Origin: Hamiltosporidium tvaerminnensis
Lineage: Eukaryota > Microsporidia > Dubosqiidae
Direction of reading: 5' to 3'
Length of the DNA stretch: 64,000 nucleotides
NCBI GenBank assembly: GCA_022605425.2
Contig: JAKIMF020000005.1
Location: forward strand, 530,501 to 594,500
In this document: in pieces, positions 1-64,000 of the stretch
How the letters are laid out: every line of letters begins with the position of its first letter
Position numbering within the stretch: position 1 is the first letter of the stretch
The notes under the pieces: model-generated
What the model saw: the letters and a program-made list of their open reading frames with translations, nothing else
What the model was told of the DNA's origin: nothing
The model's database searches: none
Program-made: the position numbers and the translations under genes

Positions 1-398
1 AAATTATAAACATGGTAAAATCATATAATTAAAAAGCCAAAACAATAAATATCGGTTATCCTTTTATTTGAATTATATTTTAGACACCCGGGTCTTATTC
101 CCTTTATCTTTTTATGATTTTGATATCTTTTGGAAAAAATATACCAAAGGTCTTGTGTATCAAGTAACGATTTCAACAAAACTAATGAAGAAATACAAAG
201 CAAATATATAATGCACAAATGAGTTTGAAGCAATTTCTTAGTTTTATAATTGTCGGTCCTCTTTATATTTTCTGGATTTGTTTTCTGTTATTCTTTAAAA
301 TATTTTGCGTAAACTAATTCATTTCGTTTTTAACCTTTCTTACTAATTATCTTATTTCGAAACACCTCACTTAATTCCGTCTAGATTATTTTAATTTA
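1..398. other. AT-rich flank, nothing recognised
   Basis: No reading frame with recognisable similarity, RNA gene or repeat was seen here. The short open frames on the minus strand have low-complexity composition and no start-site motif. Confidence 0.4.
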
Positions 399-408
399 CC
401 CCATACAG

Positions 409-630
409 ATGGAAAGCACCCAGGAATTTTATTCATCAATATTAAGATTAGGTAAAATGTCTTTATGCCTTTTTTTGGCAGGAAAAAGTATTTTAGGAAA
501 TTCAGCAGGCTATTTAAACCAACATAATGAAAAACTTAAAATCAAAAAAATAAACTTATATAGAAACAATGTATTAAAATACCAAGAAGAAACCTCCAAA
601 AGAATGCAGAAATTTAATAAAAACATATAA
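409..630 (+). CDS. small hypothetical protein, 73 aa
   Basis: I do not recognise this protein. It has a short hydrophobic stretch at about residues 17-35 followed by a basic, helix-prone tail, so it could be a small membrane-associated protein. The reason to take it seriously is the CCCC at 399-402, seven bases before the ATG; this is the same kind of start-proximal motif that precedes most of the certain genes in this window. Against it: it is short, isolated among transposon remnants, and may be fortuitous. No neighbour gives a functional hint. Confidence 0.35.
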   Translation: MESTQEFYSSILRLGKMSLCLFLAGKSILGNSAGYLNQHNEKLKIKKINLYRNNVLKYQEETSKRMQKFNKNI

Positions 631-1049
631 ATACTGTATTAAAATATATAAAATTTAAGTAAATCTTCGTATTACAGTACCTTCAAAAATAATCGATATA
701 ATTGTGTTTTGTAATGTGAGTGGCAATAATTATCTGCTTGCAGTCAATAACTGTATTTTACCCTTCCAATCAAATTACGGAAACTATTAATAAGAAATGG
801 AAAGTTACATCTAAAGTAGTGTTGTAAACAAACAGACATAGGGCTTTTAAATAAAAGTACATAATACAAAGAAAATCTCGAAAAGATTAATTTTGACAAA
901 ATATTTCTACCTTTTGTGATGATGCAAGGTTCGCCAGAAGAAGAGTTACAGATCATAAGAAATGCTCTAGACTACACCTGCAGTCCTGGTAGGATGACTG
1001 GCTTTATTCCTCTTAGGAATGTTGTAATCGGATCGTTCGCGGTCGGTGA
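631..1049. other. gene-free stretch
   Basis: Nothing recognised. A 70-codon minus-strand open frame at 744-956 has no start motif and no family resemblance. The segment may include the downstream part of the Merlin-like remnant that follows. Confidence 0.3.
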
Positions 1050-1860
1050 TACTTATGCCTTATATACTCTGTGAGTTGATCTTAAACTGATCGAAAATGA
1101 CCGATTGGAAATTGCCCATTTACTGGCACTCGATTTTCCTTCTATTGCGTTTAGATACGCATCGTTCTCCAGGTTCTTGATTTCGTAGGTATAGTCGGCC
1201 ATGGAATGATGAAAGACTTCATCCTTTAGACAAAAAAGAAGGCCTTCAGCAATCTGAAATAATAATCGAATCGGTTGAATTACAGCCTCAGTTATCCCCA
1301 AAAGTGTCTGCTTATCTCTAGATTCAACAACACGGAAAATTGTTGAATTCCTTCTCCATACCATCAAACATCTATAGAACATCTATCGAACATCAGCACA
1401 CTTACCTTTCTTGTAATCTCTTTCCGAACTTGCTTGAATCAATCTCGATCACTTTCTTTAACCTCCAATCATACTATTAGTCTCGTTTACAAACATATAC
1501 GCACACATTACAAAAAAGGTCATGCCAGTTACATACAAATTCACTTGATAACCCCAGATTATACATCACATCATTCTGATTTCTATCACACACACACTCG
1601 GTCATTACCAAGATTTTTACAATCGACAACCGACTCTCACTAAACCATGACTAACCTGACACTTCATTTCACATAGTAGCAGAAAACTTTTGGTGCGAAA
1701 TAACCATTCATACTCATCAGTAACACCATGCTGTTCACACAATTCCATAAAAAATGCCACTTGAGACACTCATACTCACTCACTTGCAAACCAAAATTTA
1801 TAGAATACCTCAAAATTACACTTATCTTAATATAGAACGATTTACTTTTCATACAACTGA
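1050..1860 (-). pseudogene. decayed Merlin/IS1595-type (ISXO2-like) transposase remnant
   Basis: On the minus strand a 109-codon frame (1053-1382) resembles the catalytic half of Merlin/ISXO2 transposases: a stretch like VVESRDKQTLLGITEAVI, matching the family's 'drtkeTLlpiI' segment, then a Y-x-H/E...N-x-IEG block like the family's 'GAHTNxIEGxW'. An interrupted frame at 1664-1852 has a block (SFYIKISVILRYSINFGLQV) similar in pattern to the N-terminal region of the same family. Frames are broken between and within these blocks, and catalytic Asp residues are not convincingly preserved, so it is inactive. Terminal inverted repeats were not found. The family call rests on pattern memory only. 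Confidence 0.45.
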
Positions 1861-2837
1861 AACAAACATCTCAGTTTACAAGTACCAGATTTATCCTTAA
1901 GCAATTAAAACGGAAGCCTTGGCAATAAAAGAGGAAAATAAAGTGGCTTTAAGTCAGAACTCGCGGGATACTCGTGTGACCATTAGCCAACGCACAGAGA
2001 AGCAATGGTCAGCAGCAGTCTGTTAAGCGGAAATCGTAATGGTCAATTAAGGATTTAAATCAATTCTTTTGAGGTTCTTTTATAATAAAAGTCGTGCGGT
2101 GATGGACTGGGTAAGACGTTGGAAGACACGAAAGTGGGAAAAGATAGGTTCGGAATGAAGTTTTAGAGAGTGTGATATGCCGAACTATCTCGTTTTTTGG
2201 GGAGTATTGTAAAATGAAAGACAGCCATAATTTATTTATTGATCCATTTTAACTCATCCTCAAATGCGTTTCGTACTTTATTTTTTCGCATGTTTTTGAA
2301 TTTTGACATACTATTATGCTGAATATTTTTCACATTAAATGTATTATTTTCAGTGAAAGAGGCAAAGACTTTTCGTCGATTTCTAGGATTGTTTTCAAAA
2401 TTCCTTTTTATTATCAAAACATCACAAATATTATAAGCAAGATTACATGATTGGAATTGGGGCCTTGAATTTTTTTATTGTTTATAATTAGAGAAAAACC
2501 TATGAAAATCTTTAATATCGATATCATCACTATGGAAATCATCATCTTCATTGATGCTTATTTTAGAATATTTTGTCTAAATGGTTTCCAACGCCTCACT
2601 TGAATTACTCTCGTATTCCAATTTCAATCATCTATCCAATTCTAATAATTCTTCCATAAAATGAGGTCTATTATATTCTAAATGAATTTCATATGTTTGC
2701 TACTCTGCCAAAATAGATAAATTGATGCCTTTTTGTTCGAAAAATAAATTGAAAGTATTTGTTTGTGGCTCTGTATTTCGTAATATTATAAAAATATACA
2801 ACTTTTTCAATTGAAAAATTCATTTTTGGTTAAAATT
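1861..2837. other. gene-free stretch with possible retroelement debris
   Basis: No intact gene. A 61-codon minus-strand frame at 2232-2417 (ends ...AFEDELKWINK) vaguely resembles the region after the reverse transcriptase of Ty3-type elements, but this is too weak to call. The rest is AT-rich with no recognised feature. Confidence 0.3.
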
Positions 2838-3060
2838 CTATAGAATTATTTTGCTAAAAGACGTTTTATGATCTGGTCTACGCTTTAAACTGTGCTCTGT
2901 GCTTTTGGATTCTCGGGTCTGCCATACACTATCTGAATATTTGCATTTTAGCATAGTTTTTTTTAAAATTTTATTTTGGAATTCTGTTCTGTTGTCAGAT
3001 TTACTAACCAAGGGGACGCCCCAGTAAATCAAACATGACACTAAATGGTTCGAAATTGTT
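2838..3060 (-). pseudogene. decayed retroviral-type integrase fragment
   Basis: The minus-strand frame at 2838-3041 contains YWGVPLVSKSDNRTEFQNK, which matches the 'G-x-P-x-x-x-x-s-D-N-G-x-E-F-x-N' block around the second catalytic aspartate of rve integrases. The element is only a fragment and its downstream Glu block is lost. It probably belongs to a Ty3/gypsy-type element, the LTR class reported in microsporidia, but no LTR was found. Confidence 0.5.
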
Positions 3061-3799
3061 ATTTCTGACTTGTCTTTATCTTACAACTTCATAGATATTT
3101 TCTAAAAGAATAAATTATATTTAAGATCCAACAATATCCTTTATTTTCGCCTGATTATCTTCTTAAATCAATATAATCTGTTACTTTACGATCAAGTTTT
3201 TTTGTTATGTAAATTATATTAACTCTTTTAGTTGTTTAAAGAGCAGTAAAATTGTTACATCTAACACATGCCTTCACATGATCTATGACACTAGAAGATG
3301 GCATAAAGTAATATTTTTTTATTTATAAGATCTATTAACCGTGTGATTCCATAGGGCCTATGCATATGTTCGGCCCCGATAATCATCATATTAACTGTAT
3401 TTTCAAAACCGAAAATTATTCTTTACATTGTTCTATCCGGCTTTTTATAAACAAATTTGTTCTTTTATGAGATATAAACGCTTACATTTGATTCTTAATG
3501 CGTGTTTCTGTGCTTTTGTATATTCATTTAGTTAGCTTCTAGCCTTTAAAAAATTATATATTGTTTGTTTTTTATTATCCTTTATAATAGACATTACCTT
3601 TGTTATAATGCGTTAGCTTTATGAGGCCAAGTTGTTATTTAAATATAGGGATTTTCGATCCATATAATGATCCTTGCAATCAATACCATAATTTTTCGAT
3701 CAATATCGTAATCCTTGCAATTAATATAATAAATATTTTTAACAAATAAAAATTTAAAAAAATAAAAGTATAAATAGTATAGGGGGTTTATTATTCAAG
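3061..3799. other. gene-free, short imperfect direct repeat
   Basis: No gene seen. At about 3655-3725 a unit of roughly 35-40 bases containing 'cgatc-a-ata-tg/gta-atccttgcaat-aat' occurs twice in tandem with mismatches. Confidence 0.4.
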
Positions 3800-4980
3800 A
3801 ATCAATTGTCTGGCTTCAGCCTTCTACGAATACCCTTACATTTTTCGATAAAAAAACCACGGGTTTTCCTGGGATCTCATGGAATTTTTCAAAAATTAAA
3901 TTTCTCAACTGTGGTTCAGTACAAACATCACCTCGAATCACTTTATTTTTCCAGATTGAGAATAAAATCTCAATTAGATTGAGAAATGAAGAGTAAGAAG
4001 GAAGGTATTTTATTCGATAGGAGGCAATTTCTTAATCCTCATTCAATCCAAAATAGTGATGAATTCTCGCATTTTTTATTACAAAAATAGGACTCAAAAT
4101 TTCCGCCGTTGACAACTTTGATTAATCACCTTGATGAATAATTTGAAGTCCCTTTCATTTACGCTCTCCTATATATCTTATGGTATATCATACCATGTTT
4201 GTTCATTGCTGCGACTTCCAAATGTTTCTAATTTGGGCTGTAGTCACAGATAAGTATGAAGATTCGACTCTCATGTTACGGCTTCTACTGGAGCGTGTTA
4301 CTACCGTAAATCCAACTTCATCTAAAAAGACAAAGTTTTTGTTATCGTTATCAACCACCATTTCACAAAAACCGGTTGCATAATTGGTCTCGAGCTCAAA
4401 TTTTAAGGTTAATTTCTACGCTCAGGCCCAATATCTCAGGCTTAGAGTTTAATGGAACTCTCTAGTGCTTTATCAATTGTACTAAGGCACACATCACCAT
4501 TAAATATACTTTTGACCCATAGCCAACTCATGCAAGGCTTTTGGACAGTCCAAATCAAATTAGGTTAGTAAGCCTTCTTTGATTCGCAAAGTTAACTTTT
4601 AGCGCCATTGTTCACCTTTTTTCTCAACAATAACAGGCCGGTTATATAATATCTTTTAACCATACTTTTAACCGTCTAGTAGTTTAATTGATACATTGAG
4701 GCAACTGCATAGATAGAATGATTTTAAAATGTCTTGGCAATTGTGCGTTCCCGATCATCATTGGAAACTTTTTGTTTCTTCAGAGTAGGAATGATGGTTA
4801 GCCGAAAATTTTCATCTCGTGATTCCGATGTTTCCACAAGACACTCCAAACTATTGTTCTTTTCAGACTCTATACATTCTGAGCTTTCACCGATATGAAA
4901 CAATATTTGTTCTTGTTGGTATTTTGACCCGAAAAAGAGTTTGAAAATGGAGCCAATTTTTACCTAAATAAATTATTTTT
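3800..4980 (-). pseudogene. decayed Tc1/IS630-type transposase
   Basis: Translating the minus strand from about 4980 down to 3800 gives, in order and with many stops and frameshifts, a helix-turn-helix-like start (RTIAKTF ... KRYYITG), the block FVFLDEVGFTV around 4300 that matches the first catalytic Asp of the DDE_3/IS630 superfamily, and near 3980-4030 a degraded block resembling the family's 'LPPYSPFLNPIEexFSKWK' third-acidic-residue region. Order and spacing fit one complete but dead transposase of about 390 codons. Clear terminal inverted repeats were not identified. It is independent of the mariner at 23.2-24.9 kb, whose diagnostic residues differ. Confidence 0.6.
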
Positions 4981-5379
4981 TGAATTTTTATTTTTTAAAA
5001 AACATTTATTTTAACAGTCTTTAGTGCCCCTCCTCATGTCCTTAGTGCCGGGTATTTTTAATGCAGTTTTATACATTTCTAACACCCTTTATTTATAATA
5101 GATATATGTTATCTGTATTATATTTCTATCCTATAAATTCAGGATTATTTCGTATTTACTTCAGTCTCTATTGCTCATATGATATTTCTCTATTTATATG
5201 GTCAGTTTATAGTCTTTAAATCTAAACGATTAACTGGCAATACATATACAAATAGTCTCAATACAAGTTTTCGGCATTCTATTGTTTGATATTATAGTCT
5301 GAATATATGTTTCAAATACAATAACATGTTACAAGGAAACAAATTTTCGAGAGTGACTCTTACCAATAAATAAATTTAC
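4981..5379. other. gene-free stretch
   Basis: AT-rich sequence between two decayed elements; no feature recognised. Confidence 0.35.
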
Positions 5380-6335
5380 AAAAGAAATATACTTTATTTA
5401 TGATCGATTGTGTAGATCATAGAAGATACGCTGATCATAATGATAGGATTATTGACCTCGAAACGTAATTGACACTAAACAACGTATTTCTGGAGGTTTA
5501 AGACGATCAATAAAACTTCACAGTTCGTAGAAGATTTATATAAATTTCTATTATAAGTTTGGTATTCCATTAGCGATTAAATTTGATAATGATGAAGAAT
5601 TTCAAAATAAATCGATTAAGCCTAGTTGATTGCTCCTAACATTCAAATAATATATGGAAGACTACATAATCCAAATGTTTGGGGACGAATTGAACAGATG
5701 AATCAGACATTAAAAGATAGTTAGCCAAAAAAATTATATGTTACTGGTACAAAAAGATGAATAGGTTTTTATGAGGATGTTATATGGGCTCGTAATAGGA
5801 CAATACATAGTGGCTCAAAAAATCATCATTTCAACCTTTTAATGGTCAACTTGTATCGAATAATTCTTTTTCGGGTAGTATAGTGACGAAGGAACTAAAA
5901 GATGATTTAGTATTTATCGACAAAATTAGTTCTGAGCTATTAACAACAAGGAAACATGATCTAGGATATACAAATAGTGAAATTCAGAGATTGAGTCTTA
6001 AATGTAAAATAAAGTAAATTAGCCTAGATATCTTGCTTCATTTTCAACAACTAATGCTTGTGAAATAGATAAGCATTTTGACACTAATATAGAAGTATGT
6101 AAACATTTTGAAGAATATAAAAAAAGAATCATAGAAATTAAACATTAAATAAAACAATAAGAAATCTTCTTATTGGTGATAAATTTTTGTTAAAAATGGA
6201 TTTTGACATGAATACAAAGACTAAACGCGCTCCGTTGGATTATTTTTGATGATTCTGTCTTACAGTACCAAATATTTTTATTAATAATATGGTAGAATTA
6301 AAAAACATTAATGGTGAAAAATGAACTGTCTAGAA
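5380..6335 (+). pseudogene. decayed Ty3/gypsy-type integrase (catalytic core to C-terminus)
   Basis: The plus strand, read across stops and frameshifts, gives FGIPLAIKFDNDEEFQNK (second Asp block) at about 5560-5615, then a block like 'I...GRLHNPNVWGRIEQMNQTLK' at 5648-5715, the usual integrase segment with the catalytic Glu, and further on a C-terminal part with LLKMDFDMNTKTKRAPLDYFF near 6190-6250, resembling the post-core region of microsporidian gypsy integrases. Multiple in-frame stops make it non-functional. No flanking LTRs or primer-binding site were seen. It is a different copy from the minus-strand fragment at 2.8-3.1 kb. Confidence 0.6.
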
Positions 6336-6699
6336 AGTCGTAATAAAGCGGATTTAATTTAATTTAATTTTGTTCCTTTTTTTTTAAATATATATTATTT
6401 TAAAGTAAGAAATGTTAAGATAAAAGGAAATGGTTTTATTTTTACACTTGATTACGATAAAAAATTTGGAAGGTAAAATAAAATTAAATGTTATAAATAT
6501 TTATTTTCACTTTAACCTATTATATTTAGAAACAAAATACTTCATATTTTACTCAGGGGGCATCAAAGATCAATGAATAGAAAATAAACGAGGTTATAAA
6601 TATATCGAAAATAAAGGGAGGATGTATTAGAAATAATGGGAGCATTTTGGAGCGCGAAAATTATTATTGTTAGAGTCATAATTTTTATAATGTTTATTC
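6336..6699. other. gene-free stretch
   Basis: AT-rich with a short 'aattt' run near 6350; no gene or repeat family recognised. Confidence 0.35.
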
Positions 6700-7960
6700 T
6701 TTCTGTATCGTCTTTAGTAGCAAAATATCGTCGACGTATCTTTCATTCATAAATTCTTTTGTTTCTTTTCAGATCATTCTAAAAAATACATAACACCATA
6801 AATGATTGATTTTTTAGGATTAAAACCAGATACAGCCTTATTCACCAGGAATTCAATTTCTAATAAGATTTCCATTGGTAAATCTTTTAGTACATAAAAT
6901 TCTCATTTAAAACTCTTTATTATTCCATATTAAATCAATAATGGCCTTCGTTTCACTTATTTGTACTATTTAAAACCAAAAATTACTTTTATTCATACAC
7001 ATCTTCTGTTTTTAGATAAAAATCTTTTATCCTAGAAATGTTAAATAATTTCTGTTTGAGCCCAAATCAATTATCACATTTAATTTTTTGCCACTTATCA
7101 TTTTCTGAAGTTGAATATTCAGATTTGATTTTTGTACTTTCTAGAATATATATCTTTAATGATAGTTTTTTTTTATATTGTTATTTTTTTATAACTTACA
7201 TTATTTGGTACTATATGATCTCGATTTATGATAAGCACACCATTTTGCAGTCTCATGGTATAGTCATGCTTAGGAATATCTAGCTCAATGGTATTGATGT
7301 TTGTTTTTAATCAATTCAATCGGGTCAATATTCCGTTTTAATAATTTTTAAATAGCCAATTACTTTTTTTCTGTTTTGTTCTAAGTCCTGTCTTTATAAA
7401 TTCAAAATGTCTGTTTTAATGTAATCTTTAATTAATACATTTTGAGGTTTTCTTTCATATTTGTGCTTGCTCAAATTCATTGTGAAACCATATAGATTTA
7501 TTTTTTTGGGTTTTTGTCACTATACTCTTTTATCAGTATAAAACCCGAGTGTTTAATTAAATATAAGAAACCTATAAGTTTTCCTTTTATCTCAAAGGAT
7601 AGGCGATTTCGATTGTAATTATTTAGTAAGACTATTATACGTTCTTCATCATCGATAAAGTTGAAGGCTCTTGTCTCTATTTTTTTGTATTCCTATCCAT
7701 TAGTCTCGGTTATATACTAATTTGTTTTTCCACACCATTTGAAGATTATTTTTCTTAGGGTAATTTCATACTTTTTTTCTTTCATTGTAATTTGGATATC
7801 TTCAAGTTTAAATCAAACCCTACCATTTAGATTGATATTCTTCGTTTTGATTAGGTCGTGAATTCGAAATAAATTTTTTTTCGAAAGCAGCAAAGTTTAA
7901 AGCACGTCTAAATCAAGAAATAGTCTCTGTGTGAGCCATTCCTTTATTATTCTACAAGTT
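6700..7960 (-). pseudogene. decayed reading frame of unknown family
   Basis: On the minus strand, 7960 down to about 7380 reads as one frame of roughly 195 codons interrupted by only four stops (three TAG/TGA plus one TAA), then continues after frameshifts to about 6700. Composition is protein-like (for example EIKGKLIGFLYLIKHSGF and IELDIPKHDYTMRLQNGVLI) rather than random AT-rich translation. I do not recognise the family; the setting among dead transposons suggests another mobile-element protein. A plus-strand open frame at 7038-7283 is its shadow. Confidence 0.4.
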
Positions 7961-7984
7961 ATTGTCTGTAGAATTAAGAGAAAT

Positions 7985-8145
7985 ATACTTATTTTTCAAA
8001 ACCCCACACTAGAGGAACCAACAATAAGCGTAAATGAAGATTATGATTCAGAAGAAGATAAGGTTGGTTAAAAAGGCAAAAGAAAATATATAAAAGCAGC
8101 AAAAACATTTTGTACCCAGATTTTTTAGAAATATTTATTTATAGA
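7985..8145 (+). mobile_element. 3' end fragment of the RLE-LINE (decayed)
   Basis: The plus strand matches the last ~150 bp of the intact LINE at 14.8-18.6 kb: a degraded 'ccactttagaggaaccgacc..aataa' stretch, the acidic codons before the stop, and a degraded form of the 3'-terminal 'acccagaatttt'. Substitutions and small indels are numerous, so this is an old insertion. Confidence 0.6.
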
Positions 8146-8194
8146 TTTGTAAAATATATAAAGAATTCCTAGAATAAATTACTCACTTCCTTAT

Positions 8195-8400
8195 TCCTGT
8201 CCTCTTATACCTCTTGGAATCGAGGATGAACAAATGAAGGGTTCGCATTTGTTTCTTTTATCGGTATACTCAGGACTACAGAGAATTAGTCTATAGATCC
8301 AGCGTGGTTTATATCCTACCAAAATCTCAACAATGATTTTTTTTCTAGAATTGCCAAATCTAAATCATGATTGAAATGTCAATATTTTGTGGTACAAAGG
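8195..8400 (-). repeat. short diverged Rep700-related copy
   Basis: On the minus strand the end near 8400 resembles the first ~120 bp of Rep700 (the 'attgtt-gattttggt-ggatataaaccac' segment). It then continues into about 100 bp ending in 'cctcga' that full Rep700 copies lack. The same two-part arrangement recurs at 8440-8650, 11105-11300 and 39690-39900. Confidence 0.5.
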
Positions 8401-8439
8401 ATTTTACTTGCATACTCATTCAACTCCTTTTTTACCACT

Positions 8440-8650
8440 CGGTGTCGAGGATAAACAAATAGAAGGTTTCCATTGATTTTTTTAATCTGTTATAACTCAA
8501 AATTAAAGGGGATTGGCCTATATATCGAGTGTGGCTTATTTCTCATCAAAACAGAAAGAATGATTTTCATGCCAATTTTACATACTTTTCGCCAACAGAA
8601 GTTTTTAATGTGGTTATCCTTTTTCATTTTTATTCAAATAACTACAGAAA
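8440..8650 (-). repeat. second short diverged Rep700-related copy
   Basis: Same structure and orientation as the copy at 8195-8400, and therefore a tandem pair. The Rep700 5' region is clear here (a match to 'ccaagcagaaagttttttat' and 'gtggttatcc' on the plus strand at about 8580-8625). The plus-strand open frame at 8473-8700 runs through the repeat and is not a gene. Confidence 0.55.
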
Positions 8651-8659
8651 TATCTTGTT

Positions 8660-9368
8660 ACAATGAATTAATTTTATATGATGAATATAATAAACAATAA
8701 TTAAGAAAAGACATTATTCTGTAACTTGTGACAAGTACTTTCTTATGAATGAATGTTCTTTATATGATTATTAAAATATTGGTTATTTCTTATCGTATTT
8801 TTTTATGATTTAAAATATTTTATCATTCATTTTGTTTTCTAATCAATTTTTAATGTTTACTTTAAATAAATACGTATTCAAATTACTGTTTACTACGGAT
8901 ACTAGACTTTTTTTTCCTGTCCTTTTACTAATTTCATAAAAAATAAAAGCCAGCTTTTAAATATAAACGGGGAAAATTTTCTAATAAACTATTTTAAAAT
9001 TAAGTTAATTTTTATAAGAAAATTAGTTCTCCAAAGAACTTGGAAATTCATCTCTAAAAATACTCACAATTAAAAATTATTTTCATTCCGAATCTATTAA
9101 ATTTAATTATGTCTCACATTTTAATATAGAATTTTTAATAATATTCCCCATATCAAAGGACAATTTTTTTTATTTATTGATTTGAATTATACTCCTAGGT
9201 GAATTATATTTTACAGTTTTGCTCGTAAAATCTCGAATTTTTAGAAATTATTTATTTAATAAAACTTTTATTTTTGCTAATTCTTTAAAAATTTCTCATA
9301 TTATATATTTTAATGTATTTCACAAAAAAACTAAGAAATTTAAATCGATTTGGTTGCAACAACGTTTA
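8660..9368. other. AT-rich intergenic region
   Basis: No gene or repeat family recognised. It leads into CLP1 and presumably carries its promoter, but no element other than the CCCC near the start codon can be pointed to. Confidence 0.35.
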
Positions 9369-9372
9369 CCCC
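9369..9372 (+). promoter_or_regulatory. CCC-type start-proximal motif deciding the CLP1 start
   Basis: CCCC lies seven bases before the ATG at 9379. The longer frame opening at 9313 has no such motif and would add 22 basic residues upstream of the conserved region, so 9379 is the better start. Confidence 0.55.
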
Positions 9373-9378
9373 TTTAAA

Positions 9379-10551
9379 ATGCAAAGAAACCATACAATTT
9401 CAACAGAAAAAGAGATGCCACCAAATTATGAACTGAGATTGGAAATTTCAGAAGAAAAACAACTAAAAATAACAGTTTTACAGGGAAATTGTGAAGTAAA
9501 GGGACAGGAACTTCTTTTAGAGAAAACATATCTATTTAGTTCCATCAAAACGTTTCTTTATACATTTACAGGCTGTAAAATAAAATTAGAAGGTTCTTAT
9601 GATGTGATGTACATGTCTGCACAAACAAATGTTCCAAATATTTTTAAATTTTTTATGTCACAACTTTCAGAACCAACCTTTGAGAAAATATTAGTTATAG
9701 GAAAAGGAAGATCCACATTTTCTACAATATTGACCAATTTCTTTATCAGATTGCACAGAAAAGTACTTTTCACAGATTTGGATCCACAATGTTCAAACAT
9801 AATTTTTCCAGGTACAATTTCTTCAACAATAGTTGATAAATTAATTGATTATAAAGACGGAATATCAGTATACCAGCCACTTGTATATTTCTATGGAAAT
9901 ACAGTTCTAAATAATTTAGAATATTATTTTTTACTTCTTCAAGAATTACAAAATGCGATAATAAAAAAATCACATAAAGATATTCATATATTCATTTGTC
10001 CAAACAACATTTCAGATGAACATTTTAAAAAGATCTGTAATATTTTTGAAATAAATAAAGTTATTGTTATAGGAGATGAAAGACTATTTAGTTTTTTAGA
10101 ATTTGAACCAAAAATAAATATTTGTCAATCTAATGGCTATATCGACGCTTTAAATGATTTAAATTATAATTTTGAAAATGAAAAAATTTCTAAATATTTT
10201 TATGGTTCTGACAACGAATACACACCATATTCTATAAATCTTAAAATAGGCACCAATTTATCTGTAGTTAGTATTTGTGAAGAAAATATTTTACCTGCTA
10301 CGGCACTTCCTTTGGGGACTGTAAGAAAAGCGGGATTTGGAGAGATAAAAGATGTTAGACCGTCTATTGGTTCAGTACTGGCTATTTCTGATAGTGATAG
10401 ACGAGATACTGTACATATTTCACCAGTAATAGGTTTTTTTGTTGTCAATAGCACAGATACAATTACCAAGGTATTGGCACCTCAATCAAAACCACCAAAA
10501 GCCAGTTTTTTAATCCAGGGTGATATAAAATACACGGGTGATTTAAGGTAG
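9379..10551 (+). CDS. CLP1: Clp1-like mRNA 3'-end processing / polynucleotide kinase family protein
   Basis: Clp1 is a subunit of cleavage factor IA in yeast mRNA 3'-end formation and, in animals, an RNA 5'-kinase of the tRNA-splicing complex. The 390-aa product (yeast about 445) shows an N-terminal beta domain (1-95), a P-loop domain with FTDLDPQCSNIIFPGTIS, equivalent to the family's 'vDLDxGQgsixxPGTi', and the C-terminal domain ending in CLP1-type 'LPLGTVR'. The Walker A is abnormal: residues 108-113 read GKGRST where the family has GxTDVGKST, so the loop is shortened and the lysine is Arg. ATP binding or kinase activity may be lost; yeast Clp1 is also a non-kinase scaffold. Start chosen by the CCCC at 9369. 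Flanked by repeat debris, with no operon-like neighbour. Confidence 0.8.
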   Translation: MQRNHTISTEKEMPPNYELRLEISEEKQLKITVLQGNCEVKGQELLLEKTYLFSSIKTFLYTFTGCKIKLEGSYDVMYMSAQTNVPNIFKFFMSQLSEPTFEKILVIGKGRSTFSTILTNFFIRLHRKVLFTDLDPQCSNIIFPGTISSTIVDKLIDYKDGISVYQPLVYFYGNTVLNNLEYYFLLLQELQNAIIKKSHKDIHIFICPNNISDEHFKKICNIFEINKVIVIGDERLFSFLEFEPKINICQSNGYIDALNDLNYNFENEKISKYFYGSDNEYTPYSINLKIGTNLSVVSICEENILPATALPLGTVRKAGFGEIKDVRPSIGSVLAISDSDRRDTVHISPVIGFFVVNSTDTITKVLAPQSKPPKASFLIQGDIKYTGDLR

Positions 10552-11104
10552 TAAATATTAATTTAACTTCTATGCAATTTTATTCCGTAAAAATATTTAA
10601 ATTCAATTTTTTTTATCAATTTTAAGTTTTTCTATCAAATATTCTTCTCTTTATAAACAATATCATTCCTTAAATATTATTTTCTTATTTCTAAATGTCG
10701 GTATCTTCTTTTAAGTATTCACAATTTTCTTTCGAGTTAAAGGTTTACTTATTTGAATTTCTTCACACAATATTATTCAATCAATACAAATATACTCATT
10801 TAAACACAATTTGGACTCCTTCGATAAATTCTTTTTTTTTACACTGGTATTTATATAAAATTTGTATTTTATTACATAATAGAAGTCTTTAAATAATCTG
10901 ATATTTTGATTTGTTTTGATCAATAATATATCTTAGGAATACCACATCCATAGCCAAGATTTAAGACAAAAAAATAAATTTATAACTTTAATTAAAATTA
11001 TACTACATACATTCTAAAAATATTTTTATAAGATAAATAAAACTTATTAGTTAAACAATATATAAATCGTATATAATTTTAAGAGGTGAGAGAGTATAAC
11101 TACA
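10552..11104. other. AT-rich intergenic region
   Basis: No gene supported. A 65-codon plus-strand frame at 10695-10892 lacks a start motif and resembles random AT-rich translation. Confidence 0.35.
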
Positions 11105-11300
11105 TTTAAAACTATCTGAATGACAACGATTGTTTTGAAATGGAGTAAAATCATAGGTGATAGTTTGTTTGGATATAAACAACACTAGACTTATATACGA
11201 ATCCTCTATAAATCCTGAGTTATAACCGATTAAAATAGACAAATATAAACCTTTTATTCGTTTATCCTCGACACTGAGAGATAAAGAGAAATGAAGTAAG
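11105..11300 (+). repeat. short diverged Rep700-related copy
   Basis: Plus-strand counterpart of the copies at 8.2-8.65 kb: a Rep700-like 'gtttggatataaacaacact' segment at about 11164-11190, then the ~100-bp extension ending in 'tttatcctcgacactgagag' (about 11262-11281). Confidence 0.5.
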
Positions 11301-12129
11301 TAAGTGTGGTATTTTAAAATATTTAAATCTGTGGTGTTTTATGAAAAAAGTTATTAAAATTTCTTATTTTTAAGTATAAATTTTATATTAGACTTATCAC
11401 ATATTTTTATAAAAAACTGTATTTATAAAAAACTGTATTTAAAAAAAACTGTATTTAAAAAAAACTGTATTTATAAAAAACTGTATTTAAAAAAAACTGA
11501 ACTTAAAAACTAACTTTATTTAAAAAAAAACGATTCTTAAATTTACTAATGATTTTACAAAATTGTTTTTTAATAATATACTGTTTTGAAAAGTTAGTGA
11601 AATAATAGGCATTCAAAAGTTATAAATATGTTAAATGTGTACTTTAATAAATATTTTCAAATATCATGTATTTGATTCCGTTGAAATAAAATTTTAAAGA
11701 AAATTTTTTTTTAAAGATATGTGAAGTAAGCAAGTATATAAAAATACAACAAATAAGAGCATCTGAAAAGACTTTCTTAGGTAGTTATCACCTTTAAATT
11801 TACTTTTATACTAAAAAAACACTTAAATAGATTCCTATTTTTACTTCATTCTTTAATGATTAAAATCGTATGTAACAACAAAAAAAAGAAATATTTTTGA
11901 TTTAATAAATTTCCTTTAGAATATTAAGCATTTTTATTTAATTAGAACGTTATTTTTTTATTTAAAGCATTCACATATGAATTTTTAATTGTAAAATTTT
12001 CCATGAGAAACTTTCAAATAATTATTACAAATAGAAGAAATATTTAAATTTAAATATAATATAATTTTCGATATTCTTCTTTAAGCCTTTCTGTATGTAT
12101 TATAATATTAATCTTTAAACATTTAAGAA
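11301..12129. repeat. AT-rich spacer with a short tandem repeat at about 11407-11505
   Basis: Within this gene-free spacer a 16-18-bp unit, ttataaaaaactgtat with A-run variants, is repeated about six times in tandem from 11407 to about 11505. The remainder shows nothing recognisable. Confidence 0.65.
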
Positions 12130-12300
12130 TTTATATTTTATTTAATAAAATTCTGGGTTAAAATATTTTTACCATTTTTATATGTTTTCTTCTACCTCTT
12201 TAAACACTACTGTCTCTTCTTCCAAATCCGGATTTTCATTTATGTTATTGGTCGGTTCCTCCAAAGTGGTTCTTCTTTGTGAAATAAGGGATGTAAAATT
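12130..12300 (-). mobile_element. 3' end fragment of the RLE-LINE
   Basis: The minus strand matches the last ~150 bp of the intact LINE (codons for the acidic C-terminus, stop and 3' UTR with 'ttttaacccagaatttt'), fairly well conserved. It is 5'-truncated and ends about 40 bp before the NOC2 start codon, so a retrotransposon tail occupies the promoter side of NOC2. Confidence 0.8.
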
Positions 12301-12341
12301 TTAAATATTTTCTTATAAAAATAAAATATTTTTAACCGTTA

Positions 12342-13067
12342 ATGTCGTTGACAATAAAACAAATATATGAAAGCAATAATATAGAAGAAAATATTGTAAA
12401 ATACAAAAAAGATATTTCAATATCAAAATTGAAAGAAGAAATAATGTATCTACAATCAGAAGAAATCAAAAGAGAAAACTTGTTTCTATTTGTATTTTAT
12501 TGTGAAATTTTATGTGACTTAGTAAAAAATAAAAATTTAATCAGAGAATTTGTAGATACTATTATTACAATGATAGAATGTAAAACAAAAATAAAGAATT
12601 GTATATTTAGAATACGGTTAATCAATGTTTTACTTAAATGTGGGGTATTTAGTGGAATATGTGATTTGGTATTCAAAACCATTAAAACTATAACAAATTG
12701 CAAAATTAGTAATAATTTAGACAAAAAGAGAACTTTTACTTTAGATGATATAAAAGTAGGAAATGACACTGCACAATCTCCTGAATATAAAGATTATGTA
12801 ATAAGAGAATGTGTTAATTCCCTTACTAAAGCATTTAATTTGATTTCTAATACTATGGGATTTCCAGAAATTTCTAAAATAGTCATAGAAAATATTAAAA
12901 ACAATAAGTATGATGAAGATATTTTAATAAAGGAATTCAGTCAAAAACTAGAATCTCATTCTCAATATATTAAAAAATTAAGGAAGGAATACGAGGGTAA
13001 GGCTGTTAGTATCAAAGATTTGGAGGATTTTGAAAAAAAGTGTAAGACATTGCTACCATCAAAATAA
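12342..13067 (+). CDS. NOC2: Noc2-like nucleolar complex protein (60S biogenesis), short form
   Basis: Noc2 pairs with Noc1 and Noc3 to assemble and export pre-60S particles. The 241-aa product matches only the C-terminal half of Noc2: a helical segment FRIRLINVLLKCGVFSGICD, like the family's 'fplqliraLixlsxxtgxfiPla', then the FTLDDIKVGNDTAQSPEYKD block and the terminal 'FxQKLExxxxYIxxxRk' helix. Yeast Noc2 is about 700 aa. Unlike most genes here it has no CCC/GGG triplet before the ATG, and a LINE tail lies 40 bp upstream, so the 5' part of the gene may have been lost or separated; alternatively microsporidia keep only the conserved core. Next downstream is the LINE, then TSR3 and ENP2, two more ribosome-assembly genes. 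Confidence 0.65.
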   Translation: MSLTIKQIYESNNIEENIVKYKKDISISKLKEEIMYLQSEEIKRENLFLFVFYCEILCDLVKNKNLIREFVDTIITMIECKTKIKNCIFRIRLINVLLKCGVFSGICDLVFKTIKTITNCKISNNLDKKRTFTLDDIKVGNDTAQSPEYKDYVIRECVNSLTKAFNLISNTMGFPEISKIVIENIKNNKYDEDILIKEFSQKLESHSQYIKKLRKEYEGKAVSIKDLEDFEKKCKTLLPSK

Positions 13068-13995
13068 TTAAAACTTCATTTTTAAAAAAATTAAAATTTG
13101 GTAAATATTTCTAAAAAAAAATAATTAATTTTTACTTTTGTCATTTTACTTTGCAAAAATACATATCCTAGAAATTATATTATTCTTTTAATTGTCTTAA
13201 ATATTCTCGTTTAAATTTATGATATCCTAGAAATTATATCATTCTTTTAATTGTCTTAAATATTTTCGTTTAAATTATCTTTGATATCCTAGAAATTATA
13301 TCATTCTTTTAATTGTCTTAAATATTTCCATCAAAATTATCTTTGAATTAAATTTTCATTTTAGAAAGTAAAATGAATATTTGATCTTTAGCTGTTTTGA
13401 TTTTTATTGTATAAGTAAATTAATCAAAATATATTTATTAATAAATATTTTTTAAAAAATTATCTTTCTATTCTCATCTTGTACTCCATATATTTTATAT
13501 ATAAAAATGTAAATTAATTAAATTAAATAATTATAAATTTAAACTTGTTTTTGTCTTTTTATAGAAAAAAATAAAATTTATAATTTTTTCGAATAAATTC
13601 AAATACAAATTTTAAAAAATCAAAATTTTCGTGTACACTGAAGTTTTTAAAAACATATTTAAACTAATAAGTCTAAATAAATAAAACGGTCTTTAAATTA
13701 CCTAGGGTGATATACTGTTTATAAAAGTTACCATCTGGATGTATATAGGATATATGATTTTTAAATTGCTTAATAAAATATGAAGTTCATAGAGTCTTTG
13801 TCGGAAGAAATATGTATGTGACAGTTAATTTTTAAATTGAATAGATCAAAATAAAAAAATATTTTATTCAAATATGTAAAATTTATTTCCACAGAGCAAT
13901 CTAGAATCGTATTAGAACAATGGCAATGAGGTAAAAAATTATTTAAATTTATAAAATAGATTGTCTATTATTCAATAATAAATGTTCGAAATTTA
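13068..13995. repeat. spacer with three-copy tandem repeat at 13163-13345
   Basis: Three tandem copies of a ~60-bp unit starting 'atatcctagaaattatat' begin at 13163, 13222 and 13284; differences are few substitutions and a small indel in the 'atctttg' junction. The rest of the spacer is AT-rich with no gene. Confidence 0.8.
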
Positions 13996-14749
13996 ACAAA
14001 AAAATTAATCTTTATTTAAAAGTATCACATCGTTTTAGAATAGTGGCCAGTGTTATATTTGTTTTCATGACATTAACGCAGTTCTAGGTTTAACATAAAT
14101 GACTGCTACCCTAACACTCCAAAAGTAACCCTGCGATACCTCATCCCAAAGCCGTTCAATACCAGATGTGTAGAACCTAATTAATAGGCGAGGCAGTTGC
14201 CCGGAGTTCGTTAATGTTTGTTGCATGGAGTGTGAATGAAGGCCGAAGCCCCCCTGGGCACCCCCAAGACTATGCAGCATTCCCACTTACTCTACACTTT
14301 CTGAACCCAATAAACTTATAGCTAAGATATATTTCAGAGATTTACATGGGGTCCACCCAGACAGTGCAATGTCATACCAACAGGTATAACCTGCTACTTA
14401 GCTTTCCCGGCTTTAAATAGGTTTATTGTTTTATATCTCCCAGGCGCTAAGTCTTCTAACCCGAGTGAGCAAGGCTAGGTTTCCATACTTTTACATGGCA
14501 ATTACCTACATGTTCAGCTGCGGTCTGCAATCTGGTTACATAAAAAACTACAAATAAATTTGTAGAAAAAGTTTCTCCTTTTCTTAGACCTCTCCCCCTC
14601 CTAACAACTCCCATGGAACAACCGAAGATGTAATGTGGTTTTATTCCCATTAAAAATCCAAACAATGATCTTTACACCAATTTCACACACTTATTGCCAA
14701 GCAGAAAGTTTTTTATGTGGTTATCCTCCCTCCACACAAAAAAATTAAT
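13996..14749 (-). mobile_element. Rep700 retroposon, full copy with 14-bp target-site duplication
   Basis: Element body 14010-14735 (726 bp, minus orientation) between perfect duplications acaaaaaaattaat at 13996-14009 and 14736-14749. Read on its own strand it starts 'gtggagggaggataaccac', whose ends can pair (GTGG/CCAC), contains a near-perfect palindrome at 14548-14565, and ends '...atgtgatacttttaaataaag'. It has no open reading frame of note, no inverted or long terminal repeats, and is much richer in G+C than its surroundings. It lies directly upstream of the intact LINE, in inverted orientation, possibly inside the LINE 5' UTR. Confidence 0.85.
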
Positions 14750-17700
14750 ATTCCTAATTAAAATAAATTTAAATCAGTATTTTAAAAGTTTTTTTTTTGA
14801 TTATGGGTAGAAAGAAAAATGTTAGCAGCGAAATATCGAATAATACCAAAATAAAGGCTGCAAACGACGCTGATGAGGTGAAAAAGAGTGATAGTGAGAT
14901 ACAAAAATGTAAGCTACACCCACCGGCGATTCCCCTACCTTCCTCCTCCTACACAACAATAACACCTCCACCACCAAGCCAAACATGCAGTAAAATGCAA
15001 AATAGTGGGCTTGACACCTTACCTTCGCCTAATGCACCAGTTCCCTCTTCGGTTGAAGTCTCTGCGTGCGAGCCATCGTACGACATGACAAGCCCCTGTA
15101 CTCTAGCTATTCCGGAAGGTAACAGGCTAATGGCATTGCGGACGATATTCGATTCCGTAACAGCCGACCCGAAGGAATGGCCTCGAATTGTTTTTTTTGC
15201 AGTACAGACAAGGTTTGAAAGAATGCCAAGAAATGGCTGGACAGAGCTTCACAGGTACTATAATGAGAAATTCGGCTGCACTGAAACTCTCGAAGTGTTA
15301 AAAAAATTGGCACAAAGTGAGATGGGAAAGGATGTAAAATCAGAAGAGAATGGAGAGCGACGTAGAATCGCCACTTGTCTCGCTGATACATGCACCTTGA
15401 CCGACACCACGGAGTACATAAACCTGAGAGATAAATTCTTGAGTAAAATCAAAGAAATCTCTGAGAACGAAATTGGAAAAGTAGTGGTCCGAACTAGAAA
15501 ACATCCAAATGAATTGGTTGATAGTAAAGTTCTGGATCTCATTAATCGAGTAGTCGGTGAATATGCAGGAGCTCATGTACCTGAGTCAATTACGGAAGCC
15601 GCGTATATCATGCAAGCTGCGCAGGTATGCTATGACGAGGCAACACGTAAAGAGAAGCCTAGATCCGCTTGGAAGGAAAACATAGAAAGTAAAATTTCTA
15701 AGTTAGTACTTTCCAAAGATCTCCTCGAGAAAGCTCGTAAGCAGGAAAAGCTCTCCACTTCGGAAACGAAGAGCCTTAAGAAAATCATGCGAGAGTTTAA
15801 TTTAAACTTGAGCAGCGTAACTGATCTTTCTGAGGCTTTAGTTAAGAAGAATGAGTCTTTGAATGTTTACGAGAAAAAAATTACGATGCATGAAAGTAGG
15901 AAGCAATTCCGAAAAGAGAATCGTATGTTTGAGCTTTTCCGAGGTCGATTTTATCGTGGGTTATCTGAGCGTGTGGAATCCGAGCATGTGGTTAGCCGTG
16001 ATGAAATTGTGAGTTTTTGGTCTACAATGTGGAACAAAAATGATGACACAGTCACGTACGATGATTATTTGATTCCATTTGTATCAGATAATCATCCGAC
16101 CACGTTTCCTTCACTTGATGAATTTGTGAATATCATTAATTGGCTCCCTAATTGGAAAGCTGCTGGAATTGATGGTATTTACAATTTTTTCATTAAGAAA
16201 CTTACAACTCTTCACAAATATCTTTATGATATTGTGAAAGTTATATGTTTAGAAGGAACACCTCAAGCTGATTGGTTTTACTGCGGGCTTACGTATTTGA
16301 TACCGAAAGGAATTCCACGAAGAGGCTCTGACTACAGGCCAATCACTTGTATGTCCAACCTCTATAAGTTAACGACAAAGTGTGTAACGAAAGTCGTTCA
16401 ACTTGAAGTGGAAAGGCGAGGGTTGCTTGCAGAGAACCAACTAGGGGCGGTAAGAGGTGTGCAGGGAGCGAAAGAGCAGGCTCTACTGAATATTGCCTTA
16501 AATAAAGAGTATGGAAACAATCTTAAGGCAACATGGATTGATGTTAAAAAAGCTTATGATTCAATAGATCATGCTTATTTAACTCAATGCATTGAAAACC
16601 TTAATTTACCTGATTGGATCCTGAAATTTATTAAGGTAATTATATCCAAATGGAAAATTGATATATCAGTAGGGCCTGAAAAAATCATGAGCAAGAAGAT
16701 TGATAGAGGGATTCTACAAGGAGATAGTCTGTCACCTTTGTTATTTGTGTTGTGTATGGATCCATTAAGCCGAAAGCTTAATGAAAAATACACAAAAGTG
16801 ACAGTACAAACAGATGCAGAATCCCATTCTACTAATCATCTCTTGTTTATTGATGATCTTAAGCTCCTTGCAAAAGACAGCTCCACATTGAGTGCTATGA
16901 CAGGCGAGGCAAAGGAATTTTTAGAGGTGATTGGCTTAGAGATTAACAAAGAGAAGTCAGCCACAAATGATACGTGTTGTGAAGATACTGCTACTCTTCT
17001 AGAAGGTGTTAGTGTTTACAAATATTTAGGAATAATAGAAGATAGCAGAGGAATCCCAACACGTAGCTCATTTGAAGAAGTACAGAGCAAACTTATATCA
17101 AGAGTTGAAAGACTTTGTCACACTAGATTAAATGCAAAAAATTTATTTTCTGCAATCAATCAACATGCGATATCGTTAATCAACTACCACATAGGAGTAC
17201 TTCGACTTGAACCGGCTGACTTCTCTAAGTTAGATGATGCAGTGCGTGCGGTGTTGGTTAAAAATAAGATACATCTCCGCCCAGGATGTAAAGAGCGGTT
17301 GTATCTTCCTAGAACAGAACTTGGAAGAGGCCTACATAGTGTTGAGTTGCGAAGCGAACATATGCTTCTGCAACTCTTGGATTGTCTGGAAAAAAGTAAA
17401 GAAATATCAACTAGACGAGCAGCAATCCTCAAGGTGGAGAATAATAATAAAACCCATCTTGCACTAATAAAAGGCTTCTTAAAAGTAAAGTACAGGTTGG
17501 CAGAAGAAGTCACTAAGAAAAGTTTAGAAGAAGCTCAACTTGCAAAACTATATAACGAAATAGAAAAACGAAAACTCCATTCAAAGTTATATAATGCAAG
17601 GAAAAATGAGCTTGTGAGTGTTAGTGACTCTTCAAGATGGCTAAAGAGAGGAAATATTAGGCCACGAAATGAAGCTGTGTTCTGCTATATCCAGGATAGA

Positions 17701-18610
17701 AATGTATTCTGGGGAGCAGATGGTGTGTGTCAACATTGCGGGAAGTCTGGTAAGACTGTGGATCATCTAGCAACTAGATGTGAAAAAATGCTAGGCCATG
17801 ATTACACTAGACGGCATAATGAAGTGGTTAGATGCCTACACCTTCTCCTTCTAAATAGATATAAGTTTAAGTCTTCAAAACGAATAAGGAGCCACTCAGT
17901 TCAAGAAATTCTTGATAATGAGTATGCAGAGATAAGAGTGGACACCAGAATTAAAACTGATGTTAAAATTCGGAATAACAGACCAGACATATTTATTTTA
18001 GATAAGAAGAAGAATAAGATAACACTCATTGAAGTAGGAATCACTTCCCAAGATTCACTTCAAATAGTTGAAACTGAAAAACTTAGGAAGTATGACCTGC
18101 TAGCCAATGAGTTGGGCCTTATTTATAAGTGTAGTGTTGAGATAATCCCTTATGTGATGACCTGGGACGGTATTGTGACAAAATACCATAAATCTCATCT
18201 TAAAAGACTAGAAATACCCATGAATGTAGAAGCATACATTCAGTCTATAGTACTTAAAAAGACAGTCGAAACTATTTCCTTTGATCGACGAAGAGGACTT
18301 GAGTCAGGACTAAATGCCGAAGAGAGCTGGGAGAGAGCGTCAATGGGTGTTATTATGAGATCAGAGATGCATGAGGAACCAATACCCCCTTTAAAAGAAG
18401 CGAAAACAGAGGAAGATGGTGCCAAAAATTTTAAACCAAAATATAAAGCCCCCTTTATTTTACAAGGAGGAACCACTTTAGAGGAACCGACCAATAACAT
18501 AAATGAAGAGTCGGATTTGGAAGAAGAGACAAAAGTGGTTAAAGAGGTAGAAGAAAACATGTAAAAAATGGTAAAAAATATTTTAACCCAGAATTTTATT
18601 AAATAAATTA
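14750..18610 (+). mobile_element. full-length RLE-LINE (R2/R4-like non-LTR retrotransposon), intact
   Basis: A single-ORF non-LTR element. The exact 5' end is not defined; comparison with the decayed copy at 59.7-63 kb shows similar sequence for at least 40 bp before the ORF. The 3' end is '...ttttaacccagaattttattaaataaa', shared with five other fragments in this window. No clean target-site duplication was found for this copy. It separates NOC2 from TSR3. Confidence 0.8.
14797..18564 (+). CDS. non-LTR retrotransposon polyprotein: reverse transcriptase + CCHC + restriction-like endonuclease
   Basis: 1255 codons, uninterrupted (a start at 14803, MGRKK..., is equally plausible). N-terminal ~430 residues: low-complexity Pro/Ser region then basic helical region, with no C2H2 finger that I can see. 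The RT domain (about 440-800) has YRPITCMSNLYK, then WIDVKKAYDSIDH at 579 (motif A), RGILQGDSLSPL (motif B) and FIDD at 684-687 (motif C; FIDD in place of the usual YADD/FADD). A zinc knuckle C-x2-C-x8-H-x4-C follows at 978. The restriction-like endonuclease has RPD at 1062-1064 and Glu 15 residues after the Asp (IEVG). RT-CCHC-PD-(D/E)xK in one ORF is the architecture of the R2/R4/CRE group. The C-terminus is acidic. All catalytic motifs are present, so it may be active. Confidence 0.85.
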   Translation: MIMGRKKNVSSEISNNTKIKAANDADEVKKSDSEIQKCKLHPPAIPLPSSSYTTITPPPPSQTCSKMQNSGLDTLPSPNAPVPSSVEVSACEPSYDMTSPCTLAIPEGNRLMALRTIFDSVTADPKEWPRIVFFAVQTRFERMPRNGWTELHRYYNEKFGCTETLEVLKKLAQSEMGKDVKSEENGERRRIATCLADTCTLTDTTEYINLRDKFLSKIKEISENEIGKVVVRTRKHPNELVDSKVLDLINRVVGEYAGAHVPESITEAAYIMQAAQVCYDEATRKEKPRSAWKENIESKISKLVLSKDLLEKARKQEKLSTSETKSLKKIMREFNLNLSSVTDLSEALVKKNESLNVYEKKITMHESRKQFRKENRMFELFRGRFYRGLSERVESEHVVSRDEIVSFWSTMWNKNDDTVTYDDYLIPFVSDNHPTTFPSLDEFVNIINWLPNWKAAGIDGIYNFFIKKLTTLHKYLYDIVKVICLEGTPQADWFYCGLTYLIPKGIPRRGSDYRPITCMSNLYKLTTKCVTKVVQLEVERRGLLAENQLGAVRGVQGAKEQALLNIALNKEYGNNLKATWIDVKKAYDSIDHAYLTQCIENLNLPDWILKFIKVIISKWKIDISVGPEKIMSKKIDRGILQGDSLSPLLFVLCMDPLSRKLNEKYTKVTVQTDAESHSTNHLLFIDDLKLLAKDSSTLSAMTGEAKEFLEVIGLEINKEKSATNDTCCEDTATLLEGVSVYKYLGIIEDSRGIPTRSSFEEVQSKLISRVERLCHTRLNAKNLFSAINQHAISLINYHIGVLRLEPADFSKLDDAVRAVLVKNKIHLRPGCKERLYLPRTELGRGLHSVELRSEHMLLQLLDCLEKSKEISTRRAAILKVENNNKTHLALIKGFLKVKYRLAEEVTKKSLEEAQLAKLYNEIEKRKLHSKLYNARKNELVSVSDSSRWLKRGNIRPRNEAVFCYIQDRNVFWGADGVCQHCGKSGKTVDHLATRCEKMLGHDYTRRHNEVVRCLHLLLLNRYKFKSSKRIRSHSVQEILDNEYAEIRVDTRIKTDVKIRNNRPDIFILDKKKNKITLIEVGITSQDSLQIVETEKLRKYDLLANELGLIYKCSVEIIPYVMTWDGIVTKYHKSHLKRLEIPMNVEAYIQSIVLKKTVETISFDRRRGLESGLNAEESWERASMGVIMRSEMHEEPIPPLKEAKTEEDGAKNFKPKYKAPFILQGGTTLEEPTNNINEESDLEEETKVVKEVEENM

Positions 18611-18666
18611 AAAGTATTCTAACGATTTTTAATACAATCTTATAAAATATCTTAGATGCCCATTAT

Positions 18667-19173
18667 ATGAAAAAAATAATTTATGAATTTGACCAATGCG
18701 ATAAGAAAAGATGTTCAGCACAAAAGCTGTTAAGAAGTAATAAAGTAATAGTGGGTAGAAGAAACACATATTTCAAAGGAATACTGCTTTCTCCAAATAG
18801 TAAAAAAGTAATATCTATTGAAGATAAAGATGTAATGGAAAAATACGGATTGGGTGTCATAGATTGTTCATGGTCACAAATGGAATCCATAAACGTAAAA
18901 GGAAATTCTAGAATACTTCCTTTTCTAGTGGCAGTAAATCCTGTAAATTATGGTAAACCTTTCAAACTAAACTGTGTAGAAGCAATGGCCGGTGCTCTAT
19001 ATATATGTGGATTCGAATCAGAAGCTTTTGAAATTTTTGAAGGATTTAATTATTGTGATACTTTCTTCAAAATTAATGAGGAAATTCTTGAGAGGTATTC
19101 TAAATGTAAAAATGGCGAAGAAATAATCGAAGAACAAACTAAATATTTAAATGAGAATAGAAGAGAGAAATAA
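18667..19173 (+). CDS. TSR3: Tsr3, 18S rRNA aminocarboxypropyltransferase
   Basis: Tsr3 transfers the 3-amino-3-carboxypropyl group of S-adenosylmethionine to a hypermodified pseudouridine in the decoding region of 18S rRNA, a late cytoplasmic step of 40S maturation. The 168-aa protein covers the conserved enzyme: EFDQCDKKRCSAQKL near the N-terminus, KYGLGVIDCSWSQ at 58-70, and the SAM-site signature FLVAVNPVNYGKPFKLNCVEA at 86-106. The variable C-terminal tail found in larger homologs is absent. CCC at 18659-18661 precedes the ATG by five bases. It starts about 60 bp after the LINE 3' end and is followed by ENP2 on the same strand. Confidence 0.93.
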   Translation: MKKIIYEFDQCDKKRCSAQKLLRSNKVIVGRRNTYFKGILLSPNSKKVISIEDKDVMEKYGLGVIDCSWSQMESINVKGNSRILPFLVAVNPVNYGKPFKLNCVEAMAGALYICGFESEAFEIFEGFNYCDTFFKINEEILERYSKCKNGEEIIEEQTKYLNENRREK

Positions 19174-19597
19174 ATTTTATTTTTAATTCTCATTTCCATT
19201 TCCTTTTAGTAAGAAATACTTAAATTGTATTTAAAAAACATTTTATCTTTTTAAATCTATTTTATAATATTCTTATGTTACAAATATTGTTCTTTAAAAT
19301 TGCAACTTAGTCACTCTATCGATATCTTTTCTTGAAAAATTTAATTTATAATTTAAATACGTAAATACGAAAGTAACTGATGTAAATGAAAAAAATGGTT
19401 CAAAAATTCGTTAAAAAAAATATTTTAAATTCTTTTTTGATTATTTTTAAATTTAGAAAATAGTAAAAAAAACTCAGATGAAAGTCAAATAAATATTGGC
19501 TTATAGATACAAGAAATCGTTGTAAATAAAAATTTGTTTTTAAAAACCGTTAAAAAATAAATTTTATTTAAAATTCAAAATATGTATTTGTAACCCC
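19174..19597. other. TSR3-ENP2 intergenic spacer
   Basis: AT-rich, with no gene. The CCCC at 19594-19597 directly abuts the ENP2 ATG. Confidence 0.45.
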
Positions 19598-20728
19598 ATG
19601 AATTGTTCAAATTTAAAAATTATTCAATCATTTGAATTTCCAGAAGCATGTATAGCAATGAAAATGACAGAAGATAAAACACATATTATAACCTGTGGTT
19701 CATATAAACCACAGCTTCGAATATACGATTTAAATGAATTGAATTTGAAAGTAGAGAGACATATGGAGAGTGAAGGGAAAAAAATAGAAATTTTAGAAGA
19801 AGATTATGGAAAAATAGCTATCTTACGAAATGATAGGTATATAGAGTTTCATGCTAAGTATGGATTACATCATTTAGTAAGAATTCCTAAATTAGGAAAC
19901 GATTTATCTTTTAATAAAATTTCTGCTGAATTGCTTATTTGTGGAGACTCTTCGGATATTTATCGATTTAATTTAGAACAAGGAAGATTCCTCAAGTCTT
20001 TGATAAGTGAGTGTGACAATATAAATTCTATAAAAATCAATCCTGTTCATAATTTAATTTGTGGTGTTGGAAACAAAATCACATTCTTTGATCCGCGTAG
20101 TAGAAATTGTTTAAAAAATTTTGTATCCGAAAACGTAGAAGAATATTCTTCAATTTCTTTTAATAATAACGGTATAAATTTCTGTGTTGGAACAGAGGAT
20201 GGAAATATAATTGTTTACGATTTGAGAAGTAAAAAGGAACTTTTTATAAAAAAACACCAAAATGAAAATAAAATTAAAAAAATTTTATATTCCGATAAAA
20301 ATATTTACAGTTTGGATCAAAAAACTCTGAACGTTTGGAATTTAAATCAAGATTTGGTAAAAATAGAAACGGGTTTCGTACAAAATACATTTATAGTAGA
20401 TGATGGATTTGTATCTATTGGTGGAGATACACCAGAAATACATTGTTACTATTCATCCATACTCGGTAAATCTCCTACTTGGTGTACACAAATGGATACT
20501 CTAGATTTAAATTCTAAAAATATAAATTTAGATAATTTTGTAATCATCACCAAAAAAGAAATGCAAGATTATAATTTACAATCCTATTTAGAAAAAGGAA
20601 AAATATTTCAACATTTAAATCGTTACATGATTGATTCAAATCTTTACAATTCCTTAACTAATAAAAATACCAAAATTGAAACCAGAAAAACCAAAGAAAT
20701 TAAAAAAAATTATAAATTAATTAAATAA
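19598..20728 (+). CDS. ENP2: Enp2/NOL10-like nucleolar WD40 protein (SSU processome)
   Basis: Enp2 (NOL10) is a nucleolar WD40 protein of the small-subunit processome, needed for early 18S rRNA processing. The 376-aa product shows the family's N-terminal beta-propeller: IIQSFEFPEACIAMKMTED, SYKPQLRIYDLNELNLKVER, IEFHAKYGLHHLVRIPK and DIYRFNLEQGRFLKSL, all diagnostic of NOL10/Enp2 rather than of generic WD40 proteins. The propeller is followed by a short basic tail. Yeast Enp2 is about 700 aa, so the C-terminal half is largely lost, in keeping with microsporidian shortening. CCCC is immediately before the ATG. It converges with MCM3 across a ~145-bp spacer. Confidence 0.9.
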   Translation: MNCSNLKIIQSFEFPEACIAMKMTEDKTHIITCGSYKPQLRIYDLNELNLKVERHMESEGKKIEILEEDYGKIAILRNDRYIEFHAKYGLHHLVRIPKLGNDLSFNKISAELLICGDSSDIYRFNLEQGRFLKSLISECDNINSIKINPVHNLICGVGNKITFFDPRSRNCLKNFVSENVEEYSSISFNNNGINFCVGTEDGNIIVYDLRSKKELFIKKHQNENKIKKILYSDKNIYSLDQKTLNVWNLNQDLVKIETGFVQNTFIVDDGFVSIGGDTPEIHCYYSSILGKSPTWCTQMDTLDLNSKNINLDNFVIITKKEMQDYNLQSYLEKGKIFQHLNRYMIDSNLYNSLTNKNTKIETRKTKEIKKNYKLIK

Positions 20729-20873
20729 ATTAAAATATTTTTCATCTTTAAATAAATTAATTAAATAAATCAAAATATTTCTCATCTTTAGATAAATTAT
20801 AAATAATTTTATAAAATAATTGATTTTACTCACTCGAACTAATATTCCCACAATCTAAATTTCTGCCCTCAAA
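20729..20873. repeat. short tandem duplication between ENP2 and MCM3
   Basis: A ~37-bp unit 'taaattaattaaataaat..aaaatatttttcatcttta' occurs twice at about 20721-20795, just after the ENP2 stop, between convergent genes. Confidence 0.6.
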
Positions 20874-23066
20874 TCAAACAAAGAAAATATAACCTTCTTG
20901 TACAACGATAATTTCATCCTCTCTTTCCATTATCTTTAATATTTCCATTAGCTTACTGTCATCAATAAAAGGTTCACCCATACGAATTTTTAAATCACTC
21001 ACACTTATAAATGTACTTTTATCATTTAACCACATTTTATGTAGAAAATCAAAAACCCTTTGTTTTTCTATGTCCTTAAAATCCCTTAAACCATCACCTG
21101 GTTTTTCAACGTTACTTTTATCTCCAAAATCACCCTTTCGCTCTTCTAAATCATCTCTTTCATTTATTTCTTCTAAAATAATTTCTTCATTCACTAAATT
21201 TTTTCGAGTTTCAATTTTTCTTTTTTTACTTCCTTTAAATTTACTTTCCTCACTCATAATTTCTTCCATCATCTCAACAACACTAATAGAATCTTCTTCT
21301 TCAATTCTATAACACATTCTTAATTTAGAGTGCGCCGTTGCAAGTCTAACAAGTGTTTCTAAGAAACGAGGTGTCAAATCTGGTTTGGACTGTCTAGTAC
21401 TTACATAATAATTAGAAATATAATCACCTGCTTCCTTAGTCATAACAGGTCGTATTTCTTTTGCAGCTTTGAAATATTTTTTTAATTCTTTTTGAGAAAT
21501 ACAGTCATTACTGATATTATAATTACTCTTACTTTGGATTTTTCCGCTTCTATTGTTCAATACATGGTGTGCAATTTCTCTGTCTCTTTCATTTGTGTCT
21601 TTTACAACCATTACAATATCAAATCTGCTAATAATACTGTTCCCCATTCCTACATTTTCTCCAACTGACATTTTTTCAGAATAATATCCTAAAACAGGAT
21701 TTGCAGCTGCTATTACACTGCATCTCGCATTTAAAATACAATAAATACCGCCTTTGGCAACTGTAACACTCTGTTGTTCCATGACCTCGTGTATTCCTAC
21801 TCTATCACCCGCACTCATTTTATCAAACTCATCTACACAACACACACCCATGTCACTAAGAACCATGGCACCTGCTTCTATAACTGTATCTTCACCCATC
21901 TTTATACAACATGTAAGGCCTGCTACACTACATCCTTTTCCCGTAGTAAGAACAGATATTGGTGATACTGAGTTTACATATCTAAGAAATTGACTCTTTG
22001 CTGTCCCTGGATCTCCAACCAAAAGTAAATTTAAAGATCCTCGAATTTTACTTCCATTTTTCATTTTTATTTCGTTTCCACCGACCAATAAAAGTGAAAC
22101 GGCTTTTTTTATAGTTGAATGCCCATAGATAGAAGGTGCAATGGAGTTGTAAATATTTTGCAAAGGAATCGGAGAGACAATAGAGTAAGAATTAAAAATA
22201 TTTGTATTTGAGGTTTCAATCGTATTTTCAATATCATTTTCTTTAATCGAATTGAAATTTGTGGAATTTTCTTTATTTTCATTTCTAAGATTTTCTATTG
22301 AATTTTCTTTGAATTCTTCGTTTTCTTTTTCACAATTTTTATTGCCAAAACTTAATAATTTGATATTATTGACGAGAACAACGGTAGTAAAATAATTTGG
22401 TATTTCTTTACTACCTTGAGACATACATCGATATACACCATAAACCAAAACACGGTCTCCTGGTTTTACAGTATCTACCAAATCATCTGATAATATACAA
22501 ATAATATTTCTTGGTAGCTGAGAAGGTGGTGCATTTTCAGGCATTTCTTGTATTTTGATACTTTGATAGTCCATATACGAAGAAAGACCAAAATCAGAAA
22601 CAAGAGGTGTATTGTTATGATCTTTAATTGGATAATATATAGAAGTAGGCGGTAATAGACTTAGCATAGTAGAATCTCTATATTCCTTTTCATAAAAAAC
22701 AATGTCGTTGGTTGTATCTGTATGATGAACACTTAAAACTACTTTGGGCTGCACAGGCGTTATATGAGTAACAATGCCCTGAACACACACAATTTTTGAT
22801 AAAAATTGAGAACTTAATGTTCGGGGTGTTAGTATAGAAGAAGGTAAAGAACCCGTTGTACCAATATGCTTGATATTATATGAAGATAATATATTTTCTA
22901 CGTGTGGTATTAAAGTAAGAGGATTGTTGATTAAATAAGATGTAAATTCTTTCGAAAATGTTCTAAATGCATCCAAGTTTAATACTAAACGAGGACAAGG
23001 TTGTATTTTTAGATTTGTTATGTATGAAGTGAAGGATGAAAGAAATGAAGAAATATTATCTGACAT
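20874..23066 (-). CDS. MCM3: DNA replication licensing helicase subunit Mcm3
   Basis: Mcm3 is one of six subunits of the replicative MCM2-7 helicase ring. The 730-aa product has the MCM N-domain (LTPRTLSSQFLSKIVCVQGIVT at 79-100; QEMPENAPPSQLPRNI, the Mcm3-type form of this block, at 173-188), a poorly conserved Asn/Glu-rich linker at about 245-290, and the AAA+ core: Walker A GDPGTAKSQ at 351-359, Walker B VCCVDEFDKM near 408-417, sensor ANP, and arginine finger SRFD near 480. C-terminal winged-helix-like region at 660-730. A charged insertion at 605-655 precedes it. On the coding strand CCCC lies three bases before the ATG. The length is close to other short Mcm3 proteins. Confidence 0.92.
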   Translation of the reverse strand: MSDNISSFLSSFTSYITNLKIQPCPRLVLNLDAFRTFSKEFTSYLINNPLTLIPHVENILSSYNIKHIGTTGSLPSSILTPRTLSSQFLSKIVCVQGIVTHITPVQPKVVLSVHHTDTTNDIVFYEKEYRDSTMLSLLPPTSIYYPIKDHNNTPLVSDFGLSSYMDYQSIKIQEMPENAPPSQLPRNIICILSDDLVDTVKPGDRVLVYGVYRCMSQGSKEIPNYFTTVVLVNNIKLLSFGNKNCEKENEEFKENSIENLRNENKENSTNFNSIKENDIENTIETSNTNIFNSYSIVSPIPLQNIYNSIAPSIYGHSTIKKAVSLLLVGGNEIKMKNGSKIRGSLNLLLVGDPGTAKSQFLRYVNSVSPISVLTTGKGCSVAGLTCCIKMGEDTVIEAGAMVLSDMGVCCVDEFDKMSAGDRVGIHEVMEQQSVTVAKGGIYCILNARCSVIAAANPVLGYYSEKMSVGENVGMGNSIISRFDIVMVVKDTNERDREIAHHVLNNRSGKIQSKSNYNISNDCISQKELKKYFKAAKEIRPVMTKEAGDYISNYYVSTRQSKPDLTPRFLETLVRLATAHSKLRMCYRIEEEDSISVVEMMEEIMSEESKFKGSKKRKIETRKNLVNEEIILEEINERDDLEERKGDFGDKSNVEKPGDGLRDFKDIEKQRVFDFLHKMWLNDKSTFISVSDLKIRMGEPFIDDSKLMEILKIMEREDEIIVVQEGYIFFV

Positions 23067-23168
23067 TGAGGGGTTACTAAAATAGGGAATGAAAAACGAA
23101 ATTTTTTAAATAAAAAATAAAAGAACTGTAAAATATTATTTAAAAAACGGATTTTTTATTTAATAAAA

Positions 23169-24929
23169 TACTCCCTCTGTCCGGAAATATGGTATACATT
23201 TTAGCGATTTTTTTGTCCGGAAATATGGTATACATTTGCGAAAAAATAAAATAAATCAAAAAATGTACATGACAGGTTTATTTATTACCTTTATTTCGAA
23301 CATTTTAATAAATATTAATGCAAATATTAAATAAAATTTAAAAAAATATATATTAAAATTAATAAGTTCACTCGAAATTTGATTTGGCTTTAACGTATGA
23401 TTCTTTCGAACATACATATTTTTCTAGCAGTCGACCTTCGCGACGAAGTTTTCCTTTACTTATATGAGGTATTTTATAGCCATTTCCTCCATCTGCTAAC
23501 ATAATTGACTCCATACATGCTTGCAATGTTGTAAAAACGTTATCGAGAGTATTAGCTTCTAATTGATGAAATGCATCTTGAACACAATTTATTAATTCGT
23601 CAATTGTGTGTGGCGAAGCTTCATGTTGCAGCGATTGTATGGAGCTGAAAAAACCTAAATAAAGAACATTTAAATCGGGGCTATTTGCTGGTTGCGCCTT
23701 GAATTTAATATTCCAGTCATCAGCAGAACCAAGAGCGACAATATCTGCATCATTATCAGAAAAATGGGGTTTTGCATTGTCTTGTTGTACGTAAAGTATT
23801 TTCTTTTTGTCTGCTGGCGGAAATTTAGATTTAATTGCGGGAATTACATTATCAATGATCATGTTTTTGCAATGTACTGCTGCAACAGATTCCACATTTT
23901 TTGTTATCATTGTACCTTTAGCCCTATTCTTAGAATTTCTTCGAGCTGGTTCTTGATAAACAAATGGCCATATTCCAATTTTCCCATCAAAATAAAGCTT
24001 TCGATGTGCATCATAGCGTGGTCGAGCTACTGCAGCCATGAACATTATTTTCGTAATAAATCGCTTACTTTTGCAGTTTCTCTCCGGGTTTTCTTCGTTT
24101 AACATTAAGTAATAAGAGCGCTTAACTTTAATTAGATAAAACCACTTTTCATCAATGTGAACGTAGTCGTACAAATCATCAAAAAGCAAATCTCCATTAT
24201 TAGCAAGATTTACTTTAGACAAGCAAAATTTCAATCTGTCCATTTTATTTTTATCTGTTAAAGTTGGTTTAACTGTAGAAGATATTCTCGTGATATACTT
24301 TCCCGACTTGAATATATCAAACAAAGTTGATTTTTGAATATCAATCGCAAAGAAAAGACTGCGGGGCGTTCCTTGACGATTTAATGGCGTATTCTTTATT
24401 TGCGCTAATTTGTTCGAATATTCTTTAGGTTTTCTTCCGCACCTTTTTTTTCTTTTTTGAAGAAACATCGGCACATATCTTGCCTTTTCTGTATTGAGTT
24501 TGTGCTGCATGCCAAATTCTGCTAACGGTTAGCCGGGAAACTTGAAAGACAGAAGAAATTTCGTTGATGGCACCGTATTTTAACCTATTCTCCTTCATCT
24601 GCTGTAATAATTTTTCTAAAATACCTTGACGTTGTTCTTTAGTTAACTGTTTATATTTTGAATCTCTTTTTTCTGAATTTAACAAATTTTCTTCCACATT
24701 TTCCATATTCGTTTTGCAGCGGCACTATTTTTTTTTACCTTAAGAAACACTGATGTTTGAGCGGCAACTTTTTAACTAAGAATAATATTACAAAAGTCAA
24801 AAATTTTAGGTTATATTGTCATGAATATTTACTATGACAATGTCATGACGGTTGCCTATTTATTTTTTATATTCACGATAATCTACGGTTTTTTTGAAAT
24901 GTATACCATATTTCCGGACAGAGGGAGTA
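23169..24929. mobile_element. plant-type (Stowaway-like) mariner element with perfect 31-bp TIRs
   Basis: The element spans 23171-24927 (1757 bp) and is flanked by TA at 23169-23170 and 24928-24929. The terminal inverted repeats (23171-23201 and 24897-24927) are identical over 31 bp and begin ctccctctgtccggaaatat, the consensus start of Stowaway MITEs and their plant mariner parents. A second partial copy of the TIR (gtccggaaatatggtataca) lies 20 bp inside the left end, at 23215-23234, a duplication absent from the right end. It carries one disrupted minus-strand transposase gene. Confidence 0.92.
23368..24706 (-). pseudogene. mariner (DD39D-type) transposase, frameshifted and active-site mutated
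   Basis: Two overlapping frames, 24706-24425 (93 aa, N-terminal helix-turn-helix with VFQVSRLTVSRIW) and 24510-23368 (380-aa frame holding the catalytic domain), together cover a full plant-type mariner transposase. They join at an A-rich stretch (T8 at 24444-24451, T6 at 24453-24458 on the plus strand), so a one-base slip there separates them. The catalytic domain has HIDEKWF (first Asp) and VQQDNAKPH (second Asp). The third Asp, expected in the motif 'NSPDLNVLDLGFF' with 39 intervening residues, is Tyr here (VLYLGFF, codon at 23659-23661). The frameshift and the lost acidic residue argue for a dead copy, yet the TIRs are perfect. Confidence 0.88.
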
Positions 24930-25144
24930 TTTATTTAATGAAATAGTATTTTAAAGATGTGACGGTAATGATTGTTTTTGATATTTAAAGAAGGAATAAA
25001 AACTTTAAAATGTATTTAAAATGGCTTAAAAGAAAATTAAAGATTTATTTTAAACGAATTATTATTTAGAATTATAAATTAAGTTAGATTGATAGTAAAT
25101 CAAAAGAAATCAAAGTGATTTTAATTAAATTTAACGGTAAAAAT
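24930..25144. other. spacer between mariner and LINE remnant
   Basis: AT-rich; nothing recognised. Confidence 0.35.
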
Positions 25145-26840
25145 ATTTTTTAATTTATATTTTCTTATGCTTCTTTAACCTCTTCTTTAAATCTAATTCG
25201 AAACCCGAATCTTATTTGTGTTTATTGCAGGTTCCTAGATGCATTACGCAATCTAAATGGCTAGTAAATTATTATTTGTTTATACTGGATTATTACATTA
25301 TTTTTAACACTTGATTCTCATCGGAAAGTATTGATCTGTTCTATATTTCGGCTTCTTGAATAACATGCGGAGATGCTCTTTACAGACTCTCATTAATATA
25401 TGATTGGACCCAATTAATTTTCGTTGACCAAAGAAAATTGTTTCGATTGTCGTGTTTTTCAGCAATTACTGTTATAAATCTCTACCTTCATAGGTATTTG
25501 CAATTTTTTAAGATATATTCTGTTGGAGTTATCAGTTGCCTCCTAAATAATGGAATTCGAAATTATCTCAACAATATCCTTATCCATAAAACCATACAAA
25601 TTGATTAATAACTCCTTTTTCCGGTGTTTCCGATTCCGATTCTTTGAAGAGAATTCTAATAATTGATTTCATTAAAGTGTGATATATTTCAAGAAGTAGA
25701 ATAATATATTTGTAGTGAAAAAGTAAGGAATACTGTATAATTTTCTGATTTTCGATTCATTATAGTATCGGTGTACATATATTTTTAATCATGTTTATTT
25801 TTGAGAGTTTCGTGACTTAATGATCCAAATTGTAGTAAAGATTATATCGATAGCTAATTATTAAGAGCTATGTAGGTGTATAACACTCTATTTTTCTGGC
25901 CGATGCAGTATTATAGCGTTTTTCTCTTAATATCGAGCTTTACTTGCTCTACTGTTTTACATAATACTCGCAGCTTTTACATTTTCCTTCTGCTCCCCAA
26001 AATACTTTTATATCTAGATATTGCCAACCACTGTTTTATCGGAACGGTTTAGATTCGCTTGTCTAACTATCATTAAATGCTAACAACAAACATAGAATTA
26101 TTTTTTTGTATTATATAAATTTAAATGCAGTTTTCTTCAATCTATTTCCTTTATAATTAATCATTTGAGTCTTTTCGAACTCTTTTTGTATAGTTTCTTT
26201 ATGTAATATATATTTTATTGAAGGGAATCTGTTATGGGTTCAAGATGTGATTTATCAATATGCTTCCACCTTGAAGATTGCTCTTTTTAATTGATATATT
26301 TTTAGATTTTTTTATACAATTCAAAAATTATAGGTGCATATGTTCGCATCGCAACATATTGTAGCTAGAAATCTTTCAAGTTCTGTTCTAGGTAGGTACA
26401 AATGCTTTTTATATCTTTAGCGAAGACACATTTCGTTCTTAAATAACAACACATAGTGTATTTTGATCTAGAGAAGTAAGGCGGTATAATTGAGGCAATT
26501 ATATATGATAGTTTTTTAAAAATATTGCATGAAGTTATTCGTATGTCAAACTAGTTCCAAATGTCTTTATTCTGGGTGTTATATTGTTTTTTTCTCCTTA
26601 CAATAACCTACGTGTTATTTATTTCTGGTATCATTCATTATTTCTTAATTTTTATACGCATCGATACCTTCTAGAATAATGTTTTACTCGAGATGGCATA
26701 TAATTTGTTTTTACCTCTTTTTTTGATGTACAAGCTGGTTTTTCTTAAAAATTAAATAGTTGTCTAAGTCAAGATAATATCATATCCGTTCAAAAATATT
26801 TTTAAGTTTATATAGGTAATATAACCTTGCTTCGAATTAC
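25145..26840 (-). pseudogene. old decayed RLE-LINE copy (RT end to 3' UTR)
   Basis: The minus strand can be followed against the intact LINE from its C-terminal acidic codons (25145-25210), through the zinc-knuckle region (about 25950-26040, with recognisable 'tgctccccaaaatac'), the 'gttcgcatcgcaac' block (26343-26356), and the segment just after RT motif C (26640-26790). Substitutions, indels and stops are dense, so this is the oldest sizeable LINE copy here. Confidence 0.7.
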
Positions 26841-27260
26841 ATTTTGAATATAAAAGGTCAAAAAATAAAACATATAAAAAATTTTGTTATAAAGTGGATA
26901 TTAAATATTAAGATTGGTATAAGACAATATTTTGGACTTAGATGGTATTTTATAGAACGTATTTACAATTATGAATGCTTCTTCGCATATATTTTCACTT
27001 TCATTTATATAGTTGTGGAATAACTCAATGCAAAGCACTTCAAAGTGATTTATTTGTTTGAAATATGTAAGAAAACAATAATAGAGTGTTAATCCCAAAT
27101 ATAACTTTTCCTGATTTGTTTAATGACTTTGAAAATCTTACAAAATCAATAATAATGTGAAGAAGTTAGACATGAAACACTTAAAAACTTTAAATGTTCT
27201 AAAAAAAAATTCTCACTATCTTTTCATAAGATTTCATTTTATATTGTATTATATTAAATT
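26841..27260. other. gene-free stretch
   Basis: No gene or repeat recognised; a 65-codon minus-strand frame at 26901-27098 is unsupported. Confidence 0.35.
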
Positions 27261-27988
27261 GGTGGAGGGAGGATAATCTCATAAAAAACTTTCTGCTTGT
27301 CAATGAGTGTGTGAAACTGGTGTGAGAATTATTGTTTGGATTTTTGGTGGGATTACAACCACACTACATCTTCGGTTGTTCCATGGGAGTTGTTATGAGG
27401 AGGAGAGGTCTAAGAAATGGAGAAACTTTTTCTACAAATTTATTTGTAGTTTTTTATGTAACCAGATTGTAGACCGCAGCTGAACATGTAAGTAATTGCC
27501 ATGTAAAAGCATGGAAACCTAGTCTTGCTCACTCGGGTTAGAAGACTTAGCGCCTGGAAGATATAAAAATAAAAACCATTTAAAGCCGGGAGAGCTAAGT
27601 GTCAGTTATACCTGTTGGTATGACATTGCACTGTCTAGGTGGACCCCATGTAAATCTCTAAAATATATCTTAGCTAGAAGTTTATTGGGTTCAGAAAGTG
27701 TAGAGTAAGTGGGAATGCTGCATAGTCTTGGGGGTGCCCAGGGGGGCTTAGCCTTCGATCACACTCCATGCAACGGACATTAACGAACTCCGGGCAACTG
27801 ACTCGCCTATTAATTAGGTTCTACACACACCTGGCAGATGAAAGGCTTTGGGACGTAGGTATCGCAGGGGTTACCGATGGAGTTTTGGGGTAGCAGTCAT
27901 TTATGTTAAACCTAGAACTGCGTTAATGTCATAAAAACAAATATAACACTTGCCACTATTTTAAAAAGATGTGATATTTTAAATAAAT
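27261..27988 (+). mobile_element. Rep700 retroposon, well-preserved full copy
   Basis: About 728 bp in plus orientation, starting gtggagggaggataa and ending '...aaaagatgtgatattttaaataaa'. It aligns nearly end to end with the copy at 14010-14735, including the palindrome ctacaaatttatttgtag at 27432-27449. No convincing target-site duplication was found around it, unlike three other copies. Confidence 0.85.
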
Positions 27989-29118
27989 TTCATATCAAAA
28001 AGAAACCAGGAAAATACCGGTAGTAAAAAAAGTAAATTAAATAAAATAAGTGAAAATATCAACAAATTATAAAAAAAATATCGAAAACAAAGAAGTTTTT
28101 TTTCATAAGCAACGTAGCTATAGAATCGATCAATAGTTGAACAGGGACTTTAATATTTTTGCTTATATTTTTTTAGCTGGGGCCTGGCGTTCAGATATTT
28201 TTCACTGTAAAATTCGCATTTTTGGAAAATTTTCTGTGTATACAAAATCGAAAAAAAGAAAATTCAAGTTTACACAATATAAAATCAAGAAAAATATCAT
28301 AAGATTTTTTTCTTTCCAATTAGTGCTGAAAAAATGTTTTTTAATCAGAAATATTAAAACTGTGTACTTTATTGATGTATTTTACTAATTTCTTTTATTT
28401 TATAATTTTACATAAACTACTAATAATTAAAATTTGAACGAATAGACCGGAAATTTTTTAAAGTAGTATTTTTAGGCCAAAAAGTTTCTAGGATAAATCA
28501 AGAAAAAGGTATATATATTTAGGTAAATTTAATAATATAAGTTTATAAGAAGAAATTGGATTTTATTATTAATATTCTGAAAACTCCTTTAACTGGCATT
28601 TTATTTTGGTTATCTGTAAATTAAGTATTTTTAAAACCTTTCGAAAAATAATTATTGATGTGAAATAGGATAATTTTCATATGCGTATTATTGTTTTTTT
28701 GTATGTTTTAAATTTTATTTTATTAATTGAAAGAATTATAATGCGTAAAAACCAGTACATCATAGCCTCGCGATATTAAAAAACAATATTTAAACTTTAT
28801 TTGTACATGGTTTTTGATCTTTTAATTTTGAAATATGTATTTTTGATTGGATTGTAAGAATATATCAAAAAAACTCTAGTTATCACATATTCTTGGAAAT
28901 AATTATAAAATATTATTTATAGAGTCGAAATAAAACGAAGCTCAGGATAAAATTCATATAGAAAAGGGTTAAATCGCCAAGCTTATTGGCCAAAACCGGT
29001 TGGTAGCAGTAGTAGGTTCGATTAAAATAGACTCTGTTTAATTTTAACTAAACCAAGATTATGAAAACTATTCGAAAACATTTGAAAACATCCCAAAAAG
29101 AATATCATTCAATTATTA
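27989..29118. other. gene-free stretch
   Basis: A plus-strand 83-codon frame at 28137-28388 has no start motif and no family resemblance. Otherwise AT-rich sequence without recognised features. Confidence 0.35.
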
Positions 29119-29749
29119 TGCAAATTCGAAGATACACAGTAGACTTTATTTAAAAGTATCACATCTTTTTAAAATATTGGCCAGTGTTATATTTGTTTCA
29201 TGACATTAACGCAGTTCTAGGTTAAACATAAATGACTGCTACCCCAACACTCCATCGGTAACCCCTGCGATACCCGTCCAAAGCCTTTCATCTGCCAGGT
29301 GTGTAGAACCTAATTAATAGGCGAGGAAGTTGCCCGAGTTCGTTAATGTCCGTTGCATAGGTGATCAGGCAGAAGCGTTCACATGCATATTCCACTTACT
29401 GTACACTTTTGCACAAACTTTGTAGATATATTTCAAGATTTACATAGTCCACTGATATGTCATACCAGTTACCTGTACTTAGTTTCTGGTTTTAATATTT
29501 TGTTTTATTCCGTGTTTACGTGCAAGGCTGGTTTCATGCTTTTATGGCATATCTACATGTTCGCTGCGGTCTGATCTGTTAATAAAAACTAAAATAATTT
29601 TGTAAAAAGTCTCCATTCTTAGACCCCTCTTCATACAACTCCCATGGAACAACCAAAATCTGGTGGTTGTATTCCACCAAAATCCAAACAATGTCCTCAC
29701 ACCGTTCCATACATTGCCATTTATTGGTACCCATCTGCAAATTCGAAGA
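29119..29749 (-). mobile_element. Rep700 retroposon with 14-bp target-site duplication, deletion-riddled
   Basis: Element body 29133-29735 (603 bp, minus orientation) between perfect duplications tgcaaattcgaaga at 29119-29132 and 29736-29749. Compared with the full copies it has lost about 120 bp through many one- to few-base deletions, with few substitutions, mostly in its 5' half. Its 3' end reads '...gatacttttaaataaag' plus an extra tail of about 12 bp before the duplication. Confidence 0.85.
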
Positions 29750-31867
29750 ATATATTAAAAATATAAGTTTCTTGATTATATTATGAAGATTTTTTTAACA
29801 AAAATACTAAAATAAAAAGCTAATATATCAGCAGGCTATGGTAAAAAAATCAGTATATTGTTTCACTTGTTGACAAATTACTTTTAGACGCTGTTATTTT
29901 AATTTTTATGATCTTACTCGACTGTGTAATTAGAAATATATGAGTTTTTAATTTTATTAGATAATGATTTTGATGCAAAAAGTATCTGCTTCTTTAATTA
30001 TTTTATCATTTGTCGATATATTTAAGAACGATAGTATCTAAAACTGATGAAGTTCAACGGGTTTTCTGAAAAATAAAATTTTGGAATAGCACATGGAAAA
30101 ATTCACGAACGATTTATTTGAATTTTCTAAACGAGTTCAGAAATCTTCGATTTTTACAAAAATGATGCACAATCTAAGATCAAGGGGAATTCAACACGAA
30201 AAAATTTTGATAGAGTAAAAAGAAGCTTTTACTATGATTTAGAAAAAATTGTTTGGCAAAATCAACCGCTAGCCTCATATTTCTTCTACTAATGGCTTTT
30301 GCTTACCTAGATTTAATCTCAATAAAAATTAATAGATTTAAACTAACTAATTTATCATAAAAGATGATGAAGCTTAGGCAGGAATATAAGAAATGAAAGC
30401 ATCTAGATAGAGTGAAGAAACTTTTAGTTCTGTGTTAGAAAGTGAATGTATATCTAAGATTATTGAGTTAAAAGGGTGATGTGGGAATATTAACTAGGAA
30501 AGGTGGGTTTTTACATAGAAAAACTAATAACAAAACTATCTTTTTGTTTGTAAAAACCTTACTTCAAAGTAAATAGCAGGTTAATCAATAGAATCATATA
30601 AAACTTGAATGAAGTACACTCGGTGAATTTTTATAACAAATAAAAATATAAAATTGTACCTCGGGTTTTACAAATCAAGAAATAAAGTTTTCTAGGTTTT
30701 AGCCTCCCCCATAGTTATTTAGAAAGAAACACTTCTAGCACTCTATACACAACCTTCTGTTACACTTAGTATATTCAAATATTTCTAGCGTAAAGAAAGA
30801 ATCTTATGGGATTGTAATACTTTGCAATTTGAATGGATATTCGAAATTGGATTGAAGAATTTTTCACATGTCTATGCTACAAGCAATGACTAAGCAGTTT
30901 GATTCTTATGTCTATATCTTTTACAAACACAAGTTCGGGCTTTCAAAGCAAATCAAAAGGTCTTTACTGTAAGCAGTCCCTAGAAATGTGTTTGCTGAAA
31001 TAATTGTAGACATATACTTTTTTCTGATGCCAAAAATTGAATTAATAGATTAGATATGTTTATCTTCAAAAAGATATATATTATAATATTGCTTTATACA
31101 GTCTGAATCACTATACTAGGCTCACTTCAGATTTATAAAATCGAGAAATAAAAAAATGCTTTTTCAAATAAATGTCTTATTGATAACTATAGTAACTATA
31201 TTGTTCTTTGAGTGGTTACTTGATTATTTTGGTTTAATATCAAACACAGTTCCATAAATCCAAATATCTTTACGAATAGATATAACATCTTGTCAATATC
31301 GCTCAAAAATTGACGAACTTATAGGCTTTGATCAACATAGAGGCTTGAAATCGAGACCAAATTCCCAGAAGAGCTCAAAAATGCATTGATAAACGCCATA
31401 CAAATATCGAAGATACCTGAAGAACTTATATTTAACTTGCTACTTTCAAACAAGAAAGAATATGTGAAGCAAATAGATATAAAGATTATTTAACTCTGAT
31501 GTATGAATAAATCGACTTTGGTTCAAGGAATGCCTCAAAATATGAAAATGAAGTCAAATTTAAAAGATGATAAATTGAATAGAAAAAGAGTAGAACAAGC
31601 TAAGATAGGAATAAACTAGAAATAACCTAATTAAATAAAAACCTAGTTTTATTTTATTATTGGCAATTTTAAATTATTCCGGTGAAATAGAAAGCCAAAA
31701 ATCTGTTTATAAAAATACTAAGCCACGTAAAATAATGTTATTTAATAAATATTTTCGTGATAATAGAAAGGCAAGCAAGTTTATAAATATTTAAAATATA
31801 CAGTAAATGAAAATTAGGCAATAAATATTTATTTATATCTGAATATTTTTATTCATATTAAATTTAT
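29750..31867. other. 2.1-kb gene-free stretch
   Basis: No gene was recognised on either strand. A short protein-like run (KFPEELKNALINAIQISKIP) at about 31350-31410 on the plus strand may be a remnant of an unidentified coding sequence, but it is soon closed by stops. Confidence 0.3.
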
Positions 31868-32347
31868 TTATTCAAATACTATTTTAGAATGATATTTTTT
31901 TATATTATTTCTTACTTCTTCTTCATATTTAAATTTATTTTTCATATAAACACTGCAAGATGTACCATTAGCTGGAGAGTGTATATTAGGAGAAATTAGA
32001 AGATGTTGAATAGATAAAAGTATCTGTAGAATGTTCATAGTGGGTTTCCATTTTTCGGGTGTTAAAATATCTAAACATACTTGTCCATTTGTATAAACAT
32101 TGGGATGATAAACAAAATTTTTAAAAAATGCTTTTGGAGGAGAAAGTGGATAATTTTTTGGAAATGAAAGTAATATTTGAAAGTATGAATTTTTATACAA
32201 ATCATTCAATGGACCAGGAAATCCACAGTTCCAATTTAAAAGATCTATTTTTTTTTCATTCTTTATCGGTTTGCCAAAAAATAAATATTTCCTGTCTTTT
32301 CTTAAATTATTCCTTTCTGTTAGCAATCTTTCATTTGCTGAAATCAT
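31868..32347 (-). CDS. UBC9: SUMO-conjugating enzyme E2 (Ubc9)
   Basis: Ubc9 accepts SUMO from the E1 as a thioester and transfers it to lysines of target proteins, mostly nuclear. The 159-aa protein has the full UBC fold: an N-terminal helix with RLLTERNNLRKDRKYLFFGK, which is the Ubc9-type start (RLxxERxxWRKDHPxGF), then NWNCGFPGPLND, FPKNYPLSPPKAFF, the HPN motif at 81-83 and the catalytic Cys91 in GQVCLDIL. The C-terminal helices include SIQHLLISPNIHSPAN. The length equals other Ubc9 proteins (about 157 aa). On the coding strand CCC (plus-strand 32351-32353) lies three bases before the ATG. SUMO-specific features in the N-terminal helix favour Ubc9 over ubiquitin E2s. Confidence 0.88.
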   Translation of the reverse strand: MISANERLLTERNNLRKDRKYLFFGKPIKNEKKIDLLNWNCGFPGPLNDLYKNSYFQILLSFPKNYPLSPPKAFFKNFVYHPNVYTNGQVCLDILTPEKWKPTMNILQILLSIQHLLISPNIHSPANGTSCSVYMKNKFKYEEEVRNNIKKYHSKIVFE

Positions 32348-33132
32348 TTAGGGTAGTATTGGCTTTTTACAAGTGTATTCCTTTACCAATTAAAAAAAAT
32401 ATATAAAAATATCAAATTATTTTTTTAAATCATATTCGAGACAAAATAAGTGAATAAATAAATTTATTTAAATTTTAAGTCAACATTATATCGAAATATA
32501 TAAATAAATAGATTTATATTTCAATTTCAATTATTATTTAATGATTTTATATTCAGATACTATTATTTACCTTCATATGATTTTTTTGTTTTCAAATTTC
32601 CTTTAGATTTATAAAACATTATTTATGATACCTACATATTTATGTCGGATAGAAAAATTTTACTATTTTTAAACTTTTTATTGCTTCAAAAAATTCGGTT
32701 TTTCTAATTTTTTTCATTCCGGAACTAAATTTACAGACTAAAAAAAACACTTAGCAAATAAATTCAAAGTTTAAACCTCTTCAGCTATGATATTTCCATT
32801 GCATGTTTTTTTATTAACAGTAAATCATTATTTTGTTTCAAGAAAATATTAAAATGAAGGGGATAGTAATTTTTTCATTGGCTGTTTTTTTTACTTAGGT
32901 ATGAAATAAACCAGCAACGATTTAAAGCTTGCCTATGCAGTAATTTGAGTAAAACAAATATATAGATGAAAATTTGAAGGTTTTCTATTGGTTGTTCAGA
33001 ATAATTTCATATCAGTATCTATTTCTATTGGAAATATGTCAGATAAGATAAAATTCTCTTTTTTTTATTGGTTTTTAAAAAGGAGAATCAAATTATTTAA
33101 ATTTTTTTTGTTTCAGAATCGTCCCTTCTAAT
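32348..33132. other. intergenic region between divergent UBC9 and Fes1-like gene
   Basis: Divergent promoters presumably lie here. The only visible elements are the CCC motifs at both ends (32351-32353 read on minus; 33123-33125). No gene seen. Confidence 0.4.
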
Positions 33133-33651
33133 ATGGAAAGAAAAAAATTAACATCAGAGGATATTGAAAATATGAAGACTATACTTAATCCTTATCCAGT
33201 TGTAGTCGAAAATTTTCTAGATAATATAGAGAATTTGACAGATTTGAAAGAAAAATTAGAAGAAATTGAAGAATTGAGTTCAATAATGGTTGCTATTGAT
33301 GTATGTGGTAATCCAGATGTAATGAATAAATTTGAAAGAATAATGAAAATGATGGAACAAAAGGAACTATATGGCGCAATTTGTAGATTGTTTGCTGACT
33401 GTTGTCAAAATTTTGATGTTGTACAGGCAAAATTGGTTAAAATCGAAATATTTGAAAAAATCAAATATAATTGGTCACTTAACGATAGTACTTATCTTCT
33501 GTTTTCCTTGTGTATGAACAATCCAGCTATTACTAAATTGTTTTTTTCTAAATATTACAGGCCAGATCTTTTTGATCCCGGTAATGATAGAATAGGAAGG
33601 TTGATAGAATACTATGGAAGCCTGGAGGCCACTACTAATGCTTTAAATTAA
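33133..33651 (+). CDS. probable Fes1/HspBP1-like Hsp70 nucleotide exchange factor
   Basis: Fes1 proteins are all-helical armadillo-like factors that release ADP from cytosolic Hsp70. The 172-aa product is predicted all-alpha. It contains NLTDLKEKLEEIEELSSIMV, similar in pattern to the family's 'al-xLexLvexiDnAxdl', followed by GAICRLFADCCQNFDVVQAK, which parallels the Fes1 'AaxvixtcaQNNpxxQ' repeat, the best single match. Yeast Fes1 is 290 aa, so this would be a trimmed version. CCC at 33123-33125 supports the start. The assignment rests on repeat pattern only; another small armadillo protein is possible. Confidence 0.5.
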   Translation: MERKKLTSEDIENMKTILNPYPVVVENFLDNIENLTDLKEKLEEIEELSSIMVAIDVCGNPDVMNKFERIMKMMEQKELYGAICRLFADCCQNFDVVQAKLVKIEIFEKIKYNWSLNDSTYLLFSLCMNNPAITKLFFSKYYRPDLFDPGNDRIGRLIEYYGSLEATTNALN

Positions 33652-35091
33652 TTTTTATTATTTTTTAAGTTTTTAAAGTGTTTATAATATTTTGTATTAT
33701 TTGGATAGAAATTTATATTTTTTTTGCCTTTAATATTTTTTTAACAATAAATCTTTTATATGTTAATACATTGTACAAAAATAAAGATTTTTCGTTTATA
33801 TTTCTTATTTTTAAGGTTTAATAGGGGAGGTTTGAAGATTATATTTTTTTAAACATAATATGAAATTTTATTATACAATTCATTAAATAATTTAAAATTT
33901 ATTTCCTGATTTTGCATTTGTATTATAAATAATCTCAAAATATTACTATCATTGTATATCATCTACTCAGCGCATTTTGATTCACGTTCAATATCAATTT
34001 AAATCAAGTAAAATTTTTATTATATCAGTCAAAAAATTTTGATTTAAAATTATATATAATCGACTAACTAAGAGTATCTTGAAATTGCGTAAACTCTGGC
34101 AACATAATCTGTCCAATTATTGCAGGTAGTTTTCAATAAATGGGAATATTTCATTCGCAAAGCAGTTAGATAGTAAAATTACGCGTAGCTTTAAATTTTA
34201 ACTTAAGGACCTGGTTAAATATTTTTTCATAAATCCAACACAAAGAACAATGTAGAAGAAACAGATACTAAATTTTAACGAAATAATGAAATCCACTAGA
34301 CGCTAAAATAATTTGATATTCTATTTGAAAATGTTTTATTTTAAATACCAAAAAAATTAGATATTTTATATAAACTTAATTTATTAAAAACCGGTAAAAT
34401 CTCCGGGTATTTTTTTATCTAATCAAGATTTAATTTTAATCAGTAAAATTTATGATTTCTAAATTAAATAATAATATCTTATCTTTCGCTTTTATAATTT
34501 CATTTTAAAACGTTTTTCTAATTTATTGTTTAAATATATTCGAAATAATTTAAATATTGTTCAAAATCTGGCATGAAAAAAAATGTTTTTGAAGAATTTT
34601 ATATCTGATACACATATTATAAATTCGCAATTATATCTTGTTTTAAAAATATAAATAACTCAATGATTTTTATAAATCGCTAGTAGCTTGCTTGCTAATT
34701 AATTTAGAAATAAAGAGAACTTTCGTTCCAACAGCAATATTCTGTAACATATTTGTATTAATCATATAATTGAAGGCGAGAATAATTTGTAAGAACTATG
34801 AATTTCTGTCAATAAATTAGATCAAGGGAGCATTTTATAGTCAAATCTGAAAAGATTTGTTCTTTTTTCATTCTAATTCGTTTTTTTTTAAATTTTGCTT
34901 AAAATTTGAAAAGCTATTTGGATATTTTCGTTAGGCAATGCCAAAATAATGTTTCTATACGAATTGTAGTAGAAAAAAACAATCTAAAAAGATATTTCAG
35001 TAAAAAAATTGTTTGTTTTTAATATTCTTCATGAATTTAATATAAAAAAAACGGTTTTTAATTTAATTAATTAATATATAATCGAAAGGGA
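33652..35091. other. 1.4-kb AT-rich intergenic region
   Basis: No gene, RNA or repeat family recognised on either strand. Confidence 0.35.
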
Positions 35092-35880
35092 ATGTTTAGA
35101 TTTATGATAAAATTCTATTTTTTAATTAAATTAAACATTATAAAATTTTTGGATATACGAATCCTTATGTTTAGTTTCTATGTTTGCCCGGTTCTGAAGT
35201 TTATCTTTTCTTTTGTAAGATCTTCAAAAAGAGGTGATGAACTTGAAAATGATCAATCAATTTTACTTGGATCTGAATCAGTATGCCATTTACAAGATAC
35301 TGTTTCACTTGTACGTGACAATAGTATGAATAAGAAGAAATTTCACTTTCGAAGAAAGAAAAGAGTAAAACGTAAAAGATCATTGTCTAAATCGGATCTA
35401 AATTTTACAGATGAAGAAACCAGTCTAAACGGTAAAATTTCAGATATTATATCCATAATTAATGACATTCGAAAAGAAATTAAAGATGGTAGTGATATAA
35501 AATCTCTCTTGATAAAACTGCAGGAGTTGATTACTTCGATTTTTGGCTGTCGAGAAGGATTTATTGATAAAAAAATTAATTTAAATATAATTTGTCTTGA
35601 CTTACAAAAATCTATCGAAGACCACAATAAAAAATTAAATACTATCGAAACAGATTGTAAAGCCATTTATGAAAAAATTAGAATTATAAATGCAAAAATA
35701 TACGAAAATAATTTGAAAAATGAACAAGAACTCATTGAGTTATTACAAAAATTTTTGGGCTACACAAATAAGATGATACTCGTTTTTGAAAAATTGCAAA
35801 ATTGTTTCGCTGAATACAGAATGATTAAAAAAAGCATTACAATAACTGAATCATTTAAAAATGTACAAAATGATCAATAA
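35092..35880 (+). CDS. hypothetical coiled-coil protein with N-terminal membrane segment, 262 aa
   Basis: Not recognised. The N-terminus (1-42) is strongly hydrophobic with two possible membrane spans or an uncleaved signal-anchor, then a basic cluster KKKFHFRRKKRVKRKRS at about 81-97, and from about 110 to 255 a helical, heptad-like region rich in I/L/K/E (for example QDLQ...SIEDHNKKLNTIETD). This layout fits a membrane-anchored coiled-coil protein, perhaps lineage-specific. GGG at 35088-35090, one base before the ATG, is the GGG form of the start-proximal motif. An internal start at residue 26 would still leave a hydrophobic segment. No informative neighbour. Confidence 0.6.
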   Translation: MFRFMIKFYFLIKLNIIKFLDIRILMFSFYVCPVLKFIFSFVRSSKRGDELENDQSILLGSESVCHLQDTVSLVRDNSMNKKKFHFRRKKRVKRKRSLSKSDLNFTDEETSLNGKISDIISIINDIRKEIKDGSDIKSLLIKLQELITSIFGCREGFIDKKINLNIICLDLQKSIEDHNKKLNTIETDCKAIYEKIRIINAKIYENNLKNEQELIELLQKFLGYTNKMILVFEKLQNCFAEYRMIKKSITITESFKNVQNDQ

Positions 35881-36320
35881 ACTATTTCATTTGAGGAAAT
35901 GATTTAAAATCATCACTGTTCTTTAAAAACATGGTTTATAAGAATTATCTTTTGGCCTTTCTAATATATTATTATTTTTTACATACATTGATTATGTCCA
36001 TGAATGAATACATTTAATCATATTGCGGAAATTTTTTACAAAAGTGGTATAACTTCGTCATTAAATGAAATTTCGTTTTATTCTAGTACAAAAATTATTA
36101 TATTAAAAAAACACTAAGGTTGAGAAATTTTATGTTATTTGAGTGATTAATTCCAATATTAAAAAAAACAATCTGCTCTACTAAATGCAGACTTTTTTAT
36201 TTTTCATAATTAATGAAACTGTCGTAAAAAACATATCATGTTAGTATATAAATGTATTATATTATATTATTAAATAGTAAAATTAAAACTTGTGTGAAAT
36301 TTTTTTCATCTTTGCACTAC
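35881..36320. other. gene-free stretch
   Basis: AT-rich; nothing recognised. Confidence 0.35.
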
Positions 36321-36530
36321 CAGCCCTGCACGAGCCTTGGTCTCGTCCAGTAATATTGCACACCGGTGTTTTTCTAGTGATTTTGTTTACCTTTTTGGGG
36401 TTGGTAACAAGGTTGTTTTAAAAGAGTGGGTTGTTGGCCCTAGGCTCAACCTGGAAAACCAGTCCTTTTAATCGCCTTCTACGACAAGCAGAGAATAAAC
36501 CAAGCCAATTGTGTTTCTGGCAAGGCGGGA
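36321..36530 (+). repeat. G+C-richer dispersed repeat (Rep-B), copy 1
   Basis: About 210 bp, compositionally unlike its flanks. Its second half matches 55340-55510 on the same strand, with shared blocks 'ttggtaacaagg/ttcgtaacaaga', 'ctcaacctgga/ctaatctggagga' and 'cgcc-tctac-ac/aataagcag-gaat'. Its first half (accagccctgcacgagcc) resembles the minus strand of 63040-63115. The family was not identified. Confidence 0.6.
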
Positions 36531-36653
36531 TAGTTAATATTATTTACAAAAACAAAACTAATTCCTTTTATAGACTCGTATACAAAAAAACGGACAATTT
36601 TTTGCATATCAAAATGCCAATTCCTGTATCTATAATATTTTATTTTAATATTA

Positions 36654-37620
36654 TCAGATATATATTTGAAGCTGTGTTCTGCTATATCCAGGATAGAAAT
36701 GTATTCTGGGGAGCAGATGGTGTGTGTCAACATTGCGGGAAGTCTGGTAAGACTGTGGATCATCTAGCAACTAGATGTGAAAAAATGCTAGGCCATGATT
36801 ACACTAGACGGCATAATGAAGTGGTTAGATGCCTACACCTTCTCCTTCTAAATAGATATAAGTTTAAGTCTTCAAAACGAATAAGGAGCCACTCAGTTCA
36901 AGAAATTCTTGATAATGAGTATGCAGAGATAAGAGTGGACACCAGAATTAAAACTGATGTTAAAATTCGGAATAACAGACCGGACATATTTATTTTAGAT
37001 AAGAAGAAGAATAAGATAATACTCATTGAAGTAGGAATCACTTCCCAAGATTCACTTCAAATAGTTGAAACTGAAAAACTTAGGAAGTATGACCTGCTAG
37101 CCAATGAGTTGGGCCTTATTTATAAGTGTAGTGTTGAGATAATCCCTTATGTGATGACCTGGGACGGTATTGTGACAAAATACCATAAATCTCATCTTAA
37201 AAGACTAGAAATACCCATGAATGTAGAAGCATACATTCAGTCTATAGTACTTAAAAAGACAGTCGAAACTATTTCCTTTGATCGACGAAGAGGACTTGAG
37301 TCAGGACTAAATGCCGAAGAGAGCTGGGAGAGAGCGTCAATGGGTGTTATTATGAGATCAGAGATGCATGAGGAACCAATACCCCCTTTAAAAGAAGCGA
37401 AAACAGAGGAAGATGGTGCCAAAAATTTTAAACCAAAATATAAAGCCCCCTTTATTTTACAAGGAGGAACCACTTTAGAGGAACCGACCAATAACATAAA
37501 TGAAGAGTCGGATTTGGAAGAAGAGACAAAAGTGGTCAAAGAGGTAGAAGAAAATATGTAAAAATGGTAAAAAATATTTTAACCCAGAATTTTATTAAAT
37601 AAAATTTCAGATATATATTT
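36654..37620 (+). mobile_element. 5'-truncated RLE-LINE copy with 14-bp target-site duplication
   Basis: LINE sequence from 36668 to about 37606 is nearly identical to the intact copy (from codon 957 of the polyprotein to the 3' end; only a few differences over ~940 bp). It is flanked by perfect duplications tcagatatatattt at 36654-36667 and 37607-37620. The 5' truncation, intact 3' end and duplication are the hallmark of target-primed reverse transcription, and the near-identity shows a recent event. Confidence 0.93.
36668..37561 (+). pseudogene. C-terminal fragment of LINE polyprotein (zinc knuckle + endonuclease)
   Basis: The reading frame retains the CCHC knuckle, the PD...E endonuclease motif and the acidic tail without any stop. 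An apparent start further upstream (36431) lies in unrelated flanking sequence including Rep-B, so the longer open frame is a chance fusion of flank with LINE and is not a gene. One substitution (KITLIE to KIILIE) lies next to the endonuclease Glu. Confidence 0.8.
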
Positions 37621-39689
37621 TAATGCTTGTATATTATTCAAATTTTGTTTTTTTCACTACATATTTATAACTTAAGTTTAATTTTCCTAATTATTGAGTA
37701 TTTTCGTATAAAATACTTTTTAAAATCTAATTCAAAGACATGATTAATTTATTAATCTATCTAAAGTATTTTCGAATATGCCCCTGTTATAAAATACCAA
37801 TATTTAGACTTTCTCTGACGAACTTCTTTGTATACACTAGTAATTAGTCTTATGATTTTCATACTAGATATTTTCTTTATCGAATATACTTGGGATTGGA
37901 TATCTCTACAAAGTTTACACAATAAAGTATAAATCCTGGCCAAAAGCTGCTATTTTACTTTACCTTCCTTAATATAATTTTCTAGATTTAAATGAGTATT
38001 TACTACTTATATCTAACTAGTAACTATCTGAACACAATCAAATCATAATGTTCTATCTTTTGAAGCAACATGTGCAAAAAAAGACTATTAACTAGAGTGA
38101 TATTTCAGAATTGGTAATTTAAAACTTTCATAAATGCAAATCAAAGGTGAACTATCTGAAGAATCAAACCCGCTCATTTTGTTTATTGATATCATTTAAT
38201 AATCGATCTTAGAATTTTTTATTGTGCAGAATAAATATTTTTCTAAAATGATTGCAGATCTAAATTTAAAAACAGATAGGAAAAACACAGCTTTAAAAAA
38301 ACCCAATCTTTTACAACTGGTCCTCTATTATTGTCCTAAACAGTTAATTTAAATCTAAGTTAGACACTTAGTCTCAAAAAAGTAAGAAATTTATGTTCTG
38401 TAGAACTTATGTTCCATAAAAGGAAACTTTTAAAATAATTGGGCCTTAAATTATGTCTCATCCGGTGATTGATAGATATATTATGAGTAAATTAAGATGT
38501 CTCTTTTTTAATAACAGTTATAATACTGCCATAGAATTAGCATAAAGATGTTTAGAATTGGTATCAATATGATGTAGAATCTGCTAAAATCTAAAGTAGT
38601 TGAATATCCAGCCAAATAACTTCGTCTTCTAAAGTATTTGGACTACTTGGCTCTTATCGTAAAATGAAATTTACAACAATCACTTGAGCAAAAATTCAAA
38701 ATATATTTTCAAACTAGATGAAAACGCTCGCCATAATTTTCATCACTAAATAATTGTTGATACAAAATTATTTTTAGTTTATTGTGTGTCTACTATAATT
38801 CTTCTTTCAATTCGATTTAAAGGTTGGGATTTAGATAAAGGATTCAAAGGTTTCGGATATAGACCAAGACAGATTTAGTAAAATTTTTAATTATTTGCAA
38901 GATTATGCTCTTTTCTCATGCAACATCTTTATGATAGTATACTTATATAAATAGAAAAATTTTAAATCAGGTAATATCAATATTGAATTAATAACAAATA
39001 GATTGATGCTTTTTGATTTGGTTTTTTAAAATATTTCTACAACAAGCTTAAAAGATGATTAGAATTTTTATATACCAAAATATTTGATTTATATAAGTAA
39101 TATGTGATTATTTACTTGTACAAAGATTATGATATTTTATTAAAATTCTTTTTAAAATTTTTTATTATAAATTTAGTCTACGTTTCTTGGCTAGAAATAT
39201 ATAATTACAAAATAAACATTGAAAAGAATATTTATTCAATTGATTCTTAAGTAGAATCGTAAAATATATATCCTAATTTTAAATCTTACTAAAATCATAA
39301 ATTTTGAAGGATAAAGTTTGCATTAATAGAAACTATAATACTTAATGTGTTTCAAATGCGATCTTGATTTACAGATGATATATTGTATTTAATAAGGAAA
39401 ATCGTGTATATTTTAACCAAAAATATTATTATTTAATTGTATGTATCCGTCTATAAAAATAAAATCTATATAAGATAAGTTTTTTTAAATTTTTATATTA
39501 AATGTAATATATTTCACTCGTATTATTTTCTTATGACAGAATTTAGTACAACACAAACACTCTTTATGCAGCTTTTTAACAAAATTTTTCAAGTATATAG
39601 ATCACGATATAAATGTTGGTTAGGCTGATTTACCGGTATTAATTTCTATTTGACTATTAAAGTTTTTTTTAATAAGTCGTTTGTTAGAC
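37621..39689. other. 2.1-kb gene-free stretch
   Basis: No gene or known repeat recognised; short open frames have random AT-rich composition. Confidence 0.3.
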
Positions 39690-39900
39690 ATTTAGAGGGG
39701 TGATAATCACGGAAAAACTATACAATTTGTAATGAATGTCTCCAGGTTGTTTGAAACCCATTGTTGCCATTGTATTGACATCTGGACCACACCGGATCTA
39801 TAGACCAATCCCTTTTTTTCCCGTGTTACCACAGATTAAAAGAAGCAAATTAAACTTTCATTTTTTATCTTCGACACCATAAGGTAAAGAAATAATGGAA
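39690..39900 (+). repeat. short diverged Rep700-related copy
   Basis: It starts 'gaggggtgataatcacggaaaaact', parallel to the Rep700 5' end, runs through 'ggaccacaccggatctatagaccaatccc', and ends in the same ~100-bp extension ('ttatcttcgacacc') found in the copies at 8.2-8.65 and 11.1-11.3 kb. Confidence 0.5.
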
Positions 39901-42174
39901 TATGTGGGAAACTTTGTTAGACTATTTTGTTATTTTCGGTGACATGGATTGTGTTAAGTAATATTTTATTGTTGCTACTAAATTCATATTCGTATTTTAA
40001 TATTAAAAAAACTGTTTTATTATTTGATTGTTAATTAGTTATTTTTCGTTTGGTTTTTACAACTATTTAGACACACTTATACTTAAAAATTAGTTCATAT
40101 AATATTATCAGGGAAAAGCGGTCCTCATTAATATTTTTACATTATAATATTGAATAATAATGATATATGAAAATAAATTAAAAATTTATGGAATTCGGCT
40201 CAAAATCCGGAGTAAAAAACTTTATAATATTTCATTTTCGCAATTTTTTTTCTTACCTCGAGAAGATGTATGTTCTCGTAGACAAAATAAATTTTCATGG
40301 TTTAAAATTTGTTCTTATGGCATAAGCTAAAGAATCTCAACCAAAAATCTCTGTTTTGGGCTCCAATAATGGCTCAAAATGTAATTCATGCTTGTATTTT
40401 TATATTACTAAGTTTATTTTCCGTTTTAATTATGCCACTTTGCAAAAAAAACAAATTTTGACGTCAGATACTTACTATCTAGTTTTCTATATAATTGCGA
40501 TGCAAAATTAATTTTTTTTTTAAATTGCTATTTATTTTATACTTTTGGAAATGATTAAATCTTAAAAATTGTTATAAACCATAAATAAAGCATTTGAGCA
40601 CTTTATTGAAAAATTTAATCGATTTTTAAATTCTCATTTTTTTGAGATAGATTTTTAGTTTATAATTTTGTGTATTAATGACCAGATTAACAAAGTTTAT
40701 ATGTCTTTATAATAAAATAAAAACATGAATTTTCACAATTTAAGCGCGTTAATATTCAAAACTGTACAACTACGAAAAGAAATAGTAGAAAAATAACCTT
40801 TGCGTTGGTAAAAAGAAGTTTCCTACACCGAAATTGCACGGAAAGAAATATTTTTTATCTCCCTGTATCGATTGAGCTCGTGATTGAAAATCCAAACGTG
40901 TGGAAATTCCTCATCAATAAAATAATTTCATCGGCCGGCAATATATAGTACGGGTGAAGTGTGAGTAGTACATACAAAAATTTTTTTTCTTAAGATTTAT
41001 AAGATTCGGTTCTTTAACTATTTTATGGAACTGCATAAGTTAAAGATCACATAAGTATATTTTTTTTAACGTAATTGGGCAGATACTAAGAGATATCTCA
41101 ATAAAAATGATCAATATGAATTAAAATTAAAATTAAATTAAATGTACATATACAGAGTACATCTGAAGAAATTCTAAGATACAAACTTTCCATGCCAGAA
41201 GATTCAATACTGTATCAGCAATAATAAACACTCTCGCTGTTAGAAAAAATCTGAAAACATCAGTTAATTGTAAAATAAACACATTTTTAAAGAGCATTTT
41301 TGTTTCTTACTTTTGTTTTACAGTTACATTATATTTTCAAACACATATTATTGTGATGAGCGTGTTAAAATTCTACATTTATCGCCTTCTGAGAATATGC
41401 TATATAATAGAATTACGAAAGATAAATTTATCAACTAGAGAATTTTTTTCATAAATTACAAATAGTGTATATTTAAACCAATAATTTTCATTAATTATTT
41501 TCTATAACAGATAGTATATAATTTATTAATTTCAGTGCCACACTATTGAAACTAAACAAATACAATTTATAATTTATAACAAATTCCACACATTGGCCAT
41601 TTTTTATAAAAACTATTCTGCCGATACACAATCTAGCTTTCCTGTTATATCGAAAAAACATGATTTGGCAAACGAATCTGTAGAACATATGTACTTTATA
41701 AGATTTATAATCCTCTAAATATAAAATTTTAAGAAATTCGTTTCAGCATTCCTATTATTTTTTAGAATTTTATAAATGATTGTAATGAATAGATATACTA
41801 CTTTCTCAAAATTAATATATCTTTACTAATCAAATCTTGGGAAAGTTAGAAATAGGGGCAAAAGAAATCTTTGAACTCCCTGGATTTTTAAAGTCAATTT
41901 CTGTTTAAGTAACAGATATTTGAAAGGATAACAATGTAGAAATCAAAAAAAAAATAATTGCAGAAAAAGAAGTATCATAAAAACATAATTAAGGCGGGTT
42001 TATGGTTACTCGGTTTTTTTTTCAACACCAAGGAACGTGAGTAAACTATTGATGAAATAATAACAAAAATTATATTTATTTGGCGTCACGCATTCTAAAC
42101 TTTTTTTCATGAGTATATAAATCATATGAGGAATTATTAACTAGAACTGAATCAAATTTAGAAATATAATTATC
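39901..42174. other. 2.3-kb gene-free stretch
   Basis: Nothing recognised on either strand. A 65-codon minus-strand frame at 41491-41688 is unsupported. Confidence 0.3.
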
Positions 42175-42330
42175 TTCGTATTGCATTTGTGGAGGGAGGA
42201 TAACCACAAAAAAATTTCTCTTTGGAAAAGGGGGGGGAAAAGTGGTGTGAAGATCATTTTTTGTTTTTTTGGGGGAAAAAAACACACCAACCCCCCTTTT
42301 TTTTTCAAAGGGATTAAAAAAGAGGGGGAG

Positions 42331-42368
<38 letters not shown>

Positions 42369-42397
42369 TAAAATTATAAAAAAAAAAAAAAAAAAAA

Positions 42398-42437
<40 letters not shown>

Positions 42438-42450
42438 AAACCCAAACAAA

Positions 42451-42512
<62 letters not shown>

Positions 42513-42563
42513 GAAAAAAAAAAAAAAAAAAAAAAAAATAACAAAAAAAAAACAAAAAAAAAC

Positions 42564-42608
<45 letters not shown>

Positions 42609-42614
42609 AAAAAG

Positions 42615-42646
<32 letters not shown>

Positions 42647-42679
42647 AAGGGAAGAGGGGAGCCAACCCACCCACCAAAC

Positions 42680-42717
<38 letters not shown>

Positions 42718-42791
42718 AAAAAAAAAAAATAAAAAAAAAAAAAAAAAAAAAAGAAAGGAAAAAAAAGGTAAAAAAAGGAAAAAAAAGAGGG

Positions 42792-42888
<97 letters not shown>

Positions 42889-42897
42889 CGTATTGCA
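42175..42897 (+). mobile_element. Rep700 insertion with 11-bp duplication whose body is corrupted to near poly-A
   Basis: Perfect duplications ttcgtattgca at 42175-42185 and 42887-42897 bracket 701 bp, the normal Rep700 length. The body starts with a recognisable Rep700 5' end (gtggagggaggataaccac, then garbled 'tttctctttgg', 'gtggtgtgaagatcat'), but within 100 bp it degenerates into runs of G, C and above all A (about 42333-42886). Open frames here are poly-Lys or poly-Phe artefacts. The pattern looks like consensus failure over a repeat, not biological sequence. Confidence 0.8.
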
Positions 42898-44354
42898 GTA
42901 GTTAATATTGAAAAATTTTATCAAACATATTTTAGTACAATTTATTTTCCTGTATTGAGCCCTGGCTGATTATTAACTCAAATAAAAGATTCTTATATTA
43001 CACAATGTATATTCTTTACTACTTGACTATTTTATTTGTATCCAAAGACAAAAATAAACTCCTATCATGATATTGGGCAACACTATAGCTTTCAACTTAT
43101 CTCTTGTGAATTTAAAAGCTTTTTTAGAAAATTACAATGCGAAAGAAGATTGTATTACACTCACTCTATAATATTATAGAATCTTTGCATATATTAGATT
43201 TCATCGAACAACATCATTTATTATCTATTACACATGCATAGTTTATATCTTACCAACTTCATTGTATGAAGACAAATTAAAAGCCCAGGCAGTATCTACT
43301 ATCAACTTCTGCCTCTCAGGATTGAGAATCTTTTGTGTTATTCTTCTGTACTAAACCCCCATGTTTTTTATTTACTCATCCCGCCATCTATTTCTCATGC
43401 GTACCAGGAATCACGACCAGAAAATGTACGCATATAGACTTTTTCGTCACTCGTTTTCGCTATAGTCTTTCATGTAAAATTAATCATCAGACCTTGTTTC
43501 TCTCAGCTGCGTGAACTAATTATTAATTAAGAATGAGTATATCTAGAATAGTAAAAACAGCAATTGTTTGATTTTAAAATAAAATTTGTCAATTATTCCA
43601 AAAAAAATACTAAACTAGTAAAGCAGCAGTTTTTTATTGTATGACCTAATATATAGATAACTGAAATAAATATTTTCTAAATGAAATATTAAATATGTTC
43701 ATATTGATATAGCGACAGATCATGATTAAATAACAAAATTTTATCAGTCCAAACTTGTCGTAATTACAATAAACATAAAGCGGTTTCACAGTTATTTAAT
43801 TAATATCTGAAACTGCTTTTTATTCAAGCCATTTTAGTGGGATTTCATAATTTGCTAATTCGTTTGCTTGATATATACAAATAAGAAAAATATGTATATT
43901 TTGCCGGCTTATACGATCCCGTTATTTCAAAAAATCCAAAATTTCGAATAGTTAATAGTTTTTTGGGTACTAATCGCATATTTCAAATTCAATTTAATAA
44001 TCCAATAAAATATTCGGCATAACAATATTCCTTTTCTCTTACTTATTTAAACCAATTGTTTATTCTTGCAGGACATTAGATATTTTTGAAGCTAGCCTAG
44101 TTCCTTGTGTGATTTTACTCATAAAATTCAAAATAAAATATATTTATAACAACGAAACATCCTATTTTAGAAATAAATTTGCTTAAAAATATTTTAAAGC
44201 AACAAAAATATTCCAAATATAAATGATTTGGGAAAAACTGCAATGAAAAGTTACTAAATAAAAAAATTTCTTAGTAATGAAAAATTTTTTATTCAACAAA
44301 TAATATTTGATTCTTTATATTTTTTTATTCATCCCTTTACAAATATATAATATC
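42898..44354. other. 1.5-kb gene-free stretch
   Basis: No gene or repeat recognised; it carries the upstream region of the gene at 44355, with CCC at 44333-44335. Confidence 0.35.
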
Positions 44355-44633
44355 ATGCCAAAAACAGTATCTGATACAAATCAAAACGCAACAAAAATAT
44401 TTTTAAACGTTCAAAAATCAGAAAATTTTACCAAACTTTCTTTATCAAAAGATGAAGGCCAAATATATTTACTTGAATCACAAAATAATTATGAAGATAT
44501 TTTTACATATTTGAATGAACTTTTTGACCTACAAAGTTTTAAAACTGAAACAGTCGAAAATAAAAAAGTTTCTAAAATCGATGAACCAAAAAGACAAAAA
44601 CAATCTTCTTTATTGAATTTTATGAAAAAATAA
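44355..44633 (+). CDS. small protein with C-terminal PIP-box-like motif, 92 aa
   Basis: Not assigned to a family. The start at 44355 (MPKTVSD...) is preferred over the in-frame ATG at 44307 because the 16 extra residues are translated AT-rich leader and the CCC at 44333 lies upstream of the second ATG. The chain is acidic in the middle (LYLNELFDL-like helix) and ends in a basic stretch followed by QSSLLNFMKK. This resembles a PCNA-interacting peptide (Q-x-x-L-x-x-F-aromatic) at a C-terminus, the position used by Pol32/POLD3-type subunits, although the second aromatic is Met. A small replication or repair accessory protein is a possible but unproven reading. Confidence 0.5.
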   Translation: MPKTVSDTNQNATKIFLNVQKSENFTKLSLSKDEGQIYLLESQNNYEDIFTYLNELFDLQSFKTETVENKKVSKIDEPKRQKQSSLLNFMKK

Positions 44634-44754
44634 TTGTTTTTAAACAATATGGAAGAAAATTAAGTTTTTTTTTTGATTTGAATATATATTTTAAACCAGA
44701 AATTAAATTTATTAAAATTAAAAAATATTTACTATCGTTTTTTAAGTAGAAATT

Positions 44755-46023
44755 TTATTCATTAACAATTGTAAATTTGTCTACTTCAAACATTTCATCA
44801 ACAGAGAAACAATCTAAATTTTCTTTTTCTTTCACATTTAAAATTTTTAAGCCACTGAAAATAGATTTACACCTGAAGAAAACTTCAATGGGAAAAACAT
44901 TATTGACATCATCTGTAGAACAGGTAAATTCTATATTTTCAGAAGATCCTCTTTCTTTACAACTTCCAATATCCCATTCAATAAATTCTTTACCCAAAAC
45001 ACATTTATCACTTTCTAAAATTACATTTTTAATATTTTTAAGTGGAAAAAAAAGTTTTAAGCCTTCACAGTTTTCTACTTCTGTTACTATTTCCATAGAA
45101 ATTTGATATTTGTCTATCCCTACCTCTGATGGCCAAAAAGTAAAAACAATAGGAAGAAATATTTCTGAATATTTCCATTTCATCAGAGCTACATTTTTAT
45201 CTACAGGAAATCCTTTTGTACCTTTAAGTTTGTTCTTTTTACTTGAATCTTTATCTAAGTTTGGATTAAATTTTAAATTTTCTTTTTTTTGAATCGAAAA
45301 TTCAATTTCACAATTTTTGTATTCTTCATTGCGTACCAATAAATTCATATCTCCTTCAACCTCACAATTCTTTATATTATTTTCTTTATCCACCACGATC
45401 TTTATCTTTTCCTTAATACCGATAAGAATAGATTCTTCTCTATCTTCATTAATAACAGGTTTCTTTTCTTTTTTGATTTCCTCTTTTTCTTCAACAGTTT
45501 TTGACTGTAAAATTGTTTCTTTTCTTATTTCTATTTCTAAATTTTTTACTTTTTCAAGTTGTAAATCAATATCAGACATTTTCTTTCTCATTTTAAGTTC
45601 TTTTTGTTTTTGTATCGCATCCAATTCTTTATTTTTCATCATCATTTCATGTATTTTTTCTTCTTGACTTTCCATTTCAACAATATTGTGTAAACTTTCA
45701 GTGTCTAAAATAAAAAAAGAATTTTTGTTAATAATATCGTCTAAAACAAAAAGCAAAGATGGAAAATCGTAGGGAATAAGAGTTTTCAACAATTTAATCG
45801 CATTATATTCTTGAAATCCATATTCAGTAACCAAAACATAATATACATCTTCCTTTTCTAAAAAATAATACGTAAACATTTCTGTTATTAAAGAAGTCCC
45901 TTTCTTTGATGCAGAAGTAAATTCAGAAAGTATTAAATCAATAACTTCCTTTTCCATTAGTTCTGTAGTTTTTATAAAAATATCTTCTGTAATTGAATTG
46001 TATGTAAAAAATCCTATTAGCAT
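44755..46023 (-). CDS. RET2: coatomer subunit delta (delta-COP)
   Basis: Delta-COP is part of the COPI coat for Golgi-to-ER traffic, related to AP mu chains. The 422-aa product has an N-terminal longin-like domain (1-105), a charged coiled linker (about 115-185), and a C-terminal mu-homology domain: VEGDMNLLVRNEEYKNCEIE at about 223-242, then FNPNLDKDSSKKNKLKGTK and FPVDKNVALMKWKYSE, the delta-COP signature corresponding to 'hPNxdkxxf...FPVgxxvgvLkWR', then LPIVFTFWPSEVG and a beta-rich end. Yeast Ret2 is 546 aa; the shortening is mainly in the linker. On the coding strand CCC (plus 46032-46034) lies eight bases before the ATG. Confidence 0.88.
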   Translation of the reverse strand: MLIGFFTYNSITEDIFIKTTELMEKEVIDLILSEFTSASKKGTSLITEMFTYYFLEKEDVYYVLVTEYGFQEYNAIKLLKTLIPYDFPSLLFVLDDIINKNSFFILDTESLHNIVEMESQEEKIHEMMMKNKELDAIQKQKELKMRKKMSDIDLQLEKVKNLEIEIRKETILQSKTVEEKEEIKKEKKPVINEDREESILIGIKEKIKIVVDKENNIKNCEVEGDMNLLVRNEEYKNCEIEFSIQKKENLKFNPNLDKDSSKKNKLKGTKGFPVDKNVALMKWKYSEIFLPIVFTFWPSEVGIDKYQISMEIVTEVENCEGLKLFFPLKNIKNVILESDKCVLGKEFIEWDIGSCKERGSSENIEFTCSTDDVNNVFPIEVFFRCKSIFSGLKILNVKEKENLDCFSVDEMFEVDKFTIVNE

Positions 46024-46204
46024 ATTTATAAGGGTTATAAAAAATGATTATCCTTTTCTTTTTGTAAATTAAAATTTTTAAAAAAAATATAAAAAAAATG
46101 TGCAGAAAGGGGGTCGGACTATTCTTTGAAAAGGATAGACCATACAATTTTATTAGACTTAAAAAAGGTATTTATTTATACACAAATTGTTGTCTGATAA
46201 ATAA
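46024..46204. other. upstream region of RET2
   Basis: Contains the CCC motif of RET2 and no gene. Confidence 0.4.
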
Positions 46205-46350
46205 ATATCAATTTGAAGTCTACAAAACGAATTAGGAGTCATTAAGTTCAAGAAATTCTTAAAAATGAGTATGCAGAAATAAGAATGGACACTAGGATAA
46301 AAACTGATATTAAAATTTGAAATAATAGACCCGATATATTTATTTTAGCT
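46205..46350 (+). mobile_element. internal fragment of the RLE-LINE
   Basis: About 135 bp matches codons 1025-1075 of the LINE polyprotein (just before and including the endonuclease PD), with substitutions and an in-frame stop. No 3' end is present, so this is debris of an older copy. Confidence 0.75.
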
Positions 46351-47139
46351 TAAAAATCAAATACGAGAACGCTTAGTTAGGTGTATATTATGTCATATTA
46401 CTTAAGCCTTAGTTTTAAAATTTAAAAAACTCAGGAAGTATAATTCACCTGTAAAATGTTAAATCTTGTTTAATCTTAGTCTTAAGGCTTTACTATGCGA
46501 AAGATTTCTATTAGTATGGAAGAAATTAAAAATATAGGCATATAAAACACGGAATATAAAAATTTCGAAACATAAATATAGTTTACGTGTGTATAGATAA
46601 CAGAAGTTATTTAGATTTAACAAAGATGAATATAGAATTAATACTCGATTTTGCATATTCCGTTAAAATATTTAAGAATTACCTAATGACATAACATAAT
46701 ACATATTTAAACCACCTGCTATCGTGCTCACATACTAAAATGAACTTTGTTCGTCTCGGGTAATAAAACATGTGATATGAGATAATATAATAAGGCTTGG
46801 TAACATGAGGAAAATTAAAAACGGCTTAAAATAATAAAAAAAATATTGCCTTTTTGTGATTTTTACGGTGTTTTATGAAATTTATACTTTATACTTTTAG
46901 CTTGATAGAAAGTGAGTACCATATTAAAAAATATCTCATCTACAAAGATCAGTGAATTTGATGTATATCATTGCAATTTTTAGAGGAATAAATGGCCCCC
47001 AAATTTACATTGAAATATCTGAAAATCCTATAAGAGGAGATATTATACCAAAATAAGAAACATTTACAGTTTAAATTGTGGTTTCACTGATATAAAATAT
47101 GCGAAATGCAGCTAATTGATCGTGTTTATTATGTCAAAG
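46351..47139. other. gene-free stretch
   Basis: Nothing recognised; a 65-codon minus-strand frame at 46459-46656 is unsupported. Early parts may be further degraded LINE. Confidence 0.3.
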
Positions 47140-47595
47140 TATGGAAACTCAACTTTTCGGCGCGAAGTTAGAAAATTTGGAGCTTTTGATATATAAAAAA
47201 CATAATATTTGCAGGTCCTTAATCTAAATCGGAAGTTATACAATATTCATTGGTTTTGCACGCCTGGTTGAACCCCATTTAAGTACATGTTTGTCATGGT
47301 TGGATGCCTTTTTTTCGCAAAGTGTATAATTTGTGGAATATTGCTGATACCGGGGATACTCAAGATAGCTTACTACATGCGATTGCACATCGATATCCAA
47401 AAATAATGAAATCTTGCTGCCTTTTCACCCATTTAATTGGCTCAACATATATATATAATATGAGTTGTAAGCATGTAGGTATCGTAGGAAAATTTTATGT
47501 TTCAGGATTCCAGTTATTTATGTTAAAACCATAACTGCCTTAATCTCATTAAAAAAATATTAAACGCTCTACTCCTTTAAAATGATGTAATGTCT
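47140..47595 (+). repeat. decayed Rep700 copy (3' two-thirds)
   Basis: In register with full copies: 'tatggaaactcaac', 'tggttgaaccccatttaagta', 'agtgtataatttgtggaata', 'cccatttaattggctcaacat', 'tgtaggtatcg' and 'tatttatgttaaaaccataactgcctta', ending near 'ttaaaatgatgtaatg'. It is diverged by substitutions, with only moderate length change, and is clearly old. The plus-strand open frame at 47304-47534 is chance. Confidence 0.7.
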
Positions 47596-48381
47596 TTCTT
47601 ATAAAAACATATTTATAATAGAATGTCGATATAAATATCTCTAATATCGCTATATACCCCCACTTCTCATTTTTTTTGAAAACTATGAAGCTATAATACA
47701 ATTTATTTATCAAAGATGGTAAGACACAGAGGTATATAGCGTTGTTTCTCTCTCAAAAACTTTAAATAAATTTGATTGACCATATTTTAAATTCAACTTT
47801 GGAATAAATTTGTTTAGTTCGCGAACTAATCTCTTTTTTTTGCTTTCTCAAAATTGATAAATTACTTAACCATTTCATCTAATTTATTTTTTTAAATCAC
47901 TTAAACAAGCTACTTGCGAGTAAGATATTTTTCAAATCTAATTCAAACAATGTAATAACTGGAAAATCTTTACAACTCTTTTAAATGGGTATTTAGAAAG
48001 ATTTTATCAAATAATTATTTCTGCCGAATGTAATTTTCGTAGAAATATTTAATTGATTCGGAAATTTATAGCAGCATCGGCATATATATTCGGCAAAAAA
48101 AGGAAAAAATTACACAATATAATTATTATTTTGTATATTATAAATCGGATATAGACCAAGCGCATGTATTAAATGATATATTTATAAGTAATATGTTTCT
48201 TTTTGTAATAAAATACTTAATTTTTTCCTTAGGATAATCAATAATTAGTGTGATTTTTTTTATTAACCTAATTATTAAGATGATATATAGTGAATTACCC
48301 TCATATTTATTTGTATTTTTTAAAGTAAAAAGGTACAAGAATTACAAATTTTGCCGATTCAATTTTTTAATAATTATATTT
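47596..48381. other. gene-free stretch
   Basis: AT-rich sequence downstream of the secreted-protein gene; nothing recognised. Confidence 0.35.
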
Positions 48382-49695
48382 TTAAATCGGTAGAGATTTA
48401 AAATTATTCCAATATTTTAACTTAAAATCAAATCTTTCGAGCTCTTTAACCAATACCAGTACAAAGCTTATTTTTTCTTTTAATGGCATATCACATGAAA
48501 ATCCGGGAATACTTCTTGTGATATAAATATTAATAAGGTCATAGTTTAAAACATTGTATAAAAAATTAATTATATATTCCGTACTAGTTTCCCTATAAAA
48601 TATAGTTAAGTAACAAGTCTCTTGCAAAATTTTTTTGTTTTTTTTGGGTTTTTTAGATTTATTGCTAGCATTAAGAGTATTATCTTTATCTTCAGTAACA
48701 GATGTGAATATATCAATATCAGAAGAAATATAACCAAAATTGTTTAAAATTCCTTTGTTTATGGAATCTTGTTTTTTATCCTCCCTCAAACTCGAAATAT
48801 AAACTTCATTAACATTTAAATATTTTTTGTAGCCACATAAACATATTTCTTTAACTACAAGTTTATTACAAACGTTTTTGAATAAGCAGCCTTTTGATGA
48901 TTGTGTTACTCTATCTTTTCTTTCAAAAGATATATTTTTTATTAATTCAAATTTTGCGCTTGTAAAAGCATATTCCAAAATTTTTTTATTATTTTTTTTG
49001 TTCAAATCATAATGTTTGTTAATTTTTAAATCATTTATGAGTAGGAAATAATCATTATTATATTTATAAGTTTGTTTAAAAAGCATACTAAATATAAAAT
49101 CATGATCTGTAGCTTTTAAAAAAGCTAAATCTGAGAAAATGGGCACAAATGAAAATTGTTTGTCTTTTAAAATTATTTTAGTAAGTATCCTTTTAAAAAT
49201 ATTTAGATGCCAAAAGATAAATTTACTACTGTGTTTTTGTAAATAATATTCTTTTTCTGCAGGTTTTGAATTGGTAGAATAATTTTTATTCAAAATATTT
49301 GCATTTGAAACAGGTCGACGATTATTTCTAAATCTAAAAATCATAAAATATCTATAACTTATAGTTAGAGAATGATAATATACAGTACCATTTTCCATCT
49401 CAGTATTATTTATCAAGGATACAATAATATGTATTTTTTTTGATTTTTTTGCCAGTAAAAATTCAATTATTTCATCTGAAGATTCTTTAAGTAGATAATT
49501 ACTACTTTCAAGAAATAGAAATTCGTGTGAGCATATTTCGTCGTATTTTTTTGTTTTCTCAGTGTAAAGTTCATATATTTTTTTATTTATAATGTTAAAT
49601 AAATTTTTTATATTACATTTACTTGTTTTTGTAGGATTTTTTGTACAAAAAGTGGTTATGAGCATGAGTAACAAACGAAACAATTGTTTTTTCAT
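48382..49695 (-). CDS. secreted protein, paralog A of a lineage-specific pair
   Basis: Not recognised as a known family. 437 aa from the start at 49695 (MKKQLFRLLLMLITTFC), chosen over an in-frame ATG at 49743 because it then aligns residue for residue with the start of the paralog at 53486. Residues 1-17 form a signal peptide with a likely cleavage just before or after the Cys of CTKNP. Conserved with the paralog: CTKNPxK, ICSxEFxFLES, FxFWHLNIFK, YxLLINDLKIN, SFERKD, VVKExxxCxxKxYxNxxEVYISS and IPGF near the C-terminus. No transmembrane segment follows the signal peptide, so it is probably secreted, perhaps into the host cell. No CCC/GGG motif precedes the start. Confidence 0.8.
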   Translation of the reverse strand: MKKQLFRLLLMLITTFCTKNPTKTSKCNIKNLFNIINKKIYELYTEKTKKYDEICSHEFLFLESSNYLLKESSDEIIEFLLAKKSKKIHIIVSLINNTEMENGTVYYHSLTISYRYFMIFRFRNNRRPVSNANILNKNYSTNSKPAEKEYYLQKHSSKFIFWHLNIFKRILTKIILKDKQFSFVPIFSDLAFLKATDHDFIFSMLFKQTYKYNNDYFLLINDLKINKHYDLNKKNNKKILEYAFTSAKFELIKNISFERKDRVTQSSKGCLFKNVCNKLVVKEICLCGYKKYLNVNEVYISSLREDKKQDSINKGILNNFGYISSDIDIFTSVTEDKDNTLNASNKSKKPKKNKKILQETCYLTIFYRETSTEYIINFLYNVLNYDLINIYITRSIPGFSCDMPLKEKISFVLVLVKELERFDFKLKYWNNFKSLPI

Positions 49696-49743
49696 TAATA
49701 TTCTACTCCGGTACAATAAAAAATATAAAATAATAGAATGCAA

Positions 49744-52202
49744 AGAAATTAAAAAAAATTAATTAAAAGATAATACCGATAATAAAATGAAAATATAATA
49801 GAAGAATATCGATAAAAATATATTTAATCTGGTTTCCAACAATGTAATTAATTAATATTTAATTTAAAATTAATTAAATATATTCACCATCTCATCTATA
49901 TTTCTTTTTTTCGAGTATGGCAAACATTCATCTAAATTTATTTATTCTTTTCGTTTTGAACAAAACCTAGTGATTTTTACAAACTTTTGTTTGTATTTGA
50001 AACTTTTTATTGTCCTATCAGTCGAGTCGCACAGTTTATTCTTCATATCTGATTTTGAATGATGTTTTTTAACAGACATTCATTGAAACATTTTAAGAAA
50101 CAAATTAGACACCCAAGAACAATTTATATTCTTATTTTATAGGTGAGGATTTGTTTTATATGCCTTCCACATCTGATTTTCCAGAATTTCAATCTAATTT
50201 CTAAGTCTTTTTGTAACCAGAAGATAAATCTGAGGATAGCATTACAGCATCGGTGATTAAATATTATATTTCAACACAATCTCTTTACGAATCAACGATA
50301 ACATAATATCTTACCTATTGACTTCTAAATATACAAATTCTCTATGTATTAAATATAAAGCATGCTGTAATGTTTGTTCCCATTTCCATGATTCTCACAT
50401 TTGCACTGAATTTTAAACTTTTATTTGAATTAATGACTCTGTCTGAAAAATGATTCTCTTGTAAGTTTATCCGATTTTCTAATTTTTTCAAAAAAATCAT
50501 TATTTTCATTGTAATTGCATTTCGAACGGAATCTATAATTTTTTGTATTTTTGATCATTTCACTGCATTGTAAAAATATAAGGCGGTTTTACACGAAATT
50601 GAAATAAATTTAAAGGAAGTTGTAGTGTCAGTTTATCACAACCAGAAATTAAGATTATAGTATAAACTTCAAATAAAGAACTTAATATTTCTTTTGTTTA
50701 ACATTTAACCAAGAATGATTCTATTTTTCAATAAATAACTATTGCGTTGGTTAAACCCATCTTAACACCTTTCATTTTTAAAAATATATTTATAAATCTT
50801 TATAGGAATATTAAAGCACCAATCACTTTCAATAATTCATAGTTTTTTTGGCAAAGTTCATAATAAAATTTTATGTTCCCTTCCAATGCTTCTTTGCTGG
50901 ATAATAAATTTCAAACCGAAGGCCGCGTGCTTGAAATATTTGTATAACAATTATGGAATAAATATTGTAGTATCTGAATCCTTATTTGAAAGACATCAAA
51001 TTATATGTTTATTAAAGATAAATTGCCTTTAATTTACTTTTTTGTAAGATCAAACAAAAAGTTCCAGATTCTGTTAAGAACGAAAAACCGAATAATATAC
51101 TACATGAGAATCATTTTATATCAAAATTAAAGAAAAAAACATTTTCTTTCTGGGTTTTTATATTAATTTAGGTATGATTTTCACCGTTTAAAATAGTCTA
51201 TTTAACCAAAGACCAACCTATTTTCGATTTTTTTGGTTAACGGATATTCTTTATCTGGCTTTAAGTTATATTATATCCTCACTTTTTCTTTAATTTTACT
51301 CTATTCTGTAATGTCTTAAGGTTATTTCGTCTTTGAAATTATATACGTTACTTGTTGAGTCTCACAGCAAAATAGGCTCTGTTTCGTTAAAAATTTTATT
51401 CTATCTATAAATAGCCTTTTTTCTAGATTTTTATTCTTCTTATTTTTTATAACAGAGAGATGCTTTGTATTCTAAAAAAAATTAATCTACGAAACCCACA
51501 TTAGTATCTTATTATTTTTACCTTGCAAATCATGTAACAACCTAGAATCCAATTTTCCTGTATAGATTATTAAGCATTCCTTTTTTTATTTATTTGGTTT
51601 TAAAGATCCGTAGATAATTTATATTTGATCATAAATACGTATACTATTAAAATTAAATGAAAATTTCTATTTTTATACTTTTAGTAAATATATTTATAAC
51701 TAAAATAAAGCCTTTCCCATAAAATTTTACCGGGTTTTTCAAGCTTGCAATATCAAGAGCTTCTCACACCTCTTTATTTTATTTCTTTTAACAATATTAA
51801 AATATATGTTTTATCGTTTACTTATTACACTAGCTAAGGAAATCTATACCTAATTATATTAAACAAACTATTATATGAGTGAAATATTTGAATTTCATTT
51901 TACCACGTTAAATGTTTAAAAATTTGTCCCTTAGACCTAGATCCTCTCCATAATTTTAAAATTTGGGTTTAAAATAGAAAATTTTGGGTCGATACAGCGA
52001 TTCTGTTATTGTTAAAAGTACATCATACAATTTACATATATAGCCTAAAGTTAAGTTGCTTCCCTAAAAACCCTAATCATACATTTTCGTTTAGCCAACA
52101 AAAAGTGCAAATATGTGGATATTTTTTCTGTTATTGCATCTTATCTTTTATTTAAAGAGCCTAAATATTACAAAGAAACTATAATTAAAATGATTAATTT
52201 AT
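49744..52202. other. 2.5-kb spacer between the two secreted paralogs
   Basis: No gene recognised. I looked for a third degraded paralog and did not see one. Sequence is AT-rich throughout. Confidence 0.35.
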
Positions 52203-53486
52203 TCATATGTTTTTTTCAAACGAATTTGATTTTGTCTGCTTCCATCGAGCAAGTTGAAAGAAATATTGTCTATATTTTATAACTAATCCGAGTATACAAG
52301 ATATTTTCTCTTTAAATGAAATAGCATCTGCAAATCCCGGTATATTCTGATTCACAGAAATATCAATAAGTTCATAGTTATGATTTTTGTAAGTAAACGC
52401 AATATGATATTCCATATTAAGCTGTCTGTCCCGTATAATAATATATGAAATCTCTGGAATACTTTTTTGTACTTTCTTTGATTTATTACTTTTTATAAAT
52501 GTGACTATATCAACATTAACAGACGAATAACCGAAAATATTTATAGCTTCTGTTTCTTGGTTTCGTATGATCTCATCTTGGAAGCTTGAAATATAAATCT
52601 CATAAAGATTATAATATCGTTTGCAATCGCAGATATGTACTTCTTTGACTACGATTTTAGTGTGATAATTATAATTTGGATTATTATTCGGAATTGTGTT
52701 TAATTCGTCTTTTCTTTCAAAGGATAAGTTTTTTATTGAGTCAAATATGGTGTTTGAAAATGTATAATCCAAAATGTTCTTGATTGTGGTGCTTTCGTAA
52801 TATTCATCGTTAATTTTCAAGTCATTTATAAGTAAATAATAATTTTTTTCTCGAGTATAAGTTTGTTTTAGAAGTAAACGAGATATGAAATCGTAATCCG
52901 TATTTTCGAAAAAAATCATATCAGAAAAAATTGAAACAAAGGAATAACTATTTCTATCTGATATAAATTTGTTGATAGTTTGCTTAAAAATGTTAAGATG
53001 CCAGAATATAAACCTTAAAATATGTTTTTTAATAAAGTATTCTCTAATATCCCGTGTCTTGTGATATGAATAATTACCGGGAAAAATATTTTTGTATCGA
53101 ACCTGGTAATATTTATCTTGAAATATAAACGAAAAGAAATCATCATTTGTTAAAGATATAGAATGACGGCATACTATACCACAGTCTATTTCTTTTTTAT
53201 TCACTAAGCCTACAAGTATATGTGATTCTTTTGGTTTTTTTGCAAAATTAAATTTATATATTTCATCAGCAGATTCCATATTAAAATAATCATTGCTTTC
53301 AAGAAAAATAAATTCATATGAACATATTTTATTGTATTTTTGTATTTTTTCAATATAATTTTTATGAATTTCCTTCTTTATTATGTCAATTAATGTGTCC
53401 ACATAATATCTTTTTCTTTTTTCAGGATTTTTTGTACATAAAGCTGTCACAAATATAAGAAATAAGAATTTCAAAAATTTTGCCAT
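52203..53486 (-). CDS. secreted protein, paralog B of a lineage-specific pair
   Basis: 427 aa, starting MAKFLKFLFLIFVTALC, a clear signal peptide followed by CTKNPEK as in paralog A. It aligns over the whole length with the protein at 48382-49695 at modest identity: YEFIFLES, the FIFWHLNIFK block, YLLINDLKI, LSFERKDE and a C-terminal IPGFADA. Several cysteines (after the signal peptide, in ICSYE, in CDCKRY) are shared. Both genes lie on the same strand about 2.5 kb apart, so they probably arose by local duplication. Function unknown; expanded families of secreted proteins in microsporidia are commonly regarded as host-interaction candidates, which is an inference here. Confidence 0.8.
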   Translation of the reverse strand: MAKFLKFLFLIFVTALCTKNPEKRKRYYVDTLIDIIKKEIHKNYIEKIQKYNKICSYEFIFLESNDYFNMESADEIYKFNFAKKPKESHILVGLVNKKEIDCGIVCRHSISLTNDDFFSFIFQDKYYQVRYKNIFPGNYSYHKTRDIREYFIKKHILRFIFWHLNIFKQTINKFISDRNSYSFVSIFSDMIFFENTDYDFISRLLLKQTYTREKNYYLLINDLKINDEYYESTTIKNILDYTFSNTIFDSIKNLSFERKDELNTIPNNNPNYNYHTKIVVKEVHICDCKRYYNLYEIYISSFQDEIIRNQETEAINIFGYSSVNVDIVTFIKSNKSKKVQKSIPEISYIIIRDRQLNMEYHIAFTYKNHNYELIDISVNQNIPGFADAISFKEKISCILGLVIKYRQYFFQLARWKQTKSNSFEKNI

Positions 53487-54599
53487 CAGATACTTATGGA
53501 AATGGTGTAAATCAATTTAAATTAAAACTTTGAGATAAAAATCTCAAAAATGATAATAAGGAAAATCACAACAAATAAAATCAAGCTAATTACCTTAATT
53601 AAGAAATAGATCTACAATTTTTTAGATTAAAAACTGTACAAGTTTTAAAAGAAATTTTAATTTATTTTGGGCGTACTGGTTTCTATATTTATACTAACAA
53701 GCTGTTTTTATTTTCTTTGTTAAATATCAGTCGTTAAATATTTTAAATGAGAATCATTTACGATTATTTTATATACCTATAGAATAGATGATCGCATAGT
53801 AGTAATTTTGGAGGTGTATTTTTCAAACGTTAATAAAAATAATTTTTATTGGTGATATCGATTTATGAACAGAATTTTCTATGATTATTACTAATTTAAC
53901 TACATTTAAATGTTTTAACTTTTTAAGTATTTTTCTTTGATATTCTAGATTAAATATATATACTAAGGCCAAAAAAAATGTGTAAGTTTAAAATCGATTT
54001 GATCTAACGTAAATTTTGATTTTATACCTGTGAAATACTTTAAATTGATTTAAATTCAAGATGATATCCTTTTCGGCTTTTTAAATAAGGTGAAACAAAA
54101 AACTTGTAGAAAAGGTGATTATTTTATGTTAAATATCAGAATCGATTTTATATGGTATTTTATGCTATAAAATAATGTTATTGGCAAAACACATGGCAGG
54201 AAACTACGAAATGAAGTCATTCGCATTTAAGATAAGAAGATTTTGTTGATTAAAGTATTTAAAACCGTACAATATAAAAGTGTAGTTGCTATAAAGACTG
54301 GAAATGAATGTTTAAACATTTGATTTATTCCTCGAAAAAAGGTCTGTATGGCATATTTTCTGAAATTTTCCAATCTATGATATCAAAACTTTTCGAAAAA
54401 CACATAAAGTTTCTTCCAAAAAGCTTCATGGGGAAATTAAAGAATCATTAAGTAATGATATGTTTCTGGAAAGTTGAGAATCTTGTAAATATTTCATAAC
54501 ATACAAAAATAAGAGAAAATACTACTATTGTAAAAAAATTATAAAAAAGTACTAATAACGAAAAAAAATGTACACTGATAAAATATTTTCAATCCAAGC
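53487..54599. other. gene-free stretch
   Basis: Upstream region of paralog B; no feature recognised. Confidence 0.35.
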
Positions 54600-55062
54600 G
54601 TTTTTAATCATTAGAGTAGTTTCTTTTTTTTGTGGCATTTCGAGTTACATGCCTTTTTCCTTTACGGCACTTGCATTTGTCAGATGTGCATCCAAGTTTG
54701 CAGTCACATCGATTATAACTTTGACACCCGTTTTGAATGATATTCTTGCACATTCTCCGAATGAAATCTCGATCTTTTGGATTTTTTCAATACAAAAAAT
54801 TGAATTACACATTGTAGCTAAGTTACTCACATTTACTTATTTCAAAATTTCATGTTTGGTGCTTAAATCAGAAAGATTGGCATCTGTTATTTCCAGAACA
54901 AATGACATAATTTTTCATTGCCTTAGTGCAATCTCTGTAGACATCGGGGGCTCAAACGCTCATCATGCCACCTATTTATCGGCAGCGTATATTAATTTGA
55001 AGACTTTAAGTATATTTCAGCTTGTTCTTAGGTTTTTTTGCGGAAATCTCCCTCATTTTTAA
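54600..55062 (-). pseudogene. decayed coding remnant with a Cys-rich C-terminus
   Basis: On the minus strand, in a frame closed upstream by a stop, about 54590-54770 encodes a run containing CDCKLGCTSDKCKCRKGKRH, a C-x-C...G-C...C-x-C pattern like the Cys-rich tails of some retroelement or transposase proteins. Another frame upstream has protein-like composition but is interrupted. The long plus-strand open frame over the same bases is antisense to this. I cannot name the family. Confidence 0.35.
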
Positions 55063-55339
55063 TATGTCTGATTTTCTTTAAAATAAAAAAAAATTTCTCA
55101 AATTGCCCAATATAATTAGGAATTATTTTTATTGCCCAATTTTTCAAATTGCCTATAACAGATATATCGAAAAAAAATATATCGGGTCCTTAAAAAGATC
55201 CAATTCTCTTTTTAAGCATGTGTTTAGGGTAGTGTTTAGATTCAGACACAAAATGGTAAGATTATAATCAATCGAAATTCTCAAGAATATAATCATCATC
55301 GGAACTACAGCCTTTACTGCCTTCAGTAATACGGTTCAA
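55063..55339. other. AT-rich stretch
   Basis: Nothing recognised. Confidence 0.3.
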
Positions 55340-55515
55340 AGTATTTTTTCAGTGAGTTTGTTTACTTTTTCGGGTTTCGTAACAAGATGGTTTTGAAGGT
55401 TGGGTCGAAGGCTCTACGCCTAATCTGGAGGATCAGTTTCTTTTAGTCGCCTCTTACAATAAGCAGCGAATATTCTAAGCCGATTCTGGCCCAGAATGGT
55501 GGAGTAACGCTAGAA
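55340..55515 (+). repeat. Rep-B dispersed repeat, copy 2
   Basis: Matches the second half of 36321-36530 on the same strand, including 'tttagtcgcctcttacaataagcag' (a block of a kind common in dispersed eukaryotic repeats) followed by 'gccgattctggcccagaatgg'. Origin unknown. Confidence 0.6.
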
Positions 55516-56268
55516 TATACCATAACATAAAATTCAGAACATATCTTTTACGAATATTTCTGCTTTGGAATAAATATAAACTTTGAACGCTAAATAATTA
55601 TTTGCCTTATAAACAAGATCTACCCCTAAGAATATTATTAACATAAGACTAAATAGCACATGAAAGAACTATAATCTTACTGATATAAAAAATTACATTC
55701 GACTTTTATTAGAACCTTTGTAATAAATTACTAAGTATTTTAATTTTATTCAAATTTAAACTATATTATGCACCTTACTATACGACCCGAATCACGATAA
55801 ATATTTTCAACTCATAAAATCTAGATACTCCCCTATCCAGTTTAGCAACTTATCTCACTCAAACTAATAATATATTTCTTTAATTAAAAAAACTAAAAAA
55901 TCACGAAATATAGAACAAAGTAAATCCAACAAAAAAAGCATATATTATCAAAAATATTCTTCATACAGTCTGATTTATATAATAGTATGAATATACTCGG
56001 TAAATAGATAATAAAGTTTCAACGAGAATTAATTATTGCTGAATCTAAACCGTATCTTTTAAACAGGAATTTTAAATTTCTTTAAAAAAAACCATTATTA
56101 ACATCCAGTTTAAATATAAAATGCCAATCGCTGCCCATACAAATTTTTATATCTTTTTAAGCTAAATTAATAAAATATAAGTACCAATTTACTTCTTTTA
56201 GCCATTAATTTATATATCTTTACAACAAATATATTTAACAAATATTTTATTAAAAATCTTTATTTCTA
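55516..56268. other. gene-free stretch
   Basis: AT-rich; nothing recognised. Confidence 0.35.
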
Positions 56269-56946
56269 TTTTCTCCTCATAAAGTGGAGGGAGGATAACC
56301 ACATAAAAAACTTTCTGCTTGGCAATGAGTGTGTGAAACTGGTGTGGATCATTGTTTGGATTTTGGTGAATATAACCACTACTCTCGGTTGTTCCTGGGG
56401 TTTGTTAGGAGAGGTCTCGAAATAGATTTTCAAATTTATTTATAGTTTTATGTACCAGATTGCGACCGCAGCTGAACATGTAGGTATTGCCATGTAAAGC
56501 ATGGAACCTGCCTTGCTCACTGGGTTGAAGACTTGCGCCTGGGAGATATAAACAAAACCATTTAAGCCGGAAGCTGTAGCGGTTTACCTGTTGGTTGAAT
56601 TGCACTGTCTGGTGGACCCCTGTAAATCTCTGAAATATATCTTAGCTGAAGTTTATTGGGTTCGAGTGTGGTGTGGGAATGTGCATAGTCTTGAGCCCGG
56701 GAGGCTTGCCTTTTATCACCTCCATGCACGGACATTAACGAACTCCGGCAACTGACTCGCTATTAATTTAGTTCTACCCTGGCGATGAAGGCTTTGGGAC
56801 GTGGTATGCGGGGTTACCGATGGGTGTTGGGTGCGATTTTGTTACCTGAACTGCGTTATGTCATAAAAACAATATAACACTTGCCACTATTTTAAAAAGA
56901 TGTGATACTTTTAAATAAAGTTTTTTAAAAAGTTTTCTCCTCATAA
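56269..56946 (+). mobile_element. Rep700 retroposon with 14-bp target-site duplication, deletion-riddled
   Basis: Element body 56283-56932 (650 bp) between perfect duplications ttttctcctcataa at 56269-56282 and 56933-56946. Both ends are excellent (agtggagggaggataacc... and ...gatgtgatacttttaaataaag plus a short T/A tail), but the interior has lost about 75 bp through many scattered one- to three-base deletions with few substitutions. It lies about 630 bp upstream of RPB6. Confidence 0.9.
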
Positions 56947-57573
56947 CATACCTATGCACTCATAAAAATATATTTTAATTCAAACAGTTATTAACTTTCC
57001 AAATATTCTTAATTCCACAAACTTAATAAACACTATAAAGACTCATCAATATACAAATATAAAAATTATTTAATCCTTAAAATCAAATAGTATTACAATC
57101 TTTATATTCTAACAGTTAAATTTAGAAATATAAAATTTATTTAATCCTTAAAATCAAAAAGTATTACAATCTTTATATTCTAACAGTTGAATTTACAAAG
57201 AATAAACTCAAATTCAAAACTAAAAAACTGTTTTTTTATTTCTAAAAATATTAATATCATATGAAGGTTTAATAAATAATTTAAATATAGAAAACTACAT
57301 AAATTTTACATTCATCACCATAATTTAATATTTCCATTAAATAACTCTTACCATTGAACTCTAACCTCTAGTACACCCAACCCATCTATTAAATAATATT
57401 TTTACCTATAAAACTAACTAACTACTATTCTCTACTACTTTTCACCCACCCACCCATCTATTAAATAAAATTTTTATCTTTAAAACTAACTAACTATTAT
57501 TCCTCTCACCCACCCATCTATTAAATAAATATTTTTATCTCTTAAATATATTTTATTTTCTATTCCCTTTAAT
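56947..57573. repeat. RPB6 upstream region with two sets of tandem duplications
   Basis: A ~68-bp unit ('aaaattatttaatccttaaaatcaaa.agtattacaatctttatattctaacagtt') occurs twice at about 57060-57190. A second unit ('cacccatctattaaata..atttttatct..aaaactaactaacta') occurs about three times at 57375-57545, ending just before the RPB6 start. CCC at 57565-57567. Confidence 0.7.
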
Positions 57574-57927
57574 ATGGACAGTGAAGAATTAGAAAGTTTA
57601 CCTTCTCAAGAATCTAGTTACTTAGAAAATTCAGAACTAGAAATAATAGAAGATAAACCAACAAAAACATCAAATATATCACCACAAAGTAGAATTACAT
57701 CACCTATAATGACAAAATTTGAACGTGCACATGTATTAGGTGTGCGTGCTCTACAACTTAGTATGGGTGCATCACCAATGGTTGACATTGAATTTGAGAC
57801 AAGTCCACTTAAAATAGCGATAAAAGAATTAAAAGTTAAAATGATACCTTTTATTGTTCGAAGAAAGTTACCAGACGGTAGTTATGAAGACTGGTCTATC
57901 AGAGAAATGTATGTCAATGAATTTTAG
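57574..57927 (+). CDS. RPB6: RNA polymerase I/II/III common subunit Rpb6 (ABC23)
   Basis: Rpb6 is shared by all three nuclear RNA polymerases and is the omega homolog that stabilises the largest subunit. The 117-aa protein has the usual acidic, variable N-terminus (1-35) and the conserved C-terminal core: [20 protein letters not shown] at about 42-61, [10 protein letters not shown], and an end matching 'P..IRR.LPDGsyEdW'. Length fits the family (yeast 155 aa, human 127 aa), the N-terminus being shorter. The CCC at 57565-57567 is six bases before the ATG. The 3' end of the gene has been copied in tandem downstream. Confidence 0.95.
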
Positions 57928-58095
57928 TTTTATACGTTGGTACTTTTGCTAAGTATATCAGAGAAATGTATGTCAATGAATTTTAGTTTTATACGTTGGT
58001 ACTTTTGCTACAGTTAGTATATCAGAGAAATGTATGTCAATGAATTTTAGTTTTATACCTTGGTACTTTTGGTTATCAGAGAAATGAGTTTAAGA
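57898..58095 (+). repeat. tandem copies of the RPB6 3' end
   Basis: The last 30 coding bases of RPB6 and about 25 bases of 3' UTR (starting atcagagaaatgtatgtcaa) recur at 57957, 58021 and, truncated, 58075, with periods of 59, 64 and 54 bp. Copies differ by a few bases. They carry the stop codon of the gene each time. Confidence 0.95.
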
Positions 58096-58449
58096 ATATA
58101 ATTTATTGTAACGTAGTATAGTTAGTATATTGATTTGTCAGATAAATAATATTTTGGTTTTTATTTTATGGTGGTGTTTGGTTTAATGGTGGTGTTTGGT
58201 TTAATGGTTGGTTTGTTACAATAAATATTTTTAAAAATTTATTTAAAAAAAATAATTTTTTTAAAATTATCAAATTTTTAATTCAATTCAAAATAATTTA
58301 TTTTTTATTTAAAAAAATAATTTTAATAATAAAAAAGACAAATTTTTAATTCTATTGAATCTAATTTATCTTTATTTAAAAAAATAATTTTAAAAATAAT
58401 ATTATATTGATTTTAATTGCTAAAAGTTTTATTATTTTATTATTTCTAT
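58096..58449. other. RPB6-VMA9 intergenic region
   Basis: Contains a short GT-rich tandem, 'atggtggtgtttggttta' twice plus a shorter third unit at about 58168-58215, then A/T-only runs. No gene. RPB6 and the V-ATPase gene converge here. Confidence 0.5.
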
Positions 58450-58647
58450 TTACGGTGTGACAGCAGGATGATAATGTGCCATATAAGTAACAGCCCATGC
58501 AAGATAAGCAGATCCAATAACACCTGTTCCTGCTATACGTATAACATCTCTATCTTTCTTTTTTGTTAAATTTGCTACTTTAAATACTAAAAATACAAGA
58601 ATAAACATAAATATTGTTACTGCTATAAATGTAGATGTAAAACTCAT
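58450..58647 (-). CDS. VMA9: V-type ATPase subunit e (Vma9-like)
   Basis: Subunit e is a very small hydrophobic protein of the membrane Vo sector of the proton-pumping V-ATPase. The 65-aa product has two membrane segments (about 5-27 and 36-58) separated by a basic loop TKKKDRD, and ends AVTYMAHYHPAVTP, matching the diagnostic C-terminus 'W-A-i-T-y-l-x-Q-l-H-P-l-v-x-P' of the family. Length agrees (yeast 73 aa, human 81 aa). On the coding strand CCC (plus 58657-58659) precedes the ATG by nine bases. Confidence 0.85.
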   Translation of the reverse strand: MSFTSTFIAVTIFMFILVFLVFKVANLTKKKDRDVIRIAGTGVIGSAYLAWAVTYMAHYHPAVTP

Positions 58648-59110
58648 ATAATTGAAGGGTTTATTCTTTTTAAAAATAAATAGAATTTTTTATTTTTTTA
58701 TTTGGAATTAAAAGTGGTTAGTTAGACAATCTTTTTAATATTTTATTTTATTTTAGTAATAATTTGTAATTTAATATTTTATTTTAGTAATAATTTGTAA
58801 TTTAATATTCTTTTTCTATTCTCTTCTAAAATTATTTCTACTTACATTATTTTTTTTCTTTTCTTCTATAATTATTTATATTTAAAATTTCTCTTTTCTA
58901 AAATAATATTTTTATTTCTATTGAAAGTTCTTCTCTAAAAAAATTATTTATATTAAAATTTCTCTTCACTAAAATAATATTTATATTTCTATTGAAAGTT
59001 CTTCTCTAAAAAAATTATTTTTATTAAAATTTCTAAAATACTTCTAAAAATTTGTCCCTTCTAATACTTACAAATCACCTTTTTAAAATTTCCTATTTTT
59101 TAAACCCTCA
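58648..59110. repeat. divergent VMA9/RPL26 promoter region with local duplications
   Basis: A ~33-bp unit ('aatattttattttagtaataatttgtaattt') occurs twice at about 58735-58808. A ~60-bp unit with 'cttctctaaaaaaattattt' and 'atatttctattgaaagttcttc' recurs at about 58880-59035. CCC at 59105-59107 belongs to RPL26. Confidence 0.6.
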
Positions 59111-59533
59111 ATGAAATTCAACAAACAAGTTTCTTCTTCAAGAAGAAAAAACAGAAAAAGACATTTCAATGCTTCTGAAGAAGACCGTACAAAAACAATG
59201 AAATGTACACTTTCTAAAGAACTACGTTCTTTATACGGTATGAGAGCATTACCTATATGTGTAAATGACACTGTAGAAGTAATGAGAGGACAATTTAAAA
59301 ATATAAAAGGACGTGTAGTAGAAGTAATATATAAGACATATAAGGTGCATGTTGAGTCTTGTGAAGTTACTAAGAAAAGCGGACAGAAAGTTTTTATGCC
59401 TATTTATTATTCTAACCTACGTATACACAAACTACATATTGATGAGGAACGAATGAGTTATATTAATCGTATGGTACAGAGTAAGAAGAAGGTGGTTGAA
59501 ATTACAAGTGATACACGATTAGAAGTTCAATAA
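59111..59533 (+). CDS. RPL26: 60S ribosomal protein L26 (uL24)
   Basis: uL24 is a 60S subunit protein that binds 25S rRNA near the exit tunnel. The 140-aa product matches the eukaryotic family throughout: basic start KFNKQVSSSRRKNRKRHF, LSKELRSLYGMRALPI, the KOW motif with DTVEVMRGQFKNIKGRVVEV (about 53-72), and the block 'P..YSNLRIHKLHIDEER'. Length equals yeast L26 (127) plus a short tail. CCC at 59105-59107, three bases before the ATG, is a textbook example of the start motif in a highly expressed gene. Confidence 0.96.
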   Translation: MKFNKQVSSSRRKNRKRHFNASEEDRTKTMKCTLSKELRSLYGMRALPICVNDTVEVMRGQFKNIKGRVVEVIYKTYKVHVESCEVTKKSGQKVFMPIYYSNLRIHKLHIDEERMSYINRMVQSKKKVVEITSDTRLEVQ

Positions 59534-59689
59534 ACTTTTATTTAAGGATTTTATTTTAAATTTTCTATGTTATATCATATTTGAGGGAGCCAATACATTT
59601 ATATTGAGGGAGTAAGTACATTACTTTTTCAGAGTAAATATTTTTTTTTGTTATATTAAGTAATAATTGGTTAAAGGTTTAAAAAAAAT
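59534..59689. other. RPL26 downstream spacer
   Basis: AT-rich, containing a short imperfect repeat ('attgagggag' at about 59582 and 59604); no gene. Confidence 0.4.
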
Positions 59690-62600
59690 TCTGGGTTAAA
59701 ACATTTTTTACCGTTTTTATATGTTTTCTTCCACCTCTTTTACCACAGTTGTTTCTTCTTCCAAATCCGACTCTTCAGTTATGTTATTGGTCGGTTCCTC
59801 TAACGGGCGTTTCTCCTTGTGAAATATGGGGTGTATTATTTTTGCTATCAAATTTTTTTCACCATCTTCCTCTCTCTTCGCTTCTTTTAAAGAGAGTGTT
59901 AGTTCCTCGTGCATCTCATCTCTCTTAATAACACCCATTAAAACACTCAGCCGGATCTGTTCGGCATTAGGTTCCGACTCAAGTTCTCTTTTTCGATCGT
60001 TGGAAATTGTTTCGACCGTCTTCTTAAGTACTATAGACTGAATGTATGCCTCCATATTCAAGGGTATTTCTAGTTTTTTAAGCTGAGATTTATGATATTT
60101 CGTCAAATACCGTCCCAGGTCATCACATAAGGGATTATCTCAACACTACACTTATAAATAAGACCCAACTCATTGGCTAGCAGGTCATACTTCCTAAGTT
60201 TTTCAGTTTCAACTATTTGAAGTGAATCTTGGGAAGTGATTCCTACTTCAATGAGTGTTATTTTATTCCTCCTATTATCTAAAATATATATCTCAGGTTC
60301 ATTACACTGAATTTTAACATCAGTTTTTATTCTGGTGTCCACTTTTATCTCTACATACTCATTATTAAGAGTTTCTTGAACTGAGTGACTCCTAATTCGT
60401 TTTAAAGACTTAAACTTATATCTATTCAAGAGAAATAAAAGTAGACATCTAACCACTTCATTATGCCGTCTAGTGTAATCATGGCCTAGCATTTTTTCAC
60501 ATCTAGTTGCTAGATGATCTACAGTCTTACCAGACTTCCCGCAATGTTGACACACACCATCTGCACCCCAGAATACATTTCTATCCTGGATATAGCAGAA
60601 CACAGTTCCATTTCGTGGCCTAATATTTCATTTCTTTAACCATCTTGAAGAGTTACTAACACTCACAAGCTCATTTTTTCTTGCATTACATAACTTTGAA
60701 TGGTGTTTTCGTTTTTCTATTTCGTTATATAGTTTTGCAAGTTGTGCTTCTTCTAAACATTTCTTAGTGACTTCTTCTACCAACCTGTACTTTACTTTTA
60801 AGAAGCCTTTTATTAGTGCCAGATGGGGTTTATTACTATTCTCCACCTTGAGGATTGCTGCTCGTCTAGTTGATATTTCTTTACTTTTTCCAGACAATCC
60901 AAGAGTTGCAGAAGCATATGTTCGCTTCGCAACTCAACACTATGTGGCCTCTCCAGTTCTGTTCTAGGAAGAACAACGCTCTTTCTCCTGGGCGGTGTGT
61001 TCTTTTTCACCCGCACACTGCATTCTACTTAAGAAGTCCGCCGGTTGTCGAGTACTCTTTGTGATAGTTGATTAAGATTCGCATGTTGATTGATTGGAAA
61101 AATTTTTGAATTTAATCTATGTGATGTCTTCTATCTTGTTAGTTCGCATCGTACTTCAAGGCTGCGTGTTGGATTCCTCTGCTTTTCTTTATTCCTAATA
61201 TTTGTAACACCACACCTTCTGAGGTGGTATCTTCACGTATTTTGTGGCTGACTTCTTTGTTAATCTCTGCATCCCTCTAAAATTCCTTTGCCTCGCCTGT
61301 CTGTCATGTGGGCTGTTTTTGAGGAGCTTAGATATCATAACGGATGTTGTGGTGATTCTGCATCTGTTTGTACTGTCTTTTGTGTATTTTTCATTAAGTT
61401 TTCGCTTATGGATCCTCACACAATAACAATGGTGACACTATTCCTGGACCCTCTGTTTCTTGTTGATTTTTCAGGCCTACTGATATATATTTTCCATTTT
61501 GATATAATTACGTTATATGTTGAATATTATCGGTAATTGGTTTTTAATACATTAGGTAGAGAAATATTGAATTATAGCTTTTTAACATCATCCTGTTGCC
61601 TTTGATTGTTTCCGTAGTTTTATTCCGGAATATTCGTGGCCTGCTCTTTCGCTCCCTGCCACCTCTACTGCTCCCGCTGTTCTTGGCACACTCGCCTTTC
61701 CCTTCAATTGAACGACTTCGTTGCACACTTTGTCGTTAACTTTAGAGGTTGGACATACAGTGATTGGCCTGTGTCGGCTCTTCGTGGATTCCTTTCGGTA
61801 TAATACGTAGCCCGCAGTAAACCAATCGCTTGGGTGTTCCTTCTAAACATATACTTTTACTATATCATAGATATTTGTGGGATGTGTTCTTATGAAAATT
61901 GTAATACCATCATTCGCGCTTCTATTGGGAGCCAATTAATGATATTTACAATTCATCAGTAGAAACTTGGTCGGATGCTTATCTATACAATTTAATCAAT
62001 AATATCATCGTGACTGGTCATCATTTTTGTTCCCATTGTGACCAAACTCACATTTCATACGGCTACCCTGCTCGTTCCCACGATCGATACCCCGATAGTT
62101 CTTTACTCAACATCGATCGCCTTTCTGATCGCTCCTCTTCTGATCGTATTTTTTTCGTAACATTCAACACTCATTTCTCTACAAGCCTCGGATGTCCTGC
62201 TCGTTTAATTAACCTGTGTTTTTTAGGTCTTCGTTTCGTGGTTTTCTGCTTTGGCCTTCTCGAAGATCTTTGGAAGTACTACTTGATTTTCTTGTTCCTT
62301 CCGCGGATCAGGTTTTTTTGTGTTGCCTCGTTGTCTGGGCTGCCTGTTTATGGCGTGCATCACTAATTCTTGGCACTGAATTCGATACCGATATTCGATA
62401 CGGTCCAAACTTTACTGTCACCATTCCTTGATGCTTTGTTCGACCACCACTTTTATTCCGATTTCTTTGATTTTATTAAAATTTATCTCTGGTTTTGTAC
62501 TCGTGGTGTCGTGGTGTGGCTCTTGAGACAGTGGGATTTCTGCTCTCTCTTTTGCCTTTTTTTTTGCTCTTCTGTGGGTTTTTTAAACGCATCGATTCTT

Positions 62601-62960
62601 GTGGCCATTTTTTGTACCTGGTTGGCCGCTTTTTAGGATTTCAACCTTTTGACTGTGAATGTGATCTGGCCATTTGTTCGGTGTGACGAGTCAGTTTTGT
62701 ACCATCGTCGATCCTTCTGGATAGCGGTGCATTTCTGTTTTCCATTGTGTTGGCTGGTCTACGCGAGAATCGGGACGGGGGGGTGCGATCGGCGGCTGAC
62801 TGGTAACCTGAACGTGTGTCGATGTGGGTGTTTATGGATGGTCGGTTGTGGTGGGTGTCTGGTTGTACCACTCTCCACGTTTGTTCTTTTAACTATTTCG
62901 TTGTTTGTTTTATTTTTCATTTTTATATTTTTGTGTACTTTTTTCTTCTACCCATAAAGA
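59690..62960 (-). pseudogene. near full-length RLE-LINE copy, decayed
   Basis: The minus strand follows the intact LINE from the 3' end ('acccagaatttt', 59690) through endonuclease and zinc knuckle (long open frame at 60103-60603, substituted but intact), the RT region (61100-61740), the pre-RT region (61920-62060: 'tatcattaattggctccc', 'gggaacaaaaatgatgac') to the start codon region at 62957 ('atgggtagaag'). It is about 540 bp shorter than the intact copy because of very many short deletions in its 5' two-thirds. The 3' third differs mostly by substitutions. Open frames on the plus strand at 62.0-62.96 kb are antisense to this and not genes. Confidence 0.85.
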
Positions 62961-63120
62961 CGTTTATAATTATTGATTTTAAATAGAATTCGGGCTTAGC
63001 CTACACTCACTCTTTATCCCCCTTTACCAACCCAAACGTACATCCGCCTAAAGGGATGGTGGGGCATACTGGGGGTAAGGCTTGTGCAGGCTGTGTGCCA
63101 GGCGAATGAATGGAATAGAT
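62961..63120 (-). repeat. G+C-rich segment upstream of the LINE copy, partly Rep-B-like
   Basis: Minus strand: 'cagcctgcacaagcc...gtttgggttggtaa...gtaggctaagcccgaa', which lines up in order with 36330-36455 of Rep-B ('cagccctgcacgagcc', 'ggggttggtaaca', 'cctaggctcaacctgga'). It lies directly upstream of the LINE ORF, so Rep-B might derive from the LINE 5' UTR or be an adjacent unrelated element. Confidence 0.45.
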
Positions 63121-64000
63121 TCTAATTCAGAATCGACAATTTGACATAAGTTTTAAAATAGGGGGATTTATTCGAATCAGACATGGATGTATTTTATTTC
63201 TCTTATGAACATCTAGCGGATTTTAATTATTTACTATAAATTGGTTTTGGTGCAGAAATTGTGCTGGAAATAATAACTATAATTCAATCTAAAAATATTT
63301 TAAACCTACTCATGACTTGCTCTTGTATCATCGAGTACATTTATGAATCAAAGTTTTATGAATTTATAATTTGAACTGAGAAAATCTTTGTGTCTAAAAT
63401 AATTATGTTTTAAATTTAATACTTTATTCACACATCTGTCAATATTTAGATTCTCTATCATTTCCTTAATGTGGGTTTTGTACCAATTGTTCTTATTTCA
63501 TTCCCATAAACCGTATTTTTCATTTCATTTCTTGGACAACAATACAATTTAAGAAATTTATAATATGGGCTTGTGACGCTAAACTTAATATAATCTTTTG
63601 CATTTAGTTTTGAGAATTGCAATCCAACAGTAATTTCATATCGTTTTATTCCTGCATGATATATATTATTTGAATTGAAAGTTTAAAATTTATTTCCAAC
63701 ATTTAGATTTCTGGAACACATGGAGATTTTTGTTTCCGATGCAATTTCTTCTTTTCCTAGGTTGTCTATCAACTTTATCTTTTAGACTACCAAATAATTC
63801 CGATAAATATCCTTGAAGTGTACCTTTGGAAGTTGATCAGTTCATCTGTAAATATATGGGTTTTGGGATCGGCTCTGCAAATCGAAGCAGTGCGAATATT
63901 TCATGACCTCGATGGAATATTTATGTCAGGTGTCTGTCTCTATTGAAAATATTTGAATTTCTGAACTACTATAATATTAATATCTGATTTTCAATTGAGA
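63121..64000. other. gene-free window end
   Basis: AT-rich; no gene, RNA or repeat family recognised. Confidence 0.35.

Follow-up and report, generated by a model that had tools for sequence, protein, structure and literature searches.

Rep700, a non-coding SINE-like retroposon of Hamiltosporidium tvaerminnensis, very probably mobilised by a resident type of LINE

The genome of the microsporidian Hamiltosporidium tvaerminnensis contains a short, non-coding repeat, Rep700, that is very probably a non-autonomous retroposon mobilised in trans by the LINE found beside it or by a close relative of that LINE. Since Rep700 and the LINE carry the same kind of insertion footprints, Rep700 is most likely a SINE-like hitch-hiker copied by the enzymes of such a LINE. 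An earlier note on the same DNA had proposed a SINE-like element moved by the machinery of a LINE with a restriction-like endonuclease (RLE), and this proposal is supported by the analysis; none of the findings that it had named as contrary appeared in the material examined. The window analysed here is a stretch of 64,000 nucleotides, and coordinates refer to it unless a contig is named. Rep700 and its flanking target-site duplications (TSDs) are represented in the window by the following features.

13996 to 14009, no strand: left TSD of Rep700 copy A, exact 14-nt repeat acaaaaaaattaat
14010 to 14735, minus strand (RNA sense): Rep700 copy A, 3' end ...CTTTTAAATAAAG at 14010
14736 to 14749, no strand: right TSD of Rep700 copy A, exact 14-nt repeat acaaaaaaattaat
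27262 to 28002, plus strand: Rep700 copy, full length, without a detected duplication, absent from the list in the earlier note
29119 to 29749, minus strand: Rep700 copy B with terminal 14-nt duplications; 65 small deletions and 0 insertions relative to the consensus
56269 to 56946, plus strand: Rep700 copy C with terminal 14-nt duplications; 64 small deletions and 0 insertions relative to the consensus
47511 to 47605, plus strand: diverged Rep700 fragment (consensus 633-727)
42189 to 42287, plus strand: diverged Rep700 fragment (consensus 1-102), followed by low-complexity sequence
8528 to 8620, minus strand: diverged Rep700 fragment (consensus 9-103)

Rep700 is abundant and has sharply defined ends. 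Across the genome searched (21,638,905 bases, 17 contigs), the 23-nt pattern of its 5' end has 515 matches and the pattern of its 3' end 594, allowing up to 2 mismatches, and reversed control patterns have 0 matches. If most of the counted ends belong to full-length copies, the family occupies about 0.4 Mb, or about 2% of the genome. A first look at the genome returned 1378 Rep700 candidates, of which the best 40 score 93-100% identity. Genome copies of Rep700 and the LINE were drawn from the best-scored 40 in each of three first-look sets, with 1378, 986 and 1326 candidates; as best-scoring copies, they over-represent young, full-length insertions. The working set of 60 Rep700 copies combines 30 loci (window copy A included), two of the three other window copies and 28 of 30 extra loci. 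Left out were copy B, in which the 5' end motif is absent, and loci L095 and L099, whose 5' ends were not located. The consensus of the 60 copies is 727 nt long with a mean pairwise identity of 96.1%, and its G+C content of 42.2% compares with 27.9% for the window, in agreement with the earlier description of the repeat as G+C-rich.

The same description held that Rep700 is without a reading frame, TIR or LTR, and the results agree with it. The longest ATG ORF of the consensus is 58 amino acids, within the range of shuffled sequences (median 53, 95th percentile 90), and neither terminal inverted nor terminal direct repeats occur in the two copies searched for repeats, the sole repeat present in both being one internal 12-nt inverted pair. 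A longer, ORF-bearing master element, which the earlier note regarded as evidence against its proposal, is not supported either by the counts of full-length copies or by orphan 3' ends: 66 of the 82 consensus matches in the fetched DNA and the window are full length, and the three 3' ends fetched from about 20 without a listed 5' partner all proved to be Rep700 (two full length, one truncated). Rep700 is thus non-coding, short, dispersed and present in many copies, as is a SINE.

The first kind of footprint is the target-site duplication. By direct reading, exact 14-bp duplications flank copy A (acaaaaaaattaat, 13996-14009 and 14736-14749), copy B (tgcaaattcgaaga, 29119-29132 and 29736-29749), copy C (ttttctcctcataa, 56269-56282 and 56933-56946) and the 5'-truncated LINE of the window (tcagatatatattt, 36654-36667 and 37607-37620), all as first reported. 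Over the larger sets, a perfect duplication of at least 10 nt was present in 49 of 60 Rep700 copies (mean 13.5, SD 1.8, median 13) and 19 of 26 LINE copies (mean 13.3, SD 2.2, median 13). The Rep700 lengths are distributed as 10 nt (2 copies), 11 (1), 12 (12), 13 (13), 14 (9), 15 (4), 16 (5), 17 (2) and 19 (1), and those of the LINE range over 10-19 nt with a mode of 13; an initial unanchored search had returned 8-28 nt. No duplication of at least 10 nt was found in 11 of 60 Rep700 and 7 of 26 LINE copies, the latter including L039, which had an empty left flank and was scored as a miss. The full-length LINE of the window has a duplication of only 8 nt. The LINE set comprises 19 of 20 loci with a 5' piece (L034 was dropped), six truncated loci, among them the truncated copy of the window, and the full-length window copy.

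These duplications are not due to chance, since flanks taken from different copies shared at least 10 nt exactly in only 16 of 992 pairings for Rep700 (first 32 copies) and 16 of 650 for the LINE. The lengths of the two families are indistinguishable (KS p 0.87, Mann-Whitney p 0.65), and the comparison that had been set beforehand as a possible refutation instead yielded coinciding distributions. The equality of the duplications claimed by the earlier note therefore stands, while their fixed length of 14 bp gives way to a distribution centred on 13. Since the lengths vary, a fixed 14-bp staggered cut is rejected.

The second footprint is the sequence of the target site, and no other finding argues as strongly for a single kind of endonuclease behind the Rep700 and LINE insertions. 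Empty sites were rebuilt for 49 Rep700 and 18 LINE insertions (one LINE site was dropped for its short flank), and all 67 duplication sequences in this test are distinct. Both families favour T at -8 (35/49 Rep700, 15/18 LINE), A or T at +1 (49/49, 18/18), T at +2 (36/49, 14/18) and A at the second base past the duplication (30/49, 12/18). T at -2 occurs in 38/49 Rep700 and 11/18 LINE sites, the LINE count taken alone not being significant (p = 0.11). When the column frequencies of Rep700 and the LINE are compared at 17 offsets, register 0 gives the highest correlation on each side (r = 0.56 and 0.59). If each LINE site is shifted by a random offset, the corresponding p values are 0.013 on the left and 0.0007 on the right, and 0 of 10,000 trials matched both sides jointly. 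A nick-site preference common to element and presumed partner is what is expected of a TPRT retroposon.

Turning to the LINE itself, the window contains three copies.

14803 to 18607, plus strand: full-length LINE, of the type presumed to mobilise Rep700, starting at the ORF ATG and ending in TTATTAAATAAA
14803 to 18564, plus strand: LINE ORF, about 1253 amino acids, with RVT_1, CCHC and an RPDx..IEV endonuclease motif
36654 to 37620, plus strand: 5'-truncated LINE with 14-nt duplications
59678 to 62550, minus strand: second LINE copy, diverged and 5'-truncated, deletion-rich over about 60.9-62.5 kb

The LINE ORF matches the reverse transcriptase family RVT_1 (PF00078, E = 2.6e-27), and its matches among solved structures include the LINE-1 ORF2 and R2 proteins. 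In the C-terminal region, where Pfam reports no domain over the CCHC and PD...E segment, the motifs C-x2-C...H...C and RPD...IEV can be read. The ORF was aligned with eight homologues from records named as microsporidia, apicomplexans, octopus and wasp. Of the 9 aligned rows, 8 have the full CCHC motif, the exception being P0057, in which Y replaces the second C; 8 rows contain PD and 7 contain PD...E, with gaps in the others. Judged by this C-terminal combination of CCHC and PD...D/E motifs, the LINE belongs to the RLE type. The R4/Dong clade has a restriction-like endonuclease. That name may be applied to the LINE of the window as a label following usage for microsporidian LINEs in the available part of PMC3614468, not as a placement by tree.

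The LINE was recently active, since 29 of 30 sampled loci are 97.7-100% identical to the window copy over the main match; locus L046 is the window copy itself. In 14 of the 20 fetched 5' pieces (L061-L080), similarity begins within 3 nt of the ORF ATG; another 4 start up to 24 nt before the ATG and 2 inside the element. The LINE is thus apparently leaderless, and its promoter must sit inside the ORF or come from the flank.

Further similarities between the families are seen at the junctions. Extra bases at the 5' junction occur in 37 of 49 Rep700 copies with a duplication (1-5 nt) and in 11 of 15 full-length LINE copies with a duplication (up to 10 nt). They are absent from all 4 truncated LINE copies, partly by construction, since the starts of those copies were set by BLAST ends. 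Among 5'-truncated Rep700 copies, L095 has a 15-nt duplication and L016 one of 9 nt, which is near the chance level. The genome counts of 5' and 3' ends are 150:671 for the LINE and 515:594 for Rep700, a difference that fits cDNA synthesis begun at the 3' end and often stopping early on the longer template. At the 3' junction of Rep700, a variable number of extra bases (0-20 nt, usually beginning with G or GT) lies between AAATAAA and the duplication. The idea that these bases represent 3' transduction of source flank is not supported, as prefix matches among right flanks are few: of 1770 pairs, 3 agreed over 9 nt, a number judged to be near chance. A genome pattern search returned 2 exact and 17 inexact places.

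The 3' ends quoted in the earlier note, TTTTAAATAAAG for Rep700 and TTATTAAATAAA for the LINE, were both recovered. The likeness of the two tails holds for a 9-nt suffix, TTAAATAAA, and fails beyond it: aligned over 60 nt, the tails are no more alike than controls given the same 9 terminal nucleotides, which did as well at rates of 0.50 (shuffled) and 0.47 (genomic). There is no Rep700-LINE homology above shuffles at the 5' end or over the whole length, and no stable 3' hairpin is predicted for either element. Neither a shared tail nor a shared 3' hairpin is therefore supported as a link between them. This lack of tail sharing bears on the rival that survives best, in which the mobilising enzyme is of the same type but comes from another, related LINE family in this genome. 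Of the named sequences among the matches listed, those nearest to the LINE ORF are reverse transcriptases named Hamiltosporidium, and among the 120 matches listed of 526 there are many such enzymes at 59-93% identity. Since the species holds so many diverged relatives, the exact partner is left among its LINE families. However, the site signature and duplication lengths that match Rep700 were measured for the family of the window LINE, and that family is young and abundant (671 3' ends). A different LINE family is regarded as unlikely, though it is the likeliest of the alternatives.

A second rival takes Rep700 to be a retroposed cellular non-coding RNA gene, that is, a family of processed pseudogenes descended from a single structural RNA. 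Its defined ends and the absence of homology to the LINE would suit such an origin. Against it, Rfam gives no match at the gathering score anywhere in the window, and at a relaxed threshold one Rep700 copy produced six weak matches with E values of 0.33 to 4.2; Rep700 is accordingly rejected as an Rfam RNA. The consensus folds much as its shuffles do (z = -1.1, 20 shuffles), so that an unusually stable structured RNA is not supported either. Older copies, 69.7-75.4% identical to the consensus, testify to long-term propagation, with which a gene source is still compatible. On balance, this origin seems improbable. No tRNA gene was found in the window, and Rep700 has no Pol III A or B boxes above the level of shuffles: the best B-box match in the RNA sense is 7/10, equal to the shuffle median, and in the antisense 8/10, at the 95th percentile. 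With internal T-runs of 5, 5 and 6 in addition, Rep700 is rejected as a Pol III element. It is not a SINE in the strict sense of having a tRNA, 7SL or 5S head and A/B boxes, yet it works like one.

MITE-like elements and solo LTRs make short fixed duplications, and although a non-coding repeat with hundreds of copies and sharp ends could suggest a non-autonomous DNA transposon of the MITE kind or a solo LTR, the lack of terminal repeats in the two copies searched, duplications varying over 10-19 nt, a 5'-truncated copy with a 15-nt duplication and the extra junction bases make this highly implausible.

With mobilisation by a LINE of the window type or a close relative as the preferred reading, the following course of events may be proposed. 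An RNA polymerase II transcript of Rep700 would run from GTGGAGGGAGG to just past UUAAAUAAA(G); the RNA expected with these ends, GTGGAGGGAGG to just past AAATAAAG, would carry poly(A) about 20 nt beyond. The resident LINE family, or one closely related to it, would supply the reverse transcriptase/endonuclease that takes up this RNA, its protein thus acting in trans. The LINE enzyme would nick the bottom strand at approximately T-N5-T-W/W-T (W = A or T, nick at the slash), cDNA would be primed at the 3' end of the Rep700 RNA, the top strand would be cleaved some 13 nt downstream, and a few extra bases would be added as the cDNA is joined. According to the available part of PMC10542269, most of the 500 most expressed host genes have A[A/U]UAAA about 20 nt before their 3' ends, and the 9-nt suffix common to Rep700 and the LINE overlaps this host poly(A) signal. 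Both families end in AAATAAA plus 0-20 variable nucleotides, and a poly(A) tract is not consistently present in either; a short A run occurs at one LINE locus (L060).

A more specific and rather doubtful idea is that copying by the LINE reverse transcriptase begins at the host poly(A)-signal motif, the terminal UUAAAUAAA, and requires neither a family-specific nor a poly(A) tail. This reading of the motif as a start point is retained since Rep700 and the LINE both end there without a consistent poly(A) tract. If it were true, any polymerase II RNA ending near UUAAAUAAA could be copied, and Rep700 would be the RNA that best exploits this opportunity.

The closest known system is the EhSINE1/EhLINE1 pair of Entamoeba histolytica. 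In the available parts of PMC2996970 and PMC3118788, EhSINE1 is described as non-coding, about 0.5-0.6 kb long, without a tRNA or 7SL head and with duplications of variable length, and its believed mobiliser, EhLINE1, as having a CCHC motif and a PD(X)10-14D nicking endonuclease. Like Rep700, EhSINE1 is head-less, no SINE in the strict sense, and paired with an RLE-LINE. The systems differ in that EhSINE1 has a 3' end of about 70 bp in common with EhLINE1 and internal repeats of 26-27 nt (both from the same part of PMC2996970), while Rep700 has only 9 terminal nucleotides in common with the LINE. The EhLINE1 endonuclease prefers GTATT (PMC3118788, available part), which differs from the consensus of the Rep700 and LINE sites. 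Ingi/RIME and LiTc/NARTc of trypanosomes are likewise pairs of autonomous and non-autonomous elements in parasite genomes; in the available part of PMC2996970, RIME and NARTc share significant sequence with their partners, whereas Rep700 has no such similarity to the LINE. Classical Pol III SINEs derived from tRNA, 7SL or 5S RNA resemble Rep700 in being non-coding and dispersed, with variable duplications and an inferred dependence on LINEs, and they differ from it in the features of Pol III transcription and RNA-family membership considered above.

Rep700 may be the first microsporidian SINE-like element to be described with an identified type of LINE partner. In the titles and opening parts of abstracts that were searched, no microsporidian SINE is described together with its partner, and the word SINE is absent from the microsporidian repeat and genome papers searched by word. 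For Nosema bombycis, the available text of PMC3614468 attributes 1.04% to LINEs labelled Dong-R4 and tallies 0.18% as 'SINE' without further description. The published H. tvaerminnensis assembly (21.64 Mb, 17 contigs) is reported, in the part of PMC10542269 available, to contain 39.56% interspersed repeats, including 25.45% 'other'. One Rep700 pattern had no match in viral contigs, and another had none in bacterial and archaeal contigs. As a head-less, SINE-like element linked to a nicking RLE-LINE, Rep700 parallels the arrangement seen in Entamoeba, a distant lineage. Rep700 and the LINE also make it possible to test how a partner RNA is recognised by a LINE with which it has almost no sequence in common.

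The age of individual copies must be read with caution in this assembly. Identity to the consensus is 85% for copy C and 80% for copy B, with 15 and 23 substitutions, and their divergence consists otherwise of deletions only: 65 deletions and 0 insertions over 29145-29719, and 64 and 0 over 56284-56919. Under changed alignment settings, 55 deletions and 0 insertions were counted in copy C, and 40 and 39 in 59 other copies together; the choice of those 59 by high score may have excluded gapped copies. In the diverged LINE (59678-62550) there are 265 small deletions and 9 insertions over the whole copy, concentrated at about 60900-62550. A single deleted base is mostly A on the plus strand of the assembly, both in copy C (sense plus; 34/47, p 2.7e-9) and in the diverged LINE (sense minus; 115/185, p 1.7e-23); copy B is without this bias (14/40, p 0.21). 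Since the bias follows the strand of the assembly and not that of the element, it suggests that the consensus was left unpolished in repeats, and not a biological cause. Judging from two copies, the deletion-only stretches are therefore probably unpolished assembly consensus, and real deletion hypermutation is less likely. The explanations that copies B and C are old, or were mutated during copying, were dropped in view of the few substitutions, the deletion-only change and the strand-following bias. As long as this suspicion stands, substitutions alone should be used to estimate how old the copies in this assembly are.

Several smaller observations concern the surroundings of these elements. 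Directly after the Rep700 5' fragment, 42330-42888 is low-complexity and internally repetitive. On contig C1, at about 1630056-1630467 and 1666196-1666648, Rep700 3' ends occur in pairs 340 bp apart, and at both sites a LINE 5' end lies 27 or 68 bp beyond them, an arrangement that resembles a duplicated composite block. Of the ten ORFs scanned in the window, four have no Pfam family. Host genes recognised by Pfam are Clp1 (9313-10551), Noc2 (12342-13067), a Ribo_biogen_C protein (18667-19173), a NOL10-like WD protein (19598-20728), an MCM helicase (20874-23066) and an adaptor-complex medium subunit (44755-46023). The Ribo_biogen_C ORF begins about 60 bp past the end of the full-length LINE.
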